Translations under genes and position numbers: made by a program
Source of the DNA: a virus
Length of the DNA stretch: 63,327 bases
Strand: one strand, 5' to 3'
IMG/VR virus record: IMGVR_UViG_3300025325_000020
Location: 1-63,327 of that record
Shown here: piece after piece, positions 1 through 63,327 of the stretch
How the letters are laid out: the number at the start of each line of letters is the position of its first letter
Numbering within the stretch: position 1 is the stretch's first letter
The notes under the pieces: model-generated
Databases searched by the model: none
Seen by the model: the letters and a program-made list of their open reading frames with translations, nothing else
What the model was told of the DNA's origin: nothing

Positions 1-1128
1 GTGTTCGGCATCATGGGCATCGTGGCCGGCTTCTGGGGCATGCAGATCGCGGCCGTCTCCAACGGCATTGCCACGGCGATCGATTACATCCGCACGGCCA
101 TCGACGCGTTCGCCCCCCTTTGGGGCTGGCTGCACGACGCCTGGGGGGACGCAAGCTGGATCGAGAAAATCGGGCTGGCCATCGCCGGGGTCGCGATTAC
201 CATCGCCGAGGTCCTGACCATTGCGCTGTACGGCATCGCCGGCTATATCAAGGGCTGGGTGCTGGGCGTGGTGGGCTTCTTCACCGACCTGTACAACAAG
301 CTGGTGGGCCGCTCCGTGGTGCCCGAGATGATGGACGCCATCTACAATACGATCACCGGCATCCTGACCAGCACCGTGACCTGGGTAGGAACGAAATTAG
401 GGGAGATGGTCACGGCCTTCACGACCAAGTTCACCGAGATCACCACCGGAGTGACGACCGGCGCGCAAACGATTTACGATACGGTTACGGGCAAAATTAC
501 GGAGCTCTCCACAGCGTGGGGCACGGCCTGGGGCACCATAAGGGATACTTTAGGCGGGATCTGGACCGAGATCACCACCGCGGCCGCCACCAAGATTGGG
601 GAAGTACTCACCACGATTACCACCGGGCTGGACGATACGCTGACGGCCATTGGCTTGAAGGTGATCACTTTCTACAACGCCGGCGCGGACCTTATCGGCG
701 GCATGGTGCAGGGCGTGCTGGACGGAGTGCAATACCTGATCGATGCGGTGGTGCAGGCCATCAAGGACGCCATCGAGGCCGCGCGCAAGTTCCTGGGGGC
801 CGAGAGCCCGGCCAAGCTCACCATGGAGCTGGGCGTGGACGCCATGGCCGGCTTCGCCTTGGGGATGGAGACCGAGGGCCAGACTTTGGCGGATGCTTTG
901 ACTGCGGCCCTCGTCCCGCTCGAGCGGCGCTTCTCCAGCCTGCCGGCCTATGCGGGCGGGGGGTACGCGCCGGCGCCGATGATGAGCACGTCCACCACCA
1001 CCTACAACTACTACACCAGCGCGCCGAGCTTCGACTTCGGGCGCAACAATATCAACTCGCCTGCGCTGGCGGCGGCCTCCGAGGCCCGCGTGCGGCGCAT
1101 CGTGCGGGAGGAGCTGAGGCGCAGATGA
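1..1128 (+). CDS. Tape measure protein, C-terminal part (gene wraps around from 60949)
   Basis: This frame is open from the first base and ends at 1126-1128. It is in phase with the frame still open at 63327, so it is the last 375 residues of a tape measure of about 1168 aa. The part contains long hydrophobic stretches (roughly residues 1-30 and 55-95), then Thr-rich amphipathic repeats. A GAESPAKL segment near residue 265 is of the kind seen near the end of tape measure proteins. The protein sets tail length and sits inside the tail tube. At about 0.15 nm per residue it predicts a tail of about 175 nm. The GTG at base 1 is not a real start. Confidence 0.9.
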   Translation: MFGIMGIVAGFWGMQIAAVSNGIATAIDYIRTAIDAFAPLWGWLHDAWGDASWIEKIGLAIAGVAITIAEVLTIALYGIAGYIKGWVLGVVGFFTDLYNKLVGRSVVPEMMDAIYNTITGILTSTVTWVGTKLGEMVTAFTTKFTEITTGVTTGAQTIYDTVTGKITELSTAWGTAWGTIRDTLGGIWTEITTAAATKIGEVLTTITTGLDDTLTAIGLKVITFYNAGADLIGGMVQGVLDGVQYLIDAVVQAIKDAIEAARKFLGAESPAKLTMELGVDAMAGFALGMETEGQTLADALTAALVPLERRFSSLPAYAGGGYAPAPMMSTSTTTYNYYTSAPSFDFGRNNINSPALAAASEARVRRIVREELRRR

Positions 1129-1150
1129 CGGCAACGCAACGGAGCTGCTT

Positions 1151-3235
1151 ATGCTAAAACGACTGCCGATCGAGTTATTCTTGGTCACCCACACCGACGC
1201 CGAGCCGGGGGCGCTCTCCTACGAGCAGCGCATCGATCTCTTGCCCTACCTGGACGAGTGGATCCCGGGCAGCCCGGCGCTCAAAGAAGGCGGCTTGTTC
1301 CTATCCGGCGCTTACACGGATGGGCGGGAGATCGCGCTCGCGCTTTACGAGAACGTGACCGAAGCATTGTCGCTCAAACCGCACGCCCGCTCTCCAGAGG
1401 CGCTGATCGCGCTCATTCGCCAGATCCGCTATTTCCTGCGCCGGGCGCGGGCGTACCATATCGCCTGGTGGCAGGATAAGCCGGTGTATCTCCAGGCGCT
1501 GTCCAGGCGCGAGGCCAACCGGCGCTACGCGGTGCTGGCCAACGGGAGGGCGCCGCAGGATTCCAATCCCTACGCCGATTCGCTCGACTCGGACGTGCTC
1601 TCCGCTATCGAAGGCTGGCCGCTCGAGTTGGAGCGCGGCCACTGGCTGTCGAACAAGCCGGGCGACGCGACCGCCACGGCTTGCATCGGTCGCTACAATA
1701 CGGCCACCTTGTTCGGCAACGTGACGCCGGGGGGGACGCTTCTGCCGGACACCACCGGCGCGGTGTACGCCTCCAATAAATCGTCGCTCTACAATCTTAG
1801 CCATATCTTTACCTACGACGCCGCCCCGCCCACCTTTAGCGCCAACCTGCTGGCCGGCGCCCTGCCTTACAACTTGCTGCCCGCCGGAGCCGCAGTGGGC
1901 GACATGGTGTATTTCATCCGCCAGCAGATCGGCGGGCGGAGCTATTCGTTCGACAATATCGTGTTCAACCTGGCCGTTGTGGGGGCCGGTTATACCGCCG
2001 GATGGCAATATTACAACGGGGCCTGGGTGTCCCTCACTACGCTGCGAGACAATACCAACACACTCAAGGTAGCGGGCGTGAGCTCCTTACACTTCAAAAT
2101 CCCCTCGGATTGGGTTGCTTTGGCAATCAACGGCGTAACCGGGCTGGCAGTGCGCATGGTCTTATCTGCGGCCGGAGCGGTCACCCGCCCCCAGCAGCAG
2201 ACCCAGCACGTGTACACCACTGGCTGGCCGCACACCTATATCCAGGCCTCCCAGGTCGGCGGGGACCTGCCCGCTACGCTGCGCATGCGGTTAGTTAACC
2301 AATCAGACAATATCAGCACCGACCCGTCTTTCAATTACCTGCATGCCCACCGGGTGATCGTGGGATTGAGATCGGAGGCGCGCGGGCCGAACTTCGTAAG
2401 CCATATGCCGCTGTCGTTCGGCGACGATCCCTGGTTTGGTACTTTCACCCTGGGCACCAACGCTGCCTACACCGCTGATGTGACCGTGCCCTGGGGCCGG
2501 CGGGTGACCTTTGCCCCGGTGGGGGTGGGCACAGAGACGGTCCTTTTAGGCGAGCTGCAAAATGGGGTCACGGTCCCTCATTACCGCGGCCGCTTCCGTG
2601 TCTTCCTGCGGGCGCGCCAGTCGGGAGGGGCGGCGGGCGACATCTTGCTGCGCCTGGAGCTGCGCAGCGGAAACCCAATCTCCAACCCGGACTGGACCAG
2701 CGAGTACGTGCCCTTCCTGAACACCGATCCCTGGCAGATCCTGGAGTTCGGCGAGATGCAGATCGGCGCCGCGGATTACGGCAGCGCGGAGCAAGCCTAC
2801 AATACCACCATCTTGATCAGCGCCCAGGTAGTCAGCGCGACGCCGGACGTGCATCTGTACGACCTGATCTTGATCCCGGTGGACGAGTGGTCGGGTGAGT
2901 TCGCCTCCCTGGACAGCGCGGTTGCCTCCAGCCTGGGGAAGGACGTGACCTACGGTGTGCGCCTGCTGGAGATCGACTCGGTGATCGATCTGAAGCGCCC
3001 GATCCGCGCCTTGCTGCGCGTGGCCTCCGGATACTTCGAACGATGGGCCTCCTGGGAGGCCATCGCCGCCGGGCCGGCCATCCTGCAAGTCAACGCCGAC
3101 CAGCGCCTGTTCTTCCTGGCGACCCGCTACGCCGACCCGGCCGACCTCACCGATCAGCGGTCCGAGTTCGAGGTGGGCTTCAGCGTCCAGCTCGTCCGCA
3201 CGCAGCGCTACGAGACTTTGCGGGGGGAGGGCTGA
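1151..3235 (+). CDS. Putative distal tail / tail-tip structural protein
   Basis: A 694-aa protein directly after the tape measure, the usual place of the distal tail protein or tail-tip hub in siphoviruses. No family was recognised with confidence. The first ~160 residues are mixed helical. The rest is rich in beta-type, Gly/Tyr/Thr-containing sequence, as in virion proteins, with no signal peptide or membrane segment. The ATG at 1151 has GGAG upstream. Its 24-nt leader (1130-1153) is nearly identical to two tandem copies at 58058-58105. The function is inferred from position only. Confidence 0.65.
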   Translation: MLKRLPIELFLVTHTDAEPGALSYEQRIDLLPYLDEWIPGSPALKEGGLFLSGAYTDGREIALALYENVTEALSLKPHARSPEALIALIRQIRYFLRRARAYHIAWWQDKPVYLQALSRREANRRYAVLANGRAPQDSNPYADSLDSDVLSAIEGWPLELERGHWLSNKPGDATATACIGRYNTATLFGNVTPGGTLLPDTTGAVYASNKSSLYNLSHIFTYDAAPPTFSANLLAGALPYNLLPAGAAVGDMVYFIRQQIGGRSYSFDNIVFNLAVVGAGYTAGWQYYNGAWVSLTTLRDNTNTLKVAGVSSLHFKIPSDWVALAINGVTGLAVRMVLSAAGAVTRPQQQTQHVYTTGWPHTYIQASQVGGDLPATLRMRLVNQSDNISTDPSFNYLHAHRVIVGLRSEARGPNFVSHMPLSFGDDPWFGTFTLGTNAAYTADVTVPWGRRVTFAPVGVGTETVLLGELQNGVTVPHYRGRFRVFLRARQSGGAAGDILLRLELRSGNPISNPDWTSEYVPFLNTDPWQILEFGEMQIGAADYGSAEQAYNTTILISAQVVSATPDVHLYDLILIPVDEWSGEFASLDSAVASSLGKDVTYGVRLLEIDSVIDLKRPIRALLRVASGYFERWASWEAIAAGPAILQVNADQRLFFLATRYADPADLTDQRSEFEVGFSVQLVRTQRYETLRGEG

Positions 3236-3242
3236 TGGGGCT

Positions 3243-4403
3243 ATGACCAGCCATCAGACTTTAGGCCTCTCCCAGTCGCTGTACGACCCGCCCTGGCTGG
3301 GGGGCAAGATGCTCGACGACCAGCTCCTGGCGCGCCTGCCGAGTTACACCCACGAAGACGCCGCCTGGTTAGGCTACGACCGAGCCTCCTCGAGCGGCAA
3401 CCTGTGGCGGGACGAGATCGACGACTGGATCTCCAACGGCCTGGGCAGGAAATTGGTCACCTACAACCACGCCCAGCGCATCGTGTGGGCCGGCTGTGCC
3501 AACGTGATCCGCGCCCAGGTGGGGCCGGTATCCTACTCGGCCGGGCCGCTCATGGGCATCACCAACCGCGCCAGCGTGTATTACTCGCGCAAATACACCG
3601 ATGTTTCCCCGCCGGTGGTGGGATCAGGAGGGCTGACCACCATCGCCGAGAGCGCCGAGAGCCAGCGCCGCTACGGCATCCTGGAAACCGTTTTTAGCGG
3701 CGGGACGATGACGAAGGAGGAAGCCGAGCAGGAGCGCGACGTGTTGCTCGAGGAACGCCAGTGGCCGGACAAGACCCAGGACTCGGGCAATCAGGCCGGG
3801 GAGGGGTCGCTGTCGGTGGAATGGCTGGGCCTGGTCCATTTCCTGGGCCGCTTCGTGTACAACGACGCCACGCCCCTTACCACTACCGTGCGAACCAAGA
3901 TTTTATCCGTGCTGGCCGCCGAGCCGAACGGGCTGCTCTCCGCCGAATACAGCCAGGTAGCGGCCAACGCTTTCCTGACGGCGGCTTTCGAGGACCAGAA
4001 CCGCTACGGCCTGGATGTGATCCAAGCCGCCACGGCCCTGGGAGATGTCAACTTCGATCGCTTTCTGTTCATGGTGCGGGCAAAGGAGAGAGTCTACTAT
4101 CGGCCCATCCAGGCCACGACCGACATCGCCTACGTTCAGTATTTGACCGATTACGGCCACGAATACCGGCTTGCGAAAAACAATTCCCGCGTGTATCCCT
4201 GGGATTTGGAGCCGGGCCGCTGGGTGCTGATCGCTGACTTCGCCCCGTTTTCGGCGCAGCCTTCCGGGCGGCGCAACATGCGCTTGCAGTTCACCGAGCG
4301 GGTCACGTTCACCGCGCCTTACAGCGTACAGATCTCGGGCGGCAAGGTGGAAGCCGGGCCTCAGCTCCTGGCGCAGCTGGGATTAGGAGGGGCAAGCGCG
4401 TGA
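3243..4403 (+). CDS. Putative baseplate/tail-tip protein
   Basis: A 386-aa protein starting 7 nt after the preceding tail gene, with GGGGGGAGGG upstream. No catalytic motif, signal peptide or membrane segment is visible, and the family was not recognised. Its place between the distal tail candidate and the LamG protein points to a tail-tip structural role. The end of the gene overlaps a 24-codon frame that begins GTGA at 4400. Confidence 0.6.
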   Translation: MTSHQTLGLSQSLYDPPWLGGKMLDDQLLARLPSYTHEDAAWLGYDRASSSGNLWRDEIDDWISNGLGRKLVTYNHAQRIVWAGCANVIRAQVGPVSYSAGPLMGITNRASVYYSRKYTDVSPPVVGSGGLTTIAESAESQRRYGILETVFSGGTMTKEEAEQERDVLLEERQWPDKTQDSGNQAGEGSLSVEWLGLVHFLGRFVYNDATPLTTTVRTKILSVLAAEPNGLLSAEYSQVAANAFLTAAFEDQNRYGLDVIQAATALGDVNFDRFLFMVRAKERVYYRPIQATTDIAYVQYLTDYGHEYRLAKNNSRVYPWDLEPGRWVLIADFAPFSAQPSGRRNMRLQFTERVTFTAPYSVQISGGKVEAGPQLLAQLGLGGASA

Positions 4404-4474
4404 GCGATGGGCTTTATCTCCAGGCCGATATTGGCGGAAGATTACTTCCGGGCCGAAAGGCGGATATCCTATGA
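4400..4474 (+). CDS. Possible 24-aa leader peptide carrying a hairpin
   Basis: A GTG at 4400 overlaps the upstream stop (GTGA), and the frame stops at 4472-4474, overlapping the ATG of the next gene at 4471 (ATGA). The peptide would be 24 aa. The 17-nt hairpin repeat at 4434-4450 lies inside it. The double coupling suggests that translation through this frame could open the hairpin and feed the next gene. It may also be chance, because no conservation can be judged here. Confidence 0.35.
   Translation: MSDGLYLQADIGGRLLPGRKADIL
4434..4450 (+). repeat. Dispersed hairpin repeat, copy 1
   Basis: GCGGAAGATTACTTCCG. The arms CGGAAG and CTTCCG flank an ATTA loop. It lies 20 nt upstream of the ATG at 4471. 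The 25 nt from 4433 match those from 26358 with one difference. Confidence 0.75.
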
Positions 4475-5277
4475 GCGTTCAAGAGCAGAATTTGCAAATG
4501 GCAGATTTGCTCAGTGCCTACTTCCCGAAGCGGCGCGAGCCGAGCTTTGCCTGGGGGAACGTCATCTCCATGTTCCAGATGCTGCCCGGCTTACGCGGGT
4601 TCTGGCCGATGTCGAGCGTGGACAGCACCCCGGCGGTATTCGATCTGAGTGGGCAAGGCAGGACTCTCTCCCGGACTAACGTTACCTTCCAATGGATTGG
4701 ATTGGCCCCTACGGGGAGATGGGACGTTGCCACCACGCGTTACCTGTACCGCGCATCTGAAGCGGGACTAAGCATTAGTGGGATAGAGGGACATGTCTCG
4801 GTGGGCTACCAGGGATTGACGATGGGCGGCTGGTTCAACTTTGACGCGTTAGGTAGCCTGGAAACAGTGATGAGTAAGTGGAACGGCACAGGGAATCAGC
4901 GGTCCTATTTCCTTCAAAAATTAGCAGCGGATACTATCCAGTTTGGAGTAAGTTTAGATGGAGGCGCGGTCAATGTTTCGTCCATCACAACGACCGTTGC
5001 CACGACTGCCAGCGCATGGATATTTCTGGCGGGCCGATTCAGGCCAGCCACTGACGTGGCTGTGTGGATTAATGGTAATCAAGCCACGAATGCTGCCGCC
5101 ATTGTTGCAAGCATCTTCGCATCAACTACCCAATTTGAGATCGGCAGACTGGGAAACGCGGCGAACTACTTTACTGGATACGGCAGCCTGTGCTTCCTGT
5201 GTGCGGCGGCGCTGCCGGACTATATGATTAATCTGCTCTTCGAGCTTTCCGCCCCTCTCTTCGGAGTAACGCCATGA
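4471..5277 (+). CDS. LamG/concanavalin-like tail protein
   Basis: A 268-aa protein. Residues ~60-250 have the LamG-type lectin pattern: a GLRGFWPMSS opening strand, LTMGGWFNFD, a repeated beta pattern, then a closing segment. Such jelly-roll domains on phage tail tips bind host surface glycans or decorate fibres. The start overlaps the small upstream frame by 4 nt, and the end overlaps the lysin gene (ATGA at 5274). A second LamG-type protein is encoded at 54209. Confidence 0.75.
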   Translation: MSVQEQNLQMADLLSAYFPKRREPSFAWGNVISMFQMLPGLRGFWPMSSVDSTPAVFDLSGQGRTLSRTNVTFQWIGLAPTGRWDVATTRYLYRASEAGLSISGIEGHVSVGYQGLTMGGWFNFDALGSLETVMSKWNGTGNQRSYFLQKLAADTIQFGVSLDGGAVNVSSITTTVATTASAWIFLAGRFRPATDVAVWINGNQATNAAAIVASIFASTTQFEIGRLGNAANYFTGYGSLCFLCAAALPDYMINLLFELSAPLFGVTP

Positions 5278-6299
5278 CGATCCCTAACGGCAAAGGCTTC
5301 TTCGCCTGGCAAATCAAGGCCATCTCCGGCGGCGACATGCAGCAAATCGCGGCCGAGGCCTGGCTTCTGGGCCTGGCGCACGCGTCGGTCAAGGTCGCAA
5401 ACGGGGTCAATAGCTACAACCTGCGCCTGGGGCTGTTCGACGACTATATCCCCGCCTTGCAGGCCGCGCTCGCGCCCATCGGCGTGGAGTCGACCGGCTG
5501 GGTGTATGTGTACGGCGACAATCCGGCCGGCGAGGCGCGCAAGGCCATCGAGCGGGCGAAGAAGTTCAACCTGAAGAGCCTGATCGTGGACGCGGAGGCG
5601 GAGTACAAGCAGGCGGGCAAGGCAAGCGCGGCGTTGGCCTACATGAAGGCGCTGCGCGCCGGGCTGCCGGGAGTCTCGGTGGGGCTGTCGTCTTACCGCT
5701 ACCCCTCCCTCCATCCGGAGTTCCCCTGGCGGGAGTTCTTATTCCTGACCGATTACTACGTCCCCCAGGTGTACTGGGCCAAGGCCCATAACCCGGCCGC
5801 CCAGCTTGACCAGACGATCTGGGAATATCGCGCCCTCGAGCATCGCTTTGGCCTGCCGGAGAAGCCCATCCTGCCGGCGGGGGCCGCCTATCACGAGGGC
5901 GGCTGGCAGCCTACTCTGGCCGAGATAGACGAGTTCGACGCGCACGCCCGCGCCCTGGGCCTGCCGGGGGTGCTGTGGTGGGAGTGGGGCCACGCGCAGC
6001 GCTACGGGTTTATCAACACCATCGCCGCCCATCCCTGGCCAACCCCTGTGCCCAGGCCGCCCGCGGAGGACTCTCCGCTCGAAGCGCGCGTGACGGCGGA
6101 CGCGCTGAATGTGCGCAGCGGGCCGGGCACCAATTACGCCATCACGGGCAGCGCCAGGAAAGGGGAGATCCGGACGATAACCGCCATCCGCTACGACGCC
6201 GGGCGCAATGAGTGGCTGTGCGTAGGCAAATTGCCTGCCCGCTGGATTTGCAGCGTGTACGGGGCCAGCCGTCTGGCGGAGCTGGTCTACGGAGCCTGA
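5274..6299 (+). CDS. Putative endolysin: TIM-barrel hydrolase with C-terminal SH3b domain
   Basis: A 341-aa protein. Residues ~1-250 look like a glycoside-hydrolase TIM barrel: alternating strands and helices, a SLIVDAEAEY strand ending in acidic residues, DYYVPQVYW, and GVLWWEWGH near the end. A Pro-rich linker follows (~258-268). Residues ~270-330 form a bacterial SH3-like domain (VTADALNVRSGPGTNY), a cell-wall targeting module. There is no signal peptide, so release would need a holin; a candidate lies two genes downstream. The catalytic class (GH25-like or another) cannot be fixed by eye. Confidence 0.7.
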   Translation: MTIPNGKGFFAWQIKAISGGDMQQIAAEAWLLGLAHASVKVANGVNSYNLRLGLFDDYIPALQAALAPIGVESTGWVYVYGDNPAGEARKAIERAKKFNLKSLIVDAEAEYKQAGKASAALAYMKALRAGLPGVSVGLSSYRYPSLHPEFPWREFLFLTDYYVPQVYWAKAHNPAAQLDQTIWEYRALEHRFGLPEKPILPAGAAYHEGGWQPTLAEIDEFDAHARALGLPGVLWWEWGHAQRYGFINTIAAHPWPTPVPRPPAEDSPLEARVTADALNVRSGPGTNYAITGSARKGEIRTITAIRYDAGRNEWLCVGKLPARWICSVYGASRLAELVYGA

Positions 6300-6323
6300 T
6301 TTGAAACGGAGTGACAAATCTAA

Positions 6324-6911
6324 ATGGATGACAGCCCCATCCCAAAGCCACGCAAACGAAGGAGCAAAGCAGAGACCATGACATCGCCGCAATCTACGAC
6401 GCCGATCTCGTATGAGCAGTTGAGGCAGTACCTTTCCGAGATTACCGAGACCATCAAGCGCATCAAAGTGCAAACCGGGGAGCTGGCCGATACCCGCGAC
6501 CAGATCCGCCAGATCGACCGCTCTTTGCGCGGCTTCAACGGGGAGATGGGCCTGCTGGCCCGTTTCGTCATCCTGGAGCAGTCCATGACCGGCATGATCA
6601 AGGAGCAGATCCCCGAGATGCTGGAGGATATCACCAGCGCGGTTAAAGAGATCGTCGCCTCGCGCAACGAACTAAACACCTGCAAGCTCCACCACGACGT
6701 GGACACGCAGACCGCCAAGGCCGAGCTCGACCGGCTGCGCAGGGAGTACCAGGCGCATATCGACAGCGAGGCGAAAGAAGAAGGCAAATTTGGCGGGCGG
6801 GATTGGTTCCGCGAGAACGCTTCCACTTTGTTTATGTCGGCGGTTACGCTGATTTTGAATGCCCTGGTGATGTATTTCATCGTCTCCAGGCTCATTCCCC
6901 CTATACCCTGA
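6324..6911 (+). CDS. Coiled-coil protein with C-terminal membrane anchor (lysis-associated)
   Basis: A 195-aa protein with a basic, disordered N-terminus (KPRKRRSK), long heptad-like helices (~30-155) and one transmembrane helix near the C-terminus (~165-190). ATG 6324 follows GGAG. This architecture, next to a holin candidate and a lysin, resembles haemolysin XhlA-type or spanin-like accessory proteins, but no family signature was recognised. Confidence 0.6.
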   Translation: MDDSPIPKPRKRRSKAETMTSPQSTTPISYEQLRQYLSEITETIKRIKVQTGELADTRDQIRQIDRSLRGFNGEMGLLARFVILEQSMTGMIKEQIPEMLEDITSAVKEIVASRNELNTCKLHHDVDTQTAKAELDRLRREYQAHIDSEAKEEGKFGGRDWFRENASTLFMSAVTLILNALVMYFIVSRLIPPIP

Positions 6912-6924
6912 AAGGAGTATCCCT

Positions 6925-7362
6925 ATGTTTGCGTTGATGTTCGCAGCCCTGGTTTCCCCCCTGGCCGTGCTTTTCGCGCCGGCGCTCCACCTGCTCTCCG
7001 GAGTCCGCCTCCAGGTGGACTGGACCGATTTCCGCAGCGTGCTGATCTGGCTGGCCGGCGTCGGCGCTCCCTACCTGGTCGGGCAGCTCCTGGCCTACCT
7101 GGCCGAGAACTGGCCGAAATGGCACGAACTGCCGCCGGTAGTGAAATTCTTTGCCCCGCTCGCACTCTCCGTGGCCCTGGCGGTCGGCGCGACCGTATTG
7201 CTCCAATACGACGATATTATCGGCGCGATCTCCCCCTACTGGGCAGTGATCATCGCGGCCGTGCTGTTCTACCTGGGCAGCCAGGTCGCCTATATCAACG
7301 CAAAGCGCGTGGGCTATGGCTGCTGGGCAAAGGAGAAAGCCAAAGCGGAAAAGTGCGGGTAA
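6925..7362 (+). CDS. Putative holin
   Basis: A 145-aa hydrophobic protein with about four membrane segments (~3-24, 40-60, 72-92, 100-122) and a short charged C-terminus (KEKAKAEK). A good ribosome binding site (AAAGGAG) precedes ATG 6925. It is the last gene of the tail-lysis run, just after the lysin. The size, charged tail and position fit a holin. This is inference from topology and context. Confidence 0.6.
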   Translation: MFALMFAALVSPLAVLFAPALHLLSGVRLQVDWTDFRSVLIWLAGVGAPYLVGQLLAYLAENWPKWHELPPVVKFFAPLALSVALAVGATVLLQYDDIIGAISPYWAVIIAAVLFYLGSQVAYINAKRVGYGCWAKEKAKAEKCG

Positions 7363-7763
7363 AGGAAAAGGCCGGGGAGACCCGGCCATAGCTGCAAAGC
7401 GAGATACAAAGAGCCGGCGCGCATCCGGCTCCTTGTGCGAACGAATTTACCGATAAGTCAGCTTCTCGCCCTTCCCCACCAGGCGGGCCATACTCCCATT
7501 TTGCCGGACATCCTCCCCGGGGCGCGGGGTTTCCGGGCAGCAGCCTGTTACGGTTGGCAGGGTAATGGAGCGGCTGAAGGTTCGCATAGCTTATTTTATC
7601 AAAGAAAAGGGGGTTTGTACAGGTTGCGCGCGGGAAAGCAATACGGCGCTTAAACAACACAGCCGGGCTATTCGCCCGGCTGTGCGCCGTAGTCCCAGGT
7701 GAGAACCCGGGTTGTATAGGGCAGGAGGGCGGCTCACCGGCGCCCTTTTTTTATGCGTATAGT
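7363..7763. other. Gene-free stretch with four hairpins at the convergent ends of two operons
   Basis: No convincing gene is present. Perfect hairpins are at 7370-7387 (7-bp stem, GAGA loop), 7411-7431 (7-bp stem) and 7658-7684 (11-bp stem, 5-nt loop), and a T-tailed terminator is at 7726-7752. The stretch separates the rightward lysis genes from the leftward operon. A structured small RNA is possible but was not shown. Confidence 0.6.
7726..7752 (+). terminator. Rho-independent terminator after the tail-lysis genes
   Basis: Arms AGGGC and GCCCT, with an extra inner pair, are followed by seven T residues. It would stop transcription of the + strand late operon before it enters the opposing genes. 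Confidence 0.8.
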
Positions 7764-7979
7764 TTAGCGGGGTGGGGTAGGGGGGATCATGAATAAATTA
7801 TCTTCGTGTTCCTGATTGACAGCCCAGGCAAGCAGCTCGGTGAGCGCCAGGATCAGATTGAAAAAATAGACATCGGGCGGAATAGCCGCGAGGATGGCTT
7901 GCTTGATTTGGGCCTGCTGCTGTTTGTTGTCGAAATAGGTTTTGGAGAGCTTTCGGGGCATTTTGGGACTCGCTTTCAT
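7764..7979 (-). CDS. Hypothetical protein
   Basis: 71 aa with a basic N-terminus (MKASPKMPRKLSK) and an amphipathic or weakly hydrophobic helix (~35-55). No family was recognised. No clear ribosome binding site precedes ATG 7979, and a second ATG at 7961 is possible. It is the last gene of the leftward operon, separated from the rest by an AT-rich stretch (7980-8115). Confidence 0.5.
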   Translation of the reverse strand: MKASPKMPRKLSKTYFDNKQQQAQIKQAILAAIPPDVYFFNLILALTELLAWAVNQEHEDNLFMIPPTPPR

Positions 7980-8115
7980 GTTTTACTTAATAATAATTAA
8001 GAAAACCATAGGTATTTTATCTAATTCAGAGAAGATAAATCCTGGAGACGCCATCTCCCCTACCGGGAAACGGATGTAATACTATGCGCAATGGTTTGCC
8101 GGTCCGGAGCCATAA

Positions 8116-8850
8116 TCATTTCTCGATGTAGCCCTGCATTCTCCTCGCCAGGGATGCCAGGAATCTCCATGACGGCGCCTCCGCTTTTCTGTCCGGCGCT
8201 TCTTTGGCAATCTTGACAGTTCCATCCGGGCTTATCTCCATCAATCCGCATTCCTCCGGCATCTCGTATTTTGTCATCAAGCCGCGCGGCCCGACGAAAT
8301 AGAACCGGTTGGAAACATTCAGCGCCGGTTTACGCTTATACGGGTCGGCTAATTCTTTCAGGAAATCCGAACGGTAAACCTTGATCTCGAATGCAATCTT
8401 GAGATAGCCCTTCGAGGGCCAGGTATGCATGGCCCAGGCGTCGATGCGCTGCTCCGAATCCTTGCCAAACCCGGTGCCATAGCGCAGCTCGTCGAAGAAC
8501 ACCCACTCCGGAGCGGTGTGCCTCGAGCGCAGGATTTCGACGATCTCACCGGCGGTAAAGCTGGGCCTCTCTGGGTCGAAGTCAGAGCCGCCCAGCATTG
8601 CCAGCGCTTCCCGCCCTGCCTGGGAGAGAACGTACTTACGATCCACCTTCTCTATCCACCCGTGCTTGAGAAGCGCGCCGAAGGTGGCAGCGGTAATTTC
8701 CTTGAACTGCTGGCCAGGGGTAGACGCCAGATAGCAGCCCCAGGCATGACGGCATTTGTTGCGCCGATCGAAATCGGCGTGAGCGTACGCGTTGCCGGCG
8801 GACAGCTCGCGCAGCAGGATGGCCTGGGGAGGAGTGGGTTTAGCGCTCAT
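8116..8850 (-). CDS. MmcB-like PD-(D/E)XK nuclease family protein
   Basis: 244 aa from the ATG at 8850, which follows the upstream stop by 2 nt and has GGGGGG upstream. The N-terminal ~80 residues look like a winged helix. The C-terminal part has the nuclease core: RIDAWAM (acidic strand), then FEIKVYRSDF (E-x-K), then an RFYFVGPRGL strand. This order matches the MmcB/PD-(D/E)XK superfamily of DNA-repair or DNA-processing nucleases. The role in the phage is unknown. Confidence 0.65.
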   Translation of the reverse strand: MSAKPTPPQAILLRELSAGNAYAHADFDRRNKCRHAWGCYLASTPGQQFKEITAATFGALLKHGWIEKVDRKYVLSQAGREALAMLGGSDFDPERPSFTAGEIVEILRSRHTAPEWVFFDELRYGTGFGKDSEQRIDAWAMHTWPSKGYLKIAFEIKVYRSDFLKELADPYKRKPALNVSNRFYFVGPRGLMTKYEMPEECGLMEISPDGTVKIAKEAPDRKAEAPSWRFLASLARRMQGYIEK

Positions 8851-8852
8851 GT

Positions 8853-9152
8853 CTAGCCATTCCCCCCACCCCACACATGCCGCCTATATTCGGCCAGGAG
8901 GCTGATAAAGGCATCCATCGCTTCCACGCTCTTTAACCGCATCACGAAGCGCGCCTCGTCCATGCCCTCGATGTGGAATATCACGTGCACCTGGGTAGGC
9001 TTGCCGCGGCCCGGCTCCGGATCGGGCGACCAGGCGATGGTATGGAATTCTTCTATGCGCAAGAACTGCTTGACGCCGGGGAACAGCCCTTCCAGGTTGC
9101 CCGGGCCGGTATCTGTGTAGGGCCATTTAGGGTGGCGCTTGCGGGGGGTCAC
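8853..9152 (-). CDS. Hypothetical protein
   Basis: 99 aa from a GTG at 9152 that overlaps the upstream stop (GTGA), a coupling pattern repeated along this operon. The protein has a beta-rich centre (TQVHVIFHIEG) and a C-terminal helix. No family was recognised. Confidence 0.6.
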   Translation of the reverse strand: MTPRKRHPKWPYTDTGPGNLEGLFPGVKQFLRIEEFHTIAWSPDPEPGRGKPTQVHVIFHIEGMDEARFVMRLKSVEAMDAFISLLAEYRRHVWGGGNG

Positions 9153-9511
9153 GATTGCACCGTCGCAAGCAAGGCCGCGCGGCAAATCGCCAGGGGCGCG
9201 GTATCGGCCCGCGCTAGAATGAGAGGAATTGGTTTATTGTCCAGATATTCGACTTTAACCTCTTCGTCAAAAACAAGCATTATTATTCGGCCTTGAGTAC
9301 GCATTTTCTCAACCACATACCAAGCCGCGGCAATATCGGTGCTGTGATTGTCAGGAAGGACCAGATCACCGGAGGGGATCTTTATGACGTGCTGGATGGT
9401 TCCAAGTTTCGTAGTATGCTGAATATATTCCCCTTGCTTTAAAACCACTGAGGAGATCAAAGCATTCATCTCCGGACCGGCTTCCATTTTCAGGATATCG
9501 TCTCTTGTCAC
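9149..9511 (-). CDS. Phage ABA-sandwich-like domain protein
   Basis: 120 aa from a GTG at 9511 overlapping the upstream stop. It contains DDILKMEAGPEMNALI near the start, then HSTDIAAAWYVVEKM, and ends with ADTAPLAICRAALLA. These three blocks in this order are the signature of the small phage 'ABA sandwich' domain proteins. Their function is unknown. Confidence 0.75.
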   Translation of the reverse strand: MTRDDILKMEAGPEMNALISSVVLKQGEYIQHTTKLGTIQHVIKIPSGDLVLPDNHSTDIAAAWYVVEKMRTQGRIIMLVFDEEVKVEYLDNKPIPLILARADTAPLAICRAALLATVQS

Positions 9512-9729
9512 GGCTTCCATCCTTCCAGCTTGATAAACTCGTGGAAATCGCAGCCCTCGTGCGGGCAAACCACGGACGGGCTGACGGTCCCATCAAGGCC
9601 GATCTCGTGATCGCTCAGCGTTCCGATATGGCCGCGCGGGCAGCAGAAGAGGGCGGTTCTGCCGGTAGGGGTTGTGCCGCCCTGCCAGGAGCAGGGGGTA
9701 AGGCGAGGGTCGTAGGGGACAACGATCAT
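9508..9729 (-). CDS. Small zinc-ribbon-like phage protein
   Basis: 73 aa with CCPRGH and CPHEGCDFH, giving a Cys/His set for one zinc ion. It overlaps its neighbours by 4 nt on both sides. The pattern 'HIGTLSDHEI...SPSVVCP..GC.FHEF' recurs in small phage proteins of unknown role. Confidence 0.65.
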   Translation of the reverse strand: MIVVPYDPRLTPCSWQGGTTPTGRTALFCCPRGHIGTLSDHEIGLDGTVSPSVVCPHEGCDFHEFIKLEGWKP

Positions 9730-9974
9730 GGTGTAATATTCCCGCTCACGTCCACAGTTATACCTATCACCAGGCAGTTATCGACCGCGGCCAGGCAAAG
9801 CCTCTCTCCACAGTTGAAGAACAGCAGCATCTCGGACGGCTGCCCGTCCTCCTCGCAGCCTTCCAGAATATGCGCCTCGTCGCAGTGGGGGCAGGCGATG
9901 GCATCCCCGGCGTGGACGACGGGCCGGCCTTTTAGGGTGGAATTGGTATAGCCGATGTAAGGATTTTGAGTCAT
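9726..9974 (-). CDS. Small Cys-containing hypothetical protein
   Basis: 82 aa from ATG 9974, which overlaps the upstream stop (ATGA). It has a CPHCDE knuckle near residue 28 and further Cys residues at ~37, 54, 59 and 66, so metal binding is possible. No family was recognised. Confidence 0.6.
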   Translation of the reverse strand: MTQNPYIGYTNSTLKGRPVVHAGDAIACPHCDEAHILEGCEEDGQPSEMLLFFNCGERLCLAAVDNCLVIGITVDVSGNITP

Positions 9975-10177
9975 GGGCCTATTCTGCCTCCGCCAGATTC
10001 TAATCTCTCTCTGAGCACCGGCCTGGACATGACGATCATTTGAGCTAAATGAATGGCATTCATAAATTCCTGGTTTTCCCATTCATGGAGCTCTGGAAGA
10101 GTAAGGAAACCATTCCAGGCTTCTGCCAGGATATGCAGCACGTTTTGCTCATCGATAGTGAGAATATTGTCATGCAT
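9971..10177 (-). CDS. Small helical hypothetical protein
   Basis: 68 aa, predicted almost wholly helical, with the stretch EFMNAIHLAQMIVMSRP. It resembles the small conserved phage proteins often found in early operons, whose role is unknown. It is coupled by ATGA to the next gene. Confidence 0.6.
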   Translation of the reverse strand: MHDNILTIDEQNVLHILAEAWNGFLTLPELHEWENQEFMNAIHLAQMIVMSRPVLRERLESGGGRIGP

Positions 10178-10513
10178 TTACAACTTCCCTTCTTCCCACG
10201 CTTTAAGCACAGCCTTGCCCATCTCGTCCAGTGCTACAAGCGTTTCGGGCTGGACATCGGGCGATACGTGGGCGATAAAGCCGCAGGGGAGCTGCGTTCC
10301 GACAAAGCCGGACGAGCATTCTTCTGCGCACAGCTCGGGATAGGTTTCGTCCCACTCCAGATCGTCGAGGCTGAAATCCGGCTCGCCGTCATTGTCGTCG
10401 TCAGGCTCGCACGCCTCGCAGACATACTCGATCTCGTCTGGGCTGGCGTCTCCGATCAGCTCGTCGGGGATCTCGATGGCTTCATGGCATTTCATGCAGT
10501 TGATGAGCGTCAT
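10178..10513 (-). CDS. Acidic zinc-knuckle protein
   Basis: 111 aa from ATG 10513, which has AAGGAAA upstream and overlaps the upstream stop. The N-terminus carries CMKC and CEAC knuckles about 26 residues apart. A very acidic segment (EPDDDNDGEPDFSLDDLEWD) and two more Cys follow. Its role is unknown. The acidic tract could mimic nucleic acid or mediate protein contacts. Confidence 0.65.
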   Translation of the reverse strand: MTLINCMKCHEAIEIPDELIGDASPDEIEYVCEACEPDDDNDGEPDFSLDDLEWDETYPELCAEECSSGFVGTQLPCGFIAHVSPDVQPETLVALDEMGKAVLKAWEEGKL

Positions 10514-10839
10514 TTCTTTTTCCTTTTTCGGTAAGGGTTGCACACGAAACAGGCCTCTCTCTTCCCGCTGTTCGGGATGAACCACCTCCCGCACTTGCAC
10601 AGTTTCGCGTACAACGCCTGCGCGCCGTAGGGGATGGCAGCCAGCACGGGAGTTACGGTGGCAACCAGGGGCAAGCCCAGGGTTTTGCGGATCTCGAAAC
10701 GTTTCGGTTCGTAGCGCTTTAAAGCGATCCTCCACGCCAGGGGCTTGGTGATACCGTGCCTGCCGGCGACTCTCTCCCAGCTTTTCAATTCTTGATATTC
10801 GGCGCGTAGCAGGGCAGCCAGCTCGGTGATTTCGGGCAT
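10510..10839 (-). CDS. Helix-turn-helix protein with C-terminal zinc ribbon
   Basis: 109 aa. Residues ~10-50 read as a helix-turn-helix (WERVAGRHGITKPLAWRIAL). A CKCG...CFVC ribbon and a basic tail (YRKRKKK) follow. A DNA-binding regulator is likely. ATG 10839 has only a weak ribosome binding site. It may head the group 8116-10839, with the gap 10840-10955 as leader. Confidence 0.6.
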   Translation of the reverse strand: MPEITELAALLRAEYQELKSWERVAGRHGITKPLAWRIALKRYEPKRFEIRKTLGLPLVATVTPVLAAIPYGAQALYAKLCKCGRWFIPNSGKREACFVCNPYRKRKKK

Positions 10840-10955
10840 GTTTTGGGCCTAAAGGTATCATGATAAAGGATTGATTTTTGGCTGTCGTTACGTTCGGTAA
10901 CGGCCTTGCCAGGGCCAAAAAAGGGGCTAGATTCGCATGTCCGAGAAACGCAGAA

Positions 10956-11441
10956 TCACTTTCTCACCACCGGGAAATTCAGGCTGTATGCCTCGCACGC
11001 TCCGCTGTCCTCCGGCAGCTCCCAGCGGTAGACGTAGACCGGCGCGGTCTCCAGGCTCCAGCCCTCCGTCCAGTTGGCGGCCAGGTGCAGCCAGCGCCCG
11101 CAGATGCGCACGATGGCGCGGTCGGGCGGGGCCTGAACGGGCATGATCGCGCGCCCAGTGAGGATGCCCTCCCCTTCCAGGCTGTAGGCGAAGCTGAAGG
11201 CGTGCACGCCGGCGGAAACCTGGTAAGTGACGCTGACGATCCCGCCGCCCGGCATGGGAAAGAAATCGACCAGCTCGCCCCAGTCCACTAAGGTGGAGGA
11301 GACGGAGGCGGTACTGGGCAAGGCTCGGGCCTGGGCAGGCGATATAGCGCGCCAGGCGGGCCAGCTCAAAAGGACGAACAGGGACAGGACAAGGAATGGC
11401 AAGGCAAGCCAGGCTATTGGATTTTGAGATAGTTTCTTCAT
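10956..11441 (-). CDS. Membrane-anchored extracytoplasmic protein
   Basis: 161 aa from ATG 11441, preceded by AAGGAG. One hydrophobic segment (residues ~9-30) acts as a signal anchor. The remainder is beta-rich and predicted outside the membrane. No family was recognised. Envelope proteins in the early or lysogenic part of a temperate phage often alter the host surface or block superinfection, which is only a suggestion here. Confidence 0.6.
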   Translation of the reverse strand: MKKLSQNPIAWLALPFLVLSLFVLLSWPAWRAISPAQARALPSTASVSSTLVDWGELVDFFPMPGGGIVSVTYQVSAGVHAFSFAYSLEGEGILTGRAIMPVQAPPDRAIVRICGRWLHLAANWTEGWSLETAPVYVYRWELPEDSGACEAYSLNFPVVRK

Positions 11442-11451
11442 GTCGATCTCC

Positions 11452-11781
11452 TTATAACTTATCATCCGACCCGGGCAGGTAATCGCCAAACCCGGACTTT
11501 CGCAATAACTCATCCCCGATGTCTTCTGTAGAACGATCGGTATCCATTGGCGGCCAGTAACCCTTCAAAGGCGAAGCTTTCTCCCAGCGCGCCGTGATTC
11601 CTCCCAATTTATTCCACAATTCCACCGCCTCATCCTGGCTCTTGTAGCTGATCGGCCCGGCCGCGCCGCAGTTCTGGCAATAGACGATGTGGCGCACCTT
11701 GTCGTCGAAGTGGTAAGTAGCCGGGGCCGGGCGCTCGGAGGAAGCGCAGAAAGGGCAGGGGAGGAGGACGGGTTTGTTCAT
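11452..11781 (-). CDS. Lar-type restriction alleviation family protein
   Basis: 109 aa. LLPCPFCASSERPAP, YCQNCGAAGP and EAVELWNKLGG reproduce the Lar-family order CPFC...CxxCGAxGP...A-x-x-WN. Lar relieves type I restriction in lambdoid prophages, while many phage members have unknown roles. The C-terminal ~45 residues extend beyond the usual domain. Confidence 0.75.
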   Translation of the reverse strand: MNKPVLLPCPFCASSERPAPATYHFDDKVRHIVYCQNCGAAGPISYKSQDEAVELWNKLGGITARWEKASPLKGYWPPMDTDRSTEDIGDELLRKSGFGDYLPGSDDKL

Positions 11782-11794
11782 GCTTTATCTAATC

Positions 11795-12028
11795 CTACCG
11801 CGCAGCCTTCCATTCAGGGTTGTCGAATAGCCAATCCCCGACCGCGCTCATTTCGTTCAGCCACTTCTTGACCTGCTTCTCTTTCGCCCTGCCGGTCCAC
11901 TCGAGGTCTATGTGCTTACCCGTTGTGTCGTCCTCTGACAGACGAACGGTAAAAGTATTCCCCGGCAACATGGCTTCAAGGTTGCTCTTGATCAGGGTTT
12001 CTCTTTCGGCTATAGTTTGATTGCTCAT
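11795..12028 (-). CDS. Small protein resembling the LPD29-type domain
   Basis: 77 aa with the pattern TFTVRLSEDDTTGKHIDLEWTG, then KQVKKWLNEM, similar to the short 'F-x-VR ... I-x-V-x-WTDGP' domain found in phage and plasmid proteins. The assignment is from pattern memory and is uncertain. Confidence 0.5.
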   Translation of the reverse strand: MSNQTIAERETLIKSNLEAMLPGNTFTVRLSEDDTTGKHIDLEWTGRAKEKQVKKWLNEMSAVGDWLFDNPEWKAAR

Positions 12029-12104
12029 TGTCGTTTTCCGTTCCGGTGTATATGTCGCCTGTATCGATCTGTCATGAAACCGGAGTTGGCTTCCTGGGAA
12101 GGCT

Positions 12105-12281
12105 TTACGGTTCTCCGGCCACTGTCGCCAGGTATAGCTGAGCTATTACACAGCCAGCCCAAGCGAGAACCCCGTATCCCAGACAGATATCGGGCGGCAA
12201 ATCATATCCGGCAAGACCGCCGCCTACTACGACTGCCAGGGACAGATCAAGAAGGTTGGCCGCAAATAATTTAGTGATCAT
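12105..12281 (-). CDS. Small two-helix membrane protein
   Basis: 58 aa from ATG 12281 with two hydrophobic segments (~8-25 and ~32-52). No family was recognised. The flanks 12029-12104 and 12282-12422 hold nothing clear. Confidence 0.45.
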   Translation of the reverse strand: MITKLFAANLLDLSLAVVVGGGLAGYDLPPDICLGYGVLAWAGCVIAQLYLATVAGEP

Positions 12282-12422
12282 GTTTATCCGTGCGCCGTGC
12301 GCGCCCGTGACAGGTCTATGGTTTCCCGTTCGGGCGGGGCAGGGGAGGAGAGATGATTTATCCATGATTTGCGTGTAAGCTCCGTGTTTTTCCGTGTGCG
12401 TGCGTGTGGTTGCGTGACGGTC

Positions 12423-13460
12423 TCAGGCTTTCCGCCTCCCGTTGGAGTGGGGCAGGGGGGCCAGGCGGATCTTGCGGTCCTCCAGCGCCAGGCGCAGCTC
12501 GACCAGGCACTGGTAAGGCTGTTCCACGTAGGTCCCCACCCCTTCCACCGAGCGCACCGCGCGGGCTTGCTCGAGCAGCCCTTTGACCATCTGCCAGGCG
12601 GGCGAGTCCCAGCCGAGGTGCGCCAGCTCGCGCCAGCCGGGCAGGACGTTGGAGGAAGACCCGGCCACGCTCTCGCCGTCGCGCACGAGCCGCAGCGCCA
12701 GGCCGGTGGCGGTGGCCTTATCGCGGCTGTTCTGCTCGATGAAAGCCCAGTTTCCCCAGGGGCGGACGCCGGCCGGCTCGCCTGGCGCGCGAGGAACAGC
12801 CGATCGATGCGAGGATACGGCCACGGGATGGCTGTCGTCCAGGATCTCCCATCCTCGCGGGGTGTCTTCCAGGATCACATCGCGGATCTTGTGCAGCGCC
12901 AGGAGGCGGCCCCAGCGGCGGAAGATAATGGCCGATCCTTCGAATGCCACGATAACCAGGATGACCAGGAAAGCGATCACGGCCGAGACCGTGATGAAAC
13001 GCGAGGCGATCATGTCGAAGCCAAGCTTCTGGTATTCCCAATACGCTTCTCCGGCCGCGCGGGTGGCCTGGATGTTTAAAACAGCGACCGTGACCGTCTC
13101 CCGGTAAGCGTCCGCGGTGGCCGTGGCTCCCTGGGCAACCGCGGTGGAGGTAGCAACGGCGGCAGTGGCCGTAGCCTGGGCCTGCTGGTTTGCAATGCTT
13201 ATAGCGGTTTGGGATGCCTGGAGGGGGAGCATCAGGCGGGCCTGCTCCTGGCCGGTCTTGCCGGCATCCACCGCGGCGGCCAGGGTGGCGCCGGCGGCCT
13301 GCTGGACGCGCGCGGCCTCGGTGGCCTGGATGGCCCCATCGGCCGCGGCGCGCTGGACGTAGGGATCGGCGGGATCGGCGCTAAAGCCGTAGCCGTAGCC
13401 GGGGGCGCAGGCGGAAAGAAGCAAGAGCATTATGATGGTAAAAGCCAGCAAGTATTTCAT
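12423..13460 (-). CDS. Phage-encoded lipoprotein with a central membrane helix
   Basis: 345 aa from ATG 13460 (GGAGAGG upstream). A lipoprotein signal ends in LLLLSAC, with Cys at about residue 17. An Ala/Thr/Gln-rich helical region (~40-130) follows, then one transmembrane helix (~150-175), then a ~165-residue cytoplasmic domain. A lipid-anchored N-terminus with a trans-membrane helix and a soluble tail suggests envelope sensing or exclusion. The composition is like secreted proteins of Anaerolineae. No known domain was recognised in the tail. Confidence 0.7.
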   Translation of the reverse strand: MKYLLAFTIIMLLLLSACAPGYGYGFSADPADPYVQRAAADGAIQATEAARVQQAAGATLAAAVDAGKTGQEQARLMLPLQASQTAISIANQQAQATATAAVATSTAVAQGATATADAYRETVTVAVLNIQATRAAGEAYWEYQKLGFDMIASRFITVSAVIAFLVILVIVAFEGSAIIFRRWGRLLALHKIRDVILEDTPRGWEILDDSHPVAVSSHRSAVPRAPGEPAGVRPWGNWAFIEQNSRDKATATGLALRLVRDGESVAGSSSNVLPGWRELAHLGWDSPAWQMVKGLLEQARAVRSVEGVGTYVEQPYQCLVELRLALEDRKIRLAPLPHSNGRRKA

Positions 13461-13544
13461 TGCGTTCCTCTCCAAAATCCGCTAAAATATCGCCGCCGGG
13501 TGTGCGTTCCTCCCCGGCGCCGGGCCGCCCATGGCCCGGCTTTA

Positions 13545-14177
13545 TTACCAACGGTCGTCCGCCCGCTCCGTCATCGCCACGAGCACCTGGCGGGTTGCCT
13601 CTGCGTCGGCCAGCGCACCGTGTTCTTTCCAGGATGGTATCCCCAGGAATTCGGCCGCGAAGGCCAGTTTCTTGAATTTGTAATTGCCGTGATAGTCATT
13701 CCATTCGCCGTAGTAGGCGGCGAACAACTCCATCACGCAGCCGAATGTCAGGGGCGGGATATCGTCTGGCTTGCGCTCGGGCATGATAACATCCGGGAAG
13801 AGAAGCCCATCGATGTCGCCCGGCAAGATGTGATGCGCCAGCAGCGACTGGCGCAGCATGCGCCTGTCGTAATCGGCGTTGTAGCAGCACACAGTCCGGC
13901 CGGCCAGGATCTTCTTCAAGGCAGGCCAGGCATCCGAGATAGTGGGGCACATGGCTACATCCGCGCCGGTGATGCCGTGGTAGGCGCTGGCCTCCTGGGG
14001 GATGGGGATGGCCGGCTTCAGCCGCTCGTGGAAAAGCTTCTCCCCGGCCGTGTCCAGGATGGCGATCTCGACGATCTCATCCTCGTAGCCGAAGCCGGTG
14101 GTCTCGGTGTCCAGGAACAGCGGCTTCCCACCCAGGATACGGCGTGCGGCTTTAAGCGCTTCGGTTCGGTCGCTCAT
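13545..14177 (-). CDS. DnaQ-like 3'-5' exonuclease (DEDDh)
   Basis: 210 aa with all three exonuclease motifs: FLDTETTGF (Exo I, Asp and Glu), NADYDRRML (Exo II) and HGALADAEAT (Exo III, His and Asp). This is the fold of the proofreading subunit epsilon, which here stands alone without a phage polymerase. It may process replication or recombination intermediates. The hairpin repeat copy at 14190-14203 lies 12 nt upstream of its ATG, where a ribosome binding site is expected, so its translation may be regulated. Confidence 0.85.
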   Translation of the reverse strand: MSDRTEALKAARRILGGKPLFLDTETTGFGYEDEIVEIAILDTAGEKLFHERLKPAIPIPQEASAYHGITGADVAMCPTISDAWPALKKILAGRTVCCYNADYDRRMLRQSLLAHHILPGDIDGLLFPDVIMPERKPDDIPPLTFGCVMELFAAYYGEWNDYHGNYKFKKLAFAAEFLGIPSWKEHGALADAEATRQVLVAMTERADDRW

Positions 14178-14189
14178 GGGTTCACCTTT

Positions 14190-14203
14190 GGAAGTAATCT
14201 TCC
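14190..14203 (-). repeat. Dispersed hairpin repeat, copy 2
   Basis: Read on the - strand: TGGAAGATTACTTCCA (14189-14204). The outer pair is T-A where the other copies have C-G, so pairing is kept. It sits 12 nt before the exonuclease start. Confidence 0.7.
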
Positions 14204-14241
14204 ACGCTATACCACAGTTCTTTCAATCCGGATCATATTTG

Positions 14242-14505
14242 CTACAACAGCCCGTTGGCCCACAGGATGGTCAGCACCACCGCGGCCAGGCCGATGGCCT
14301 TGAAGGCCATGACGATCAGGTTGCGGCTTGGCTTGGCTAAAGCGCGGTCCGAATGGGGGATATAGGCGCGGCCTTTCTTGGTGCGCACCTCCCAGTAGCT
14401 GCCATTGGGAACGATCTCTACGCCCTGGTCCTCTTGGCTCTGGGCAAACTGATAAAAATCACTGCCGCTTCTGCAATCTTCCGGTTTCTCAATTTTCGGC
14501 GCCAT
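14242..14505 (-). CDS. Small protein with C-terminal membrane helix
   Basis: 87 aa. Residues 1-55 include NGSYWEVRTKKGRAYIPHSDR, a short beta pattern faintly like HicA-type double-stranded-RNA-binding folds. A transmembrane helix follows (~64-84). The start overlaps the upstream gene by 17 nt. Its function is unknown. Confidence 0.55.
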   Translation of the reverse strand: MAPKIEKPEDCRSGSDFYQFAQSQEDQGVEIVPNGSYWEVRTKKGRAYIPHSDRALAKPSRNLIVMAFKAIGLAAVVLTILWANGLL

Positions 14506-14674
14506 CTTCTTTCTCCTGTTTTTCTGAATCTTCCAATGGGATTACCACGCACACCGCCGGGCTGCCGTGGTTGGCAAGCGCCTGGTGGATGAGCACGTTG
14601 CAAATATCAGCTACCGAATGGACGAACCAGGCGGGCACGTCCGGGAGATCGATGATAATTCTTCGTGATAGCAT
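14489..14674 (-). CDS. Small hypothetical protein
   Basis: 61 aa from ATG 14674 with GGAAAGGA about 11 nt upstream. The N-terminal part is hydrophobic/mixed and the C-terminus acidic. No family was recognised. It overlaps the next gene. Confidence 0.5.
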   Translation of the reverse strand: MLSRRIIIDLPDVPAWFVHSVADICNVLIHQALANHGSPAVCVVIPLEDSEKQEKEDGAEN

Positions 14675-14694
14675 TGCTGTGATGTCCTTTCCGT

Positions 14695-14940
14695 TCAAAT
14701 CTTTTGGTTTTGTTCCACTTTGGCAGCGTATACCTGCCTGGCAGCTTTCTCTTCCACCTGGCGTTCCCAATCGGCCCCGCGCTTTCGCTTGCATTGCGGG
14801 CAGTGGGTGGGCAGCGCGCCACTGGCTTCCAGCACTGCCTTGCAGCAGGGGCAGCTCTCGGCTTCGGCGGCCACCGCCTGCTCGAGCGCCCGCTCGAACT
14901 CGCCGTCGATGCGGGCCATGACGCGGGTAATTACCCACAT
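14695..14940 (-). CDS. Zinc-ribbon protein
   Basis: 81 aa. CPCC and CPQC are ~18 residues apart and flanked by charged helices. This is a zinc ribbon of the kind seen in small phage nucleic-acid or protein-binding factors. The start could also be the Met 7 residues later. Confidence 0.6.
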   Translation of the reverse strand: MWVITRVMARIDGEFERALEQAVAAEAESCPCCKAVLEASGALPTHCPQCKRKRGADWERQVEEKAARQVYAAKVEQNQKI

Positions 14941-14944
14941 AGAT

Positions 14945-15199
14945 TCACCGTCCGGCCCACAGGTCGCTACGCGAGCGGCTTTCCAGCACAGCGACCTGCT
15001 CTTCCAGGCCGCTTACCTGTTCTGTAAGCTCGGTGTTCTGAATGGCCAGGCGATTGATTTCGCCGCCCTTTGCTGCAATCAGGTCGGCGAACTCGGCGCT
15101 CTTGATCGCCAGGCGTCCCGCTTCGCCCCTCCAGGCTTCCATACAGGCCAGATAGCTCTTGTGATTGGCAGTTCCGGGATATTGGCAGCATTGGCACAT
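14945..15199 (-). CDS. Coiled-coil protein with N-terminal Cys cluster
   Basis: 84 aa with MCQCCQYPG at the start, then a continuous helix with heptads of Leu/Ile/Ala to the end. No family was recognised. It is packed between neighbours with 1-5 nt gaps. Confidence 0.6.
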   Translation of the reverse strand: MCQCCQYPGTANHKSYLACMEAWRGEAGRLAIKSAEFADLIAAKGGEINRLAIQNTELTEQVSGLEEQVAVLESRSRSDLWAGR

Positions 15200-15200
15200 A

Positions 15201-15440
15201 TCAAGCCTCCTTTTCCACGATCACCACCCAGTCCGCGCCCACATCGAACGGCTTGCTCACCTGGCGCAGGCCGTAGGCGGCCAGGTACTCGGCGTAGAGG
15301 CCGAATGGCACCGATACGGCGTCTTTCACCGCCACCGGCTCATCTGTCATCTCGCCGGTGATGGGATCTTGCCCGTAGACGAAGCAGCCCTGGCCAGGCG
15401 GGGGCGGCAGGGGAGAGGCCTTGCGATGGTCAGGTTTCAT
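15201..15440 (-). CDS. Hypothetical protein
   Basis: 79 aa from ATG 15440, overlapping the upstream gene by 11 nt. The N-terminus is Pro-rich and a beta-rich DVGADWVVIVEKE ends the protein. No family was recognised. Confidence 0.55.
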   Translation of the reverse strand: MKPDHRKASPLPPPPGQGCFVYGQDPITGEMTDEPVAVKDAVSVPFGLYAEYLAAYGLRQVSKPFDVGADWVVIVEKEA

Positions 15441-16122
15441 CGTCGCTTTCCGCCATGCGGTCTCCCAGGCAGCCCAGGCACAACCCATTCTGGACAGCGC
15501 CCGGCTCGCCGCATTCGGTGCACGCGGCGTCCATATTCACGACCAAAGCGGCCTCCCGGTGTTTCCCGGTCTGGATTATCTCGTCCAGGCCTTGCGACAA
15601 TACCGCTTCTTCCAGTTCGGCGTCGGGCTCGGTGTTGTCGCTTTCGCCATCGCCCTCGCTCTCCGGAAGGCTGGAAGGATCCACGGCCAGCACACCGCCT
15701 TCCCCCACCGGCAGCCGTAGCTGGCAGGCCCGCTCGAAGGTGTCCTGCAGCCGGAAGAGGTCCGGCGTCCACAGCCCGTAACGGCGGATGATCTCACCGA
15801 ACTCTTCCACGTCGTGGCCGCGTAGCCTACCGTTCGTGTCGATGTGGCACAGCTCATGATCGACGAGCGCCTTGCGCTGCATGGCGGTCAGGTTCTCCCA
15901 GGTGTCCAGCGCAAGCCAGATCAGGTAATCCAGGGCCAGGTGCGGGGTGTATTTCGGGGAGACCTTGGAGGTGTTGCCGATAGTAATCCTGCCGTTTTTC
16001 TTCATCCCATCGCTGCGGAAGACGAAGCCGATGCGCCAGGCTGCCAGCCAGGGGTGATGCTCGTAGATCAGCTCGTTGGCCAGGGTCAATACGGATGGGT
16101 TGACTTTGGACCAGGTGATCAT
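15430..16122 (-). CDS. Putative phage metallopeptidase
   Basis: 230 aa from ATG 16122. Residues ~85-100 hold the zinc-peptidase motif ALVDHELCHID (HExxH-like, with Glu after the first His), followed by a conserved HDVEEFGEIIRRYGLW block. This is the pattern of the phage metallopeptidase family. An acidic linker and a C-terminal CTEC...CLGC zinc ribbon follow. The substrate is unknown. It is coupled by ATGA to the upstream helicase-loader candidate. Confidence 0.75.
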   Translation of the reverse strand: MITWSKVNPSVLTLANELIYEHHPWLAAWRIGFVFRSDGMKKNGRITIGNTSKVSPKYTPHLALDYLIWLALDTWENLTAMQRKALVDHELCHIDTNGRLRGHDVEEFGEIIRRYGLWTPDLFRLQDTFERACQLRLPVGEGGVLAVDPSSLPESEGDGESDNTEPDAELEEAVLSQGLDEIIQTGKHREAALVVNMDAACTECGEPGAVQNGLCLGCLGDRMAESDDET

Positions 16123-16622
16123 ATCGCCTCCACGCTCTCGCGGATTAAGACCGGCGCGCCCTCTACTTCCAGGATTTCGCTGTAGATCCGAATCCTCTCC
16201 CGGCAGTGAGCAGCAGAAGCATCCCATTGGATAGCATCGAAAGCCGCGGCCAGGGCTTCCCAATCCCCGGCGTCTAGCCGCCGGTCGAAGTGGAACCGGT
16301 CCTCCAACTCTTTCCGGCGCTCCCGCAGGGGGTTGACCTTGCCCCAATACTCTTCCCAGTAAGCTGCGGCGGCTTCGTCCTGCTCACCCTTGCCCACCAG
16401 CCGCCCGGCTTCCTCGATCAGCTCGAGCAGCTCGGCCCGCGAGGGGAACCACTTCGAGTGGTCCATGTGCAATTCGGCTGCTTGGCGTAGGACGGCGGCC
16501 TCGACGGCGGCGAAGCGCTGCGTCCAGCTATCCAGCAGGGCCGCCGGATCCTCCACGTCGAAGCGCGGGTAATTGGCTTTCAAGAGCTTGAAAATCTCGA
16601 GAACGTCTTTTTCAGTTGCCAT
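16119..16622 (-). CDS. Putative replicative helicase loader
   Basis: 167 aa. The opening DVLEIFKLLKANYPRF, followed by a Trp-containing helix and SKWFPSRAELLELIEEA, is the layout of SPP1 G39P-type helicase loader/inhibitor proteins. It lies immediately after the replisome organiser gene (11-nt overlap), the classic pairing in Gram-positive-type phages. It would deliver host DnaB to the phage origin. Confidence 0.6.
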   Translation of the reverse strand: MATEKDVLEIFKLLKANYPRFDVEDPAALLDSWTQRFAAVEAAVLRQAAELHMDHSKWFPSRAELLELIEEAGRLVGKGEQDEAAAAYWEEYWGKVNPLRERRKELEDRFHFDRRLDAGDWEALAAAFDAIQWDASAAHCRERIRIYSEILEVEGAPVLIRESVEAI

Positions 16623-17571
16623 GGGTTAATCGCTCCTCTCGCCGGCGGATCTCGGCTTCCAGGTTGTTGGATGGGCGGCTGCTGCTCTTAGTGGGGATTC
16701 CGTTTACATACCAGTCCACCACCCAACCAAAATTCATCGGGCTATAAGGATGTTTGTCCGGACCTGCCCGTCTCCATTCCATCCAGCACTCGCGGAGCCT
16801 TTCTTCGTCAGGTATTTCCCCAAGAGCCGCAATCAAGCTGTCATATTCTTGCATCCGGGGCCAACGGCCCAGGATAGAAAAAATCGCTTTTATAGCAGGG
16901 TGGTTTGTCCGCGGGTCTGCGTTTGATTTCCGCAAGCGAGCAGGCTTGCCTTCACTGCCATTCTTCCCGGAAAGAGAGCCATTAGAAGACGCAGGCGGAT
17001 GTTGGGCGCTAGCGCCCAACTCTGTAGTAGTTTCTGTTGTAATCTCTGTTGTAGTCTCTGTATTTGTATCGACTTTAAAGTCGAGAGGGTGTCGAGTTAT
17101 TTCTTCATACCCTGTAGGCTTTAAAGTCGAGAGGGTGTCGGTAATCAGGATGAGACGGTCTACGTTCAACCCGATATAGAGCAAGTTGCCGATTTTCTTC
17201 CCATTTATGGTTGGGTGGCGGAAGTCCAAATCGATGAGCTCCATATCCCGCAGGCAATAGAGAGCGTCCCGGACCTGGATCTTGGTATATCCGTACATCT
17301 CCGCGAATGCCTTGTAATCCCTTTGGAGCTTATCCGCGGCAAATTTCTTGCGTAGACCGATTACCCGCCCTGTTTTCTCATCCCGCTCTTCGATGGGCCT
17401 ATACCAGTACACGATATCGGCCAGCAGCATAATTGCCGCCGTGTCTGGTTTCCCATTTTGCCGCCTGATATAGTTGAACCAATCAGGCGGAATCACATTG
17501 CCCGTGATGTTGAGCGAGGCCATGCGTAGAACGGCGTTGCTGGTGCCTATCTGATACCCTTTTGGTTTCAT
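16612..17571 (-). CDS. Replisome organiser / replication initiator
   Basis: 319 aa. A winged-helix-like N-terminal half (~20-155) includes YGYTKIQVRDALYCLRDMEL, a typical recognition helix region. A low-complexity Thr/Glu linker follows (~165-185), then a C-terminal domain with RTNHPAIKAIF and YNSP-like SPMNFGWVVDWYV blocks. The linker is encoded by DNA with a perfect palindrome, 12-bp tandem repeats and two 22-bp direct repeats (17001-17140), as expected of an origin inside an initiator gene (compare lambda O). ATGA coupling supports the start at 17571. Confidence 0.75.
   Translation of the reverse strand: MKPKGYQIGTSNAVLRMASLNITGNVIPPDWFNYIRRQNGKPDTAAIMLLADIVYWYRPIEERDEKTGRVIGLRKKFAADKLQRDYKAFAEMYGYTKIQVRDALYCLRDMELIDLDFRHPTINGKKIGNLLYIGLNVDRLILITDTLSTLKPTGYEEITRHPLDFKVDTNTETTTEITTETTTELGASAQHPPASSNGSLSGKNGSEGKPARLRKSNADPRTNHPAIKAIFSILGRWPRMQEYDSLIAALGEIPDEERLRECWMEWRRAGPDKHPYSPMNFGWVVDWYVNGIPTKSSSRPSNNLEAEIRRREERLTHGN
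17001..17140. other. Probable phage replication origin inside the initiator gene
   Basis: Within 140 bp lie a perfect 20-bp palindrome (17001-17020, GTTGGGCGCTAGCGCCCAAC), three 12-bp tandem units (17028-17039, 17040-17051, 17052-17063; form TARTYTCTGTTG) that are AT-richer than the flanks, and two identical 22-bp direct repeats (17073-17094 and 17119-17140, beginning CTTTAAAGTCGAG). The 22-bp repeats are read in different codon frames (DTLSTLK and RHPLDFK), so the conservation is of DNA rather than protein. Confidence 0.7.
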
Positions 17572-17870
17572 TTTTCGTCGCTCTTATCCAGCACCTCGGC
17601 AATATCCACTCGTTCGAACTCCACCCTGATTGCCTCCTTCTCCTGCCCCGGCTCGATGATCGCGGTCGGGTTCTTCCCCACCGGGTAGGTAACGACCACC
17701 CGCCCATAGGCAAGCCCCAGGGTGATGATGAGCTGGCTGCCGGGGTAGAGGGTGGTGTGCAGCGCATCCACGGGCGGCCCATCGCAGGGGCGCTGGACGG
17801 GCTTGAATTTATCGCGCAACTTCCGGGCCTTTGTGTTTACGGTCCTGGAGCTCAAGGGTCTTGATTTCAT
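17568..17870 (-). CDS. Hypothetical protein
   Basis: 100 aa from ATG 17870 with GAGGA upstream. The N-terminus is basic, followed by a compact beta-rich domain (GSQLIITLGLAYGRVVVTYP). No family was recognised. It is coupled by ATGA to the replisome organiser. Confidence 0.6.
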   Translation of the reverse strand: MKSRPLSSRTVNTKARKLRDKFKPVQRPCDGPPVDALHTTLYPGSQLIITLGLAYGRVVVTYPVGKNPTAIIEPGQEKEAIRVEFERVDIAEVLDKSDEK

Positions 17871-17877
17871 GTTGTCC

Positions 17878-17964
17878 TCAATGCTTTCCGGCCGCTTTGC
17901 ACATGCCAAAAATGAGCACGTAAGCAGCGACGGTGACGAAAATAGTGATGATGATCCAGTGCAT
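17878..17964 (-). CDS. 28-aa single-helix membrane peptide
   Basis: ATG 17964 has AAGGAG at ideal spacing. The peptide is one hydrophobic helix (MHWIIITIFVTV...) ending in a short basic tail. It ends 7 nt before the next gene's ATG. The strong ribosome binding site argues that it is made. Its function is unknown. Confidence 0.5.
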   Translation of the reverse strand: MHWIIITIFVTVAAYVLIFGMCKAAGKH

Positions 17965-18046
17965 GGCGGTCTCCTTCATGGTCAACGCTCGGCTTTTACG
18001 CCGTTTTTACGGGCAGTTTAAGCGCCCGGGCTTATAATTTCCCGGC

Positions 18047-18304
18047 TTATTTCGTCCAGCGCCGTTTGTTCCCCTCCTCCCAATTCTCCCTCAATACCTC
18101 CAGCGCTTCGGCGATGCGCCGATCCCAGCCGTCCAGGTAGGCAGAGGCCGGGGCCAAGAGCCAGCCGGTGGCCGGGAAGCGCGCCCGGGCTTGCTCAATG
18201 CGCAGGCGGACCAGCCTCATCTCGATTCGCATGGCGGCCAGGCTCGCCAGGGCGTTCTCTACCGCCATGCGCCTGCGCTCCTGGTCGTCAGTCATGCGGG
18301 ACAT
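18047..18304 (-). CDS. Small helical protein
   Basis: 85 aa from ATG 18304 (an alternative in-frame ATG lies at 18295). Charged helices cover most of the length. No family was recognised. It overlaps the upstream membrane-protein gene by 17 nt. Confidence 0.55.
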   Translation of the reverse strand: MSRMTDDQERRRMAVENALASLAAMRIEMRLVRLRIEQARARFPATGWLLAPASAYLDGWDRRIAEALEVLRENWEEGNKRRWTK

Positions 18305-18668
18305 GGCAGTCCCCGCATTGTTTCTCGGCCTCGGCCAGCAGCTTCTCGCCATCCTCGGCCCGGCCGCGGGTCTCCTCGTCCTGGTCGCGGTGATTGGCCC
18401 ACCAGGTGGCCGCCCCGGCCGCGCCCAGGAGGGCCAGCGTGGCCGGGATGTAGCCATAGTCGCCCAGCGCGGCGAAGACGAACAGGAGCGGAATGACCCA
18501 GGCCAGCGAGCCGTAGACGTAGCAGGCCAGGCGGCCCAGCTCGCGGCGCAGGCCCGGGTGGAAGTAGTAGTGCAGGGCAAGCTCGGACGCGGCGGCCAGC
18601 AGGGCGCAGATGGCGATGGTAACGAGCGGGAAAAGGGGCAGGACAATTTGGGCTTGAAAAAATGACAT
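18288..18668 (-). CDS. Membrane protein, first gene of the leftward operon
   Basis: 126 aa with about three membrane helices (~8-30, 50-68, 72-90) and a charged tail containing CGDCHVPH, a Cys-x-x-Cys-His that could bind metal or haem. It has a strong GAGGAGG ribosome binding site. It is transcribed away from the integrase, with only 49 nt between them. Confidence 0.6.
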   Translation of the reverse strand: MSFFQAQIVLPLFPLVTIAICALLAAASELALHYYFHPGLRRELGRLACYVYGSLAWVIPLLFVFAALGDYGYIPATLALLGAAGAATWWANHRDQDEETRGRAEDGEKLLAEAEKQCGDCHVPHD

Positions 18669-18717
18669 CCTTCCTCCTCGCTATGGCAAATATGACGCGC
18701 ACTCGGAGGGCTGTGGT

Positions 18718-19638
18718 ATGCTTTTTGCAATGCTCCAAGGGATAAATGATTTTTTGGATCGATCGGGGTATGCGCAAACGACTCAAGAGCTATATCGATA
18801 TTATTTGCTCCACTTTGCCGCCTGGATGGGGGATTGCGGTCTGGAAACGGGCCGCCTCGAAAGGGACGGTCTGGCGGCCTGGCTGGACGCCTTCGGCTGG
18901 CAGGGGGATACGCGCTACGCGGCGGCCTGCGCGGTGAAGGCGTTCCTGCGCTATGCTTGCGGGAGCGCCCACCCGGCTTTAGCCTGCAAGGTCAGGCGGC
19001 GCAAGCCCCGCCCGCAGAGAACGCTGACCTGCGCTCAGGTCCAGGCTTTACTCGAGAGCATCAACACGGCCCGCGCCTCGGGGGTGCGCAACCTGGCGCT
19101 CGTTACGCTCATGCTGGATACCGGCTTCCGCGCGGCGGAGGTGTGCCGTTTGCAGGCCCGCGACATGGACATGCAGCGCCGCGCCGCCTGGGTGATCGTC
19201 AAAGGGGGGGAGTGGGGGTTGGGGGTGTATTGCGCGTACACGGCGGCCTGCCTGGCCGCCTGGCTGCCGGTGCTGGAGCGCCTGGCCAGGCCGGGGGTGG
19301 GCGCCTTGTTCATCGGGGTGGAGACCCACGCCGGCTGGCCGCTTACCCCCGATGGCCTGCGCTCCACGTTCCGCGCCCTGGGGAAGCGGGCCGGCCTCGG
19401 CCTGATCAGCCCGCACGACCTGCGGCGCACGTTTTGCACGATGATGCTGGCCGCCGGCGCCCCGACTCGCCTGGTGCAACTGGCCGGGCGCTGGAGCAGC
19501 CTGGCGATGGTGGAGCGGTACAGCCGGATGCTCGATACGTTCGCCGCCGTGCGCTATTCGCCGGTCATGGCGGCGATGGGACTGCCGGGCGCGATGGGAC
19601 TGCCGGGCGGAGACGGGCAGGAACGAAAAAACCCCTAA
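18718..19638 (+). CDS. int: Tyrosine-type site-specific integrase
   Basis: 306 aa. An N-terminal SAM-like core-binding domain covers ~1-85. The catalytic domain has Arg I in DTGFRAAEV, Lys in VIVKGGEW, H-x-x-R in HDLRRTF, Trp at the His/Trp position (AGRWSS, as in Cre) and the nucleophile Tyr in VERYSR. It catalyses integration and excision at att sites. GGAGGG precedes the start. A complete tRNA gene lies 67 nt downstream, a common setting for attP. The end carries a duplicated AMGLPG segment. Confidence 0.92.
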   Translation: MLFAMLQGINDFLDRSGYAQTTQELYRYYLLHFAAWMGDCGLETGRLERDGLAAWLDAFGWQGDTRYAAACAVKAFLRYACGSAHPALACKVRRRKPRPQRTLTCAQVQALLESINTARASGVRNLALVTLMLDTGFRAAEVCRLQARDMDMQRRAAWVIVKGGEWGLGVYCAYTAACLAAWLPVLERLARPGVGALFIGVETHAGWPLTPDGLRSTFRALGKRAGLGLISPHDLRRTFCTMMLAAGAPTRLVQLAGRWSSLAMVERYSRMLDTFAAVRYSPVMAAMGLPGAMGLPGGDGQERKNP

Positions 19639-19705
19639 CCTTGCTTACCGTTCATCGTGCGAACGGCAAGCGATCGGCTTACGTGCCAATTCATTTTACC
19701 ATCTT

Positions 19706-19778
19706 GCCGCCCTAGCTCATCCGGTAGAGCAGGCGTTTCGTAAACGCCAGGTGATCGGTTCGACCCCGATGGGCGGCT
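19706..19778 (+). tRNA. tRNA-Thr (anticodon CGT)
   Basis: A full cloverleaf is visible: acceptor GCCGCCC/GGGCGGC, D arm GCTC..GAGC, anticodon stem GGCGT/ACGCC with loop TTCGTAA, and T stem ATCGG/CCGAT with loop TTCGACC. CCA is not encoded. It is either a phage tRNA or the integration-site tRNA carried at attP. Confidence 0.92.
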
Positions 19779-19821
19779 CTGGTTTTATTTGAACCTTATT
19801 ATGTTGTTAAGGTGCCACTTT

Positions 19822-19923
19822 CCGAGGTCGGCGCCCACGGCGGAGAGCCGTAGCGATTTTTGCGGAAGGTTACTTCCGTGTATGCAGTGACCCAACCGGC
19901 GACGCCGTGGGCGCCGATCTCGG
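19822..19923. repeat. Long inverted repeat enclosing hairpin copy 3
   Basis: Arms 19822-19842 and 19903-19923 (21 nt) pair with a single G-T mismatch, leaving a 60-nt loop that holds the 17-nt hairpin repeat at 19862-19878. It lies between the tRNA and a leftward membrane-protein gene. It could be a structured RNA, a recombination site or the end of a small mobile element. Confidence 0.65.
19862..19878 (+). repeat. Dispersed hairpin repeat, copy 3
   Basis: GCGGAAGGTTACTTCCG, arms CGGAAG/CTTCCG, in the loop of the longer inverted repeat. This is the only copy not close to a start codon. Confidence 0.7.
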
Positions 19924-19955
19924 AGCCAATGCTGTTTTTGCATTGGCGTTTCCAG

Positions 19956-20174
19956 TTATCTGGGCTTCTTGATCGGGCTGTTCGTGGGCTTTACGCCTGC
20001 AAACAAGGCCACCAGCAGGAAGAAGAGCCAGAAGGCAATCGAGAGCGCGTCAAGCGGCAGGATTCTACCCACCAGAAGCCAGCTCAGCACAAATACGCTG
20101 AGCCAGGCGATAGCCAGCAACGGGATTCGGCCAAGCTGGGAGAGGTCATTTACAAAATCGTCATCATGGTTCAT
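19956..20174 (-). CDS. Small two-helix membrane protein
   Basis: 72 aa with hydrophobic helices at ~18-36 and ~43-61, an acidic N-terminus and a basic C-terminus. GAGGT precedes ATG 20174. It lies next to the lysogeny genes, so it may be made in the prophage state, for instance in exclusion. That role is inferred. Confidence 0.6.
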   Translation of the reverse strand: MNHDDDFVNDLSQLGRIPLLAIAWLSVFVLSWLLVGRILPLDALSIAFWLFFLLVALFAGVKPTNSPIKKPR

Positions 20175-20206
20175 GGGGCAACCTCACATGAGAAAGACTG
20201 TGCGGC

Positions 20207-20752
20207 ATGAGGGCTAAAACAACCCTGGTCGTGATGGGCATAGCCGTGTTTCTGTGCGCCTTGACCGTCGTGGCCGTGCAGATCATGAGCACTGTCGGGC
20301 AGGCGGACCGCAAGACCGGAGCAGCTTTGCAATCCCCTGCGCCCAGCCGGACGCCGGGCCCCACCCTCGCCCCCACCCCGACTCTGCCTCCGGCCGAGCA
20401 GCTCCTGGCGGACCTGAGCGTCCTGGGCGGGGAGGCCGGGCTCGAAGACGGCGCGGTCGCGGTCCGCTGGAACATCGGCGACGCGTTTACGGACGAAGGC
20501 GCACGCCGTCGGGCGAAGGTGGAGGCGGCCGGCTTTTTGCGCAAGATCGCCGAAAGCGGGATAGACTACACCGGCGTCTGGCTCTCCGGCTGGCTGCCGC
20601 TGGTGGACGTGTATGGAGTCGAGACGAACACCGAGGTGGTGCGCCTGTACTATTCCAGGGAGACCCTGGGGAAGATCGACTGGCGCAATTTCGACAAGGA
20701 CAATACCTGGCTCATCGCCGATGAAGGTGAAGTACACCGGCTGATGCGCTGA
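20207..20752 (+). CDS. Membrane-anchored exported protein with Pro/Thr linker
   Basis: 181 aa. There is a signal anchor at ~6-28, a linker SPAPSRTPGPTLAPTPTLPP, then a ~115-residue outward-facing domain that was not recognised. The linker type is frequent in Chloroflexota exported proteins. Its place between the integrase/tRNA and the repressor fits a lysogenic-conversion gene. The ribosome binding site is weak. Confidence 0.65.
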   Translation: MRAKTTLVVMGIAVFLCALTVVAVQIMSTVGQADRKTGAALQSPAPSRTPGPTLAPTPTLPPAEQLLADLSVLGGEAGLEDGAVAVRWNIGDAFTDEGARRRAKVEAAGFLRKIAESGIDYTGVWLSGWLPLVDVYGVETNTEVVRLYYSRETLGKIDWRNFDKDNTWLIADEGEVHRLMR

Positions 20753-20829
20753 AATGCTTTGAAAGAGGGAAAGACAATTTATCATGGCGTTACCCGCCTA
20801 ATCGGCGGTTAATGGCTCCTGCTCCTGGG

Positions 20830-20843
20830 TGACTGGCGAGTCG
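20830..20843 (-). promoter_or_regulatory. Operator-like near-palindrome, distal copy
   Basis: TGACTGGCGAGTCG is the exact reverse complement of 21292-21305. The core GACTsGCsAGTC is nearly palindromic. It lies downstream of the repressor gene. Confidence 0.45.
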
Positions 20844-20846
20844 CTG

Positions 20847-20908
20847 CGTTACGGGAAACCGTAACGGCGGATCAGGGAAGAGCACCCTGGCTTATAGCTG
20901 GGGTGCTC
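20847..20908. terminator. Hairpin pair between converging lysogeny genes
   Basis: An 8-bp stem CGTTACGG/CCGTAACG with a GAAA tetraloop (20847-20866) precedes a second hairpin with arms GAGCACCC (20880-20887) and GGGTGCTC (20901-20908), followed by GATTTTA. It probably ends transcription of the rightward gene, and perhaps of the repressor gene too. Confidence 0.6.
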
Positions 20909-20912
20909 GATT

Positions 20913-21164
20913 TTAACCTACCAAATCTCCGATTTCTACTTCCAGCATCGTGGCGAGGATCTTCAATGTCTTGGTCGTGGTGTTCGGTTCCCCGTCGTAC
21001 AGGCGCTTGGCCGTATCGATGCCAATGCCCCATTCGATACAACGACCGAGGAACTTTGCCCGATCCCACCCTTTGGCTTCGAGTAGAGCCGGAATCTTAC
21101 TGATCGGTCTCGGCTCTCCCATGACTGCCTTCCTTTCCTGAATTTGCGAAATCGCGATATCCAT
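20913..21164 (-). CDS. Cro/CI-type (XRE) phage repressor
   Basis: 83 aa from ATG 21164, which has GAGGTG upstream and lies downstream of the leftward promoter at 21195-21223. Residues ~20-80 form one XRE helix-turn-helix domain: ISKIPALLEAKGWDRAKFLG, ...GIGIDTAKRLY..., TLKILATMLEVEIGDL. There is no C-terminal dimerisation/peptidase domain, so it is Cro-like in size and would not be cleaved like LexA. A later ATG at 21122, with AGGAAGG upstream, would give a 69-aa form. Confidence 0.8.
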   Translation of the reverse strand: MDIAISQIQERKAVMGEPRPISKIPALLEAKGWDRAKFLGRCIEWGIGIDTAKRLYDGEPNTTTKTLKILATMLEVEIGDLVG

Positions 21165-21194
21165 ATTCACCTCACAAGTAAAGCTATTTCCAGG

Positions 21195-21223
21195 ATTGTA
21201 GCAAAATAGTGGGGATTTGTCAA
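21195..21223 (-). promoter_or_regulatory. Leftward promoter of the repressor gene
   Basis: On the - strand: TTGACA (21223-21218), 17-nt spacer ending TGC, then TACAAT (21200-21195). The -35 is consensus and the -10 extended. Transcription would start ~25 nt before the repressor ATG. Confidence 0.8.
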
Positions 21224-21235
21224 TATGAAACACTT

Positions 21236-21257
21236 GTATTTTTGCAAGGAAAAATAC
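21236..21257. promoter_or_regulatory. Operator candidate between the divergent promoters
   Basis: A perfect inverted repeat: GTATTTTT, 6 nt, AAAAATAC. It abuts the -35 box of the rightward promoter and lies upstream of the leftward one, the position expected of a repressor-binding site. Confidence 0.65.
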
Positions 21258-21286
21258 TTGACAAAGGAATTAGATTATGCTATATT
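21258..21286 (+). promoter_or_regulatory. Rightward early promoter
   Basis: TTGACA (21258-21263), 17-nt spacer ending TATGC, then TATATT (21281-21286). It has a consensus -35 and an extended -10 (TGC-TATATT). It drives the early operon from 21481 through a leader of about 190 nt. Confidence 0.85.
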
Positions 21287-21291
21287 TAAGA

Positions 21292-21305
21292 CGACTCGCC
21301 AGTCA
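21292..21305 (+). promoter_or_regulatory. Operator-like near-palindrome at the early start point
   Basis: CGACTCGCCAGTCA covers the expected transcription start of the rightward promoter. It has an inverted copy at 20830-20843. Confidence 0.5.
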
Positions 21306-21480
21306 ACGACCCATCGAAAGAGTGATGGTCATCCAGGAGCGTAGCATTTCCCCCTCGTAAGATTTTCAATCGAGACGGCTGCGCTCAGCAAGTCGGACGA
21401 ATTCATCGATATTATTTTAGCACCAGCCCGGTGCATGGTCTTATTTCCGACCGTACAGATTCGCAAGGAGCATCGCAGCC
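21306..21480 (+). other. Early-operon leader, no gene seen
   Basis: About 175 nt between the early promoter and the first gene. Small hairpins are visible (CCATC...GATGG at 21311-21328; GCACC...GGTGC near 21420-21434), but there is no T-tailed terminator and no convincing frame. Confidence 0.5.
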
Positions 21481-21831
21481 ATGTCCCAAACCACTTTCTA
21501 CAGCCGTAACTTTGTAGGCTGGCCCCCCGTCCACCTCTCCCAGTTCAACAATCCCAACTCCGCCTACTGGCGCGAGCGGGCCAACGCCGCTGCCAACCGC
21601 TTCGACGGGGCGGCGCATGAATTCATGACCAAGGCCGAATGGGAATGGCTCAATGACCAGGTGTACGCCTGCCTGGGCCAGACGGCTACCTGGAAGGCGT
21701 TCTACGAGACCTACCAGAAGATCCTGGATGGGCTGAAAACGGGCGTGACCATGCAAGCCATAGCCTTTGCGGCGGGAGTATTGGCGGAGCAGCCAGAATC
21801 GGAAGAGAAAGTTTTGGAGGGAGCGAAATGA
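21481..21831 (+). CDS. Early hypothetical protein, paralogue of 23116
   Basis: 116 aa, helical. Residues ~24-42 (NPNSAYWRERANAAANRF) correspond to DPNSTYWQARFSAAARRL in the protein at 23116, so the two look like relatives. It is the first gene of the early operon, with AAGGAG upstream. Its function is unknown. Confidence 0.6.
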   Translation: MSQTTFYSRNFVGWPPVHLSQFNNPNSAYWRERANAAANRFDGAAHEFMTKAEWEWLNDQVYACLGQTATWKAFYETYQKILDGLKTGVTMQAIAFAAGVLAEQPESEEKVLEGAK

Positions 21832-22229
21832 AGACATTACAAGAAGCAGTCGATCAGCGTATGGCCGAGCGCGCTGAAGCGCAAAGGCTGGCCGATGAAA
21901 AGGCCGCAATGGAGCAGCGGGCTGAAGAAGAGCGTGAAATGTGGGTCGCTCAGGAAATCCGCAAGGCGCTGGAAGAGCAGTACGACATGAGCCTGGGGGA
22001 TCTATCTGTGAAGGCCAGCGAAAGGCTTGATGGCCTTTTCACCATTACCATCCAGGGTTTTGAACGTCACGATGATCTCGTCGAGCTTTTACAGCCAGGC
22101 TATTTCAGAAATGGGGCAGCGGGCTTACAGGCTGAGACAGTCCAAGGAAAATATAAGGCCACTAATTACGGCAACTACTATTTTTGCGAAGACTTGCTCG
22201 ATGCTTTGATCGTGGCTATGGGACGGTGA
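21828..22229 (+). CDS. Coiled-coil early protein
   Basis: 133 aa. The N-terminal ~50 residues form a charged coiled coil (ERAEAQRLADEKAAMEQRAE); the rest is mixed alpha/beta. It is coupled by ATGA to the previous gene. No family was recognised. Confidence 0.6.
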   Translation: MKTLQEAVDQRMAERAEAQRLADEKAAMEQRAEEEREMWVAQEIRKALEEQYDMSLGDLSVKASERLDGLFTITIQGFERHDDLVELLQPGYFRNGAAGLQAETVQGKYKATNYGNYYFCEDLLDALIVAMGR

Positions 22230-22243
22230 AAGGAACGATTAAC

Positions 22244-22870
22244 ATGATTACCGAAATCACCGTAAACGGCCATATTTACACCGTCGCCCACTCCGACCAC
22301 GGCGATATCTCCGTGACCGGCCAGGTCAGGACCGCGGCCGGCTCGCTCTGGCCCAACCTGGTGGACGGCTTGTACGCCGCCTTTCGCGAGCTGGATATCC
22401 CGGCCGGGAAACTGGAGCACGAGAGAAATGGGGCGCTGGTATTCCACTTCGGCTCCGGTTTGGCCTTAGATATTGCCCGCAAGGCGTTCAAGGCATTTAT
22501 TGCGGAGGATGCGATTCTTACCGGCCTGCGCGCGGGCGCCGAAACCTTGTTCCGCCGCCACCGCCTGGCGGAGTTGGCCGGTCTTGCCCTGGGGCGGGGG
22601 CTCTTTTACCGCGATCCATCCAGGGAGATCCAGCGCAGAATGAGCGAGCGCCTGGATGTACTGGCCGGTGAGTTCAAGCATGTCTATAAGAACTATATGC
22701 TTGCCGAGCGTGACTGGACGTACTGGCTCGTCCAGCTCCACGACTCGTTCCAGGCAGCGCGCCGCATCCCTCTGCAGGACGGCGACCGCGAGTGGCTGCG
22801 GGAGCGCGTCGCCGATGTCTACGAGCGCATTCATGGGGACGTTGTCGAGCGCGTCTCGGAGGACTGGTAG
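22244..22870 (+). CDS. Hypothetical early protein
   Basis: 208 aa from ATG 22244 (AAGGAA upstream). A beta-rich N-terminal third (ITEITVNGHIYTVAHSDHGD) is followed by a long helical region. No catalytic motif was recognised. The next gene starts right after its stop. Confidence 0.6.
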   Translation: MITEITVNGHIYTVAHSDHGDISVTGQVRTAAGSLWPNLVDGLYAAFRELDIPAGKLEHERNGALVFHFGSGLALDIARKAFKAFIAEDAILTGLRAGAETLFRRHRLAELAGLALGRGLFYRDPSREIQRRMSERLDVLAGEFKHVYKNYMLAERDWTYWLVQLHDSFQAARRIPLQDGDREWLRERVADVYERIHGDVVERVSEDW

Positions 22871-23119
22871 ATGTTCGGCTTGTTCTGGTGCGACTTCGAC
22901 CCCAAGACCGGCCTGGAAGAAAAGCTCCGCCTGGCCGCCGCCTACTTCCAGAAGAAGCACGGCCAAGAGCCTGTCACGTGCTACGTGAATCTCTCCGCCA
23001 TGGCAGGCGAGAGTACCCAGGCTGCCGGTATGCAGCTCGTAGCCCACAGGAGCGTTTTACCCAACCATTTTATTCTCAGCATTGAATCCGAGCACTCTCG
23101 AAATGAGGCGCCGTCATGA
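22871..23119 (+). CDS. Small hypothetical protein
   Basis: 82 aa beginning FGLFWCDFDPKTGLEEKL, then AAAYFQKKHGQEPVTCYVN. It is a compact alpha/beta protein of a type seen in mobile elements of high-GC bacteria, with no assigned role. It is packed between neighbours without gaps. Confidence 0.55.
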   Translation: MFGLFWCDFDPKTGLEEKLRLAAAYFQKKHGQEPVTCYVNLSAMAGESTQAAGMQLVAHRSVLPNHFILSIESEHSRNEAPS

Positions 23120-23403
23120 ACGCACCCCCCACCCCAACCCAAGTCTATAAGAGTCTCATGGAGCAAGCCCCCATGATCCGCGATCCCAACTCCACCTATT
23201 GGCAGGCCCGCTTCTCTGCCGCCGCCCGCCGGCTGGCCGCCCTGCTGGGCGCCGAGCGCTACAACGCCTGGTACGAGCGGCGCTTCCCCGGGGAAGGGCT
23301 GCTCAGCCAGTACACCTGGCAGGAGAAGCACGACCGTACCGAGGCGGTCCTGGAGAGGGCGGCTAAATTGCACGCGTTCGAGGCGCCGGAGCGGGCGCGA
23401 TGA
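23116..23403 (+). CDS. Hypothetical protein, paralogue of 21481
   Basis: 95 aa, helical, sharing the (N/D)PNS-x-YW-x2-R-x2-AAA-x-R block with the protein at 21481. ATGA couplings lie on both sides. Its function is unknown. Confidence 0.55.
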   Translation: MNAPPTPTQVYKSLMEQAPMIRDPNSTYWQARFSAAARRLAALLGAERYNAWYERRFPGEGLLSQYTWQEKHDRTEAVLERAAKLHAFEAPERAR

Positions 23404-23648
23404 GCGGCGGCGCGGTCCTCGATCGGACCTTTGCCAGCGCGGCCGATGCGCTTGCCAAAGCTCTGCCTGCCGAAGTGCGCGCGGAGTGCGACCGCATCCT
23501 GGGCGAGAATGCCGGCCCGCGCGAGCGCTGGTCTTACTACGACATGACCCTCACCGGCATGGTGGGCCGCGGCGAAGCCGAGAAACCGGCCTGGTGGCCG
23601 GTAGTGGAGGATCCCCAGGATGATAACGGTCGGAATCTCGTCCCATAG
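23400..23648 (+). CDS. Small hypothetical protein
   Basis: 82 aa, helical N-terminal half, ending in a Trp/Pro-rich stretch (KPAWWPVVEDPQDDNG). ATGA overlap with the previous gene supports the start. The last ~29 nt overlap the next frame. Confidence 0.55.
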   Translation: MSGGAVLDRTFASAADALAKALPAEVRAECDRILGENAGPRERWSYYDMTLTGMVGRGEAEKPAWWPVVEDPQDDNGRNLVP

Positions 23649-24024
23649 AACGCCCAACGAGATCGACGGGCCGGACCTGGGGTCATCCCATAGAGCGCCC
23701 AACGAGATCGTGCGCCTGGACTTTTTCCAGGTCCCCGCCGGCTGGGTGCTGACCCGCTACCGCTTCCAGGGCTGCTACCTACCCGTAGCGCGCGAGAACA
23801 AGGACTCCTTAGACCTGGAAGAAGCCCTGGCCTGGTGCCTGGCCGAGCACTGGCTGGTGCGGCGATGGCCGGGCGGGGCGCGGGTCTGGAAATACGATCT
23901 GCTGCCCGTGCGCAGCGGCAGGCAGGCGGAAAGGATGGTGAGAGAAGGCTTGCTCAAAATTGGCCCGGACTGGGCCGAACAGGGAATAGAGATAGATAAG
24001 ATCGATTTTAGATACGATCTATAA
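23620..24024 (+). CDS. Hypothetical protein with duplicated N-terminal block
   Basis: 134 aa. The first 30 residues contain SSHRTPNEI and SSHRAPNEI, encoded by a 25-bp repeat (23641-23665 and 23686-23710, one mismatch, period 45 bp). The conserved part probably begins near VRLDFFQVPAGW, and a GTG at 23710 could be the older start. No function was recognised. Confidence 0.55.
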   Translation: MITVGISSHRTPNEIDGPDLGSSHRAPNEIVRLDFFQVPAGWVLTRYRFQGCYLPVARENKDSLDLEEALAWCLAEHWLVRRWPGGARVWKYDLLPVRSGRQAERMVREGLLKIGPDWAEQGIEIDKIDFRYDL

Positions 24025-24061
24025 ACAATAACTCACCATAAACCACAAAAAGGAAATCAAA

Positions 24062-24919
24062 ATGGATCCCATTACAATCGATTCGGAATTAGCCAAGAAA
24101 CTGGAAGGCGGCATGCGCTCCGGCGAGGCCATCGAGCTGCCTTTCCCGGTCGTCTATGTCTGGGCCTTGAATGGGCAGGCAGGTTATAAGTCCCAGGGCG
24201 GCGCATTGTATTACGGCGGCTGGGCGGCGAAAGCCGAGGATGCCAACGCCCTGGCGCAGACCACCGGCGTCAATATCCCGGCCGGCTGGAATCCGGTGGT
24301 CATTGCCTCGCGGGACGGGAGCGAGTTTGAAGCCTATACGACCCGCTACCTGTTCGTGGCCCCTATCGGCAAGCGCGAGAGCTGGCTGCTAGACGGCAAG
24401 CGTTATCCCGCCTACATCGAAGGCGGGCGGCGCCATCTGCAGGCGCTGTGCTATTTAGCCGAGCAGCTCGGCGAGAAAGGCAGCTTCACCTACGAGCCGT
24501 GGGGGCCGGTGGTCTTGACCGCTAAGGGATACCAGGCCCGCAACATGCTGGACGCTTTTGCCCGCTGGAACAAGGCCACTGCCTCCATTCGCTACAAGAT
24601 CGCCCCCGGCGTTCCGGCCTGGTGCTTCTACTTGCTGGTGGGCACTTATGGGCGCGAGCGGCTTGCGATCAACGTGGGCAAGCCGGGCGCGCAAAGCCCG
24701 ATCACGCCCATCTCGGTTTATGTGGCCGATAAGCTGAAAGAAGACGATATCTCCGGGCTGTTCGTGGGGAGCAAGGTGGCCGTGGAGATGTCGAATTACC
24801 AAGACCAGGCCGCCGAATGGCTGGGAGCCTGGAAGCAGCCGATCGTCGATGGGGCGCAGGAAGCGGAGCAGTTCGCGCCCGAGAACGCCGCCCCGGCGGA
24901 AGACGATATCCCGTTCTAG
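24062..24919 (+). CDS. Single-strand DNA binding-like protein with SSB-type C-terminal tip
   Basis: 285 aa. The body is a large alpha/beta domain that was not recognised as a bacterial SSB. The protein ends in an acidic tail and EDDIPF, matching the DDIPF tip by which SSBs recruit partner enzymes. The gene lies two frames upstream of the Cas4/RecB-like nuclease, as in phage recombination modules. A phage SSB or annealing protein is the best guess. The start follows AAAGGAAA. Confidence 0.6.
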   Translation: MDPITIDSELAKKLEGGMRSGEAIELPFPVVYVWALNGQAGYKSQGGALYYGGWAAKAEDANALAQTTGVNIPAGWNPVVIASRDGSEFEAYTTRYLFVAPIGKRESWLLDGKRYPAYIEGGRRHLQALCYLAEQLGEKGSFTYEPWGPVVLTAKGYQARNMLDAFARWNKATASIRYKIAPGVPAWCFYLLVGTYGRERLAINVGKPGAQSPITPISVYVADKLKEDDISGLFVGSKVAVEMSNYQDQAAEWLGAWKQPIVDGAQEAEQFAPENAAPAEDDIPF

Positions 24920-25001
24920 AAAAACCAGGCCGGATTTCCCCCGGCCCCTGGAAGCCTGCCCCGCAGCGCGACCCTGCGGGGCAGGGGAAAGGCTGAAGAA
25001 T

Positions 25002-25523
25002 ATGCTTTGTTTAACGATTACTCAACCTTGGGCAACACTGACCGCAATCGGGGCGAAGAATATCGAGACCCGCTCCTGGGGAACCAAATATCGCGGCCCG
25101 TTGGCTCTCCACGCGGCCAAGGGTTTCCCGGGGGACGCGCGTACGCTTTGTTTTCGGCAGCCATTCCATGACGTCCTGGTCACCCACGGGTATATCGATA
25201 TCGAAAGCGAGCGGGTAGAAAGCCTGTGCTGGGATCGGTTTCCGTTGGGCGCGGTAGTCGCCGTGTGCACGCTGGTGGGTTGCGTGCGGTTCGGTTATAT
25301 GCCGGTATGGTTTGATCCACCGACGGGGACGATTGCCAAATCCTATGAGCCTCACGGCGGTTTTATCCAGATCCCTCCAGATAAGGACGATCCCGAATAC
25401 TCCTTCGGTGATTATTCTACCGGGCGCTATGCCTGGATTCTTTCCGATATCCGCCCTTTGCCCGAGCCTGTCCCGGCCCGCGGCGCCCTCGGCCTGTGGG
25501 AATGGCAGGGAAAAACGCCATGA
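25002..25523 (+). CDS. ASCH-domain protein
   Basis: 173 aa from ATG 25002. LTITQPWATLTAIGAKNIETRSW, then KYRGPLALHAAKG, forms the N-terminal half of an ASCH domain, a PUA-like RNA-binding fold. The conserved pattern is very clear. The role may be RNA or nucleotide binding. ATGA coupling to the next gene. Confidence 0.8.
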   Translation: MLCLTITQPWATLTAIGAKNIETRSWGTKYRGPLALHAAKGFPGDARTLCFRQPFHDVLVTHGYIDIESERVESLCWDRFPLGAVVAVCTLVGCVRFGYMPVWFDPPTGTIAKSYEPHGGFIQIPPDKDDPEYSFGDYSTGRYAWILSDIRPLPEPVPARGALGLWEWQGKTP

Positions 25524-25720
25524 AAATCAAGATCGTTTTTATCGCCTTGCTCCTCTCAATCCTGCTCCTGGGCGCGCTGGCGGCCATGGATATCCAGGCT
25601 TATCTGCAATCTGCGCCGGGGATTGCCACCCTGACCGGCGCGGCCGGGGAGTTCCATGTTCAGCTCACGCAGATGTCTGTCATCGAAACCGCGCTTGCCA
25701 CGCCGGGAGCGACGCCGTGA
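25520..25720 (+). CDS. Small membrane-anchored protein
   Basis: 66 aa from ATG 25520 (overlaps the upstream stop). One hydrophobic helix (~4-24) is followed by a soluble tail rich in Thr/Ala. The role is unknown. Confidence 0.5.
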   Translation: MKIKIVFIALLLSILLLGALAAMDIQAYLQSAPGIATLTGAAGEFHVQLTQMSVIETALATPGATP

Positions 25721-26355
25721 ACACCCGCGAGCTCGAAAAATCCCTGGTCAATTACATCGTGGCCCATTCCGGCCACGACGGGAAGCGCTCCTACATCGGG
25801 CTGTCCGGCATCGGCGACTGCCCGCGGGCCATCTACCTGCGCCACGTGCACGGCGAGGAGCCGCCTTCGGTCGCCCAGCACCTGAAGTTCAAGCGCGGCT
25901 ACGAGGCGGAGGAAGCTATAATCCGCTACCTGCGCGGCCTGGGCCTGTACCGCGCCGGCGAGACCATCCGCCTGTACGACGGGCTGGTGCAGGGCCATAC
26001 GGACGGGCGCATCCGAGCGAGCTCGGACCGGATCGGGGACAGCCTGCTCGAGATAAAATCGGTGGCCGTTCCGGAGCATTTCCCCGAAGGGGAGCGCGTG
26101 CCGCTGCGCGTCTACTGGCAAACCACTGCCTACATGCACTACCTCGGGCGACGCTACTGCCACGTCATCTACCTGGCCTGCTCGAGCGGCGAGCCGCGCC
26201 TGTACGGGGTGAGCTACCGCCCTGGCCTGGGCCGCCAGATCGAAGACAAGGTGAACGGCCTGGTAGAGGCCGTGCGCGCCTGCCAGATCCCGGCTTGCTC
26301 GTGCGGGCGCTGCGGGGCCGGCGGGCTGGTAGGGAAGGATGGATATTATGAGTAA
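25717..26355 (+). CDS. Cas4/RecB-like PD-(D/E)XK exonuclease
   Basis: 212 aa from a GTG at 25717 (GTGA overlap). Catalytic pieces: GHTDGRI (Asp), LLEIKSV (E-x-K) and YWQTTAYMHYLG (Gln/Tyr motif). An early Cys (GDCPRA) and a C-terminal cluster ACSCGRCG resemble the four-Cys iron-sulfur site of Cas4/AddB-type nucleases. It probably resects DNA ends for recombination together with the SSB-like protein. Confidence 0.75.
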   Translation: MNTRELEKSLVNYIVAHSGHDGKRSYIGLSGIGDCPRAIYLRHVHGEEPPSVAQHLKFKRGYEAEEAIIRYLRGLGLYRAGETIRLYDGLVQGHTDGRIRASSDRIGDSLLEIKSVAVPEHFPEGERVPLRVYWQTTAYMHYLGRRYCHVIYLACSSGEPRLYGVSYRPGLGRQIEDKVNGLVEAVRACQIPACSCGRCGAGGLVGKDGYYE

Positions 26356-26521
26356 TCGGCGGAAGATTACTTCCGGACCGAACCCGCAACCGGATGGCTG
26401 CCTGGACGAGATCGCCGCCATCTTGACCGGGTTGTTGATCATCGCCTTTGCCGGCCTGGCCGCGCTGTTGATCCAGGCGCTGCTGACGCCGGTGCTAAGA
26501 ATCTTAGGAGTGCTCCCATGA
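26348..26521 (+). CDS. Small single-helix membrane protein
   Basis: 57 aa from ATG 26348. The start of the gene is made of hairpin repeat copy 4, encoding RRKITSGP. One long hydrophobic helix (~22-52) follows. It overlaps the nuclease stop and the parB start. Confidence 0.5.
   Translation: MSNRRKITSGPNPQPDGCLDEIAAILTGLLIIAFAGLAALLIQALLTPVLRILGVLP
26359..26375 (+). repeat. Dispersed hairpin repeat, copy 4
   Basis: GCGGAAGATTACTTCCG, 11 nt into a small gene and overlapping the end region of the nuclease gene. The 25 nt from 26358 match copy 1 with one change. Confidence 0.75.
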
Positions 26522-27396
26522 AAATAAAAATCTCCCGCATCGTACCCAACCCCCAGCAGCCGCGCAAACGTTTCGACGAAAGCGGGCTTGCCGAACTGGC
26601 CGCCTCCATGAAGGAGCACGGCCTGCTGCACAATATCGTCGTGGAGGAAGGCGCGGGTGCCTTTATCCTGATCGACGGCGAGCGGCGCTGGAGGGCGGCC
26701 AAACTGTTGGGATGGGCCGAGATCGAGTCCGTTGTGCGCCCGCCTTCCAACGGGTCCGGCCAGCTCGAGCGCACGGTCCTGGCGCTGGTCGCCAACCTCC
26801 AGCGCAAAGATCTGGACCCGGTAGAGGAGGCGCGTGCATACCAGGCCCTCACGGAGCTGGGACTATCCAACGCCGCCATCGCCCACCAGGTGGGAGTGAG
26901 CCTGCCGCGGGTCGCCAGCCGGCGCGCGCTCCTCGAGCTTCCGGAGGAGATCCAGGACCTGTGCGCGGCCGGCCTCTTGCCCATCGACCCGCGTGCCACG
27001 CGTGCGCTGATGAGCGTGCCTGCCGAGCACCGCGTCGCGCTTGCCCGCAAGCTGGCCCGCCCGGGCCTCAAGATCGTCTCGATCCAGAAAGCGGCCGAGA
27101 AGCTCGACGCGGCCCTCTCCGCCGGGCGGGTGAAGGACGAGCCGGCCCTGCATTTCGCCCACCGCCAGGCCGGGCGGCCCGACAAACCCAACTGGGACGC
27201 GCTGCACGAGCTGGGCAAGCTCCCGCCCTGGGCCGAAGTAACTACCGCCGCCCACGAGACCTGCGCAAGTTGCGCGCTCAGGGGTGAGGCAAGCCACGCC
27301 ATCTGCGGCCAGTGCCCGGCCGTGGCGCTCTTGGCCGGGCTGATCGAGGCCTCGCACGAGCCTGTAAAGGTAGGCCAAGGGAACGGCCATCGATGA
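26518..27396 (+). CDS. parB: ParB/Spo0J-family protein
   Basis: 292 aa. The N-terminal ParB domain has NPQQPRKRFDE, ELAASMKEHGLL and the GERRWRAAK box. NLQRKDLDPVEEARAYQ follows, then a helix-turn-helix (SNAAIAHQVGVSLPRVASR). The C-terminus has a CASC...CGQC cluster instead of the usual dimer zipper. No ParA gene was found. It may act in plasmid-like segregation, or as a DNA-clamp regulator. Confidence 0.85.
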   Translation: MKIKISRIVPNPQQPRKRFDESGLAELAASMKEHGLLHNIVVEEGAGAFILIDGERRWRAAKLLGWAEIESVVRPPSNGSGQLERTVLALVANLQRKDLDPVEEARAYQALTELGLSNAAIAHQVGVSLPRVASRRALLELPEEIQDLCAAGLLPIDPRATRALMSVPAEHRVALARKLARPGLKIVSIQKAAEKLDAALSAGRVKDEPALHFAHRQAGRPDKPNWDALHELGKLPPWAEVTTAAHETCASCALRGEASHAICGQCPAVALLAGLIEASHEPVKVGQGNGHR

Positions 27397-28184
27397 GTAT
27401 CGATGCCCTGCTCTCCCACATCGCCGAGACGGCCTGCGCCGCCCAGCGCCTGCGCTCCTGGACAGAATCGGAGTTGGACGCCGTGCGTGCCGGCCTGCCC
27501 ACCCTCGGCTACGCCGGGGTGGGGCAGCAGCTTGGCCGCACCACGGCCGCGGTCAAAATAATCCAGGTGCGCCGCCGCATCGCAGCCCCTTCGAAGCGGC
27601 CCGGCTTCTACACCGCTTGCCAGGCTGCCCGCATCCTGGGCGTGGATATCCACTGCCTGACGGAGCTCGAGCGGCGCGGGCTGATCCGCTTCGGCGTCCT
27701 GCCCGGACGCCGCGCCATCCGCCAGATCACCCGGTTGAGCCTGTGGGTGTGGGCGATCAACCCCCATCACTGGATCTACTTCAAGTCCGAGCGCGTGCGC
27801 GACCCGCGCCTCGCACGCCTGCTCGAGCTGAGGAAAGCGCGCTGGGGCGACGAATGGTGGACTACCGCCCAGGCAGCCGCCCATGTCGGCATTGCCACGA
27901 GCAACACCATCACGATGGCGATCCTGCGCGGCCGGCTGAGGGCTGTCCGGTGGGGCAACTGGCGCGTGCTGCGCTCGGACGCGCTGGCTTACCATTTCAC
28001 CCCCGGGCGGGGCAGCACGGGGCTGCGCTGGACGGCGCGGGCGGACGCCTTCCTGATCAAGGCGCGGGGCGAGGGCTTGCCCTGGGCGGTCATTGGGCGG
28101 ATGATGAAAATGCCCCCCGAGCGGCTGCGACTGCGCTACATGAAGCTTTGCAAAGACGCTTCCAGGAAGGGCAAAAATAGCTGA
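27393..28184 (+). CDS. DNA-binding protein with several helix-turn-helix segments
   Basis: 263 aa from ATG 27393 (ATGA overlap with parB). A Myb/SANT-like segment is followed by MerR/excisionase-like blocks (FYTACQAARILGVDIHCLTELERRGLIRF; WTTAQAAAHVGI). The last ~45 residues form another helix-turn-helix. Several DNA-reading units in one small protein suggest a sequence-specific regulator paired with ParB. Confidence 0.65.
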   Translation: MSIDALLSHIAETACAAQRLRSWTESELDAVRAGLPTLGYAGVGQQLGRTTAAVKIIQVRRRIAAPSKRPGFYTACQAARILGVDIHCLTELERRGLIRFGVLPGRRAIRQITRLSLWVWAINPHHWIYFKSERVRDPRLARLLELRKARWGDEWWTTAQAAAHVGIATSNTITMAILRGRLRAVRWGNWRVLRSDALAYHFTPGRGSTGLRWTARADAFLIKARGEGLPWAVIGRMMKMPPERLRLRYMKLCKDASRKGKNS

Positions 28185-28225
28185 TACGACATATTAGCGG
28201 AACTGCTTTCGAAAGGGTAAATGTA

Positions 28226-28672
28226 ATGGACACTGAAACGGTAACAAAATCAACTTATGCGGGAGCCGATTGGCTCGAAGCCCATTTGCAATACCTGAGA
28301 CCGGGCACTACCATTTCCGAATTCGGAAAGCGAGTTGCGGATCTCCTGGGGGAGTTATTTTACGGGATTTATCATCTGGATAATAGCACTCTCAAGCGCG
28401 CTGACTGGTCAAGCGAGACCTATATTGAGATATCGTTCCGTCCCAATGGCCTGAGTACCTACGATTACGATACTCTGTCTCGGTTGGTTTTCTTGGCTCA
28501 TCATTTGGCTATCCGGGTACAAGCCAACCCTTGTAATATGCAATATCTGGAATTGATGTTTCATCCGAGGAGCCGGGAGGGTGGGTATAGCCAACGCCAT
28601 CCTTTCCTGGATGAAGCGGTTGCAAATTTCCATAAGCAGGTAAAGCTGCCAGAGTTTGACGAGAGCATTTAA
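28226..28672 (+). CDS. Hypothetical protein
   Basis: 148 aa. From here to about 29.9 kb the DNA is visibly more AT-rich than upstream. No family was recognised. The ribosome binding site is GAAAGGG. Confidence 0.55.
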   Translation: MDTETVTKSTYAGADWLEAHLQYLRPGTTISEFGKRVADLLGELFYGIYHLDNSTLKRADWSSETYIEISFRPNGLSTYDYDTLSRLVFLAHHLAIRVQANPCNMQYLELMFHPRSREGGYSQRHPFLDEAVANFHKQVKLPEFDESI

Positions 28673-28689
28673 GTTTCAGAGGAATCACC

Positions 28690-28965
28690 ATGAAAGAAGC
28701 ATTCATCGAAAAAGGTTTTTCTCCTGCCAGTCTGGCTACTATCCAGATCGCCAATGGCATTCTGGACGAATACCGCGCTCAAAACTTCCGGCTATCCCTG
28801 CGTCAGCTCTATTACCAGCTCGTCGCGCGGGATCATATCCCCAATAACCAGCGGTCTTACAAGGATTTATGGGGCGACATGGCCGAGAGCGAGCGGCAGA
28901 TGCGCGCGGACCTCCTGGATTACGCTTATAAATATCGCTCGAACGGAAACGGGAAAGAAGAATGA
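28690..28965 (+). CDS. Short form of a phage protein family with LRQLYYQLVAR motif
   Basis: 91 aa. ANGILDEYRAQNFRLSLRQLYYQLVARDHIPNNQRSYKDL matches the N-terminal block of phage proteins that I recall as usually 300 aa or longer. Here it ends after a short charged helix, so it is a truncated or minimal member. ATGA coupling to the methyltransferase shows that the end is set in place. Confidence 0.55.
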   Translation: MKEAFIEKGFSPASLATIQIANGILDEYRAQNFRLSLRQLYYQLVARDHIPNNQRSYKDLWGDMAESERQMRADLLDYAYKYRSNGNGKEE

Positions 28966-29834
28966 GAATCGGAAAAGTCACTACCGAAGTAGGCAGGCCC
29001 GTGCTGAGATACCACGGCGGAAAGTGGCGTCTTGCACCATGGATATTATCCTACTTCCCATCCCACCGGGTTTATGTCGAGCCTTACGCCGGTGCGGCTT
29101 CTGTGTTATTGCGAAAGCCGCGCTCATATGCCGAGGTATACAACGATCTGGACGGTGAGATCGTCAACTTATTCCGGATATTGCGCGATCCGGCCCAGGC
29201 GAGGGAACTGATCCGGCTGGTGCATCTCACGCCTTACGCCCGGGCGGAGTATGAATTGAGCTACATCACGGCGGGAGATCCCATCGAGCAAGCCCGTCGC
29301 ACGCTCTTGCGCTCCTTTGCCGGCTTCTCCAGTGTTGGAGCCACCGGCAAGTGGCGGACCGGTTTCCGGGCAAACGTTAACCATACATGGACCACGCCTG
29401 CCGGAGACTGGATTTCAGTGCCCGGGACGTTGGAGCAGGCAGTGGAGAGGCTGCGAGGAGTGGTTATCGAAAATGAGCCTGCAATCGATATCATCCACCG
29501 ATACGACGAAGAAAAGGCGTTGTTCTATGTCGATCCGCCCTATGTCCAAACGACCCGCTATATCCGTTGGGCAGGAGAGGCATACAAGTTTGAAATGACG
29601 GATGAGCAACATCGTGAGCTGGCCGATGTTTTGCAGTCTCTATCCGGATACGTGGTTTTGAGCGGGTATGCTTGCGATCTGTATCAAGAGTTGTACCCGG
29701 GCTGGCATAGAGTTGAAAAAGACGCCCATGCGGACGGAGCCAAGGATCGGGTTGAAGTTTTGTGGTTGTCCCCCCGGACCTGGAAAGCTCTCCAGGACGG
29801 AAATGGGCTGCCTCTCTTTGATGGCAGCCGATAA
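28962..29834 (+). CDS. Dam-type (D12 class) adenine-N6 DNA methyltransferase
   Basis: 290 aa. The D12 layout is clear: PVLRYHGGKWRLAPWI (SAM-binding motif), YVEPYAGAASVLL, NDLDGEIVNLF, and the catalytic VDPPYV (DPPY). It methylates adenine in a specific site, probably to escape restriction or mark phage DNA. No restriction partner lies nearby, so it is an orphan enzyme. It sits in a lower-GC stretch, a hint of recent acquisition. Confidence 0.92.
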   Translation: MRIGKVTTEVGRPVLRYHGGKWRLAPWILSYFPSHRVYVEPYAGAASVLLRKPRSYAEVYNDLDGEIVNLFRILRDPAQARELIRLVHLTPYARAEYELSYITAGDPIEQARRTLLRSFAGFSSVGATGKWRTGFRANVNHTWTTPAGDWISVPGTLEQAVERLRGVVIENEPAIDIIHRYDEEKALFYVDPPYVQTTRYIRWAGEAYKFEMTDEQHRELADVLQSLSGYVVLSGYACDLYQELYPGWHRVEKDAHADGAKDRVEVLWLSPRTWKALQDGNGLPLFDGSR

Positions 29835-29855
29835 CGGCACTTATCGAAACTAAAC

Positions 29856-30266
29856 ATGAACCCATTCACCACCGATGCCCTGCGGGAAGCTCTCAAGCAC
29901 GATAAGAAATTGTTCTCCCGAAAATATGCCGAGATTCGCAATGCAGCCCTGTCTTATTATCATGAAGCATTGTGGGTCATCGGTCACCAGTTCTGGCTGC
30001 GGGCGGTGCTCCTTTTCTACCAGTTCCGCCCGGCCTGCGTTGGCTTGGACGGCCTGGAGGACGGCTACGTGGAATGCGACGAATGCAGCCAGCACCTGAC
30101 CGATTCCGTCCAGCACTTTCTCTACACGTGGTGGGTGGAAGAGCATCCGGAATATCGCTGGGATGATTTCGACGAAGGCGAGGCACGGGCGGTATTGGAG
30201 GCCACGCAGGCGGAGAAAGAAGCCGCGCGGCTGGCAAAGACGGATTATCAGATCGCGATGTTTTAG
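29856..30266 (+). CDS. Hypothetical protein ending in a clamp-binding-like motif
   Basis: 136 aa, helical, with CDEC in the middle. The C-terminus DYQIAMF fits the bacterial sliding-clamp binding pattern Q-(L/I)-x-(L/M)-F. The protein at 35376 ends QISMF. A role next to the DNA modification genes, tethered to the replisome, is possible but not shown. Confidence 0.55.
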   Translation: MNPFTTDALREALKHDKKLFSRKYAEIRNAALSYYHEALWVIGHQFWLRAVLLFYQFRPACVGLDGLEDGYVECDECSQHLTDSVQHFLYTWWVEEHPEYRWDDFDEGEARAVLEATQAEKEAARLAKTDYQIAMF

Positions 30267-30274
30267 GCCAAAAT

Positions 30275-30502
30275 ATGAAACCCGAATTGACCTATTTTCT
30301 CTACAACGAAATCCCCGGCGCGCACCATAGCTGGACCCTGGCAGTCCTGGCCGCGGGCCGGAGGGATGCCGACAAGTACATGAAGGCTGTAAATAAAGGC
30401 GGGCATTTCGTGTCGGAAATATCGACCCCCGGCGCAAAGGTCGAGGCATCTTGCGGCGCGGTTACCGCGCGGGCCGGGGAGATCCTGGCGAGAAAGCAAT
30501 GA
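30275..30502 (+). CDS. Small hypothetical protein
   Basis: 75 aa, no family recognised. It is coupled by ATGA to the Mom-like gene that follows. Confidence 0.5.
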   Translation: MKPELTYFLYNEIPGAHHSWTLAVLAAGRRDADKYMKAVNKGGHFVSEISTPGAKVEASCGAVTARAGEILARKQ

Positions 30503-31200
30503 TCGCTCTTACCCCTCTCGCCCGCGATGCCTTATCCATCGCCCAGGCGGTGGTCACCGAGCACCATTACCTTCGACGCCCGGTGGATCCCCGTTGCAGC
30601 GTGGAGGGCTACGAAATAGGTCTTACCAATTACGGCTTTGCGGGATACCTGATTTTTGGCCGTCCGGAGGCGACCCGCTGCCAGGACTGGTACGGCAGCG
30701 TGGAAGACGTCCAGGTGGGGCGCTGCTTAGTGACCCGTTGGCAGGTCCTTAACCTGGCGCGGGTCTGGATCGCTCCCGAGTTCCAGCCGGGCGGCGCGCA
30801 TTGGGAACATTGGGGCAAACACCGCGGTTATTACATTCCCGGCTTTACCGACCGCAAGGGCGTGTTTCGCTCCACCATAGCCAGCGACACGCTCAGGCTG
30901 GCTATCGGTCGCATCGGCTACGACTACCTCTTACATCGCCCCCCGGTATTCCTGGATCAGCCTTACGAAATCCGCTGGCTGCTCTCCTACTGCGATACCC
31001 GTTTGCATAAAGGCGTGATCTACCAGGCTGCCGGGTTCGAGCTGTACCGCACGAACGAAGCTGGGATCCAGACCTGGCGGATACCCTTGCCGGGCCTGAC
31101 TTTGGAGCAAGACGCGGCGGTGAGGGAGGCGTCGAGGATCGACCCGCGCGCCCAGGGCTACCGGGCGAAGCGGGCGCAATTGGGATTGCCGATTAGGTGA
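30499..31200 (+). CDS. Mom-like DNA modification protein (GNAT-fold), copy 1
   Basis: 233 aa from ATG 30499. Blocks: TEHHYLRRPVDPRCSVEGYE, LIFGRPEATRC, RWQVLNLARVWI, STIASDTLRLA, WLLSYCDTRLHKGVIYQAAGF. The last block matches the 'SYxD...H-G-IYQA' signature of phage Mu Mom relatives, which convert adenine to a carbamoylmethyl form that resists restriction. A close paralogue lies at 34684. The exact modification cannot be inferred. Confidence 0.65.
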   Translation: MIALTPLARDALSIAQAVVTEHHYLRRPVDPRCSVEGYEIGLTNYGFAGYLIFGRPEATRCQDWYGSVEDVQVGRCLVTRWQVLNLARVWIAPEFQPGGAHWEHWGKHRGYYIPGFTDRKGVFRSTIASDTLRLAIGRIGYDYLLHRPPVFLDQPYEIRWLLSYCDTRLHKGVIYQAAGFELYRTNEAGIQTWRIPLPGLTLEQDAAVREASRIDPRAQGYRAKRAQLGLPIR

Positions 31201-31218
31201 ATATGTGCTACATATGCC

Positions 31219-31374
31219 TTGCCACATGACCAATCGAATAACGGGGCGTTTTGCTTTTTGTCCTGAGCCGTCGCTTTCCACGAATTGCATATTCGCGGGC
31301 GAAACGCCCTCCATTAGCGGACTCACGTCCCCTGGCTGGTCATGTGGCAATGACGGCGCTAATGGAGGGCGTTT
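31219..31374 (+). promoter_or_regulatory. Interleaved inverted repeats in the HNH gene leader
   Basis: Two perfect inverted repeats interlock: A 31219-31232 with 31337-31350 (14 bp) and B 31302-31319 with 31357-31374 (18 bp). Arm B-right contains the GGAGGG ribosome binding site of the HNH gene. A further GGGCGTTT at 31244-31251 can pair with the same AAACGCCC of B-left. An RNA switch or pseudoknot that hides the ribosome binding site fits. Confidence 0.6.
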
Positions 31375-31378
31375 TGAT

Positions 31379-31954
31379 ATGGCTAGAAAACAATCGGCAA
31401 GAGGGAAGACCGTGACAAGTCATGGTTATGTGCTTGTGTGGAAACCAGAACATCCAGGAGCAGATGTAAGAGGATATATCTACGAGCACCGCTTGGTTGG
31501 TGGTCGAATATTGGGGAGGCCACTTTTTTCAAGCGAGCAGGTTCACCACATTGATGGGGATAAGCAAAACAATAGCCCTGAAAACTTGATGGTGGTTTCG
31601 GGTGCAAAAGAACACCGGGTATTGCACCGGAAGAAACCCACCGGGCGGAGGATGCCCGGAGAAGACAACTCTGTGGTCTATTGTGCCTGTGGTTGTGGTC
31701 AAATGTTTAATAAATATGATTCGGGCGGTAGGCCAAGGAAGTTTATCAGTGGGCACAATCCACCGTCTTCTCCGACTAAGGATTTGATTGTAAGTATCCT
31801 TTCCAGTGGCCCAAAGCTAACATCTCAGCTAATAAAACTTCCGCAGGGAAAGCCCGCTATAGCTTCGGCTATCAGCAAGTTACACAGAAAGGGATTGATA
31901 AGGCAGGTTCGCCACGGGATATGGGAATTAGCTAAGGAGGAAAGAAATGGGTAA
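31379..31954 (+). CDS. HNH endonuclease with C-terminal winged helix
   Basis: 191 aa from ATG 31379. The HNH core is EHRLVGGRILGRPL, then VHHIDGDKQNNSPENLMV (the two His and Asn), then EHRVLH. A CACGCG knuckle follows, and the last ~55 residues form a winged helix. It is typical of free-standing homing endonucleases. Low GC compared with its flanks. No split host gene was seen. Confidence 0.85.
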   Translation: MARKQSARGKTVTSHGYVLVWKPEHPGADVRGYIYEHRLVGGRILGRPLFSSEQVHHIDGDKQNNSPENLMVVSGAKEHRVLHRKKPTGRRMPGEDNSVVYCACGCGQMFNKYDSGGRPRKFISGHNPPSSPTKDLIVSILSSGPKLTSQLIKLPQGKPAIASAISKLHRKGLIRQVRHGIWELAKEERNG

Positions 31955-32921
31955 AACAACCGGAATCGAATGGACGGACGCCACATGGAACCCCTGGTAT
32001 GGTTGCCACAAGGTGAGTCAAGGATGTAAAAATTGTTTCATGTTTCGCGAGCAAAAGCAATATGGGCGAGATCCGAACATTGTCCAGCGATCCAAGACAA
32101 GGTTCGACGATCCCCTGAAATGGGAAAAGGAAATGACGGCAACGGGTGCACCTCCGGAAGGCGAGACGCGCCGGATATTTACCTGCTCGTGGTCCGATTT
32201 TTTCATCGAGGAGGCCGACCCCTGGCGCGCAGAAGCCTGGGAGATTATCCGGAAGACGCCTCATCTGACTTATCAGATCCTGACCAAACGCCCCGAGAAT
32301 ATCGGCACGCGCCTGCCGGATGGAATTCTACCCCGAAACGTCTGGCTGGGCGTCTCCGCCGAAGACCAGGCGAATGTCGATGCACGCATCCCGCTCTTGC
32401 TGCGCACGTCGGCCGCGGTGCACTTCGTGAGCGCCGAGCCGCTCCTGGGAGCGCTCGACATGCGGGAATACCTGACATGCGAGTGGTTTCTTGGCCCCGA
32501 GATCGAGCGGAGACGGGGCACGTTTTTACCCGATCCGAACATGCCGAAGCCCAGGGCGGCGCGCTTGCGCCCTGGATTGGACTGGGTTATCGTAGGCGGC
32601 GAATCCGGCCCCCATGCCCGCCCGATGCACCCGCTCTGGGCGCGCTCGCTGCGCGACCAATGTACGCAGGCCGGAGTAAAATTCTTTTTCAAGCAGTGGG
32701 GAGAATGGGCGCTGAAAGGCAGTGTCGATGGATCGTCATCCGACTTTGGCGTCCTTGCTCCAACCGGGGAATGGTATCACCAGCATACTGGCTGGAATGG
32801 CAGGCCGGTTGCCCCCGATACTGGCGAGGCCTATATGGTTAAGGTTGGCAAGAAGCGCGCCGGTAATTTGCTCGACGGTCTGGAATGGAAAGAGTTCCCG
32901 GAAACGGAGAAAATCCCATGA
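31947..32921 (+). CDS. DUF5131 family (phage Gp37/Gp68-like) protein
   Basis: 324 aa opening TGIEWTDATWNPWYGC, with GCHKVSQGCKNC as a three-Cys cluster, then FTCSWSDFF, LTKRPENI, VWLGVSAEDQ and VGGESGPHARPM. These are the hallmarks of DUF5131, which looks like a radical-SAM-type iron-sulfur barrel. The reaction is unknown. It overlaps the HNH stop by 8 nt. Confidence 0.85.
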   Translation: MGKTTGIEWTDATWNPWYGCHKVSQGCKNCFMFREQKQYGRDPNIVQRSKTRFDDPLKWEKEMTATGAPPEGETRRIFTCSWSDFFIEEADPWRAEAWEIIRKTPHLTYQILTKRPENIGTRLPDGILPRNVWLGVSAEDQANVDARIPLLLRTSAAVHFVSAEPLLGALDMREYLTCEWFLGPEIERRRGTFLPDPNMPKPRAARLRPGLDWVIVGGESGPHARPMHPLWARSLRDQCTQAGVKFFFKQWGEWALKGSVDGSSSDFGVLAPTGEWYHQHTGWNGRPVAPDTGEAYMVKVGKKRAGNLLDGLEWKEFPETEKIP

Positions 32922-33397
32922 AACAACTCTACGCCGAAGACCTGAATTACTGGCAGTCCAGCAAGTCCGACCCGGATAGTTGGATGGACCGCACGGCGAA
33001 ACTGATCGCCGGTTTTGGCGGCAAAGTGCTGGCCACCGCCTATGGCTCCGAGCCCTCCACCGGCCGCGCCGCCTACATGCTGGAATTCGTCACAGGCCCC
33101 GACCGCTTTAAAGTGATCTGGCCGGTGCTCAAATCCCGCTCCGGAAACGAGCGCGCTGCGCGTATCCAGGCGGCCACCATGCTTTACCACGACATCAAGG
33201 GCAGCCTGCTAAAACTTTCCGTGTTCGGGGCGAGGGCCGCCTTCGCGGCTTACCTGCTGCTCCCCGATGGGCGCACGGTTTCCCAGGCGACCAATGCCGA
33301 GCTGGTCCAGGCGCTTCCGGCGCTGTTTGCGCCGAAAAGCCAGAGATTGATCGGATCGGGAGAAGATGTTGTAGAAGGGGAGTGGGAGGAGCGATAA
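32918..33397 (+). CDS. Hypothetical protein
   Basis: 159 aa from ATG 32918 (ATGA overlap). An alpha/beta protein with VLATAYGSEPSTGRAAYMLEF and a helical C-terminal half. No family was recognised. Confidence 0.6.
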   Translation: MKQLYAEDLNYWQSSKSDPDSWMDRTAKLIAGFGGKVLATAYGSEPSTGRAAYMLEFVTGPDRFKVIWPVLKSRSGNERAARIQAATMLYHDIKGSLLKLSVFGARAAFAAYLLLPDGRTVSQATNAELVQALPALFAPKSQRLIGSGEDVVEGEWEER

Positions 33398-33882
33398 TGC
33401 GCGATACCGAAACTTTGCTCGAAGAATATTATTTCTACCGTGACGCCGACCTGGCAGCCGGATCGAGCGCGGCTACCTCCGGCTGGCTGGAGGGATTGAC
33501 CGGGGAAGAACGCGAGCTTGTTCGTGATTACACCTTGAGGGAGGTTGCCCTGGCCGTCCAGAAATACGGCGAGTCCGTTGCCCCCGTGCTCGGCCAGGCA
33601 TGGCAGGGCATCCAGGGAGCGCTGGCCTCCTTCGGCGAGCAAATTGTCACTGCCTTTTCCCAGGGCCTCGCCCCAACGGCGGAACGGTATCGCCATCTCC
33701 TGGCGGTGATAGAGTTCGTCTACGGCTTCCACCTGCGCGCCTACGCCAACCACCTCAATCACCACCGCCCGCGCGGTCGCAAGCTCTCCTGGCGGCGCTT
33801 GAGCCGCGCCCAGCGTGATGAGGCCTACGATTGGTGGGAGCGGCAGAAAGAGATCGGGAACGCAGTGTGGCCGGGGTGGTAG
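33397..33882 (+). CDS. Hypothetical helical protein
   Basis: 161 aa from ATG 33397, overlapping the previous TAA by one base. The N-terminus is acidic, followed by long helices and a basic segment HRPRGRKLSWRRLSR. It lies directly before rusA. No family was recognised. Confidence 0.55.
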   Translation: MRDTETLLEEYYFYRDADLAAGSSAATSGWLEGLTGEERELVRDYTLREVALAVQKYGESVAPVLGQAWQGIQGALASFGEQIVTAFSQGLAPTAERYRHLLAVIEFVYGFHLRAYANHLNHHRPRGRKLSWRRLSRAQRDEAYDWWERQKEIGNAVWPGW

Positions 33883-33883
33883 C

Positions 33884-34255
33884 ATGTACTCCTTCGTGAT
33901 TACAGGTCGGTTGAAGCCATATGTGAGAATGACGCGCCTGGGCCAGTACGTAGACGCCCAGGCTAAGGAATACAAGGCCTCCCAATCCGCCATTGCCTGG
34001 CAGTACAAGAAGCGCATGCTCGAATGTAGCTGGGCGATGCTGCCCGAGCGCACGCCTCTCTCCGCCCATATCCTGGTGGAAGCGCCGAAAAGGCTGCACG
34101 CTTCCGATCTGGACAACACCGTTAAAGCCGTCCTGGACGCGGCCCAGGGCGTGGTCTTCAAAAACGACCTGTGGGTAGATGAGATTCACGCCGGGAGGCG
34201 CCTGGGGATGGAATATAGAGCCTTGATTAGGATTGGAATCGCTCAGAACCAATAA
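33884..34255 (+). CDS. rusA: RusA-type Holliday junction resolvase
   Basis: 123 aa. The signature DLDNTVKAVLDAAQGVVFKNDLWVDEI carries the metal-binding Asp residues of RusA. It resolves branched DNA made by recombination or replication, clearing concatemers for packaging. Confidence 0.88.
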   Translation: MYSFVITGRLKPYVRMTRLGQYVDAQAKEYKASQSAIAWQYKKRMLECSWAMLPERTPLSAHILVEAPKRLHASDLDNTVKAVLDAAQGVVFKNDLWVDEIHAGRRLGMEYRALIRIGIAQNQ

Positions 34256-34282
34256 TCGCTGTTAGCAGCACTGGAGAATACA

Positions 34283-34666
34283 ATGCGATTCGTATTGATT
34301 GAAAACAATGAAGACTTCCCGAACGATGGCGAAACCTGCTGGTATTGGGACACAGATCGTCCAGTGGTCGGGAAACGTGAGAGAAAAGATGGATCTTGGA
34401 TTGCTGTACAATGCTATTGCAAAAAAGACCCTAACCAATTCAGGAAAATAGATAATTTGCGACTTCTTTTCACCGATCAAACCGAATATTATTGTGTTTG
34501 CCCAAATTGTTATGATGTTTATCGGCGTATGCAATGGTCGGGCAGCACACATGGTGGATCCGGTTGGCGGAGTAGAGCCGAGAATTATTTAGGCTTTCAC
34601 CAGAGAAAAAAGAATTGGTGTGAGTTTTGTGACCCCGTTTTTGGCAATGGTGGTTGGGCCGTTTAG
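34283..34666 (+). CDS. AT-rich zinc-finger protein
   Basis: 127 aa with CVCPNC and CEFC knuckles and many Trp/Tyr residues. The gene is clearly more AT-rich than its flanks, a sign of transfer. No family was recognised. Confidence 0.6.
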   Translation: MRFVLIENNEDFPNDGETCWYWDTDRPVVGKRERKDGSWIAVQCYCKKDPNQFRKIDNLRLLFTDQTEYYCVCPNCYDVYRRMQWSGSTHGGSGWRSRAENYLGFHQRKKNWCEFCDPVFGNGGWAV

Positions 34667-34683
34667 AGCCGCTAAGGAATCTT

Positions 34684-35370
34684 ATGGGTACTATCTTGCT
34701 TGATCCACTCGACAAAACCGGTATTGCCTGGGCGCAAAAGACAGTGACAGAGTATCACTACCGTCACAGCCCGATGGATGTTCGCTGCTCCGTGGAGGGC
34801 TATGCTGTGCTCCTGGAGAATTACCGGGTAGGCCTGCTCTTATTCGGTAGGCCGGAGGCGACCCGCTGTTATCCCTGGTATGGGTCGGTGGAAGAAGCGG
34901 GTTCGGGATTGGTGGAGGTCACCCGCTGGCAAGTGCTCAATCTTGCGCGTGTCTGGCTGTCATCCGCCGTCCAGGTCGGGGGCAGCCTATGCACGCCTGA
35001 CCTGGTGCCAGGCTATTATGACCGCAAGGGCATCTGGCGCTCGACCCTGGCCAGCACCGTGATCGGGACGGCGGCTCAGCGGATCGGCTTCGATTACCTG
35101 GTGCGCCGCCCGCCGGTCTTCCTGGATGAGCCATATCAGATAGAGTGGCTGCTTAGCTATTGCGATCCCGCCTACCACAAAGGCACGATCTACCGGGAGT
35201 CTGGCTTTCAACTTTACAGGACCAACGCCGCCGGACTGATGACCTGGAGGATCCGGCTGCCAGAGCTCACCCAGGAGCAATTGGGGGAGATCAATTATCG
35301 GGCAAAGAAGAGCAAGCGGTCGCAGAGTTGCAGAGCGAAGCGGGCGCAAATTGGTTTACCCCTGGGGTGA
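34684..35370 (+). CDS. Mom-like DNA modification protein (GNAT-fold), copy 2
   Basis: 228 aa from ATG 34684 (AAGGAA). It aligns along its whole length with the protein at 30499: HYRHSPMDVRCSVEGY, LLFGRPEATRC, RWQVLNLARVWL, STLASTVIG, LLSYCDPAYHKGTIYRESGF. The two copies differ enough to suggest old duplication or separate capture, and perhaps different specificity. Confidence 0.65.
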   Translation: MGTILLDPLDKTGIAWAQKTVTEYHYRHSPMDVRCSVEGYAVLLENYRVGLLLFGRPEATRCYPWYGSVEEAGSGLVEVTRWQVLNLARVWLSSAVQVGGSLCTPDLVPGYYDRKGIWRSTLASTVIGTAAQRIGFDYLVRRPPVFLDEPYQIEWLLSYCDPAYHKGTIYRESGFQLYRTNAAGLMTWRIRLPELTQEQLGEINYRAKKSKRSQSCRAKRAQIGLPLG

Positions 35371-35375
35371 ATGAG

Positions 35376-35759
35376 ATGGATCGTGAAGAGGCATGGACCT
35401 ATGCAGTTGATTATGCAGTTCCGCCTGGCAGCTTACAGGAGAAAGCGATCCAACGGTTGCTGTCCCGAACGAACGGCAATATCACCGAAGCCCTAAAACT
35501 GATGACCAAGGTCAGCCTATGGAATGATGAGAAATCAGAATGGGAAGATTCGTTGGCCGTCGATCTGGGGAACGGTGGATGTACCGGCCCGAATTCCCCA
35601 CGCGTAAATAAAGGTTGGAATGCGGCAACCCACAATATTGAAGTCTGGTATCAGGGTGAGCATTTCTTTCGACCACCTGATTTTGAAATTGCATGGCGAG
35701 AAGTTTTCGAATATATCAAGTCCGGCCGGAAACGTGCCGTGCAAATAAGCATGTTTTAG
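35376..35759 (+). CDS. Hypothetical protein ending in a clamp-binding-like motif
   Basis: 127 aa from ATG 35376 (a GTG at 35367 overlapping the upstream stop is an alternative). Helical N-terminal half, lower GC. The last residues are AVQISMF, matching the sliding-clamp binding pattern. Compare QIAMF at the end of the protein at 29856. Each of the two genes lies next to a DNA-modification gene. Confidence 0.55.
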   Translation: MDREEAWTYAVDYAVPPGSLQEKAIQRLLSRTNGNITEALKLMTKVSLWNDEKSEWEDSLAVDLGNGGCTGPNSPRVNKGWNAATHNIEVWYQGEHFFRPPDFEIAWREVFEYIKSGRKRAVQISMF

Positions 35760-35809
35760 TTCCGATAACCTGGATTATATAACCAGCCCCAACCCCACAG
35801 GAGTCCCCA

Positions 35810-36196
35810 ATGCCCGGTCACGGGAGCCAATCCTGGAAACAGCCTCGCACGGTCCAATGCTGCGACTGCCCGGCCGTCTTCGAAACCCACGGCCTTAACA
35901 CCATCCGCTGCCCGGCCTGCCAGAAAGCGCACAAGCGCCTGATCTGGCGCAACTACAACAACGCCAAGCGCGACCGGGCCAAGGGGATGGACAAGGACAA
36001 AAATGTTTGCATGTCCTGCCCTCACCTGGCCCGCTGCCGGGCGTTGGTCAATACGCAGGCTCCCGTGATGTGCCAGAGAGGGGATCGCGAGCTGCTCAAA
36101 GCCAGCGAGATCATCGTCCTGGAGAGGCAGCCGGCGTATTTGCGGGAGAGGCTGTCCGATTTCCTGTTCGAGACCTTGCAAGAGAGTCGTTTGTAA
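35810..36196 (+). CDS. Cysteine-rich zinc-binding protein
   Basis: 128 aa with CCDC and CPAC knuckles, a basic helix (RLIWRNYNNAKRDR), then CMSC, CRALV and CQRG, a second possible cluster. It is the last gene before the packaging promoter, possibly a late-gene regulator. That role is inferred from place and composition. Confidence 0.55.
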   Translation: MPGHGSQSWKQPRTVQCCDCPAVFETHGLNTIRCPACQKAHKRLIWRNYNNAKRDRAKGMDKDKNVCMSCPHLARCRALVNTQAPVMCQRGDRELLKASEIIVLERQPAYLRERLSDFLFETLQESRL

Positions 36197-36219
36197 TTTA
36201 ACCGATTTTATGCTATGAT
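36191..36219 (+). promoter_or_regulatory. Promoter before the terminase genes
   Basis: TTGTAA (36191-36196), 17 nt ending TATGC, then TATGAT (36214-36219). The extended -10 matches the promoters at 21258 and 44034. Confidence 0.65.
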
Positions 36220-36235
36220 ATTTTCGACCCAATCG

Positions 36236-36270
36236 GAGCCGTTCAGCGAGCCCGCAACCGGCTCTTTTTT
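36236..36270 (+). terminator. Terminator just after the packaging promoter
   Basis: Arms GAGCCG and CGGCTC with six T residues (36265-36270). It would stop RNA from the promoter at 36191 after ~45 nt unless read through. Confidence 0.75.
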
Positions 36271-36291
36271 CGTTAACTACCTGGGTCTCCC

Positions 36292-36525
36292 ATGGCAATT
36301 TCCACCGGCAAACAAATCATCATCCGCCCCGATCTGGAGGCGGCGTTAGCGCGCGTCGAGCGCGGCGAGGGCGGGGCAGCCGAGGCCGAGACGCTGCGCG
36401 CGGCCCTGGCGCTGGCTGAGATGAAGATCATCAAGGCGGAGAGCCGTGTGAAGGAATTGGGGGGAAAATTGAGAATCTACCAGCTTGAAGCAGACGAACC
36501 CCTGGAGGGGCTGCCCGATGGCTAA
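36292..36525 (+). CDS. Small coiled-coil protein
   Basis: 77 aa, mostly one charged helix (EAETLRAALALAEMKIIKAE). It is the first gene after the packaging leader and overlaps the small terminase gene. Its function is unknown. Confidence 0.55.
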   Translation: MAISTGKQIIIRPDLEAALARVERGEGGAAEAETLRAALALAEMKIIKAESRVKELGGKLRIYQLEADEPLEGLPDG

Positions 36526-36880
36526 TAAATACCCCAACGAAACAAAAGCCGCTGCGATGGCAGCCCTTCTAGCCGGGCAGTCAATCAGCCAGGTCGCCAA
36601 GGAATACAAAATACCTAAAGGCACGATATCGTCCTGGAAAAACCGAGGCGCGGGTTTGCAGAACGCGACCCAAAAAAGGGAAATAGGGGATCTAATTACC
36701 GAGTATTTGCGGGAAAATCTGATTACACTTAAAACCCAGGCCGAATTCTTCCGCAACATTAAGTGGCTGAGCAAGCAAAGCGCGGAAAGCGCTGCGGTTC
36801 TGCATGGGGTGATGACCGATAAGGCGATACGCATCATCGAGGCCTCCAACCGGGGAGAACCGCTGAAAGAGGGTGGATGA
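36518..36880 (+). CDS. Putative terminase small subunit
   Basis: 120 aa from ATG 36518. The N-terminal helix-turn-helix is clear (KAAAMAALLAGQSISQVAKEYKIPKGTISSWK). Helices follow, like the oligomerisation part of small terminases. ATGA coupling to the large subunit supports DNA recognition for packaging. Confidence 0.75.
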   Translation: MANKYPNETKAAAMAALLAGQSISQVAKEYKIPKGTISSWKNRGAGLQNATQKREIGDLITEYLRENLITLKTQAEFFRNIKWLSKQSAESAAVLHGVMTDKAIRIIEASNRGEPLKEGG

Positions 36881-38568
36881 TCGATTACCGGATCGATATT
36901 CCGCGGATAAATACTGGGCCGTATGACTTCGCGAGAGAGAAGGCCGGGCCAATCAGATCGGGTCCCCCGCTCACCCTCCCGGACTGGATGGGTATGGCCC
37001 GCCCTTGCCTGGCCCCCGGCCGCGCCTTCGACCTGGCGAGGCACCGCTACCTGGATCCGATCTACGCCGACGACTGCCGCGAGGTTGTATTCATGAAAGC
37101 GGGCCAGGTGGGGATATCGGAATACCTCATCTCCTGGGTCCTGTGGAGCGCGGACGCGCGCGCTGCCACCGGGTTGTACGTGTTTCCCACCGACAGCGCG
37201 GTCTCGGACTTCGCCGCGGCCAGGCTGGGCCCGGCCATCGAGCCGGGGGTATCGGATTACCTGGCCGGGCTGGTGGTGGGCGGCTCGGCGGATGGCAAGC
37301 GCGGGGCGGACATGGTCAAGCTCAAGCGCATCCGCGACCGTTTTATCTATTTCCGTGGGGCGCAGGTCAGCCCGGACGGAAGGGCGCCTCAGCTCCGTTC
37401 GATCGATGCCGACGTTCTAGTCTTGGATGAGTTCGATGAGATGGACCCCCGCGCCGTGGCCCTGGCCGGGGAGAGATTGGGCCATTCGGGGATTGCCGAG
37501 AAACGCACCGCGTCTACCCCCACCTATACCGGGGCGGGCATCCACGCCGCTTACCTGGCGAGCGACATGCGCCAGTGGCACGTGCGCTGCGAGTGCGGGA
37601 ATAGGCAGCCGCTGGAAATCGACGATCTGGTGACAGAGTGGGACGCGCTCAATCGACCCGTAAGCTGGCATGGGGTGGACTCCGGAGAGCCTTATCTCGC
37701 CTGCCGCAAGTGCGGGAAGGGCCTGGATCGGGCCGGGGAGGGCGAGTGGATAGCTGCTTATCCGGATAGGCCCGTGCACGGCTACCACATTTCCAGGCTG
37801 TTCGCCGCCCACCGGCCGCTCTCGGACTTAATCGCCTCGCTGTCCGAGCTGGACGAGAGCAAGCGTCAGCAAGCCTATAACCAGGGCCTGGGCCTGCCCT
37901 ACCGCTCCCCCACCGCCCTGGCCTTGACCGACGAAGTCCTGGACAAGTGCCGCCGGGAGTATGCGCTGAACAAGGTCCCGGTAGGGGAGACCTGCATGGG
38001 CGTAGATGTGGGCAGTGTGCTGCACGTGATCATCCGGGAGCCGGCAGCCGCCGACTTCGAGCTGCGCTTCGCCGGGATGGTCGCCGACTTCGACGCACTG
38101 GCCGAGCTGATGCGCCGCTTTAAAGTGGGGCGCTCTGTGATCGACGCTTTGCCAGAGACCCGCTCCGCCCGCAAATTGCAATCCGGCTGGAAGCGGGGCG
38201 CGGTCTGGCTGGCCTATTACACCACCCAGCCAGCCGGCAGCAAGAAAGAAGACCCGCGCGAGTGGAACGTCAAAGAATTGGCCGTCAACATGGACCGCAC
38301 GCGCACGCTCGACGAGACGCTGGGCGCGTTCCTGAGCGCCTCCACGGGTGACCCTGGCAGCACGCTTCCGGCCAACGCGCGGGCGCTTAGGGATTACTAC
38401 GCCCACCTGAAAGCGCCCGAGCGGGTGCTGAAAACCACCGCCGACGGCAGCCAGGTCCCGGCCTACGTGGAGACCGGGCCGGATCATTTTTGTCACGCGG
38501 AGAATTACTGCCGTGCGGCGCTGGCCTGCCCCTATGGGGCGGGCTGGTCGCGCGGTCCGGCGGGGTGA
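36877..38568 (+). CDS. Terminase large subunit, GpA family
   Basis: 563 aa. The ATPase domain has the GpA-type Walker A region MKAGQVGISEY and Walker B VLVLDEFDEMD. A zinc-finger pair (CECGNRQ...CRKCGK) lies at ~240-285. The nuclease half begins GVDVGSVLHVII and includes a later VIDALPET acidic strand. The GpA type suggests lambda-like packaging with cohesive or defined ends. No cos site was recognised. Confidence 0.9.
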   Translation: MIDYRIDIPRINTGPYDFAREKAGPIRSGPPLTLPDWMGMARPCLAPGRAFDLARHRYLDPIYADDCREVVFMKAGQVGISEYLISWVLWSADARAATGLYVFPTDSAVSDFAAARLGPAIEPGVSDYLAGLVVGGSADGKRGADMVKLKRIRDRFIYFRGAQVSPDGRAPQLRSIDADVLVLDEFDEMDPRAVALAGERLGHSGIAEKRTASTPTYTGAGIHAAYLASDMRQWHVRCECGNRQPLEIDDLVTEWDALNRPVSWHGVDSGEPYLACRKCGKGLDRAGEGEWIAAYPDRPVHGYHISRLFAAHRPLSDLIASLSELDESKRQQAYNQGLGLPYRSPTALALTDEVLDKCRREYALNKVPVGETCMGVDVGSVLHVIIREPAAADFELRFAGMVADFDALAELMRRFKVGRSVIDALPETRSARKLQSGWKRGAVWLAYYTTQPAGSKKEDPREWNVKELAVNMDRTRTLDETLGAFLSASTGDPGSTLPANARALRDYYAHLKAPERVLKTTADGSQVPAYVETGPDHFCHAENYCRAALACPYGAGWSRGPAG

Positions 38569-38605
38569 ACACGAAATGGAGCGAAAATTACGAAAAGGAA
38601 ATGGT

Positions 38606-38880
38606 ATGCCCGATAAATTGACAGTCGAGATTCCCGAACCTTTTCTCCTAATCCTTGCTGTATACGGAAATATGGTGAAGGAGACGTACCTAAAATCTTG
38701 CAGATATGGGCGCAAAACGAATGCGCGCGCCTGGGCCTTGGAGAGCAACTTGCGGCGCTTCAAAAAGAGCGCTTGCGAGAGCTGGAAAAGCGTATCCGCA
38801 ACGTGATGGGGGATGAAGCTATTGACAGCTTGAAGCTCAATATTGCCAAGGTTGCCAAAGAGATTAAGAAAGTTTTGTAG
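38606..38880 (+). CDS. Small protein split by a -1 frame change
   Basis: ATG 38606 follows AAGGAA. The frame runs MPDKLTVEIPEPFLLILAVY... to TYLK at the run CTAAAATC. A -1 step there on AAAA joins it to the next frame, ILQIWAQNECARLG..., ending at 38878-38880, for ~91 aa in total. The joined product reads as one coherent helical protein, whereas each half alone has a poor end or start. It is either programmed slippage or a base error. The role is unknown. Confidence 0.5.
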
Positions 38881-38910
38881 GAGAAAAATGATCGGTGAAA
38901 GGGAATCGAA

Positions 38911-39162
38911 ATGGAACCAATGGCTTTCCCGGAAGCAAACAAAAATCTATTGAAACCCAAAGGCATGACAGACGAGCAGTGCGGCCCGCTGCCGGTCCTG
39001 TCGGACGGGAAGATTTGCCTGTCCTTATGGCGGGCGTCCTGGCGAGAGCGATTATCAATCTTGTTCTTTGGCCGGGTGTGGCTATATATACACTCTGGAC
39101 ATACCCAACCGCCGGTCTCGTTAAGCGGGATTAGATCGGTATTCGATGTAGGCAAGAAATAA
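38911..39162 (+). CDS. Small conserved phage protein
   Basis: 83 aa with FPEANKNLLKPKGM, CGPLPV and the block LSILFFGRVWLYIHSGHTQ. This short protein type recurs in phages of many hosts and has no known function. Confidence 0.75.
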   Translation: MEPMAFPEANKNLLKPKGMTDEQCGPLPVLSDGKICLSLWRASWRERLSILFFGRVWLYIHSGHTQPPVSLSGIRSVFDVGKK

Positions 39163-39163
39163 T

Positions 39164-39721
39164 ATGTCCGACATCACCATCGACTGGCTGGCCTCCTACG
39201 GCGTAGATATTGTCGTGGCGCGCGCCTACGCCGAATCGCTGTGGTCTCACATCGCCCACGTGCGGGAGGCCGGCATCAAGCTGGGCGTGCCCATGCGTTT
39301 GCTGGACGTGCACGACCATTCGAAGTGGGACGCGGACGAGTTCCCCGCCTACGCACGGCATTTCAAGGGCGGGGGCGATCCGGCCGGCTTTGCCCGCGCC
39401 TGGCTGAGACATATGCACCTGAACCCTCACCATTGGGAACACTGGATATTCCCGCCCAATGGCTTCATTCCGCCCGGCGCGGACGTAATCGGCGGGGCGT
39501 TGCCCATGCCGCACGATTATGCCCTGGAGATGATCGCCGATTGGCAGGGAGCCTCGCTGGCTTACACCGGCTCGGACGATATGGCCGAGTGGCTGACGAG
39601 GAACTTGCCCCGCTTGCGGCTGCATCCGGAAACGGCGGAATTCCTGCGCGTCACCCTGGATGGGCTGGGTTATGGCGAGATTGTGTACACGGCGCGCTTT
39701 GCGCACGAAGTGGAGTATTGA
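39164..39721 (+). CDS. DUF5662-like HD-type protein
   Basis: 185 aa. HIAHVREAG...LLDVHDHSKWDADEF, then FARAWLRHMHLNPHHWEHW, then MPHDYALEMIADWQG. The repeated His/Asp pairs resemble HD-type metal hydrolases of the DUF5662 kind. It may act on nucleotides. It sits just before the portal gene. Confidence 0.7.
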   Translation: MSDITIDWLASYGVDIVVARAYAESLWSHIAHVREAGIKLGVPMRLLDVHDHSKWDADEFPAYARHFKGGGDPAGFARAWLRHMHLNPHHWEHWIFPPNGFIPPGADVIGGALPMPHDYALEMIADWQGASLAYTGSDDMAEWLTRNLPRLRLHPETAEFLRVTLDGLGYGEIVYTARFAHEVEY

Positions 39722-39723
39722 GA

Positions 39724-39882
39724 ATGATTCACCCCGTCTCTTTACGGGCTCATATATTTTGCCATTGGCTGAAACTACACAAACCATCAAAAGGAATTTG
39801 GGAATACAACGGCACGCACTCTATATGTTTGCGCTGCGGTTTTGTGATTACCAAATTAGATAACGGACGTTGGGCATTGTGA
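39724..39882 (+). CDS. 52-aa Cys/His protein
   Basis: ATG 39724 directly follows the previous stop. There is a Cys in IFCHWLKLH and CLRCG further on, giving a possible zinc site, and an aromatic-rich C-terminus. No family is known to me. Confidence 0.6.
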   Translation: MIHPVSLRAHIFCHWLKLHKPSKGIWEYNGTHSICLRCGFVITKLDNGRWAL

Positions 39883-39896
39883 GGAGTTCTAACACC

Positions 39897-41561
39897 ATGG
39901 ACGGAAACGAGCAATTGATCGAGCGCGCGGAAGAAAACGTAGAGCGCGTGAAAGAAGCTTCGAAACAGCCCCGCTTTGCAAGGCCGAAGCCGGGCCAGTT
40001 CTACTCCTCGGTCTACGGCTGGGTGCAGGCCGCCGGGCAGGACGAGCCTTCTTACAAGCCCGATTCCCGCCTGCGGGATAAGTGGCTGCGCAGTTTCATC
40101 AAGCGCGAGCCGTATTTCCTGGGAGTGTTCAACAGCGTGGTCGATATCGACAGTAACCGCGGCTGGGAGCTGGCCGGTGGGCGTAACCAGGTGAGGCGCT
40201 TCACCGGCGTGCTGCATAACTGGCTGGTGGCGCCGGGCGTGCGCGGCTGGCGGCCGGGAGTTAAAGCGGCCGCGTCCAGCTTCTACGGTGCCGACATCGC
40301 CACGGTTATCGAGAATGGCCGGGATGGGAAGAACGGTCCGCTCAGGGGCTTCTACCACGTCGATCCGGCCCGCTGCCGCCTGACCGGGAAACAGGACGCC
40401 CCGCTCAAATACAACCCGCCGGCGGGCAAGGTCCAGGACTGGGCCGAGAGCGACTTCATCCGCGTCACGTCCCTGGTCGAGACCGCCGAAGAGATGAACG
40501 GGCTGTGCTATTCCGCCGGCAGCCGGGCGCTGGAACTGGCAAAGCTGATGGTGGCCGTCTACCAGCACGACAGCGAGCAGTTGGGGGCGCGCGCTCCCAA
40601 GGGCATCTTGCTCCTCCACGGCATCTCCGAAGAGCAGTGGGAAGACACCCTGAAAGTGCGCGGCGAGAAGCTCGACAGCCTGGAGCGGGAATACTACGGC
40701 GGCGTGCAGGTGCTGGCAAGCGAGGGTCTGGAGCAGATCGACGCTAAACTAGTCGCCCTCTCGCAGCTCCCGGCCGGTTTCGACATCGAAAAGTTCACCA
40801 ATTTGCTCATGTATGGCTATGCCCTGATCGTGGGCTACGACGCCCGCGAGTTCTGGCCGGTCTCCTCCGGGGCGCTGGGCACAGCCTCCGAGACCGAGAC
40901 CCAGCACCGCAAGGCCTCGGGCAAAGGCGGAACCGATTTCGCCCTGGGCCTCCAGGAGCAGATCCAGCGCCCGGACGTGCTGCCGCCCACCCTCCATTTC
41001 GGCTTCGAGCAGAGGGACGAGGAGTCCGATATCCTGGAAGCGGAGGTGGCGCTGGCCCAGATCCACAACGTGCGCGAGATGTTCGAAGCCGGGCTGCAAG
41101 CCACGGGGACCGGCATCATCGACCGCGAGGAGGCCCGCTCGCTCCTGGCCGAATCTGGCGTCATCCCCCACGAATGGACCGAGATCGAAGAGGATACCAA
41201 GGCCACCGATACCCAGGAAGCCCGGCTGAAGAGCAGACTGGAAAGGCTGATGGAGAATGAGCGCATCCAGCGGGCGGTGGAGCGATTCCCGGACGAGCCT
41301 TTAGTCGCCTACCGCTGGCCGGCCAACCGCACAGTAACCCTGGCAAAGCGCGCCGCCGACGCCCTGCCGCGGGGTTGGGTCATGCCCCGGCTGAAGAACC
41401 GGGCGGAAGGGGAAACCCTTTACGAAGACCCGGACGGCGATTTTACCATCACCGAAGGAGACGTGGACCGCGCCGTGGAGAAGGCCGGGCGGGTGGAGGC
41501 GGAGATTGCAGAGGTACTGGAGGCGTCTCCATTGCCTGCGGAGCAGGAAGGCGAGGCATGA
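39897..41561 (+). CDS. Portal protein
   Basis: 554 aa from ATG 39897 (GAGGAG). Size, position after the terminase and content fit: an N-terminal clip/wing region with FYGADIATVIENG, a long helical part (DKWLRSFIKREPYF...; QLPAGFDIEKFTNLLMYGYALIVG), and an acidic C-terminal tail. It forms the dodecameric DNA channel of the head. ATGA overlap with the next gene. Confidence 0.85.
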   Translation: MDGNEQLIERAEENVERVKEASKQPRFARPKPGQFYSSVYGWVQAAGQDEPSYKPDSRLRDKWLRSFIKREPYFLGVFNSVVDIDSNRGWELAGGRNQVRRFTGVLHNWLVAPGVRGWRPGVKAAASSFYGADIATVIENGRDGKNGPLRGFYHVDPARCRLTGKQDAPLKYNPPAGKVQDWAESDFIRVTSLVETAEEMNGLCYSAGSRALELAKLMVAVYQHDSEQLGARAPKGILLLHGISEEQWEDTLKVRGEKLDSLEREYYGGVQVLASEGLEQIDAKLVALSQLPAGFDIEKFTNLLMYGYALIVGYDAREFWPVSSGALGTASETETQHRKASGKGGTDFALGLQEQIQRPDVLPPTLHFGFEQRDEESDILEAEVALAQIHNVREMFEAGLQATGTGIIDREEARSLLAESGVIPHEWTEIEEDTKATDTQEARLKSRLERLMENERIQRAVERFPDEPLVAYRWPANRTVTLAKRAADALPRGWVMPRLKNRAEGETLYEDPDGDFTITEGDVDRAVEKAGRVEAEIAEVLEASPLPAEQEGEA

Positions 41562-41884
41562 GCCCGGCTATTCCGCCCACCCTGCCCGCCGCCCCGGCCG
41601 TCCGCTGCGAGAAGTGCGGCCATGCCATCCCCCTGGCCAGGCTCTCGCCCACTATGCGCGCCGTAGAGGGCCGGACCGGCTGCTACGACGTGGGCTTCAT
41701 CTGCCCCGCCTGCCGCAACTTTTACCACGCGGCTTACACCAACGACACGCTGATGAGCATGCAGCGGCGCATCGAGAAGATCCGCAAGCGTGAGGGCCGT
41801 GTCAGGCTTCTGCAGAAGTATAAAACCAAGTTCGAGCGGTTTCAGATCGAGATGGATATAGCGCTCAAGCCAGAGTTGACATGA
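41558..41884 (+). CDS. Zinc-ribbon protein in the head module
   Basis: 108 aa from ATG 41558. CEKCGH and CPACRNF form a ribbon, and the C-terminal half is a basic coiled coil (MQRRIEKIRKREGRVR). It is coupled on both sides by ATGA between the portal and head-morphogenesis genes. Confidence 0.6.
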   Translation: MSPAIPPTLPAAPAVRCEKCGHAIPLARLSPTMRAVEGRTGCYDVGFICPACRNFYHAAYTNDTLMSMQRRIEKIRKREGRVRLLQKYKTKFERFQIEMDIALKPELT

Positions 41885-42525
41885 GCTGGTACTGGAACCC
41901 CCGCTCCCACCGCTATACCTGGCAGAACGGCTCCGCCCGCTTCCTGGCCCGCGACCAGGTGCTGGCCTGGGTCGAGCAGCTCATCGACGCCGGCGGCGGC
42001 GCGGCCGACACCCTGGCAAACCTGGTCGCCAATGGCAGGCTCGCCGCCCCGGATTGGCTGGACAGCATGCGCCGCGAGATCAAGGACGCCTGTATCCAGC
42101 AATATCTTCTAGGCATCGGCGGGCGCAGCCAGATGGCGGCGGAGGATTGGGGTTCCATCGGCGGGATGCTCAAAGAGCAGTACGGCTGGCTGAAAGGCTT
42201 CTACCAGGAGGTGCTCGCCGGAGACCTGTCCGAGGCCGCCATCGCCATGCGCGCCCGCATGTACATCAACAGCGCACGCGAGGCCTACGAGCGCGCCCTG
42301 GGCAGGGTAGCCGCCCGAGCTGGCATGGACGAGGAGTCCTGGGCGACCGGCTTCGTCAGGACCGAGCATTGCGAAGACTGCCTGGGCTACGAGACCGAAG
42401 GCTGGCAGGAGATCGGCCATTTCCCCACCCCGGGCGATGGGTCTACCATCTGCCTGACGAGCTGCCATTGCAGCAAACATTATCGTAAAGCATCCAGCGG
42501 AGAGGAATTGTGGGAAACAACATAG
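41881..42525 (+). CDS. Head morphogenesis protein (Mu gpF-like)
   Basis: 214 aa. The C-terminal block CEDCLGYETEGWQEIG...FPTPGDGSTICLTSCHCSKHY is the Cys-rich signature of minor head proteins of this kind. Such proteins sit near the portal and help prohead assembly. The last 16 codons are repeated just downstream (42529-42576). Confidence 0.8.
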   Translation: MSWYWNPRSHRYTWQNGSARFLARDQVLAWVEQLIDAGGGAADTLANLVANGRLAAPDWLDSMRREIKDACIQQYLLGIGGRSQMAAEDWGSIGGMLKEQYGWLKGFYQEVLAGDLSEAAIAMRARMYINSAREAYERALGRVAARAGMDEESWATGFVRTEHCEDCLGYETEGWQEIGHFPTPGDGSTICLTSCHCSKHYRKASSGEELWETT

Positions 42526-42576
42526 CCCAACATTATCGCAAAGCATCCACGGGAGAAGAGCTGTGGGAAACAACAT
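42476..42576 (+). repeat. 48-bp tandem duplication at the head-gene end
   Basis: Copies 42476-42523 and 42529-42576 differ at six bases. Read in the head-gene frame, they give KHYRKASSGEELWETT and QHYRKASTGEELWETT, with four of the five changed codons silent. The second copy supplies the GGAGAAGAG and GTG start of the next gene. Confidence 0.85.
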
Positions 42577-42823
42577 CGTAGCAGACAACGGCCACGGGGC
42601 AAGGGCAAAAGTGGATCCCCGCGGAGAATCGGTCAAGGTCGAGGCCACCGGATTGGTGAGGATCGACGGCATTGCCTGTTTCAAGCGCGTCGAGCGGGCC
42701 GGCAAAATCTACCTGCAATTCTGCGACAACGACCGGCTGCGCGCTTCCTGCCGCGGCACGCGCCTGGTGGAGGTGCCCCTGGAGTCGTTGTTCCAGATTT
42801 TAGAGATGGAGAAAAGGCAATGA
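42563..42823 (+). CDS. Small hypothetical protein
   Basis: 86 aa from a GTG inside the second copy of the 48-bp repeat. The C-terminal ~50 residues are beta-rich (GLVRIDGIACFKRVERAGKI...). It overlaps the epimerase gene by 4 nt. Its function is unknown. Confidence 0.55.
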   Translation: MGNNIVADNGHGARAKVDPRGESVKVEATGLVRIDGIACFKRVERAGKIYLQFCDNDRLRASCRGTRLVEVPLESLFQILEMEKRQ

Positions 42824-43743
42824 AAATCATGATCACCGGATCGCGGGGTTTCGTGGGCGCGGCAACCAAGGATTATCTGGACCATATTGTCCAGAAAGGG
42901 AATTCCCACCCTTGCCAGGCGCTCGACTATGACCTGATGGACGGCCTGGACATTCGCGACGCAAACCAGCTCAAGGAATTCGCTAAATGCCATCGCCCTG
43001 ACCGCATCCTCCACTTAGCCGCCATCGCCCGCTTTGCCGACGCCGACAAAGACCCGCTTTTAGCCTGGCAGACCAATGTATTGGGCACGCAGAACGTGGT
43101 GGACGTGGCCGCGCGCTACCACATTCCCCTGGTATACGCATCGACTGGCTCCGCCATCATGCCGCTGGACGAGTTCGAGCCACCGTACAAGGAATTTCTC
43201 CCCGCGCGCGGCAACTCGGTGTACGGCTGCTCGAAAGCGTTGGGGGAGTGCATCGTGCGGCAGCATACCCCCCATATCATCCTGCGCTATGCCCACCTGT
43301 ACGGGGCGGAGAAACGCCATCACGGTCTTATAGGCGGGTTCCTGGATCGGATCGGGAGGGGACTTCAGCCAAGGCTGTTTGGGGGCAGGCAAAGCAACGA
43401 TTTTGTTTACATAAAAGATGTTGCACGAATAAATTATCTGGCGCTGGCTTCGAGCTGGGACCGCTGGAACCAAACCTTCAATGTCGGCTCCGGACAGGAG
43501 CTTTCGACGGAGCAGGCCGGGGAAATTATATGCCGGGTCGCCGGCTACACCGGAGCTATCGAGCGCTTGCCCGCACGCACGGTCGATCCGGGCCGGTTCA
43601 TTTTCGATACCGGCAAGGCCGCTGAATGGCTGGGTTTTGAAGCGGAGTTCGATTTCGAGAGCGGCCTGGCGGATATGATGGGGAAGGCGGAGAAAGCCGG
43701 GCAGGGAATGACAGTGAACGTGGAAGCGTTCATGAGAGGATGA
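42820..43743 (+). CDS. NAD-dependent sugar epimerase/dehydratase (extended SDR)
   Basis: 307 aa. Rossmann motif TGSRGFVG, then ILHLAAIAR, the active-site Ser/Thr region YASTGSA and catalytic Y-x3-K in VYGCSKALGE, then FNVGSG. It interconverts or dehydrates nucleotide sugars. It lies inside the head genes, coupled by ATGA to the previous one, and belongs with the methyl/sulfotransferase and glycosyltransferase genes at 47.7-50.9 kb. Confidence 0.88.
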   Translation: MKIMITGSRGFVGAATKDYLDHIVQKGNSHPCQALDYDLMDGLDIRDANQLKEFAKCHRPDRILHLAAIARFADADKDPLLAWQTNVLGTQNVVDVAARYHIPLVYASTGSAIMPLDEFEPPYKEFLPARGNSVYGCSKALGECIVRQHTPHIILRYAHLYGAEKRHHGLIGGFLDRIGRGLQPRLFGGRQSNDFVYIKDVARINYLALASSWDRWNQTFNVGSGQELSTEQAGEIICRVAGYTGAIERLPARTVDPGRFIFDTGKAAEWLGFEAEFDFESGLADMMGKAEKAGQGMTVNVEAFMRG

Positions 43744-43754
43744 AAGGAATGCCC

Positions 43755-44033
43755 ATGAGTGTCTTCACCTTCCCGCTTGACGAAGGCCAGGATAGAGAAA
43801 AGCTAACCGCGCTTATCCAGGAATTGGCAAATCTGACCGGATCGGCGGTGACCATCCGCGACCAGATCAGTGTGTGCACCAACTCCACCCGCCTGGCGAT
43901 CATTCTCAAGCACCTGGCCTGCGACGATCCGCGTGACGGCGTGACCGGAGACGGCGCGCCGGTCAAAAGAAGAAGAGCCAGACGAAATAACGGCATGGGA
44001 AAGGAGAGCGAGCCGGCCTTACAAAGCGGATAG
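43755..44033 (+). CDS. Small hypothetical protein
   Basis: 92 aa from ATG 43755 (AAGGAA upstream; an ATG at 43740 overlapping the epimerase stop is the alternative). It has a helical centre and a basic tail (KRRRARRN). No family was recognised. It is followed at once by a promoter. Confidence 0.5.
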   Translation: MSVFTFPLDEGQDREKLTALIQELANLTGSAVTIRDQISVCTNSTRLAIILKHLACDDPRDGVTGDGAPVKRRRARRNNGMGKESEPALQSG

Positions 44034-44062
44034 TTGCATTTATAATTTATTTATGCTATACT
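44034..44062 (+). promoter_or_regulatory. Promoter upstream of the capsid genes
   Basis: TTGCAT (44034-44039), 17 nt ending TATGC, then TATACT (44057-44062). The extended -10 is as in the promoters at 21258 and 36191. Confidence 0.65.
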
Positions 44063-44112
44063 TTTACAGAACTTGCAAGCTTTCAAGGCCGTAACCCGTT
44101 ATTGAGGTGGTG

Positions 44113-44142
44113 AGCCGTTCGGAGCAATCCGGGCGGCTTTTT
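44113..44142 (+). terminator. Terminator in the capsid-operon leader
   Basis: A 10-bp stem (arms AGCCGTTCGG and CCGGGCGGCT, two G-U pairs), 6-nt loop, five T residues. It lies ~45 nt after the expected start of RNA from the promoter at 44034. Confidence 0.75.
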
Positions 44143-44154
44143 GCGTATAGGTGT

Positions 44155-44310
44155 ATGGACTTCTTCAACTCCCGTGAATTCTGGATCGGTGTGCGGCAGG
44201 CGCTGCTTATGCTGGTGGACTTGTTAGAGCGGGGCCTGGCCGTCTCGCCGCGTACTTCCGAGCTGCGCAAGGCCGTGCGGGAGAAGAACCGGGAGACCGA
44301 AGCGGCCTGA
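44155..44310 (+). CDS. Small conserved phage protein
   Basis: 51 aa: FFNSREFWIGVRQALLML, then VDLLERGLAVSPRTSELRK. The pattern recurs in short proteins next to capsid genes of other phages. It starts inside the leader between two terminators. Confidence 0.6.
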   Translation: MDFFNSREFWIGVRQALLMLVDLLERGLAVSPRTSELRKAVREKNRETEAA

Positions 44311-44361
44311 GCAGGGGCGGGCTTTATGCCTGTCCTAATTGAATATTGGCAGCCCTAATCG

Positions 44362-44413
44362 AGCGCCGCGTTTCCGTGGAGCCTCACCTCCCACGGAGAT
44401 GCGGCGCTTTTTT
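44362..44413 (+). terminator. Strong terminator directly before the protease-scaffold gene
   Basis: Outer arms AGCGCCGC/GCGGCGCT, inner arms TCCGTGG/CCACGGA, then six T residues. It ends 22 nt before the ATG of the head protease gene, so capsid expression needs read-through or antitermination. Confidence 0.8.
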
Positions 44414-44435
44414 ACTTTCGGCTCAAGGAGGACGT

Positions 44436-46199
44436 ATGAATTTCTTCCAGGCACTCGAACAGCGCGTGCGAGCGATCGTGGTGGATACACTCAAAAAGCG
44501 CGCGGTCAAGGACGTGGATGAGTGGGACGGCAGCGCCGCCAATTACGATGATACCGCCGCCTATTGCTCCGCCTGCCTGATCGATGTCAACCCGGCAGGG
44601 GAAGACAAGAAGCAGTCCCTTTGTATGCTGCCCGTGCGCGGCCCCGGCGACGAAGCGGACACCTACGTGCGCCAGGCTGTGCACGCCGCGGCCGGCGGGC
44701 ACGGCATCAGCGCGGTCGAAAAGCCGGAGGGGGTAGAACAGGAGGCCTGGGACGCGGCCAAGAAATCCGCTGCCAAGAAGTTGGTCGCCGCCTACAAGGA
44801 AATGGACGAAGACGCGCCCGAGGCCGTCATGGACATGGCGGATATGTCCGCCGACGAAGAGCGCTCGGCTGCGCAGCTCCGCGCTATCGGCTCCTGGGAC
44901 CTGCGCGACCAGGTGCAGGTGCAGGCCAACGAGAAGTTCGGCATGGACGCCTGGGCCTGGGTTTCGGACATCTACCACGACAACGGCGGGGAAGTCTTCG
45001 CCGTGATCGCCTACGAAGGCAAGCTCTACCGGGCGCCGGTCACCATCGAAAACGACGCCGTGACGGTTGGGGATACCAGCGAAGTCGTGGTGGAATTCAG
45101 GCCATCCGGCGCGGCCGGGGAAGAGGAAGAAGGCGAGGCAGCGCGTGCCCGCACCCGTTACACCGTCCAGCGCCAGGCCGATGGGAAAATGCGCTGGTTT
45201 GCTACTTCGTGCAGCGCGGTGCTCAACCGGGTGGGGGAGATAGACAGCCGGGATCTCTTCGACAGCTTCATCGCCAAGATCGAGGAAACGGGCGAATACC
45301 CCTACCGCTGTTTCTACCATTTGAAGGAGCAGTTCCGCACCGGCCAGTGCGATTTCGTAGCGCGGGACGGCAACTTGCTCATCACTTCGGGCGTGTACGA
45401 TGACTCAGATCTTGCCCGCGCCGAGATCGCCGCCCGCATGGCCAGCCCCGAAACCTGGGGAGATTCCATCAGCTATTGGGCCACCGAGCCGGAACTGGTC
45501 GAGGTGGCCGGCGGCATCCGCATCCCGGTCTACCGGTCCGGCATCCTGGAAGAGATTTCCACCGCCCCGGAGAGCGACGTTGCCGCCCTGTACACCGGGG
45601 GCACCCTCAAGAAGGAGGAAAGACGCATGTTGACAGGAAAATCACTCGAAGCGTTCGTGGCGCTGTGGGGCGGCGACGAAGACAAGGCCAAGGGCTGGCT
45701 GGAAAGCAACGTGGACGCCTCCAACCGCGCCATCGAAAGCGAAGGCCAGATCGCCCGCACGGCCCCGGCAGAGACCTTAGCTGCCCCGCCGGCCGAGTCG
45801 CCCGCCGCTCCCGCTGCCCCTGCGCAGCCAGGAACTGTGGAGATCGACGAAGCGGCCACGTCGGCCATCGCCCGCGCGATTGCGAGCGACACGGCGTTCC
45901 AGGAAACGCTCTCGGCCTTGGTCGCCCGCCAGCTCGAGCCCATCGTTACCCGCATCGACGGCACGACCCGCTCCATCCAGGAGATGAGCGGGCGCCATAC
46001 CAAGGCGGTCAAGGGGCTGGAAGATCGCCTGGGGGCGCTCGAGCTCGACGAGGACGAGAAGAAGCGCGCCTGGCAGAGCGATCTGCCGGCCGCGTCCCGC
46101 TTGCAAGTCACCTACCGCCCGCGGGAGAAGCCCGCGGGTGAAGCTGAGCCAACCTATGCCGACCGGGCCTCCGAGACCCTGGCGGCGATGGGGTCATAA
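44436..46199 (+). CDS. Prohead maturation protease fused to scaffold
   Basis: 587 aa from ATG 44436 (AAGGAGG). The N-terminal ~130 residues (WDGSAANYDDTAAYCSACLID...) are of a type common in phage head proteins. The middle part, with WGDSISYWATEPELVEV...GILEEISTAPES, resembles the Ser protease of prohead proteases. The C-terminal ~170 residues form an Ala/Pro-rich linker and coiled coil, as in scaffolds. Protease and scaffold in one chain just upstream of the capsid gene is usual. Confidence 0.75.
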   Translation: MNFFQALEQRVRAIVVDTLKKRAVKDVDEWDGSAANYDDTAAYCSACLIDVNPAGEDKKQSLCMLPVRGPGDEADTYVRQAVHAAAGGHGISAVEKPEGVEQEAWDAAKKSAAKKLVAAYKEMDEDAPEAVMDMADMSADEERSAAQLRAIGSWDLRDQVQVQANEKFGMDAWAWVSDIYHDNGGEVFAVIAYEGKLYRAPVTIENDAVTVGDTSEVVVEFRPSGAAGEEEEGEAARARTRYTVQRQADGKMRWFATSCSAVLNRVGEIDSRDLFDSFIAKIEETGEYPYRCFYHLKEQFRTGQCDFVARDGNLLITSGVYDDSDLARAEIAARMASPETWGDSISYWATEPELVEVAGGIRIPVYRSGILEEISTAPESDVAALYTGGTLKKEERRMLTGKSLEAFVALWGGDEDKAKGWLESNVDASNRAIESEGQIARTAPAETLAAPPAESPAAPAAPAQPGTVEIDEAATSAIARAIASDTAFQETLSALVARQLEPIVTRIDGTTRSIQEMSGRHTKAVKGLEDRLGALELDEDEKKRAWQSDLPAASRLQVTYRPREKPAGEAEPTYADRASETLAAMGS

Positions 46200-46224
46200 C
46201 CATCCTTTACGGAGGAAGAACGAA

Positions 46225-47604
46225 ATGAAAACAAATCTCGTGCAAAGGACCCGCACGGCCCCACCGCCAGTCGGGAGAGCTGCTTCGATCGGCGGGCGAC
46301 CCGTCCGGCGCGACCGGGGCGATCTGACGGTGAGCGCCTTAGCCACCATCTACGGCTGCTGCGGCTTGTTCGACATGTGCTCGGACGCCGACCTCATGTC
46401 GCTGACTTTCGAAGGCGCCTCGCCTTTCCTGGACTGGATCGGCTGGGAGCGCACCGACGTGTGCGTGATCAAGAAAAACTTCATCACCTTCGTGCGCGCC
46501 GAAGGCAGCCAGGGGGCCGAGACCGCCGGCTGGCTGGCCGACCCGTGCGCCGACCCGCACGGGGTCGAGTGGGGCGAGTGCGATTTCACCTTGACCGACT
46601 TCGCCCGCCTGCGCCGCTCGGGTCCGACCCGCGACATCACCAAGACCGGCCTGCGCTACTGCGACATCCAGCCGCGGTACAGGCTCGACGGGACGCGCAT
46701 CGACGACGACCGCGAGTACGACATGGTGCTGGCGTTGGAAGTCCTCATGCAGGACTTGAAGGACATGGCCGTCTCCGGCAACGCGGCCACCCCCGGCCAG
46801 TTCGACGGCCTCGAAAGGCTCATCAAGACCGGCTACGTCAACAGCCACGGCCGGCGCTGCACGGCCATGGATTCGGTCGTGATTGACTGGAACAACAACG
46901 GCATGGACGGCGGGGCCGGTATCACCTGGAACGGCCTGCCGGTGGCCGCGACTTATTCCTTCGTCGAAGTGCTGCGCGCGGCCTATAAGCGCATCCGCCA
47001 TCGCATCCGCATGGCACCCTCCCTGGCCGCGCAGAGGCTCAACGTGGGCGATATCGTGCTGGTGCTGCCCGAGGACTTCGTGGACTGCGTGCTGGACGCC
47101 TACACGTGCTGGAGCGTGTGCGACGGCACTTCCACCAACCTGGTGGCGCTCAACTCGCTCGAAGGCCGCCGCTTCCGCGACAGCCTGCTGGGCGGCATGT
47201 TCGGGGGCGGGCGCATCTTCTTGGACAGTTTCGAGATCCCCGTCCTGCCCTACGACTGGGGCCTGATCAAGGGGCCGAACCATTTTGACGCTTACCTCCT
47301 GACGGGCCAGGTGGGCAATATCAAGGTTTTGCAGGGCCAGTACAACGACATGGCCCCGGTATCGGCCAAGCGCGCCGACCGCTACAACACGGACGGCGGG
47401 CGTATTTTGACCTGGCGCGAGGACGATCACACCTGCGAGCAGCAGATCGTCGAGATGCAGCCGCGCATCCTGGCCTGGGCGCCCTGGGCGGAAGTCCGCT
47501 TCCAGGATGTCAACTGCGCCGTGCCGGGCGGCGTGATCGGGCCGGATCCCTGGGAGACGAGCTTCTTCCCTGAGGGCTCCTTCTCCGTGGCGGCCTGCCC
47601 GTAA
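46225..47604 (+). CDS. Major capsid protein
   Basis: 459 aa from ATG 46225, with a strong GGAGGAAGAA site. Position after the protease-scaffold, size and the absence of enzyme motifs support it. Many Cys and Asp residues are present (IYGCCGLFDMC; DPCADPHGVEWGECDF), unusual for an HK97-fold capsid and perhaps giving metal or disulfide stabilisation. A 14-bp hairpin follows the gene. Confidence 0.8.
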   Translation: MKTNLVQRTRTAPPPVGRAASIGGRPVRRDRGDLTVSALATIYGCCGLFDMCSDADLMSLTFEGASPFLDWIGWERTDVCVIKKNFITFVRAEGSQGAETAGWLADPCADPHGVEWGECDFTLTDFARLRRSGPTRDITKTGLRYCDIQPRYRLDGTRIDDDREYDMVLALEVLMQDLKDMAVSGNAATPGQFDGLERLIKTGYVNSHGRRCTAMDSVVIDWNNNGMDGGAGITWNGLPVAATYSFVEVLRAAYKRIRHRIRMAPSLAAQRLNVGDIVLVLPEDFVDCVLDAYTCWSVCDGTSTNLVALNSLEGRRFRDSLLGGMFGGGRIFLDSFEIPVLPYDWGLIKGPNHFDAYLLTGQVGNIKVLQGQYNDMAPVSAKRADRYNTDGGRILTWREDDHTCEQQIVEMQPRILAWAPWAEVRFQDVNCAVPGGVIGPDPWETSFFPEGSFSVAACP

Positions 47605-47631
47605 GCCTGGTGGTTTTCATCTGGAAATAGT

Positions 47632-47665
47632 CACCCTGGTCCTGGTGTTTGCCAGGACCAGGGTG
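47632..47665 (+). other. Strong hairpin after the major capsid gene
   Basis: A perfect 14-bp stem (47632-47645 with 47652-47665) and TGTTTG loop without a T tract. It may stabilise the capsid mRNA or reduce read-through into the sugar genes. Confidence 0.7.
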
Positions 47666-47675
47666 GGGAGCAGCT

Positions 47676-49154
47676 ATGCCGGTGAAATCAAACGGCTACA
47701 AGCGTTCGCCAGAGGAATGGGCGCAGGTTTGCCTGTCGGTGGACAGCGGCTATGTCCCCGGCGGGAAGCGCCAGGCAGCCGGTCTGTACGAGAACGGCTG
47801 TAAGTACGTCCGCGAGCGCATCCGCCCCCTGGGCTTGTGGAAAGCCGGCGACGTAGTGCTCGATATCGGCTGCGCCAACGGGCGGGTTGCGATGGGCCTG
47901 CTCGAGGAAGGCGTCTTCTATCACGGCCTCGAGATCGTGGCCGGCTGTGTGAAGTTCTGCGAGAGCGCCTTCGCCCCCTGGAGAAACTTCCACTTCCACT
48001 ACCTGGACGCAGCCAATCCCCGCTACAACCCGGGTGGGCAGATCCAACCCGAGCGCGCCGTCTTTCCCTTGCCGGACGCCTCGATAGACGTGGCGATTGC
48101 GTCCAGCCTGTTTACCCACCTGGAGACGCCCGAAGTCGCGGCGCGCTACCTCGGCGAGACATGGCGTGTGCTCAAGCCGGGCGGCAGGCTGTTCGCTACC
48201 TGGCTGCGCAGCCCGCCGAACGAAGTCGCGCAATCCGCGGCGCGCACGGTCTACCGCGAGGCCGATATCCTGAATCTCTTAGGCGGGCGCTGGACGATCC
48301 TGGACACTTCCCGCGGCTTGACCGATGCCCCGCACGACCAGTGGACGTTGGCGCTTTCTAAGTCCGATCCGAGAGTATCCATGCACTACATCCTTGCCAA
48401 AGACGTACAGAACGTGGTGGTCTCCGCCCAGCGCAGCGGCACGACCTGGCTGCAAGCCCTCCTGGGCGCTTACTTGTGCACCGCCTACGGGCTGCCGGAC
48501 GGGAACCTCATGAAGGCGTTGGACCTGACCCGCTCGGCCGGGCTGCCCGTGACGGCTTTTACGCATGACCCCCAGCGGGATCTGCCCGCTTGCCCGCCGG
48601 TCGAGACTGAATACGCCGGCAAGCGCATTGCCCTGCTCGTGCGCGATCCGCTCGACACGCTCCTGTCGCAGTTCATGCTGGCCCGCCACCGCCGCCGCAC
48701 GGTAAGCGCCGAGACATCGGCGCGGGATTACATCCTGGAGAAGCTGCCTGCCCTGTTGGCCTTCTACGAGGCCTGGCTGGGCGCGGATAAATCCGCTTTC
48801 GGCGGCTTCGAGGTCTACACCTACGAAGCCTTCCACCAGGACGCATCCGGCGAGCTGGAGCGGCTGGCGCAGTTTTTCGGGTACGCCTCGAACCGCGAAG
48901 CGCGCTGGGCGGCGGTGGAGTTCGCCGATTTCGAGCACATGCAAGCCATGGAGAAGAGCGGGCGTTTCCACGAGCACTACGCGGTCAACGACTTCCTGCC
49001 GGTGGAGGACGCTCGCGCCATGCGCACGCGGCGCGGCCGCATGGGCCGCGGCCGGCGGGCGCTTGCGGAGGCGGACATTGAGCGGGCCGAGAAATCGATC
49101 GCCGCCTCTCCCCTTGTAGGCGCATTGTACGCCAGGGAAGCCGCCGGTGGATAA
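47676..49154 (+). CDS. Methyltransferase-sulfotransferase fusion
   Basis: 492 aa from ATG 47676. Residues ~60-225 are a class I SAM methyltransferase (VLDIGCANGRVAMGLLEEG; later VLKPGGRLFATW). Residues ~250-450 have sulfotransferase features: SAQRSGTTWLQALLG (5'-phosphosulfate loop), VRDPLDTLLSQFM (3'-phosphate site) and YTYEAFHQDASGELERLAQFFG. It would methylate and sulfate a glycan or other acceptor using SAM and PAPS. It sits between the capsid gene and the glycosyltransferase. Confidence 0.82.
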   Translation: MPVKSNGYKRSPEEWAQVCLSVDSGYVPGGKRQAAGLYENGCKYVRERIRPLGLWKAGDVVLDIGCANGRVAMGLLEEGVFYHGLEIVAGCVKFCESAFAPWRNFHFHYLDAANPRYNPGGQIQPERAVFPLPDASIDVAIASSLFTHLETPEVAARYLGETWRVLKPGGRLFATWLRSPPNEVAQSAARTVYREADILNLLGGRWTILDTSRGLTDAPHDQWTLALSKSDPRVSMHYILAKDVQNVVVSAQRSGTTWLQALLGAYLCTAYGLPDGNLMKALDLTRSAGLPVTAFTHDPQRDLPACPPVETEYAGKRIALLVRDPLDTLLSQFMLARHRRRTVSAETSARDYILEKLPALLAFYEAWLGADKSAFGGFEVYTYEAFHQDASGELERLAQFFGYASNREARWAAVEFADFEHMQAMEKSGRFHEHYAVNDFLPVEDARAMRTRRGRMGRGRRALAEADIERAEKSIAASPLVGALYAREAAGG

Positions 49155-49158
49155 CGGG

Positions 49159-50931
49159 ATGGAATCCTTGACGGTTGTCGTCCCCTTCTGGAACGGCCAC
49201 GCCACCATCGAACGCCTGCTGGAGTCGCTGCCTGACGCTCTGCCCGTCGTGGTGGTGGACGACCAGTCCGATTCGCCTTACCGGTCGAAGCGGGAGAACG
49301 TGACCGTCATCCGCCCCGCGGCGAAAGGCTATTTCGCCGGGGCGGTCAACGCCGGCCTGTCGGCCTGCGGCGGGGATGCGCTGGTCGTCAATCAGGATGC
49401 CTGGCTCGAAGGCTCCGCCTGGCTTGACCTGCTAGCCGAGGAGCATGAGAAGCACGCTCTTATTGGGCACGGCGTGATGGCGCACCCGGCCTGGCCGAAA
49501 GGCTACGTGCAGGGCACGTTCATGTTCCTGCGCCGTGACGCGATCTCGAAAGTAGGCGGCCTGAATGCCCGCGATTACCCCTTGTGGGGCTGCACCGCCG
49601 AATGGCAGGTTCGCGCCGCCCGTGCCGGTTTCCGCGCCCTGCCTTTGCCCGAGATCCCCGGCTTCCACCACCAGGAGCGCAAGCCGGGCGCTTTCGGCGA
49701 TTCCATCACCGAGGCGCTGCGCAGGGAGCCGGGCGAGAAAGGCCGCTTTATCCGCACCCCGCCCATGATCAGCATTATCGTGCCCTGCTTCAACTATGGC
49801 AAATATTTGCCGGATCTCGTGGCTTCCCTGGCGGGCGGGCCGTCCAGCCTGGGGAATATGCTTGGCCAAACCTTCGCCGCCTGGGAGCTGGTCATTGTAG
49901 ACGACGCCTCCACCGACAAATCGGCGGAGATGGCCGCGGCGCTGGCCGATCCCTGGAAGGGCATCCGCCTGGTGAGAAGGGCGAAGAACGGCGGCACGGC
50001 GGCGGCCAACAACGACGGCGTACGCGCGTCCTTCGGACGCTATATCACCGTCCTGGGCGCAGACGACATGATGGAGCCATACCGGCTTGAAGCCCTCTAC
50101 CAGGCGGCGGAGGCCCACCCGCACTCCGTCGTCTACGACGACGTGGCCCTCTTCAAGGCCGGCGAGCGCATGCAGACCTGGGCCATGGCGGAGTACGACT
50201 TCGAGAAGCTGCTGCAGAAGAACCATATGCACGCCGGCATCTTGTTTCCCAAGAAAGCCTGGGAAGAGACCGGCGGCTACCCGGAGAGTATGCGCGAGGG
50301 CCGCGAGGACTGGGCCTTCAACGTGGCCCTGGGAGTCTGGGGCTACTGCGGGGTGAGGGTGCCGAAAGCGGGCTACCTCTACCGCCGCGAGAAGCACAAC
50401 CGCACGCTCAGGAATTCGGGCCCGGGCTGGAGGGAGCGATTTACAGGCCAGATGAAAGCCTTGTTCCCAGGGCTGTACAAAGGAGAGAGACCGATGGCAT
50501 GCTGTGGAGGCGGGCGGGCGCCCGCCAGGAAAATGAACGGCAAGGGGGCGGCCAGCCTGCCCGGCGCGGCCGGCATGCTGCGCATCGAGTACGCGGGCTT
50601 GAACGATGGCGACATGCCCTGGTACGGGCCGGTGACCGGCACGCGCTACGTGTTCGGCGGGGTGCACAAGACAGGCTACATCGACCCGCGCGACGCGCGC
50701 ACCGGCAATTCCAAGAAGCCGGGCTTGCTCGATATCTGGGAGCACGGGCGGGCGCAGTTCCGAGAGGCCCCGCTGCCGGTCCAGGCGGTGGCAATGCCGG
50801 CGGCAGCCCCGGCGATTGCGCCGGAGGCTGAGCTGGAAGCGCCAGAAGCCCCGGTAGAAGTGGTTGTCGAGACAGAACTGACCCCGCTCCCCAGAAGCAC
50901 CCCACGGCGGAGGAAGAAAAGTGGCGATTAG
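49159..50931 (+). CDS. Double GT2 glycosyltransferase fused to a small virion-type protein
   Basis: 590 aa from ATG 49159 (a GTG at 49147 is possible). The first GT-A domain covers ~1-200 (VVVPFWNGHATIERLL, VVVDDQS, YPLWGCTAEWQVR). The second covers ~205-435 (ISIIVPCFNYGKYLPDLV, VIVDDASTDKSAE, VLGADDMM). From residue ~446 comes a different domain, CCGGG..., YGPVTGTRYVFGG, GYIDPRDARTG, as in small proteins that follow capsid genes. An ATG with AAGGAGAG at 50494 could start this last domain alone. Confidence 0.85.
   Translation: MESLTVVVPFWNGHATIERLLESLPDALPVVVVDDQSDSPYRSKRENVTVIRPAAKGYFAGAVNAGLSACGGDALVVNQDAWLEGSAWLDLLAEEHEKHALIGHGVMAHPAWPKGYVQGTFMFLRRDAISKVGGLNARDYPLWGCTAEWQVRAARAGFRALPLPEIPGFHHQERKPGAFGDSITEALRREPGEKGRFIRTPPMISIIVPCFNYGKYLPDLVASLAGGPSSLGNMLGQTFAAWELVIVDDASTDKSAEMAAALADPWKGIRLVRRAKNGGTAAANNDGVRASFGRYITVLGADDMMEPYRLEALYQAAEAHPHSVVYDDVALFKAGERMQTWAMAEYDFEKLLQKNHMHAGILFPKKAWEETGGYPESMREGREDWAFNVALGVWGYCGVRVPKAGYLYRREKHNRTLRNSGPGWRERFTGQMKALFPGLYKGERPMACCGGGRAPARKMNGKGAASLPGAAGMLRIEYAGLNDGDMPWYGPVTGTRYVFGGVHKTGYIDPRDARTGNSKKPGLLDIWEHGRAQFREAPLPVQAVAMPAAAPAIAPEAELEAPEAPVEVVVETELTPLPRSTPRRRKKSGD
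50494..50931 (+). CDS. Internal in-frame start: small virion-type protein
   Basis: ATG 50494 lies in the same frame as the glycosyltransferase and is preceded by AAAGGAGAG at ideal spacing. The product would be 145 aa: a CCGGG knuckle, the TGTRYVFGG domain, then an acidic Ala/Pro/Glu tail and a basic end (RRRKKSG). It is likely to be made both alone and as the end of the enzyme. Confidence 0.55.
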   Translation: MACCGGGRAPARKMNGKGAASLPGAAGMLRIEYAGLNDGDMPWYGPVTGTRYVFGGVHKTGYIDPRDARTGNSKKPGLLDIWEHGRAQFREAPLPVQAVAMPAAAPAIAPEAELEAPEAPVEVVVETELTPLPRSTPRRRKKSGD

Positions 50932-51244
50932 GCTGATCCTGGCTGCTTTCGCCGTCTACCGCCTGGCCGGGATGGTCGCCCTCGACGTGGGCCCGTTCGG
51001 CGTCTTCGAACGGCTGCTGGCCTGGGCCGGAAGGTTGGCGGCAGGCAAGCCCAAATACAGCGCGGCCTGGAGCCTGGCCGAGGCCCTCAACTGCCCTTAC
51101 TGCCTGGGCGTCTGGCTGGCAGCGCCGGTCTGGCTGCTGGTCAGGTCGAAGGGCAAGTGGAGCGATTTTATCCTGGGCGTCTTCGGTGTCGCCGGGATGC
51201 AAGCGTTTTTGGAAGATTTGGAGGGATCGCATGGCCCCAAGTAA
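50921..51244 (+). CDS. DUF1360-like membrane protein
   Basis: 107 aa from a GTG at 50921 (GGAGGAAG upstream). Hydrophobic segments, then LDVGPFGVFERL and CPYCLGVW, the Cys pair typical of DUF1360. Such proteins turn up among phage structural genes. Their role is unknown. Confidence 0.75.
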   Translation: MAIRLILAAFAVYRLAGMVALDVGPFGVFERLLAWAGRLAAGKPKYSAAWSLAEALNCPYCLGVWLAAPVWLLVRSKGKWSDFILGVFGVAGMQAFLEDLEGSHGPK

Positions 51245-51614
51245 TCCGGTCGAATTCGTGCGCCGCTTGGCGAACGATCAGACATTACTCGTAGGCAACT
51301 CGGTCTTGGACGGCGGCCCGGACTGGGTCACGCGCCGCAAGACCACCATCAGCGCGGACATGGTGGAGCGCAGCGTAACGGTTGCGCTTTGGAACGCGGG
51401 CAATGAGATCGTGGCGGCGGTGCACTTCCCGGACTGGACGGACATGAACCGGTACTGCCGCCAGCGCCGTTTGCACTACGACCAGGGCAACGTGAAGGTG
51501 TACGGCTATCACGGGTTGGGGGTGAACGCGGGCAGTGTAGGCAACGTGATGGAATACGAGATGCGGGTCGGGGTGTGGGCCGGGTGTGGGAATCATTTCT
51601 TGAAGACGACGTAG
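51231..51614 (+). CDS. Putative virion-associated protein
   Basis: 127 aa from ATG 51231, overlapping the previous gene by 14 nt. Beta-rich, with no known motif. It lies between the DUF1360 gene and the structural protein at 51648. Confidence 0.5.
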   Translation: MAPSNPVEFVRRLANDQTLLVGNSVLDGGPDWVTRRKTTISADMVERSVTVALWNAGNEIVAAVHFPDWTDMNRYCRQRRLHYDQGNVKVYGYHGLGVNAGSVGNVMEYEMRVGVWAGCGNHFLKTT

Positions 51615-51630
51615 CGGAAGAGTACTTCCG
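51614..51630 (+). repeat. Dispersed hairpin repeat, copy 5
   Basis: GCGGAAGAGTACTTCCGC (51614-51631), with 7-bp arms. It lies 17 nt before ATG 51648, beginning on the last base of the previous stop. Confidence 0.75.
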
Positions 51631-51647
51631 CGCTCGAGGAGGAACCT

Positions 51648-52292
51648 ATGAAAGCAACTGGAGCGTTCGGAGCCCAAGGCTCTTTATCCATGAAAGTCAT
51701 CCGCGCCAAAGGGCCAGGCCTGCGCTGGCACCTGGCGAACCGGCTGCGCTGGGTTTTCCTGTGGGGCTGTCTGACCGCCAGCCTGGCAAAGCTGTTCAGC
51801 AAATTCACCGGCGTTCCGACCATCACCAGCCAGCTTGCGGTGCGGGTGATCAAGGCGGATGGGCGCGTGATCGATTACGGCGTCGTCGGGCGGCGGGTCG
51901 TGACCGACGCGGGCGTGGCCTTCCTGGTGGACGCCTGGCAGGGCATAGTAGAGCCGGAGATCATGCGCTATCACGCCCTGGGCACGGACGATACCCCCGG
52001 CGAGGCGGTGGGCGATACCGGGCTGCAATTGGAGCTGACCAACCACTACACGCCGGACAACACCCGCGCCACGGGCACCCTGGCCGAAGGGGCGACCGCC
52101 AATATCTTCCGCAGTGTGGGTACAAACACCATTTCGGACGCCATCGCGGCGGTGGTCGAGCATGGCCTGATAAGCCAGGCGGCGACCGGCGGCGGCACGC
52201 TGTGGGACCGCACCACGTTTGCGGTGATCAACCTGGCGATTGGCGATTCGCTGCAATCGACCTACGAAGCGACGCTGAATTCGGGCGGTTAG
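51648..52292 (+). CDS. Phage structural protein
   Basis: 214 aa. After a basic N-terminus (~1-60), the rest is beta-rich with the order MRYHALGTDDTPGEAVGDTGL, LELTNHYTPDN, AVVEHGLISQ, LWDRTTFAVINL, ending SGG. This run is characteristic of a family of phage virion proteins of unknown exact place. GAGGAGGAA precedes the start. Confidence 0.65.
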   Translation: MKATGAFGAQGSLSMKVIRAKGPGLRWHLANRLRWVFLWGCLTASLAKLFSKFTGVPTITSQLAVRVIKADGRVIDYGVVGRRVVTDAGVAFLVDAWQGIVEPEIMRYHALGTDDTPGEAVGDTGLQLELTNHYTPDNTRATGTLAEGATANIFRSVGTNTISDAIAAVVEHGLISQAATGGGTLWDRTTFAVINLAIGDSLQSTYEATLNSGG

Positions 52293-52451
52293 GCTGGAAT
52301 TGCGCTTGCACAGGCTGCTTTATCCTTCACCTGCGGGTTCGCCTCTGGATGCGACATAGTCTCATCCTGGACGTTTGTGTGTGGGACAATCCCGGCCCAA
52401 AGGCCGCAAGCGCAATAAGGTAATTATAAGCTGGATTCTGCTAAATGAAAC
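52293..52451. other. Gap bounded by an 11-bp inverted repeat
   Basis: ATTGCGCTTGC (52299-52309) and its exact complement (52406-52416) enclose 96 nt without a gene. The stretch ends just before the two-gene unit 52452-53773, which may have been inserted here. Confidence 0.5.
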
Positions 52452-52850
52452 ATGAACCTGATCCTTCGCAACGAACTCGTAGATGATCCGCTGTCGCGCG
52501 GCTACTCCGGCATGTCCGACGATCAAGCCGCTGCCGATCTCAATGCAGTGTACCGCACGCGTACACGCACCTACATGGATTCGGCTGAAATTTATGAGAA
52601 GACGGATAGCACCGAGTTCCAGGCAAAGACCGATCCGCAAAAGGTCTACATCCGCGACATCTGGAACCTGGGCGCAAATGTGGACGTGCGGTCCGGATCG
52701 AAAGCTCGGAATGTCTACATCACGATCTTCGGGGCCGGATCGGCTACTGTCCAGGCGCTGGCCGCGGCATTGAATGTGCCCATCAGCCGGGCCGAAGAAT
52801 TGGGACTGAGCGTTGTCCTGGCCGGAGAAGTTGGAGAGGCGCGCAAGTGA
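52452..52850 (+). CDS. Conserved phage protein
   Basis: 132 aa beginning NLILRNELVDDPLSRGYSGM, then LNAVYRTR, and near the end ISRAEELGLSVV. The opening (EL..DPL.RGY..M) is widespread in phage proteins near the tail genes. The function is unknown, probably structural. Confidence 0.65.
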   Translation: MNLILRNELVDDPLSRGYSGMSDDQAAADLNAVYRTRTRTYMDSAEIYEKTDSTEFQAKTDPQKVYIRDIWNLGANVDVRSGSKARNVYITIFGAGSATVQALAAALNVPISRAEELGLSVVLAGEVGEARK

Positions 52851-53773
52851 GAACGGTTGCGCTGGTGGGTTTCGCAGACAATACCAGGTCGTTTGCCTAC
52901 CATCTCCCGGCAAACGTGGAGTTGTGGACGCTCAACCGCGGCTGGAGCTTCGCGGAGCATTTCACCCGCATCGACCGCCTGTTCGAACTTCACGACTTGC
53001 CTTATCTAAGCGACCCAAACAATGCCGACACACGCCAGTCCTTATCTGATGCCAAGCAGTCGCACTGGGATTGGCTGCAAGGGCCGCACGATTACCCGCT
53101 TTATTGCCTGGACGCTTACCGCGAAATTCCCGGCTCCGTTTCCTACCCGCTCCAGGCCGTGATGGAAGATGCGTTCAGACATATCTGGCGCGGGAATGAA
53201 AATGTTAGGCTGGCGGCTTCCACGTTCGATTTCATGCTGGCCCTGGCGATCCACGAGCGGGTAGACCGGGTGGAGATTTACGGTTTCGAGATGGGGACCG
53301 GCACGGAATTCCAGTACCAGCACGCCACTGCCATGTTGTTGATTGGGCTGGCAGGCGGGCGCGGGATCGACGTGTGGACGCCCGAAACGAGCGGGCTGAT
53401 CCCGCGCATGAAACTGTACGGGTACGAGGGAGCGCAAATGATCACGAGGCAAACGCTGGAAGCGTATAAACGCCAGGCTGATACGGAGCGAGACCGCTAC
53501 AAGGCATTGACGAACGCCCGCCTGGGTATCTTGCAGCATTTGATGCACGTGAACACAAATGAAAGCCTGGCGCAAAAAGAGCAGATGGAAGATGTGCAGA
53601 ACGACTATCTGGAAGCTCTTCAGGCTGCGGCGCGTTGGGATGGTGTGCAGCAGGTGCTCAATTTGCTTGTTGCCGAATGCGACATGCTGGAGGTAAACCC
53701 GGAGATGATCAAGGCCGGGATGACGATCCAGCCAGCATTCGAAAGGATGGGTGACGATGGCCGTCACACATAA
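52847..53773 (+). CDS. Rossmann-like protein, possibly DUF115-type, surface modification
   Basis: 308 aa from a GTG at 52847 (GTGA overlap). It begins VALVGFADNTRSFAYHLP, a beta-alpha nucleotide-binding-like start, followed by ELWTLNRGWSF and VEIYGFEMG. The last ~100 residues are helical. The fold reminds of MptE/DUF115 proteins found in glycan loci, but the assignment is weak. It stands out among tail genes as a non-structural protein. Confidence 0.5.
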   Translation: MRTVALVGFADNTRSFAYHLPANVELWTLNRGWSFAEHFTRIDRLFELHDLPYLSDPNNADTRQSLSDAKQSHWDWLQGPHDYPLYCLDAYREIPGSVSYPLQAVMEDAFRHIWRGNENVRLAASTFDFMLALAIHERVDRVEIYGFEMGTGTEFQYQHATAMLLIGLAGGRGIDVWTPETSGLIPRMKLYGYEGAQMITRQTLEAYKRQADTERDRYKALTNARLGILQHLMHVNTNESLAQKEQMEDVQNDYLEALQAAARWDGVQQVLNLLVAECDMLEVNPEMIKAGMTIQPAFERMGDDGRHT

Positions 53774-54203
53774 ATGGGGCGCGCTGGGATCAAAGATCAC
53801 GGCTCTCTCTTCGAGCCAGTTGAACAACGTGGCAAACGCAGCGCAAAAGATCAGCAGCGCGATCTCCAACGATACAAACCTGTACCTGTTTATGGACGTG
53901 ATGCTGAAGCTATCGACGGCTACCGGGAACCGGGCGGCCGGGGCGCACGCCAGGTTGTACTTGCTGGCCGACCTGGGCGATAGCAATTATTCGTTCGGCT
54001 CCTCTTCGCTCGATCCAGGGGCGAACAACTGGTTGTGCAATTTCAACTTCGACAGCGGGGCAACTGCTGCGCGTGTCAACGTTCAAACCATGTTGCCCAT
54101 CCCGCCTGAGAATTTCAAGCTGCTCCTCGAAAACCGGACCGGGCAGCCGTTCACCAGTTGCACGGTGCTTTCCTACCGCCGTTACTATATGCAATCCACA
54201 TAA
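53757..54203 (+). CDS. Putative virion protein
   Basis: 148 aa from ATG 53757. Beta-rich with LYLLADLGDSNYSFGSSSLDPGANNW, like small decoration or fibre proteins. It overlaps the previous gene by 17 nt. The next gene is the LamG-repeat protein. Confidence 0.55.
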   Translation: MAVTHKWGALGSKITALSSSQLNNVANAAQKISSAISNDTNLYLFMDVMLKLSTATGNRAAGAHARLYLLADLGDSNYSFGSSSLDPGANNWLCNFNFDSGATAARVNVQTMLPIPPENFKLLLENRTGQPFTSCTVLSYRRYYMQST

Positions 54204-54208
54204 TAGCC

Positions 54209-55873
54209 ATGCTGATCCGCCCGCCTCGCCTGCTTTCTCCGCCATCTGGCCCATTCACCATCCAGCGTGCTTCTCCGCAAGCCGCGGGGTTAGTGGCGTG
54301 GTTCCCGTTCTGGGGGAAGCGATGGGATATGGATGGGTTCGGACGACCCTACACGAAACCCGAGGCGGGGCCTTATAACTTTAGCATAGGACCGGAGGGG
54401 CCGGCGCATGTGGTGGATAGCGACACGCAGCGGCTGGACATCGTGGTTCCGGGGACGCCGAATGCCTACGCGGGAACGGTATCGTTCTTCACTCGGCTTA
54501 CTGCCCTGCCAGGAGCGGGCAATCAGGATACATTCCTGGATTTCCGCAACAGCGGAAATGGCATTACGCTGCTCAATGATGGCAGTACGAACAATCGTTT
54601 CCGTCTAGCCTATTTCACTTCGTTCTCATCTACTTCGGCGTACTTATCGGTCAACCCGGCAGCAGAGACTTTTTATCACGTAGCCTTCACCTGGTTCAAC
54701 GACGCGGGCAGCAACCTGGCCGTGCGCGCTTTCATCAACGGTTGGTTCAACAGTCAAACGACGGGCGCACGCGCGCCCTGGGCGGCCACGCCGGTAACGG
54801 CGCAGATAAACCAGGATGGTTTCCGCTATCTCTACGAGTTGCGCATCTACAACCGCATTCTCTCGGATGCCGAGATCTGGCAGTTGTTCTCTCCGGAGAC
54901 ACGCTTTGATTTGTACCTGGCCCTCGCACCGCGGGTCTGGTTCGTTCCCGCTGCTGGCGGCGGCCCCACCACGTACTACATCACCCCATCCGGCGCATTT
55001 ACCCCGGCGGGAGCCATGGTAAAACAAGCGGCCAAATTTCCCTCGAGCAGCCTGGCCTTATCCGGCGCAATCCTCAAGCAGGCCGCCAAATACCCGGCCG
55101 GATCGCTGCCCTTGGCCGGAGCAGTCACGAAGCAAAGCGGGAAAGCGGTGGCCGGATCGCTGCCTGCCTCGGGCGGTATTTTCCAACAAATTGCTACCGC
55201 CCTGGCCGGTATGGTGATTTTGAACGGCGCGCTGACCCGCCAGGCCGGCAAGTCGCCTTCGGGCGTAATTACCCCGTCCGGCTCCTTGGCCAAGCAGGTG
55301 GGCAAGCTCTTCTCCGGCGCGCTGGCCCCTTCCGGCGCGCTGGCGCTGACCAGGGTCGTGCTCCTGGCGCTGGCCGGCGTGGTCGCGCCCGCCGGGGCCC
55401 TGGTCAAGCAAACCGGGAAAGCGGTGGCCGGGACTCTGGTTGGCTCGGGCGGGATCGTCCAGACCATCTCTACCGCTTTGGCCGGGGCAGTCGCCCCCAT
55501 GGGCGGGATCGTCAAAGCGATTGGCAAGTCCTTCCCCGGCGCGCTTACTCCGACCGGCTCCCTGTCCCTCTCCAGGGTGATCCTGCTGGCCGTCTCCGGC
55601 GCGCTGGCCCCGGCCGGGGCGCTCTTCAAGCAGGCCTCGAAAGCGGTCGCCGGGCTCCTGCCGTCCTCGGGCGGGATATCGAAAGAGATCAACACCGCCC
55701 TGTCTGGCTCGGTGAGCCTGTCCGGCGGGGTGCGGAAGTCTGTCTCCAAGGCATTCGGCGGGGCGCTGGCCCCCATTGGCGCTCTGGCAAACGTGCTGAT
55801 CCCGGCCGTGGCCGGGCTGGTGGAGGCGCTCTTCAAGGGCATGTTCAAGGGATTGTTCCGGAGGATGAAGTAA
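54209..55873 (+). CDS. LamG adhesin with ~13 tandem 20-aa repeats
   Basis: 554 aa from ATG 54209. Residues ~40-240 form a LamG-type lectin domain (GTVSFFTRL, FYHVAFTWFND, ELRIYNRILSDAEIWQLF). Residues ~258-535 are tandem units of about 20 aa of the form G-x-L-x-PSGAL-x-KQ-x-GKAVA. A hydrophobic/basic end (FKGMFKGLFRRMK) closes it. This looks like a receptor-binding or fibre protein whose repeat number could vary by recombination. Confidence 0.75.
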   Translation: MLIRPPRLLSPPSGPFTIQRASPQAAGLVAWFPFWGKRWDMDGFGRPYTKPEAGPYNFSIGPEGPAHVVDSDTQRLDIVVPGTPNAYAGTVSFFTRLTALPGAGNQDTFLDFRNSGNGITLLNDGSTNNRFRLAYFTSFSSTSAYLSVNPAAETFYHVAFTWFNDAGSNLAVRAFINGWFNSQTTGARAPWAATPVTAQINQDGFRYLYELRIYNRILSDAEIWQLFSPETRFDLYLALAPRVWFVPAAGGGPTTYYITPSGAFTPAGAMVKQAAKFPSSSLALSGAILKQAAKYPAGSLPLAGAVTKQSGKAVAGSLPASGGIFQQIATALAGMVILNGALTRQAGKSPSGVITPSGSLAKQVGKLFSGALAPSGALALTRVVLLALAGVVAPAGALVKQTGKAVAGTLVGSGGIVQTISTALAGAVAPMGGIVKAIGKSFPGALTPTGSLSLSRVILLAVSGALAPAGALFKQASKAVAGLLPSSGGISKEINTALSGSVSLSGGVRKSVSKAFGGALAPIGALANVLIPAVAGLVEALFKGMFKGLFRRMK

Positions 55874-56403
55874 TGTACCGCCTCGAGCTAAGCCAGTCCC
55901 AGGAGATTACCTTCGTCATGATCGACGCGGCCGGAAATGAAGTGGCCGGGCTGGGCAACACCTTCATCCTGGAATTGCGCAAGCCCGGGGGCGCGTTCGT
56001 GGGCTCGGCCGGGGTCAAGGCCGAAATCGGCAATGGCTGGTATTCCTACGTCACCACCGCCGCCGAAACGGACACCGTCGGGCCGCTCTCGGTGCGCGTG
56101 ACCGGGGCCGGCTGCGTGCAGCAGAACCTGGAATACGTGGTCGAGACGCGCGCCATTAGCGCCATCGAGTTCACTTACACCGTGACCGACTCGGTGACTC
56201 TCTTGCCCATCGAAGGCGTGCAGGTGTGGATCGCCACCGACCTGGCCGGGGCGAATATCGTATGGTCCGGAGACACCGACGCCTTGGGCATAGCCCGTGA
56301 CGACCTGGGCGCCCTGCCGCGGCTCGATCCGGGCGCGTATTTTTTCTTCCGCCAGAAATCGGGCTACACCTTTGTCGATCCTGACACGGAGATCGTGAGC
56401 TGA
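55873..56403 (+). CDS. Ig-like virion protein
   Basis: 176 aa, start overlapping the previous stop (TAATG). Two beta-sandwich segments. The second (YTVTDSVTLLPIEGVQVWIATDL...) resembles a CnaB/carboxypeptidase-regulatory-like domain. It is probably an exposed fibre or decoration protein. Confidence 0.65.
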   Translation: MYRLELSQSQEITFVMIDAAGNEVAGLGNTFILELRKPGGAFVGSAGVKAEIGNGWYSYVTTAAETDTVGPLSVRVTGAGCVQQNLEYVVETRAISAIEFTYTVTDSVTLLPIEGVQVWIATDLAGANIVWSGDTDALGIARDDLGALPRLDPGAYFFFRQKSGYTFVDPDTEIVS

Positions 56404-56404
56404 T

Positions 56405-57559
56405 ATGCCATCTTCAGGAACTGGAACCGGCACTCCCATCTCTCCCCCCGGCCCCGTCCCTCCGGGAGGTACGACGGTCTGCCTCTACCCCGGGCCGGGC
56501 AGCCTGGCGCTGGAAGAGAGCGCGGTCAAGCTGCCGCGCTACGCCGCCATCCTGGGCTACCGCGAGTGCGCCTTCTTCGGCGTGGAGCACCCCGACAACC
56601 GGCTCTACGACTGCCGCACGCTGTGGACCAAGCCGCAGCGCGATATGGCCGCCAAATACCTGGCAGAAGCGCAGGAGGAGATCGAGCAGGTGGTGGGCTA
56701 CCCCCTGTCCGTGAAGTGGTTTACGGACGAGGTCTACCCCTACCGCTTCCCGCTTATCACCGGGCGCAGCCACGCGATCGCGGCCGGGGTGCGGGCCGAG
56801 AGCGATATCGCCCTGGGGGCGGCAGTGGCGCATGCCGCCGATCCGGCCGTGGTCACGGTGGCGACCACTTTGACTGCGGCGCAGCTCTCCGAGGCGCACG
56901 TCTACCACCCTGGGACGGCCATTGAGATCTGGCCGTCTTGCCTGACCCTTTCGGGCGGCTTCCTGACCATCTCCATCCCGCGCTGCCGCATGGTCAAAGA
57001 GTCTTTCGCCGATAACGACGAAAACGGCGTGGACTACGCCGATACCACTCCGGCCGGGCCGTTCGAGCAAACGGTGGACGTGAAGCGGGTCTACACCGAC
57101 CCGTCTACCCAGGCGTCGCTCGTCTGGCCGCACGCCTCGGGCTGCACCGGCGGGGCCTGCTGCCCGACCTGCGCCGAGTACACGAAAGCGGGCTGCATGT
57201 ATTTCAAAGACTTGGATCTGGGCATCGTGGACGTGCTGCCCGGCAGTTATTCGGGCGGGGCCTGGACGGCGGATCGCTCGTGCTGCTCGAAGCCGGCTTA
57301 CGCCAGGCTCAATTACGCCGCCGGGCTTTCTACTTTGCCCCGCCAGGCGGAGGACGCCATCGTGCGCCTGGCGCATGCCAAGATGCCGGAGGAGCCCTGC
57401 GGGTGCACGGCGGCGCTGCGACTGTGGAAGCGCGACACGCACACGCCGGAAGTATTGACGCGCGAGCGCATCAACTGCGACTTCGGGCTGAGCGATGGAG
57501 CCTGGATCGCCTACCGTTTCGCCAAGGCGATGAAGCTCATGCGAGGCAGTGTGCTATGA
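56405..57559 (+). CDS. Putative head-tail connector/adaptor
   Basis: 384 aa. A helical block ~70-100 (AKYLAEAQEEIEQVVGYPL) matches the start of head-tail adaptor proteins. The middle is a beta domain with a CTGGACCPTCAEYTKAGC cluster, and the C-terminus has DAIVRLAHAKMPEEPCGC. It lies just before the other connector genes. Cys-rich like the capsid protein. Confidence 0.65.
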   Translation: MPSSGTGTGTPISPPGPVPPGGTTVCLYPGPGSLALEESAVKLPRYAAILGYRECAFFGVEHPDNRLYDCRTLWTKPQRDMAAKYLAEAQEEIEQVVGYPLSVKWFTDEVYPYRFPLITGRSHAIAAGVRAESDIALGAAVAHAADPAVVTVATTLTAAQLSEAHVYHPGTAIEIWPSCLTLSGGFLTISIPRCRMVKESFADNDENGVDYADTTPAGPFEQTVDVKRVYTDPSTQASLVWPHASGCTGGACCPTCAEYTKAGCMYFKDLDLGIVDVLPGSYSGGAWTADRSCCSKPAYARLNYAAGLSTLPRQAEDAIVRLAHAKMPEEPCGCTAALRLWKRDTHTPEVLTRERINCDFGLSDGAWIAYRFAKAMKLMRGSVL

Positions 57560-58053
57560 GCATCACGGCGACCGCCATCCTGCCCAAGCCCATCGACGGC
57601 GCGGCCATGCTGGAGGAGATGAAGCGGCAGCTCGAGCTCTACAAGCCGTTCATCAAGCGCGACTTCGAGCAGACCACCCGCACCTGGAAAGGCGAGAAGC
57701 CGGTCTTCGTGGTGGTGAAGTCCGTAAAGGGCAGCGAGCTGAGGCTTTCCTTGCGCGTGACCGGCCCGGAGAAAGGCAGGAAGAAATGGTGGTGGCTGGA
57801 GAGGGGCACCCCCGTGCGCTACGCGGTCATGTCCAAGGACTTCGAAGCCAAGACCGTGCCCGGCAAGGTCGTGAGTTACCTCGGCAAGGGCGCTGCCGTG
57901 CACGTCTCGAAGCTGCACCCGCGGCCGGGCATAAAGGCGCGCATGTGGCGGAAGGCCATCCGCGACGAGCACGTCAAGCCGTTCCAGTCCTGGATGGCGA
58001 CTGCCATGCTGCGCGCGGCGGCTGCCTCCGGGCACCAGATGAAAGGCAGGTGA
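57556..58053 (+). CDS. Head-tail joining / tail completion protein (HK97 gp10-like)
   Basis: 165 aa from ATG 57556 (ATGA overlap). A first helix with LEEMKRQLELYKPFIKRDF, a beta part, then WWWLERGTPVRYAVMS and a C-terminal amphipathic helix. Order and layout fit the HK97 gp10 group. Confidence 0.7.
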   Translation: MSITATAILPKPIDGAAMLEEMKRQLELYKPFIKRDFEQTTRTWKGEKPVFVVVKSVKGSELRLSLRVTGPEKGRKKWWWLERGTPVRYAVMSKDFEAKTVPGKVVSYLGKGAAVHVSKLHPRPGIKARMWRKAIRDEHVKPFQSWMATAMLRAAAASGHQMKGR

Positions 58054-58057
58054 TATG

Positions 58058-58105
58058 GGCAACGCAACAGAGCCGCTTATGGGCAACGCAAAGGAGCCGC
58101 TTATG
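58058..58105 (+). repeat. Tandem 24-bp ribosome-binding/start unit
   Basis: 58058-58081 and 58082-58105 (22 of 24 equal); a third relative at 1130-1153 precedes the first tail-tip gene. Each unit ends in a start ATG after a GGAG-like site (AGAG in the first unit). Confidence 0.8.
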
Positions 58106-58450
58106 CACGCAATCAACCTTATCAAGACCGACGGCCAGGCGGCCTTAGTCGAATGGGCGGAGGGGGGCATTCCTCACCGGCGCATCGTGCCGGCTGCGGC
58201 CATCTTTGACAACGCCTGCCCGCCGGAAGTGCTGGACGAAGGCATCCCCTATGGACTGGCCTGGTCCGACCTGGTGGAATTATCCGCTTCGGCTACGGCG
58301 CTGGAAGAGAATTTACACAAGGCCGGCATCTGGACCGGCGCAGACTTACTGGCAAACGTCAAGGCAGCCTACGGAGCGCTGCAAGCAACTTACGGAGTCG
58401 ATCTGGCTCATCTAATCAAGCTGGCTAATGACCAGCGCGGAGGAAAGTAA
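58103..58450 (+). CDS. Small tail-module protein
   Basis: 115 aa from ATG 58103, preceded by AAAGGAG. An in-frame ATG at 58055 would add MGNATEPL-MGNAKEPL, which is the translated ribosome-binding repeat, so 58103 is the likely start. Helical C-terminal half. It lies between the tail completion protein and the tail tube protein. Its function is unknown. Confidence 0.6.
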   Translation: MHAINLIKTDGQAALVEWAEGGIPHRRIVPAAAIFDNACPPEVLDEGIPYGLAWSDLVELSASATALEENLHKAGIWTGADLLANVKAAYGALQATYGVDLAHLIKLANDQRGGK

Positions 58451-58451
58451 C

Positions 58452-59930
58452 ATGGCAACCGAACCTTATGCGTTAACGCAAGAGATGGGCGCGGTCTGGA
58501 TCCAGCCGGAAGGGCCCAACACCAAGCCGTATTACCTGGGCTGCGTGGACGGCGGCGATGTCGCCGAGACGTTCAAGACCATCGAGTACGGCTACTGCCG
58601 CCAGCCGGACGGCTCCTGGAAGACGATCAGCCGCTCGTCGGGCGCGCCGGAGAAGATCACCACGTCGATCGACAAGATCCTGTTCCCTGACAAGGACCGC
58701 CTGGACGACCTGGCCAACTGCCCGGTGGTGCTGCACTTCCTGGGTCGCGCCGCGGGCCGGGCCGACCTGTTCGGCAACTTCGACCGGGCTGTCTCGATCT
58801 ACCCGGCCGATATCGTCAAGCGCACGGACAAGAACTTAGTCCACCACCTGGACGCCAACACGTCCATGGCGACCCTGGACGTGGAAGCGGCCCCGCCCGC
58901 CACGCGCACCGGCAAGATGGTCGCGCGGAGGCAGACCACGGCCGAGCTGCTGGCGCTGAACGATGTATCGTTCTGCAATGCGGGGCGCTGCGCGGGACCC
59001 AACGGCGCGCAGCAAAGGCCGGGTAAGGACGGCTTCGTCGCCTGCGATTCCGCAGTGGGACCGGCTACGGCCAACTTACTCGCCACCGACGACGGCGGCG
59101 ACAACTGGGCCGCGGCCGCCGCCGATCCCTTCACCGATGCCGGGCTGAATGTCCAGTCTTCAACCTGCTTCTACATCGACCGCAATACCATCCGCTGGCT
59201 GGTCGCCCTCCAGGCCCCGGCCGGCGGGCAGGGCAGGATCGCCTACTCCGACGATCTGGGCGCAACCTGGACGCGGGTCAGCATCGGCGGCGCGGCTGCC
59301 GGGCACGGGGCGGTCGATAGCGGCGCGCTCTTCAGCCTGGATATGTACCATATCTGGCTGGCCAGCGCCGGAGGCTATATCTACTTCTCCGAAGACGGCG
59401 GCGTGACCTGGACCGCGCAGGAGTCGGGATCCTTGACCGTCAATGACTACTACGCGGTGTGGTTCGCCGACGAGAAGTACGGCATGGCCGTCGGGGAAAC
59501 GGATGTGGTCGCGTTCACATCCGACGGCGGCGAGAACTGGGAAGCCGGCACGGCAACCGGAAGCGGCGCCAATTTGCAATGCGTGACCTGGAGCCAGGGC
59601 TTCTGGTGGACGGGGGACGCAAGCGGCAACCTGTACTACTCCAGCGACGACGGCGCGTCCTGGACCGAGAATACCCGCTTCACCGGCACCGGCACGGGCG
59701 ACGTCGCCGATATCCAGTTCTGGAACGCCCTGCTTGGCTACATGGTGCACAACGTGGGCGGGGCGGGCGAGATCTTCCAGACCATCGACGGCGGATACAC
59801 CTGGAAGGAGCTGGATCTGCCTGCCAACAGCGGCTTGAACGCGGTCGAGATCGCCGACATGAACACCATCTACGCCGTGGGCGAAGCCAACGGCGGCACG
59901 GGCGTCATCCTCAAGGTGACCTGGGGATAA
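58452..59930 (+). CDS. Major tail protein with an added Asp-box beta-propeller
   Basis: 492 aa from ATG 58452. Residues ~1-165 look like a tail tube protein (VAETFKTIEYGYCRQPDG; VVLHFLGRAAGRADL; beta-rich). Residues ~195-485 contain about six Asp-box repeats: ATDDGGDNW, YSDDLGATW, FSEDGGVTW, TSDGGENW, SSDDGASW, TIDGGYTW, as in sialidase/YCF48-type propellers. Each tube subunit would display a propeller on the tail surface. Confidence 0.75.
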   Translation: MATEPYALTQEMGAVWIQPEGPNTKPYYLGCVDGGDVAETFKTIEYGYCRQPDGSWKTISRSSGAPEKITTSIDKILFPDKDRLDDLANCPVVLHFLGRAAGRADLFGNFDRAVSIYPADIVKRTDKNLVHHLDANTSMATLDVEAAPPATRTGKMVARRQTTAELLALNDVSFCNAGRCAGPNGAQQRPGKDGFVACDSAVGPATANLLATDDGGDNWAAAAADPFTDAGLNVQSSTCFYIDRNTIRWLVALQAPAGGQGRIAYSDDLGATWTRVSIGGAAAGHGAVDSGALFSLDMYHIWLASAGGYIYFSEDGGVTWTAQESGSLTVNDYYAVWFADEKYGMAVGETDVVAFTSDGGENWEAGTATGSGANLQCVTWSQGFWWTGDASGNLYYSSDDGASWTENTRFTGTGTGDVADIQFWNALLGYMVHNVGGAGEIFQTIDGGYTWKELDLPANSGLNAVEIADMNTIYAVGEANGGTGVILKVTWG

Positions 59931-59964
59931 GCCTGACTGACGGGGAGCGTCCCTTCTGAAATAC

Positions 59965-60074
59965 CGTACACCGGCTGCCAGCCTTCCGTGCTCCCCCGGA
60001 ACGGGGTTGGCGGCCGGTGTACGGCCGAAGGGGTACACAGAAACTGGATGTACCGGTCTGTACTACCCCTTCGG
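59965..60074 (+). other. Two large hairpins between tail tube and chaperone genes
   Basis: Hairpin 1: 59965-59983 with 60005-60023, 19 bp including two G-U pairs. Hairpin 2: 60025-60035 with 60064-60074, 11 perfect bp. No T tract follows. They may shield the abundant tail-tube mRNA or cut down expression of the chaperone. Confidence 0.75.
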
Positions 60075-60090
60075 CATGGGGAGCAATGCA

Positions 60091-60735
60091 ATGGCGAAAG
60101 GCCACGGTAAGACACTGAATATCCCACCCGGGCCGGGCAATGGCCGCGGGCCGCGCGACGCGTTCACCACGTCGAAAGGCATCACGATCAAGTTCAAGCA
60201 GCCGGACCATTACCTGTTCCAGGAGCTGCTGGCGACGCGTGAAGAAATAAATCCGCCGACGTATGAAGTCGAGACTTACGGCGGCGGCAAAGAAGTCAAG
60301 ACCTACGACGAGAAAGCGGTGGAAGAGACCAACACCGAAGAAGCCCGTTCAGCCTGGGCGTCGTACAAGGCGAACGCTGCGCGGGCCGGGGCGGCCTTCG
60401 CCGCGCGCCTCTTGACTTTCATGGTCCTGGAAGGGGCCGATATCGAAGCGCCTGAACCTGATTCGGATCATGAGTGGGTGCGGCGCTGCAAGCGCTACGG
60501 CATCCCCATCCATGCAGACGCCGACGACCGCAAGATCCAGTACGTGACCACGTACTGCTTCGGAGTAGAGGAGGACGCCACCGACTTCATGAGCGCCATG
60601 TTCGGCTTCATTGCCCAGGAGGACACCGCAGCCGCCGCGCTGAAGGCCACCTTTCGGGCTGCGGTACAAGAAGCGCGCGCTCGCCGAATGTCCGAAGCTC
60701 GCAAGCGACTGGTCGATATCGTCGGACCTGCCTAA
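60091..60735 (+). CDS. Tail assembly chaperone, upstream frame
   Basis: 214 aa from ATG 60091 (GGGAG). It lies between the tail tube and tape measure genes, the constant place of G/GT-type chaperones. A Gly/Pro-rich start is followed by an acidic alpha/beta body (VEDDATDFMSAMFGF-like helices). A second frame (60644-60952) overlaps its end and lacks its own ribosome binding site. Confidence 0.7.
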   Translation: MAKGHGKTLNIPPGPGNGRGPRDAFTTSKGITIKFKQPDHYLFQELLATREEINPPTYEVETYGGGKEVKTYDEKAVEETNTEEARSAWASYKANAARAGAAFAARLLTFMVLEGADIEAPEPDSDHEWVRRCKRYGIPIHADADDRKIQYVTTYCFGVEEDATDFMSAMFGFIAQEDTAAAALKATFRAAVQEARARRMSEARKRLVDIVGPA

Positions 60736-60952
60736 CATCTTCCCCGATCTCGACGTGGCGCACTTCTGGCGCATCGAGAATCCCCTGGATTTTTGGGGGC
60801 TGCCGGTTGGAGCCAGGACGCTCATGAAAGCCTACGCCTGGGCGGTGGCCGACATGCGCGCGGTGGAGGCCTACGAGCGGGAGCAGGAAGCCGAGAAACG
60901 GAAGGCGGAGGCCCAGGCGCACGCGCCCAGGGGCCGGAAACGAAGCAGATGA
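60644..60952 (+). CDS. Tail assembly chaperone, downstream frame (probably by frameshift)
   Basis: The +1 frame is open from 60644 to a stop at 60950-60952 that overlaps the tape measure ATG. Its only start-like codon is a GTG at 60755 without a ribosome binding site. The frame encodes DLDVAHFWRIENPLDFWGLP..., then a charged coiled coil and a basic tail. A +1 (or -2) shift somewhere in 60644-60735, for instance at TTT-C near 60652, would yield a longer GT-like protein. Confidence 0.55.
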   Translation, partial: RPPFGLRYKKRALAECPKLASDWSISSDLPNIFPDLDVAHFWRIENPLDFWGLPVGARTLMKAYAWAVADMRAVEAYEREQEAEKRKAEAQAHAPRGRKRSR

Positions 60953-63327
60953 CCACACCCAACGAAGTCGGACTCGATGCAGTCTTCAAGACCGAGAAGT
61001 TCCAGGCCGGCTTGGCGCGATATATCGCCGGGCAGGCCCAGGCGCGCGCCTCCACCCAGGCTACCGCCGGCCACATCTCCAGCGTCGGCGGAGGCATGGC
61101 GTCCGGCTTCGGCGCGGCCATCTCGGCCCTATCCGGTCCGCTGGGGTTTATAAGCAACCTGATCGGGTCCACGCTCGGGGCGGCCATCGGCACCCTGACG
61201 GGCACGCTGATCCCAGGTTTGCTTTCGGGCTTATCCGATATCGCCTCAGGGGCAGTATCCGCCGTCTCCGAGCTGCAACTGCTTACTATCACGCTAGAGT
61301 CTTTGTCCGCGCGCGAAATTTACGTGTCGGGCGGAGCAGCTTCGATGACAGACGCCCTGGCCCAAGCCGGTCCGATGGCGGATGCTCTTTTGGGATCACT
61401 GCGCGAGCTTTCGATTATTTCTCCATTCGAATACAAAGATGTAGTCAATGTGTTTCGGTTAAACATGGCATTTGGGCAATCATCTGAGACGGCCCTTGAA
61501 CTGACAGATGCCATTTTGAACATGGCCGCAGGAATGGGCTTAACCGGACCATTCCTGGAGCGCATTGCTTATAACTTCTCACAAATGAATCTGGTTGGCA
61601 AAATCACTGCAATGGATATGCGCCAGCTAGGCCAGGCCGGGATAGACCTTGGCCGAATTTTGAGAGAAGAATTGGGCGTGTCTATGGAGGAAGCCAACGC
61701 AAAGCTCCAATCCGGGTCTATTACTTTCAAGGAAATTTCCCAGGCTTTTGTAGATTATGCAGAAAAGAACGTAGGGAATGCGGCCCAGCGCGCTTCTCGT
61801 TCCCTCTCCGGTCTGGCGTCGTCTTTCCGTGATCTGCTCTTTTTTGCCTCCGCCGACTTATTTGGTTCGGCCTTCGGCACGATTGGGGATGCGCTCGGCA
61901 CTGTCTTTGATAAGGCCAACGAGTTCGCAAGCTCGGGCGTGCTGCAAATGGTGGGGGCAGGCCTCGATGTGGTCGCGCAGCAAGCCGTATCCGCAGGCGG
62001 GTCGATCCTGACCTGGGCCGGCTCGCTCTTCGATGGGCTTAACGTAACCTTCGAGGACATTGCCGGGGCGGCTTTCGACTGGGGCGCGAATATCGTGCTG
62101 ATGCTGGCGCAAGGCATCATTGCCGGAGCCGCCGCCGTGCTCGACGCCTTACTTTTTATCGGCAACATCATCGCCGCCTGGCTGGGGCCCGGCTCGCCTC
62201 CTAAGATCGCCCCCGATCTGCCCGAGTGGGGGCGCGCCGCCATGCAGGAGTTCTTAGGCGGCTTTGCATTAGCCACCGGCGAATCGCTCCAGAAAGCGGC
62301 CGGCCCGCTCGAAGCCTGGGGCGATACCGCCCTCAACGCGCTCTTCAAAGGTTTTTCCAGCGCCGACTTCGACATCTTCGACTCTCTTCTCGGCCCGCTC
62401 GAGCAAGCCCTGGGTGTGATGCAGAAGCTCGGTGACGTGACCGAGGCCCAGGTGCGGGAGACCCTGGGCAGCATCTCGGAAGTTATGGCGCAGGCCCTGG
62501 CCGAGTTCGAGAAGACCGGGCAGGTGGGCCCGGAAGTATTCGACGCCATCCGCGCGGCGGGCGGCGAATTAGGGGACGAATTAGCCGACCTCCTGCAGAA
62601 GCAGCTTGATTTAGCGGCCGGAGTGAAGAAAGTCGAAGCCGCCGAGAAAGCCCTGGACGAGGCCCGCCAGCGCCAGGAACAGGCGACCCAGGATGTCTCA
62701 GACCTGACTTCCGAGTATAACCGCATGCTGCGCGCCGGAGCCAGCGACGAAGCCCTGCGCCTGAAGCTGGAGGAGATCAACGCGGCCGAGAAAGCGCGCG
62801 GCGAGGCCGCCGGCCAGGCCGACGAAGCCGAGCGGGCCCTGGAAGCGGAGAAAGAGCGCCAGAAAGCCCTCCAGGAGTCTGTCAAGCTCCAGGAAGAGCT
62901 TCTTCGGCAGCTCATCGAGCTGGCCCGCCAGCAGATCCCGCCCAAGGAAGGCGAGGAGACCGGCGGCGGTGGTGGGGGAGGCGGGGGCATCGAGCCGCCC
63001 GAGTTCGCCCCGCCCGAGATCCCCGGCGTCGGCCAGGGATTGGGCGAGATCGAGAAGAAAGCCGCCGCGTTCAAGGAGCGCATCGAGAAGCTCTTCGAAG
63101 ACCTGTGGTCCAATATCGCCCAATCCATCGAAGACTCGGAGATCGCCAAGAAATGGGAGGAGCTGACCAAGGAGGCCGAGAGCATCTGGAACGAAGTCTG
63201 GCCGGTGCTGGAAACCAAGTGGGCCGGGTTCTGGAGCCTGCTGGATATCATCTCCGGCATCGTCCAACCCAAGGTTTCCCAGAACATCCAGGACATCGGC
63301 ATCGACCTGCAGGACATCGCGTCGAAG
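60949..63327 (+). CDS. Tape measure protein, N-terminal part (continues at base 1)
   Basis: 793 codons, open to the last base, in phase with 1-1128. ATG 60949 overlaps the previous stop. A hydrophobic region covers ~50-110 (AISALSGPLGFISNLIG...), with a GPGSPPKIAP segment, then coiled coils (~560-650), a Gly run (~665-675) and amphipathic helices with Trp. This is the usual layout of tape measure proteins. Confidence 0.92.
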   Translation, partial: MTTPNEVGLDAVFKTEKFQAGLARYIAGQAQARASTQATAGHISSVGGGMASGFGAAISALSGPLGFISNLIGSTLGAAIGTLTGTLIPGLLSGLSDIASGAVSAVSELQLLTITLESLSAREIYVSGGAASMTDALAQAGPMADALLGSLRELSIISPFEYKDVVNVFRLNMAFGQSSETALELTDAILNMAAGMGLTGPFLERIAYNFSQMNLVGKITAMDMRQLGQAGIDLGRILREELGVSMEEANAKLQSGSITFKEISQAFVDYAEKNVGNAAQRASRSLSGLASSFRDLLFFASADLFGSAFGTIGDALGTVFDKANEFASSGVLQMVGAGLDVVAQQAVSAGGSILTWAGSLFDGLNVTFEDIAGAAFDWGANIVLMLAQGIIAGAAAVLDALLFIGNIIAAWLGPGSPPKIAPDLPEWGRAAMQEFLGGFALATGESLQKAAGPLEAWGDTALNALFKGFSSADFDIFDSLLGPLEQALGVMQKLGDVTEAQVRETLGSISEVMAQALAEFEKTGQVGPEVFDAIRAAGGELGDELADLLQKQLDLAAGVKKVEAAEKALDEARQRQEQATQDVSDLTSEYNRMLRAGASDEALRLKLEEINAAEKARGEAAGQADEAERALEAEKERQKALQESVKLQEELLRQLIELARQQIPPKEGEETGGGGGGGGGIEPPEFAPPEIPGVGQGLGEIEKKAAAFKERIEKLFEDLWSNIAQSIEDSEIAKKWEELTKEAESIWNEVWPVLETKWAGFWSLLDIISGIVQPKVSQNIQDIGIDLQDIASK

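Follow-up and report, generated by a model that had tools for sequence, protein, structure and literature searches.

A predicted glycosyltransferase fused in frame to a probable head protein, within a putative virion-glycan module of an uncultured tailed-phage family

The window analysed here covers positions 1 to 63,327 of the viral record IMGVR_UViG_3300025325_000020, and in it genes for sugar synthesis and modification lie inside the head operon (Table 1). As a preliminary description of this DNA had it, the SDR epimerase, the methyltransferase-sulfotransferase (MT-ST) and the double GT2 glycosyltransferase (GT) run in the same direction as the virion genes, between terminase and portal on one side and the tail genes on the other, and the family assignments and coordinates of all three hold, with Pfam matches and intact motifs. 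The closest solved relative of the SDR is the UDP-glucose 4-epimerase 4zrm (5e-28), and its GxxGxxG and YxxxK motifs are intact, as are the SAM and PAPS motifs of the MT-ST (VLDIGCANG, RSGTTW, RDPLD) and the catalytic motifs of the GT (VDDxS twice, NQD and RED). The short overlaps of 4-11 nt said to join most of these genes to their neighbours are found between the SDR and the gene at 42563 (4 nt), the GT and the DUF1360 gene (11 nt), and the Rossmann-like gene and the gene at 52452 (4 nt), whereas the junction of GT and MT-ST depends on which of two candidate starts is used: GTG 49147 gives an 8-nt overlap, while ATG 49159, preceded by a weak Shine-Dalgarno (SD), leaves a 4-nt gap.

Table 1. 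Features of the head operon and its sugar-related genes.
Feature	Position	Strand	Basis
Terminase large subunit	36877..38568	+	PHROG 675 2e-93; PF05876
Probable portal protein	39870..41561	+	position after terminase; conserved in relatives; no family match
SDR nucleotide-sugar epimerase, 307 aa	42820..43743	+	PF01370 E=3e-35
Protease/scaffold-like head gene	44436..46199	+	conserved before MCP in relatives; no Pfam/PHROG match
Probable major capsid protein (MCP), Cys-rich	46225..47604	+	position after protease/scaffold; conservation
16-bp hairpin, no U-run	47631..47666	+	between MCP stop and next gene
MT-ST fusion, 492 aa	47676..49154	+	PF08241 1.6e-10; PF13469/PF00685 ~1e-8
GT::FGG ORF (two GT2 domains and FGG head protein, in frame)	49159..50931	+	PF00535 3.8e-39, two stretches
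Internal SD AAAGGAG	50479..50485	+	8 nt before ATG 50494
FGG protein, 145 aa, MACCGGG...VTGTRYVFGG...	50494..50931	+	internal ATG in GT frame
DUF1360 small hydrophobic protein, CPYC motif	50921..51244	+	PF07098; syntenic after GT::FGG in relatives
Rossmann-like protein, 308 aa	52847..53773	+	no Pfam, PHROG or PDB match

The order capsid, GT::FGG, DUF1360 forms the core of the locus in relatives, and the CxxC of the DUF1360 protein is conserved. The MCP is probable, its label resting on position and conservation: it has 38 relatives on viral contigs, and 14 Cys columns are common to more than half of 37 homologues. Its AF2 model (pLDDT 32) was not used, leaving the capsid fold unconfirmed, and its profile found nothing credible among PDB sequences. 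Matches to the capsid gene in Chloroflexota MAGs suggest Chloroflexota hosts. The phage is probably temperate, since it carries an integrase.

The small FGG-type protein at 50494, taken in the preliminary description for a separate gene, proves to be the C-terminal part of the GT2 ORF, in the same reading frame but equipped with its own SD and ATG. The frame that opens at 49159 is free of stops until 50931, with ATG 50494 inside it, and the two GT2 domains span residues about 1-190 and 202-440. This is the arrangement of an in-frame nested gene, with an internal start codon and ribosome-binding site, the same frame and a shared stop. In all 33 relatives readable across the junction, a GT directly precedes the M(x)CCG-FGG protein with no stop between them, and an internal ATG with a strong SD is present (33/33). 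The fused junctions include those of L054 and L055, in which the capsid protein is no more than a remote relative, and one located via FGG rather than via capsid (L064). A scan of the collection for FGG, seeded with a tighter set as the full alignment was too diverse, yielded one new locus.

The internal SD is conserved in strength. Its energy is stronger than that of synonymous recodings in 32/32 lineages (Fisher combined p 1.3e-7, kinship among lineages ignored), and its mean of -8.9 kcal/mol compares with -2.8 at 413 other in-frame ATGs (p-values ignore phylogeny). On average it is also stronger than the SD at the GT start (-6.1 kcal/mol; p 5e-4, phylogeny ignored). As FGG keeps its own start signal inside the GT ORF, two products are expected, and a single ORF probably gives both free FGG and GT-FGG.

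FGG also exists independently of the GT. In L018 and L027 it stands alone, in records with neither PF00535 nor any other GT2, and the MCP tree places L018 among the fused lineages. The core of its AF2 model (residues 30-90) reaches a pLDDT of about 95; Foldseek gave no significant match to this model in PDB or BFVD, and the FGG profile found nothing credible among PDB sequences. Since FGG matches no known fold and that of the MCP is unconfirmed, its location rests on synteny, by which FGG is probably a small head-cluster protein, putatively in the virion. Glycosylation of the FGG cysteines was also considered and rejected, the CC pair being kept in L018 and L027, the records without a GT2.

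We propose that the head operon of this uncultured tailed-phage family, probably of Chloroflexota, contains a virion-glycan module in which the transferase would be tethered to a head protein; from the comparative sequence evidence, we put the probability of this reading at about 0.6. Its fuller form, in which one ORF with two starts would yield a free head protein and a head-anchored enzyme building a methylated or sulfated virion glycan, a strategy conserved throughout a deep Chloroflexota phage family, is tentative, at somewhat less than even odds. Ribosomes entering at the GT start would make the GT2(-GT2)::FGG fusion, and those entering at the strong internal SD and ATG would make free FGG, encoded after the capsid gene. 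The FGG part would most likely anchor the fusion at the capsid, or at FGG already present on it, and the soluble transferase would act beside its acceptor in the cytoplasm, so that capsid or FGG would receive the sugars. The role of the SDR in this phage would be to provide or alter the nucleotide sugar, and that of the MT-ST to cap the glycan. GT-FGG could in this way give the virus shell a coat of sugars.

The conserved junction could also be read in other ways. GT and FGG might be functionally independent, the fusion being tolerated read-through of a GT that was inserted before FGG and glycosylates the virion untargeted, with the structural role falling entirely to FGG made from its own start. 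The strong SD that FGG has everywhere and its existence without a GT agree with this. However, within the final 30 codons of the GT part, 373 codons summed over 32 lineages could become a stop in a single step, and yet none of 33 lineages carries a fixed stop at the junction; moreover, the fusion persists although the GT part varies among relatives (GT2, GT2-GT2 or GT4-GT2-GT2). Independence is therefore unlikely. Conversely, only the fusion might be made, with the internal ATG a conserved linker methionine and FGG a targeting or acceptor-binding domain. The M(x)CCG motif could indeed be conserved as protein, and part of the SD falls within a conserved peptide, YxGERP. Yet SD strength is retained where the peptide differs (KEVRP, SGRFP, GGDY, GSIDP, EGRTE), and the stand-alone FGG of L018 and L027 begins at exactly that Met, making a fusion-only product very unlikely.

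The acceptor might instead lie outside the virion. The sugar genes could act on the host envelope, to convert its serotype or to exclude superinfecting phages, and simply travel along in the late operon. Like the GtrA/GtrB/Gtr O-antigen conversion clusters of temperate phages, the locus has a GT2-family enzyme, with domains matching PHROG 'GtrB-like O-antigen conversion' profiles (PHROG 841), and the integrase fits such a lifestyle. Unlike those clusters, it lies in a head operon, its GT shares an ORF with a head-cluster protein within the late gene run, and GT-FGG has no transmembrane segment (no 19-residue segment above hydropathy 1.33). Envelope modification is disfavoured because the GT is soluble and the record has no match to the GtrA flippase (PF04138) or to Polysacc_synt_3, and we consider it quite unlikely. 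Modification of phage DNA rather than protein, for which there is precedent in phage GTs acting on DNA bases (PMC12619734), is hardly to be expected from a GT fused to a head-cluster protein and next to a capsid gene.

Decoration of the virion is favoured because sugar genes of unrelated families recur in the capsid-adjacent slot and because the GT is physically joined to a conserved head-cluster gene. Beside the core, GT4 and Sulfotransfer_2 are found in L029 and L051, a UDP-glucose dehydrogenase in L038, GT4 N-terminal additions in L030, L031, L034, L052 and L053, and FkbM or other methyltransferases in L028, L054 and L055. The recurring sulfotransferases belong to two families. The preliminary idea of a glycan made by these genes and attached to the virion is thus favoured by the comparison, without the Rossmann-like gene and without FGG as a separate gene. 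A search able to find close relatives only placed SDR and MT-ST in this virus alone, apart from a near-identical copy (L001) that also has the MT-ST, which weighs against the proposed module. An SDR homologue nevertheless stands beside the core in L019, adjoining a GT4 gene. Another point against the module is L032, where the MCP is retained but FGG was not detected.

The suggestion that no described phage system has such a combination was overstated. In Cluster O mycobacteriophages such as Corndog, an O-methyltransferase, two GTs and a GlcNAc-transferase are encoded between portal and protease; the sugar and methyl transfer proteins are made in infected cells but were not identified in purified virions, and capsid modification was proposed (PMC4351075). 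GT genes in the virion operon with accessory sugar-modifying genes are common to both, the latter being MT-ST and SDR here and sulfotransferases, methyltransferases and UDP-Glc dehydrogenase in relatives. The Corndog genes, in contrast, are separate, with no sulfotransferase, epimerase or head-protein fusion reported (PMC4351075), and a tblastn search with GT-FGG of 50,697 phage records found no Mycobacterium among 76 matches (E<=1e-5). Phage GTs have been reported to place glycans on the capsid or tail subunits of mycobacteriophages (Freeman 2023, cited in PMC12619734 and PMC11256854), and the related phage Maravista has putative GTs near the 3' end of its genome (PMC11256854); phage-encoded GTs are shared with our locus, whereas the available portions of these two sources report no enzyme-head fusion.

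Virion glycosylation itself is therefore known, from few cases, whereas the nested GT/head-protein fusion and the sulfation genes appear to be new. Literature searches found no precedent for GT/sulfotransferase/capsid combinations or GT-decoration-protein fusions, and PMC4351075 and the available part of PMC12619734 describe neither the sulfotransferase nor the epimerase nor, most notably, the nested fusion. A transferase conserved in fusion with a probable head protein, itself also produced free, would offer a concrete, testable answer to how transferases find the virion. The repeated occurrence of sulfotransferases would suggest that virion glycans are sulfated, a modification absent from the available portions of the virion-glycosylation literature cited here. 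The locus also marks an uncultured phage family, probably of Chloroflexota, whose probable capsid protein and FGG have no match in 50,697 cultured phage records.

The arrangement resembles that of the nested head genes C and Nu3 of lambda, which give long and short in-frame products with a common C-terminus from an internal start, but the predicted long form here carries GT domains instead of a protease. Bifunctional chondroitin synthase (PDB 2z86) has two GT2 domains per chain, as here, and the second domain matches it at 4e-13; in the phage, the predicted pair is fused to a head-cluster protein.

The Rossmann-like gene, originally included in the glycan set, is not tied to glycan synthesis because its product has two relatives (L056, L057), both encoded downstream of capsid genes that are unrelated; it also lacks a family match, and a GT42/DUF115-like reading, which we had only assumed, was dropped. 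Rfam gave no match in 42000-54500. The hairpin after the MCP gene has a z of -4.9 against mononucleotide shuffles, and z is below -2 in 28 of 34 relatives.

The IMG/VR virus record, which spans 63,327 bases and carries an integrase gene and a tRNA-Thr, encodes its tail genes on the + strand in the same run as the terminase, portal, scaffold-like and capsid genes. As the preliminary description had proposed, the SDR epimerase, the methyltransferase-sulfotransferase and the double GT2 lie within this run and are co-directional with it; each of the three retains its catalytic motifs. The 4-11 nt overlaps between neighbors largely hold as well, the 8 nt overlap of the methyltransferase-sulfotransferase with GT2 only with a GTG start. 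The Rossmann-like gene was left out of the proposed virion-glycan module, as its relatives in two other contigs (L056, 5857-6564; L057, 5617-7110) adjoin unrelated capsid genes. Its C-terminal half is nearly identical to the L056 gene while the N-terminal half has diverged, a recent mosaic.

Features of the viral record
Feature	Position	Strand	Remark
Integrase gene, then directly a complete tRNA-Thr	18718-19779		likely attachment site
Terminase	36877	+	
Probable portal	39870	+	
SDR epimerase	42820-43743	+	PF01370, 3e-35; nearest solved relative UDP-glucose 4-epimerase
Protease/scaffold-like gene	44436	+	
Probable major capsid protein	46225	+	label by synteny
Hairpin	47631-47666		directly after the capsid gene stop
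Methyltransferase-sulfotransferase fusion	47676-49154	+	inside head/tail run
Double GT2	49159-50931	+	inside head/tail run
Internal Shine-Dalgarno AAAGGAG	50479-50485	+	8 nt spacing to ATG 50494
DUF1360 protein	50921-51244		
Rossmann-like gene	52847-53773		
Laminin_G_3 lectin-like domains	4471-5277; 54209-55873		two ORFs; candidates for receptor binding

The preliminary description listed a small FGG-type protein at 50494. Since the GT2 ORF has no stop codon before 50931, FGG is its in-frame C-terminus rather than a frame of its own. The same arrangement was found in all 33 relatives with a GT and sequence across the junction, where the GT is joined directly in frame to an FGG beginning M(x)CCG, usually with DUF1360 next. 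Among them are L054 and L055, which have only remotely related capsid proteins, and L064, which was located via FGG and not via the capsid protein. In one locus (L032) the capsid gene is present and FGG was not detected.

The internal start codon is ATG in 33/33. Duplex energies with the 16S tail average -8.9 kcal/mol for the 32 internal starts tested, compared to -2.8 for 413 further in-frame ATGs in these ORFs (p 4e-19) and -6.1 for the GT starts (p 5e-4), with p-values that treat related lineages as independent. All 32 internal starts, but only 7% of the control ATGs, reach -6.9 or lower. Each of the 32 internal Shine-Dalgarno sequences also pairs more strongly than 2000 synonymous recodings do on average (Fisher p 1.3e-7, again with related lineages taken as independent). 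As the peptides encoded across the signal vary (KGERP, KEVRP, SGRFP, GGDY, GSIDP, EGRTE), the nucleotide signal was retained while the protein changed. Over the final 30 GT codons in these lineages, 373 codons are a single step from a stop, and none has turned into one.

FGG also occurs without the GT. The capsid gene is directly followed by one FGG gene in L018 and by two in tandem in L027; all of them start at the same methionine as above, and PF00535 domains are absent from both records. FGG is thus a protein in its own right. In a tree of 37 capsid proteins, L018 is nested within fused lineages, so the GT was probably lost there and FGG kept; the branch of L027 is not resolved. Searches of PDB and BFVD gave no match for the predicted FGG core (residues 30-90, pLDDT about 95). 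By eye, the C-terminal FGG tails in L005, L006 and L008 resemble helix-hairpin-helix repeats (LKGVGKSKAQTLRKAGI).

The fusion partner of the GT comes after the capsid gene in every case, so the simplest reading is that GT::FGG is a head-tethered enzyme and that the stronger internal start yields free FGG. Under this scenario both products would be made and FGG would be located in the virion. The GT is soluble, with no membrane segment, and the record has no match to GtrA or Polysacc_synt_3, so the acceptor is most likely cytoplasmic. The capsid or FGG may be that acceptor, and the glycan's composition is likewise putative. A hairpin 3' of the capsid stop in 28/34 loci (versus mononucleotide shuffles) may separate capsid from GT expression. 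In the window it is strong and without a U-run, and its sequence differs among relatives.

The GT part is GT2-GT2 in most relatives, a single GT2 in L006, L008, L015 and L016, which also have GT2-GT4 genes upstream of the scaffold gene, and GT4-GT2-GT2 in L030, L031, L034, L052 and L053. Close to GT::FGG are GT4 and Sulfotransfer_2 (L029, L051), UDP-glucose dehydrogenase (L038) and FkbM or other methyltransferases (L028, L054, L055); in L019 an SDR adjoins a GT4. Sulfotransferases of two different families immediately precede GT::FGG in the window virus, L029 and L051. Next to the capsid gene, functions in sulfation, methylation and sugar interconversion therefore recur, although single-protein scans, which reach close relatives, found the window's own SDR and methyltransferase-sulfotransferase only in this virus and a near-identical copy of it.

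The preliminary description knew of no such phage system. Corndog, however, encodes an O-methyltransferase, two GTs and a GlcNAc-transferase between portal and protease, for which capsid modification was proposed (PMC4351075), and mycobacteriophage capsid and tail subunits were reported to carry glycans (Freeman 2023, as cited in PMC12619734 and PMC11256854). A virion-glycan module as such is thus not a new idea; what is new, as far as the searches reach, is the nesting of GT and head protein in one ORF, the presence of sulfotransferases and the phage family. None of 50,697 cultured phage records matched the capsid protein or FGG.

The capsid protein search returned 38 loci in viral contigs, some of them mutual copies, and one in a genome contig. 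Among 396 genomes of the matching MAG's class, 8 matched, 4 strongly (E<1e-100) and 4 weakly. The host assignment is based on such MAG contigs, for which misbinning can occur. In an Ardenticatenia MAG contig (L040, 7279-7368), the phage GT2 frame continues into two CRISPR-type 28-nt repeats, 62 start-to-start, perhaps an assembly join via a phage-matching spacer, which would then be host evidence. The capsid protein family (46225-47604 and relatives) is unusually Cys-rich: across 37 homologues, 14 columns hold Cys in the majority of sequences. The N-terminus of FGG carries exactly two Cys in nearly every case, and a CxxC is conserved in the neighboring DUF1360 protein. The capsid could involve disulfide or metal chemistry.

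Follow-up and report, generated by a model that had tools for sequence, protein, structure and literature searches.

A phage methyltransferase-sulfotransferase fusion encoded between the capsid gene and a glycosyltransferase gene: a possible tailoring enzyme of virion glycans

The stretch of DNA analyzed here (the window) is an IMG/VR virus contig of 63,327 bases with matches to a large terminase, an integrase and a tape-measure protein. In its head region an open reading frame (ORF) combining a methyltransferase with a sulfotransferase lies between the major capsid protein gene and a glycosyltransferase gene. The features relevant to this locus are:

36877..38568, + strand, terminase large subunit (phrog_675, 2.2e-93)
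39870..41561, + strand, putative portal protein, assigned by position and conservation; no family match
41881..42525, + strand, putative minor head protein of the Mu gpF kind, assigned by sequence and position; matches phrog_24776 (function not annotated)
42820..43743, + strand, NAD-dependent nucleotide-sugar epimerase/dehydratase (PF01370, 3.4e-35; phrog_540), relative L014 has an epimerase from this blast cluster close to its capsid gene
44433..46199, + strand, putative prohead protease/scaffold, assigned by position and conservation; no family match
46225..47604, + strand, major capsid protein of predicted HK97 fold (AlphaFold model, structure match)
47632..47665, + strand, perfect 14-bp inverted repeat with a loop of 6 and no T-tract, in the gap between capsid and fusion gene
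47676..49154, + strand, methyltransferase-sulfotransferase fusion protein, 492 aa
47676..48371, + strand, predicted N-terminal class I SAM methyltransferase domain (approximately residues 1-232, Pfam core 61-173)
48396..49145, + strand, predicted C-terminal PAPS sulfotransferase domain (approximately residues 241-490)
49147..50931, + strand, glycosyltransferase with two GT2-like domains and a C-terminal module, 594 aa (Glycos_transf_2, 3.8e-39)
50488..50769, + strand, C-terminal module of the glycosyltransferase (CCGG...GPVTG.RY.FG...VD.RD)
50921..51244, + strand, small DUF1360 membrane-type protein, conserved 3' of the glycosyltransferase

The fusion ORF begins with ATG at 47676, with GGGAG five bases 5' of the start, and is intact up to its stop at 49154. 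The initial annotation had described two domains with their cofactor motifs in one phage protein and had suggested a search for methyltransferase 11/25 and sulfotransferase families. Both domains were found by Pfam. Residues 61-173 match Methyltransf_11 (1.5e-10), Methyltransf_25 (1.1e-9) and Methyltransf_12 (2.9e-9), and residues 247-473 match Sulfotransfer_1 (1.4e-8; 34.9 bits against a curated cut-off of 22) and Sulfotransfer_3 (1.2e-8), all above the curated cut-offs. The motif residues are present as well: VLDIGCANGR from residue 61, RSGTTWL from 253 and VRDPLD from 322. A second contig, IMGVR_UViG_3300025322_000134 (L002), carries the same gene and differs from the window in 3 nucleotides out of 12,489 bases. 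The near-identical gene in a second assembly rules out a single-assembly chimera or a frameshift as the origin of the fusion; both contigs may represent one virus population. All three differences are inside the fusion gene; two were scored as non-synonymous, and the two proteins differ in one residue (T/A).

The refuting result named for the first reading was a C-terminal half without the sulfotransferase P-loop fold; in the structure predictions the fold is present. The sulfotransferase half was modeled by AlphaFold with an alignment of 51 relatives and reaches a pLDDT of approximately 93-98 (about 95) across most of residues 241-480. In both the Foldseek and the VIA-align search the best 50 rows are all sulfotransferase-fold proteins, and the top VIA-align match is mouse SULT3A1 (Z 18.8, 3.2 Å over 234 residues). 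The expected motifs can be assigned to the P-loop (253-259), His297, the 3'-phosphate site (R323/S331) and RRGxxG (RRGRMG, 452-457). Six residues (G255, T257, W258, R323, D327, S331) are invariant in an alignment of 52 sulfotransferase sequences, and H297, R452, G454 and G457 are conserved in at least 90% of them. By profile, motifs and predicted fold the C-terminal half is a PAPS-type sulfotransferase, and transfer of sulfate from PAPS is the predicted reaction.

The model of the methyltransferase half, made without an alignment, has a pLDDT below 50 across residues 53-149, so the fold of this half rests on the sequence families. Motif I (LDIGCANGR, 62-70) is present, followed by an acidic residue at the end of strand 2 (E86 in HGLEIV). 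Residues 21-228 are 33% identical to methyltransferases of Sinorhizobium that adjoin glycosyltransferases. Profiles, motif I and this similarity to glycan-locus enzymes point to a class I SAM methyltransferase, and we regard the two enzyme classes, SAM methyltransferase and PAPS sulfotransferase, as almost certain.

The gene upstream of the fusion has no Pfam or PHROG match and no sequence match in any library searched; it was therefore identified by structure prediction. The model (pTM 0.74) has HK97-fold capsids or encapsulins as its best 50 PDB matches, with a VIA Z of 19.3 to the capsid of cyanophage A-1(L). On this predicted structure the gene was confirmed as that of an HK97-fold major capsid protein. 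The fusion gene starts 71 nt 3' of the capsid stop. Perfect inverted repeats of 10-14 bp (loops 4-8, no T-tract) follow the capsid gene directly in 11 of 20 viruses checked (the window, L010, L014, L025, L026, L029, L031, L032, L033, L039 and L047), and their sequences are unrelated. Such a hairpin could perhaps act in mRNA processing or attenuation and keep enzyme expression low next to a highly expressed capsid gene. A scan for promoters and terminators around the fusion locus returned weak matches only. Downstream, the glycosyltransferase starts either with GTG at 49147, overlapping the fusion gene by 8 nt, or with ATG at 49159, 4 nt past the fusion stop. Hydropathy predicts no membrane segment in the fusion or in the glycosyltransferase, which fits cytoplasmic work on a protein-bound sugar.

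Further genes of the window are mentioned for completeness. Two Mom-like DNA-modification proteins (PF25680) are encoded at 30451-31200, which also matches phrog_1384, and at 34654-35370; one scores above the cut-off and one just below. A D12 adenine methyltransferase (28962-29834) is located near them. The tape-measure gene (60793-63327) is truncated by the right end of the contig, and a long open frame (3-1157) begins at the left end. The contig may thus represent an almost complete genome that is circularly permuted, with the break within the tail genes.

To place the locus in its lineage, relatives were collected by searching IMG/VR with the capsid protein, which gave 38 contigs, or approximately 34 distinct ones once obvious duplicates were removed. 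While these 38 metagenomic contigs share the capsid protein, a search of 50,697 phage records detected no relative of it. The lineage is apparently one of tailed phages without a cultured member. In a search for the host, 400 genomes from the phylum of L054 (titled Anaerolineae) gave one weak partial match to the capsid protein, which was uninformative about the host. The glycosyltransferase alignment was matched in 35 of the 38 relatives, usually in the next gene past the capsid gene; another gene is placed between both in L040, L041, L042, L044 and L049. In L029 and L038 the C-terminal module occurs alone, as a small protein encoded directly 3' of the capsid gene, an arrangement that would fit a module bound to the virion or forming part of it. 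We infer that the module is the part associated with the capsid and that it gained or lost glycosyltransferase domains. It has no PHROG match, no solved relative and nothing significant among phages, and calling it virion-binding is a guess from gene position.

Sulfotransferases recur in this neighborhood. Twelve of the 38 records, corresponding to 10 of the approximately 34 distinct viruses with the twin of the window included, contain one above the Pfam cut-offs. These proteins form at least five groups that are mutually undetectable by sequence, and a sixth group was found in a terminase relative (L019) shortly 3' of a different capsid gene. None of the lineage sulfotransferases is encoded more than 9.6 kb from the capsid gene, and all share its strand. 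In the seven records longer than 50 kb, the window itself being one of them, the mean distance to the capsid gene is 5.3 kb compared to 16.7 kb expected by random placement (P approximately 0.0008). The same islands contain methyltransferases (FkbM, Methyltransf_24 and Methyltransf_12), extra GT2 and group 1 glycosyltransferases, an epimerase (L014) and a UDP-glucose/GDP-mannose dehydrogenase (L049). This clustering is the strongest argument that the fusion belongs to an exchangeable set of glycan-tailoring enzymes linked to the phage head. L029 speaks against a virion target: no glycosyltransferase adjoins its capsid gene, and the sulfotransferase that it carries together with the stand-alone module is 7 kb away. 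Most relatives are without a detectable sulfotransferase, suggesting that sulfation is optional; the contigs are fragmentary, and a missing gene is thus weak evidence.

The lineage also qualifies the view, expressed at the outset, that a PAPS-using enzyme is rare in phages. For isolates it holds, as relatives of three lineage sulfotransferases gave 0, 0 and 1 matches in the 50,697 phage records, but within this lineage such enzymes are frequent. The single record matched, by the L033-type sulfotransferase, is Pseudomonas phage Y4 (OQ572406.1), in which a GT2 and a sulfotransferase gene (22038-22763 and 24917-25507) are approximately 2 kb apart.

The fusion itself has no close homologue, and this version of it was found in the window and the near-identical contig only. 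Taken alone, this would agree with chance cargo devoid of a virion or glycan role, or with an inactive remnant. The intact frame and the cofactor residues kept in both domains speak against it, and the presence of five or more unrelated sulfotransferase groups in one neighborhood argues for selection; we consider this explanation very improbable. No match to the fusion was found in the 50,697 records of phage isolates, where a search at E up to 10 returned two insignificant matches only. Among bacterial and archaeal sulfotransferase relatives (80 loci, 82 ORFs scanned) none is fused to this methyltransferase. A second fusion of 486 aa (Sulfotransfer_1 2.4e-22, Methyltransf_31 1e-10) is encoded in IMGVR_UViG_3300017917_001172 (L148:9359-10816). 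It has the identical domain order, but the methyltransferase halves do not align, and on this sequence evidence it was built independently. L148 comes from an unrelated phage that encodes a RecA/UvsX-like protein and, nearby, has KdsA/KdsB-like (KDO) and other sugar-nucleotide genes; the stretch examined contains no relative of the capsid protein or the glycosyltransferase of the window. The two independent fusions and the separate sulfotransferase and methyltransferase neighbors in sister phages support a coupled methylation and sulfation of a common acceptor. The early suggestion of two modifications on one acceptor thereby gains indirect support. Its more specific part, a Nod-factor-like or capsule sugar as target, received no specific support; the genes point to the phage head module with its capsid gene and capsid-linked glycosyltransferase and not to a host capsule pathway.

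Which molecule is modified has to be weighed against the lifestyle of the phage. A tyrosine integrase (18718-19638) adjoins an intact tRNA-Thr(CGT) gene (19706-19779), the likely attachment site. The phage is therefore probably temperate, and a role in lysogenic conversion is possible: during lysogeny or infection the fusion could methylate and sulfate a host LPS, capsule or teichoic-type glycan and thus block superinfection or alter the surface. Modification of the host surface is the main rival to a virion target. The GT2 domain matches GtrB-like O-antigen conversion PHROGs, the nearest annotated methyltransferase and sulfotransferase relatives are found in or near Sinorhizobium polysaccharide loci, and bacterial relatives of the sulfotransferase often occur in glycan loci, with glycosyltransferases, other sulfotransferases and methyltransferases as frequent neighbors. 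The fusion gene, however, is part of the late head operon and not of a lysogeny or conversion module. In contrast to the membrane-anchored GtrB of GtrABC systems, the glycosyltransferase has no hydropathy segment of at least 1.6, and among the neighboring genes and families searched neither a GtrA-type flippase nor an O-antigen polymerase was noticed. Conversion genes would also leave the lineage-wide tie between glycosyltransferase and capsid and the stand-alone module unexplained. We therefore regard a host-surface function as rather unlikely.

A further candidate role is auxiliary metabolism, in which sulfation and methylation of a small metabolite or signaling compound of the host (Nod-factor-like, lipid or peptide) would aid infection. 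The closest solved folds are cytosolic SULTs, and phage sulfotransferases have been catalogued as auxiliary metabolic genes (PMC8290583). Against this stands the neighborhood of glycan enzymes and capsid gene, which is consistent over many independent acquisitions. No genes for the synthesis of Nod-type acyl or N-acetylglucosamine chains were seen in the window, and such an auxiliary metabolic role appears improbable.

The authors therefore favor a glycan as the acceptor of the fusion, which we consider quite probable, and the virion of the phage itself as its target, to which we give a little better than an even chance. Sugars on its own capsid are the most likely acceptor because the gene is located between the capsid gene and that of the capsid-linked glycosyltransferase, where other sulfotransferases recur in relatives. 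One must keep in mind that late operons of phages also gather unrelated cargo, and that a neighborhood is not a proof. As a whole, we slightly favor a soluble enzyme with two activities, O-methylation and O-sulfation, that acts on a glycan of the virion, most likely on the major capsid protein. In such a pathway the epimerase would help to produce a nucleotide sugar, and the two-domain GT2 enzyme would attach at least one sugar to a protein of the virion, with the major capsid protein, the product of the gene directly upstream, as the likeliest substrate. The N-terminal half of the fusion could then transfer the methyl group of SAM to a hydroxyl of the glycan and the C-terminal half the sulfate of host-made PAPS to a hydroxyl of the same glycan, capping the capsid sugar with O-methyl and O-sulfate after the glycosyltransferase step. 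The outcome might be a capsid surface that is charged and masked. Such a surface could withstand lectins, glycosidases or antibodies, or alter adsorption and diffusion.

Extended to the lineage, the proposal is that capsid glycans of these uncultured tailed phages are sulfated and methylated by phage enzymes, by means of a glycosyltransferase docked to the capsid and of tailoring enzymes that can be exchanged and are fused in the window; we see the chances for this as evenly balanced. We know of no sulfated phage virion. No description of one, or of a methyltransferase-sulfotransferase fusion, was found in the literature searched, a body of texts with subscription papers mostly outside it. If true, the proposal would give phage sulfotransferases a general function and make these the first sulfated virions of phages known to us. 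It would add a new chemical class of virion surface that bears on the escape of phages from binding, their persistence and their sticking, and it would supply naturally fused glycan-tailoring enzymes. The repeated, independent capture of sulfotransferases near the capsid gene and the capsid-linked glycosyltransferase turns virion-glycan sulfation into a testable role.

The sulfotransferase domain shares its predicted fold with the cytosolic and bacterial PAPS sulfotransferases (PF00685 Sulfotransfer_1; SULT family; Teg12), with Z 18.8 to SULT3A1 and 17.9 to Teg12. P-loop, 3'-phosphate motif, catalytic His and RRGxxG occur in both. Unlike the solved SULT-type structures, to which its identity is approximately 12-20%, the domain is phage-borne and fused to a SAM methyltransferase. 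The methyltransferase domain resembles glycan-locus class I SAM methyltransferases (PF08241/PF13649) such as WQP25573.1 of Sinorhizobium pSymB, with 33-35% identity over the whole domain and with motif I and a YNP.G segment in common. The gene of WQP25573.1 is placed between glycosyltransferases; the enzyme stands alone in bacteria, whereas it is fused in the phage.

Sulfotransferase domains were also reported for OM43 phages, Synechococcus phage S-SRM01 and coral and glacier phages; the passages concerned describe neither a fusion nor a capsid context, and a passage in PMC10580990 states the role of phage sulfotransferases as unclear. The closest parallel in virion glycosylation is offered by mycobacteriophages, whose capsids bear glycans ascribed to phage glycosyltransferases according to a passage in PMC11256854 (citing Freeman 2023). 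For Che8, Rita and Maravista the same passages consider phage glycosyltransferases to act on the major capsid protein, as proposed here, and they mention no sulfotransferase, in contrast to the fusion in the window. The glycosyltransferase genes of Maravista are described near the 3' end of the genome, whereas that of the window adjoins the capsid gene and has an extra C-terminal module. A linkage of the glycosyltransferase to the capsid gene, the mark of a mycobacteriophage-like virion glycosylation cassette, is found in the window as well.

Follow-up and report, generated by a model that had tools for sequence, protein, structure and literature searches.

A candidate in-frame nested gene in a phage glycosyltransferase gene may supply a small cysteine-tipped protein in free and enzyme-tethered form

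A glycosyltransferase (GT) frame in the phage genome studied here runs without a stop into a small cysteine-tipped protein (the small CC protein), and a putative internal ribosome binding site and start codon stand at the border between the two. We favour, with moderate confidence, the reading that this is an in-frame nested gene with two products, a GT carrying a docking subunit and the same subunit in free form, which would place the enzyme at assembly. The window, as we call the whole stretch of DNA analysed, is one entire IMG/VR record of 63,327 bases. Its central features are as follows.

49147..50931, + strand: fused open reading frame (ORF), two GT2 domains plus the small CC protein, 594 aa; full-length homologues exist
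49147..50493, + strand: enzyme part with two GT2 domains, the second the best matched (residues 209-348 by PF00535)
50479..50496, + strand: putative internal ribosome binding site, AAAGGAGAG-N6, with an in-frame start codon; judged by anti-SD energy and synonymous recoding
50494..50931, + strand: candidate nested gene for the small CC protein, 145 aa, with a C3 C4 G5 motif

The fused frame starts at GTG 49147 or ATG 49159, ends with the stop codon at 50929-50931 and is unbroken between them. Glycos_transf_2 (PF00535) of Pfam matches it in two stretches, with 134.7 bits (cut-off 23.3), which identifies the enzyme as a GT2. Chondroitin synthase is an enzyme with two GT domains in one chain and, to our knowledge, with no C-terminal CC protein that has its own start. 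It gave the best solved match of the second GT2 domain (PDB 2z86 and 2z87, E 4.5e-13), and two GT domains per chain are common to both enzymes. At the domain border, AAAGGAGAG occupies 50479-50487, N6 occupies 50488-50493, and ATG 50494 follows in frame as codon 450. The original prediction had stated both that the GT frame enters the CC protein without a stop and that a Shine-Dalgarno (SD) sequence, six bases and an ATG stand at the domain border; both statements are borne out by the uninterrupted ORF, and the predicted inner product is 145 aa long.

Scans based on the GT returned close relatives (41-57% identity), in each of which a start codon marks the border to an in-frame Cys-tipped protein. 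A scan with the upstream capsid gene (34 loci) was chosen to escape the bias of these GT-based scans, and all loci retrieved were then searched with a small-protein profile. At E <= 0.01 the profile matched 46 loci as well as the window; 15 matching loci were duplicates by border DNA, and 31 distinct borders remained. At 30 of the 31 the two parts form an in-frame, stop-free fusion, and at one (L112; L240 is the same contig) the small gene stands alone, in a frame that begins 57 bases past the capsid match, at a locus with no GT. The capsid-based scan taken by itself gave the small protein in 29/34 loci; these amount to 25 distinct ones, of which 24 are fused and one is stand-alone. Among the five loci that lacked it, three are contigs that end too early (L098, L111 and L127), and in L125 and L128 the capsid gene was present and the small protein was not found in the stretch examined. 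First scans using the small protein or DUF1360 alone as the query gave no matches; among the 47 loci of a DUF1360 scan, 12 had a small core that could be recognised, all on known contigs, and no stand-alone case was added. Two fused relatives come from MAGs that carry the names Anaerolineae (L018) and Chloroflexota (L019). A capsid tree, from which the window row, the duplicates L103, L118, L119 and L121, and L131 were left out, places L112 among the fused members, at a weakly supported fork (80/52).

A sequencing error masking a stop near 50480, which the original prediction had allowed for, is ruled out because the same uninterrupted frame is found at 30 distinct fused borders. The prediction had also considered that homologues might always be fused and have no internal start; instead the internal start is conserved, and homologues encoded as separate genes exist in L112 and on three Chloroflexota chromosomes. 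The shared frame is also no general habit of these genomes, since the enzyme and the small protein are in frame 0 in 30/30 fusions while the control junction from the small gene to the DUF1360 gene is in frame 0 in 1/30, in +1 in 21 and in +2 in 8. The single frame-0 case of the control junction, L015, has another gene in between.

A conserved fusion could also mean that only the fusion is made, in which case the SD-like stretch would be the relic of a separate gene or a place of pausing between the domains. Retention of the fusion at 30/31 borders agrees with this, and SD-like stretches inside genes do occur by chance; many single cases, the window included, are non-significant against synonymous recoding. 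For the window by itself the result is borderline (P 0.045 and, in a second test, 0.138); the case rests on the family. Across the family, the border SD is stronger than expected from synonymous recoding with each gene's codon use (Fisher 4.8e-7, and 2.0e-8 by energy, p-values that ignore phylogeny and treat related members as independent), and the test applied to 90 control positions gives 0.995. The mean anti-SD energy at the border is -9.3 kcal/mol. Of the other in-frame ATGs within the enzyme parts, 7/314 in the 30 fused homologues and 0/13 in the window reach the energy of the border in the same gene. As a side observation from the neighbouring methyltransferase-sulfotransferase ORF, an in-frame ATG at 48381 also lies near a domain border and, in contrast to 50494, has no SD.

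The codon usage and the residues at the border point the same way. The GGAG core is spread over the three codon phases (15, 8 and 6 cases), and so amino acids alone do not explain the SD; the exceptions are L117, which has no GGAG, and L004, in which the spacing is long. Glycine codons near the border are GGA or GGG in 28/33 cases, compared to 15.2 expected. The border codon is ATG in 29/30 fusions and GTG in the remaining one (L016). The second residue of the small protein is one of A, C, G, S and P in 31/31, and a small residue at this position fits the rule for removal of the start methionine; base +4 is G in 22/31. A point on the other side is that the structure at the border is weakened only a little relative to other places (mean z +0.38 with a standard error of 0.16, n=30). 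A relic would be expected to decay, yet divergent members retain the SD, the start codon and the pattern at residue 2, and a pause site would require no start codon, let alone a GTG in L016 and an SD in three phases. We therefore consider production of the fusion alone very improbable. The comparison indicates that the internal start is selected at the DNA level across the family, and a genuine nested start at the border appears highly probable.

With a rough rule for picking enzyme starts, the inner SD was stronger than the outer in 22/28 cases, and the start codon was ATG in 27/28 inner and 15/28 outer starts. The rule leaves out L013 and L112 and finds no candidate in L100; L017 and L130 look mis-picked, and a re-picked L130 would count against the stronger inner SD and lower the count to 21/28. 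As the inner start signal tends to be the stronger of the two, the short product is probably the more abundant. The original proposal that the small protein may occur both free and tethered to the enzyme is well supported by the comparison through the fusion, the internal SD and start, residue 2 and the stand-alone homologues.

The enzyme joined to the small protein is not always the same. A GT2-GT2 enzyme is present in 24/30 fusions (L013 is cut by the contig end), only the second GT2 domain in 4/30 (L102, L104, L106 and L107) and another GT2 in 2/30 (L016 and L110). A biased pattern scan added eight fusions (L135, L143, L168, L170, L173, L175, L181 and L182), which were selected for an SD and a start and so were kept out of every SD statistic. 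One of these, a 1000-aa frame at L181:8121-11120, carries a GT4 (GT group 1) domain and two GT2 domains followed by the CC protein. The GT is variable and the small protein with its start is constant across the family. Because this constant protein joins several GT modules, a docking subunit fits better than an acceptor.

The original suggestion of an enzyme that brings its acceptor along, with the GT adding sugar to the tail fused to it and, in trans, to free copies, has in its favour that the enzyme and the small protein are fused at 30/31 borders and that C3, C4 and G5 are invariant in the small-protein alignment; some GT2 enzymes glycosylate Cys. The tail is poor in possible acceptor residues, however, with Ser and Thr after residue 95 making up 12% on average (29 proteins), and the Cys motif is kept without a fused GT in L112 and in the chromosomal genes of G243, G120 and G308. 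The suggestion thus found no support, and we regard it as improbable, S-glycosylation of the Cys being a form that it might still take.

The small protein itself begins with MACCGGG and has a beta-rich core at about residues 29-91 (model pLDDT about 95), followed by a low-confidence tail rich in Ala, Pro and Glu. The tails differ among members, some of which have E3-binding or helix-hairpin-helix domains. The 145-aa part gave no match in Pfam or PHROG, three queries against 50,697 phage records returned no relatives, and no Foldseek match at E <= 0.001 was obtained in PDB or BFVD; the best VIA-align Z was 3.4. Membership of a known family was rejected, as the core matches nothing and the few scattered matches are mostly to tail domains by name. 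An SH3-like barrel, guessed from the sequence pattern, was dropped when the structure searches gave no fold match. Unrelated short phage ORFs in L154, L185, L145 and L139 also open with MGCCGG; these were selected by pattern, and the resemblance may mean nothing. For the original label of a virion-type protein, the support comes from context, the small gene lying near an HK97-fold neighbour (46225-47604); the small protein itself gave no fold match. A role as a part of the virion is accordingly something we infer from gene order. The genes concerned are the following.

46225..47604, + strand: major capsid protein with an HK97 fold by model (Foldseek, VIA-align)
47649..49154, + strand: methyltransferase and sulfotransferase in one ORF, between the capsid gene and the GT
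50921..51244, + strand: DUF1360 gene with a CPYC motif, the constant downstream neighbour of the small gene
42820..43743, + strand: nucleotide-sugar epimerase, upstream in the head region (Pfam, PHROG)

The product of 46225-47604 can be modelled as an HK97-fold major capsid protein. The best Foldseek E against this fold was 2.5e-10, from a model with a pLDDT of only 60.9, and VIA-align superposed the model on 7f38 (Z 14.7, 264 aligned, rmsd 5.1) and on HK97 2fs3 (Z 11.7, 227 aligned, rmsd 4.3). Ten cysteines of the capsid protein (C45, C46, C52, C80, C108, C146, C295, C299, C404 and C458) are invariant in 11 relatives, which is unusual beside a CC-tipped small protein. Large terminase and tape measure protein are also encoded in the window. 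In relatives the same region encodes a GT4 (L019), a UDP-sugar dehydrogenase (L015) or an FkbM methyltransferase (L016), and the sugar-type enzymes beside the capsid gene look like a glycan cassette. Tape-measure frames at 60793-63327, running off the end, and at 1-1128, open at base 1, match in codon phase, and the record is therefore probably a circular, complete genome. It also carries a single-copy tRNA-Thr (CGT) gene at 19706-19779.

The DUF1360 gene follows the small gene in 30 of the 31 distinct loci (L099 is cut by the contig end), with an intervening gene in 2/30 (L015 and L016). It matches DUF1360 and phrog_781, and not GtrA, in Pfam and PHROG. On three Chloroflexota chromosomes (G243, G120 and G308) the small protein occupies a frame of its own adjoining a DUF1360 gene; the loci L208, L209 and L210 are Chloroflexota chromosomes with DUF1360 and the stand-alone CC protein, and of L210 (G308) no more than 1979 bases are covered. 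Similar large proteins are encoded upstream in G120 and G308. Small-protein matches were found in 3/301 sampled Chloroflexota genomes, one of them the fused G001, and in 2/41 genomes of the family of G120. No capsid gene was seen near the chromosomal small gene in the 9-13 kb read. Because it is a separate gene beside DUF1360 on three chromosomes, the small protein is an independent unit with DUF1360 as its constant partner, and this pairing away from any capsid gene in the 9-13 kb weakens the capsid reading. DUF1360 genes are also present beside sugar-type enzymes in the phage contigs L217, L220, L221 and L222, where no CC protein was recognisable.

These pairs raise the possibility that both products are real and that their anchor is the membrane-type DUF1360 protein. 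In that case the GT would act at the host membrane, on cell-surface sugars or lipid-linked ones, and the small protein would be no part of the virion. Along with the constant neighbourhood in phages and chromosomes, this agrees with matches of the second GT2 domain to phrog_841 (GtrB-like, O-antigen conversion) and to polyprenyl-phosphate GTs in PDB. Gtr-type surface conversion joins a GtrB-type GT to a GtrA-type flippase; here the GtrB-like match falls on the second GT domain, and the DUF1360 neighbour has no match to GtrA. The GT matches are generic for GT2, however. The genes moreover lie inside the head region directly after the HK97-fold capsid gene, and the stand-alone gene of L112 is found in the head region without a GT. 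On balance we find a membrane anchor unlikely, although it deserves more weight than self-glycosylation of an acceptor tail.

Under the reading that we prefer, a nested gene for a docking subunit, one mRNA would carry two starts. The outer start would yield a few chains of a GT2-type glycosyltransferase with the small CC protein as its C-terminal part, and the inner start, from the ribosome binding site at 50479-50496, would yield more chains of the small CC protein alone; both the products and their ratio we infer from sequence comparison. The small protein would be the constant unit of a head-region module made up of the capsid gene, the small protein and DUF1360, with a GT joined to its front. 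Fusion would let the enzyme join an assembly of free copies, most likely in the capsid shell or else in a complex with the membrane-type DUF1360 protein, the former favoured by the head-region position and the latter by the chromosomal pairs. A few tethered GTs among many free copies could then glycosylate the particle, together with the epimerase, methyltransferase and sulfotransferase. That a shared subunit places the enzyme seems to us somewhat probable; that the capsid is the place of docking falls slightly short of an even call. More tentatively still, interchangeable GTs with a capsid-associated tail protein may be a device for loading sugar enzymes onto the growing virion.

Enzyme genes with a nested C-terminal part are known from other phage systems. 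In the endolysin LysIME-EF1 an internal ribosome binding site has been shown, and three free domains join one full-length chain in the assembled enzyme (PMC7098653); CTP1L is another two-component phage endolysin made from one gene (PMC4777826). The likeness lies in an enzyme and a C-terminal binding domain encoded in one frame, with an internal ribosome binding site and start at their border. The endolysins, however, are cell-wall hydrolases for lysis, and the gene described here encodes a GT2 and follows a capsid gene; products and assembly were tested for the endolysins, whereas here they are predicted. In phage lambda, Nu3 has an internal start within C. In lambda C/Nu3 an enzyme of the head region thus has a C-terminal part that also exists as an assembly protein by itself (PMC8508860). 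That enzyme is a capsid protease encoded upstream of the capsid gene, and its free product is a scaffold, in contrast to the GT2 found here.

Glycosylation of virions has been described in mycobacteriophages. For Che8 and Rita, phage-encoded GTs are linked to glycans of the major capsid protein, and the putative GTs of Maravista sit near the 3' end of the genome (PMC11256854, citing Freeman 2023 for the former). The available text of that paper mentions no nested or fused structural partner, and glycosylation in the present case is predicted from gene content. No nested GT gene in phages was found in the literature searched. The nested-gene principle is known, and its use for interchangeable GTs beside a capsid gene was not found in that literature.

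If the proposed arrangement is true, a rule for annotation follows, in that gene callers report one GT at such loci and miss the nested gene. A phage of this family would glycosylate its own particle efficiently, with the enzyme built into assembly by a shared subunit, and virion glycosylation in Chloroflexota-associated phages would become testable through a single gene.
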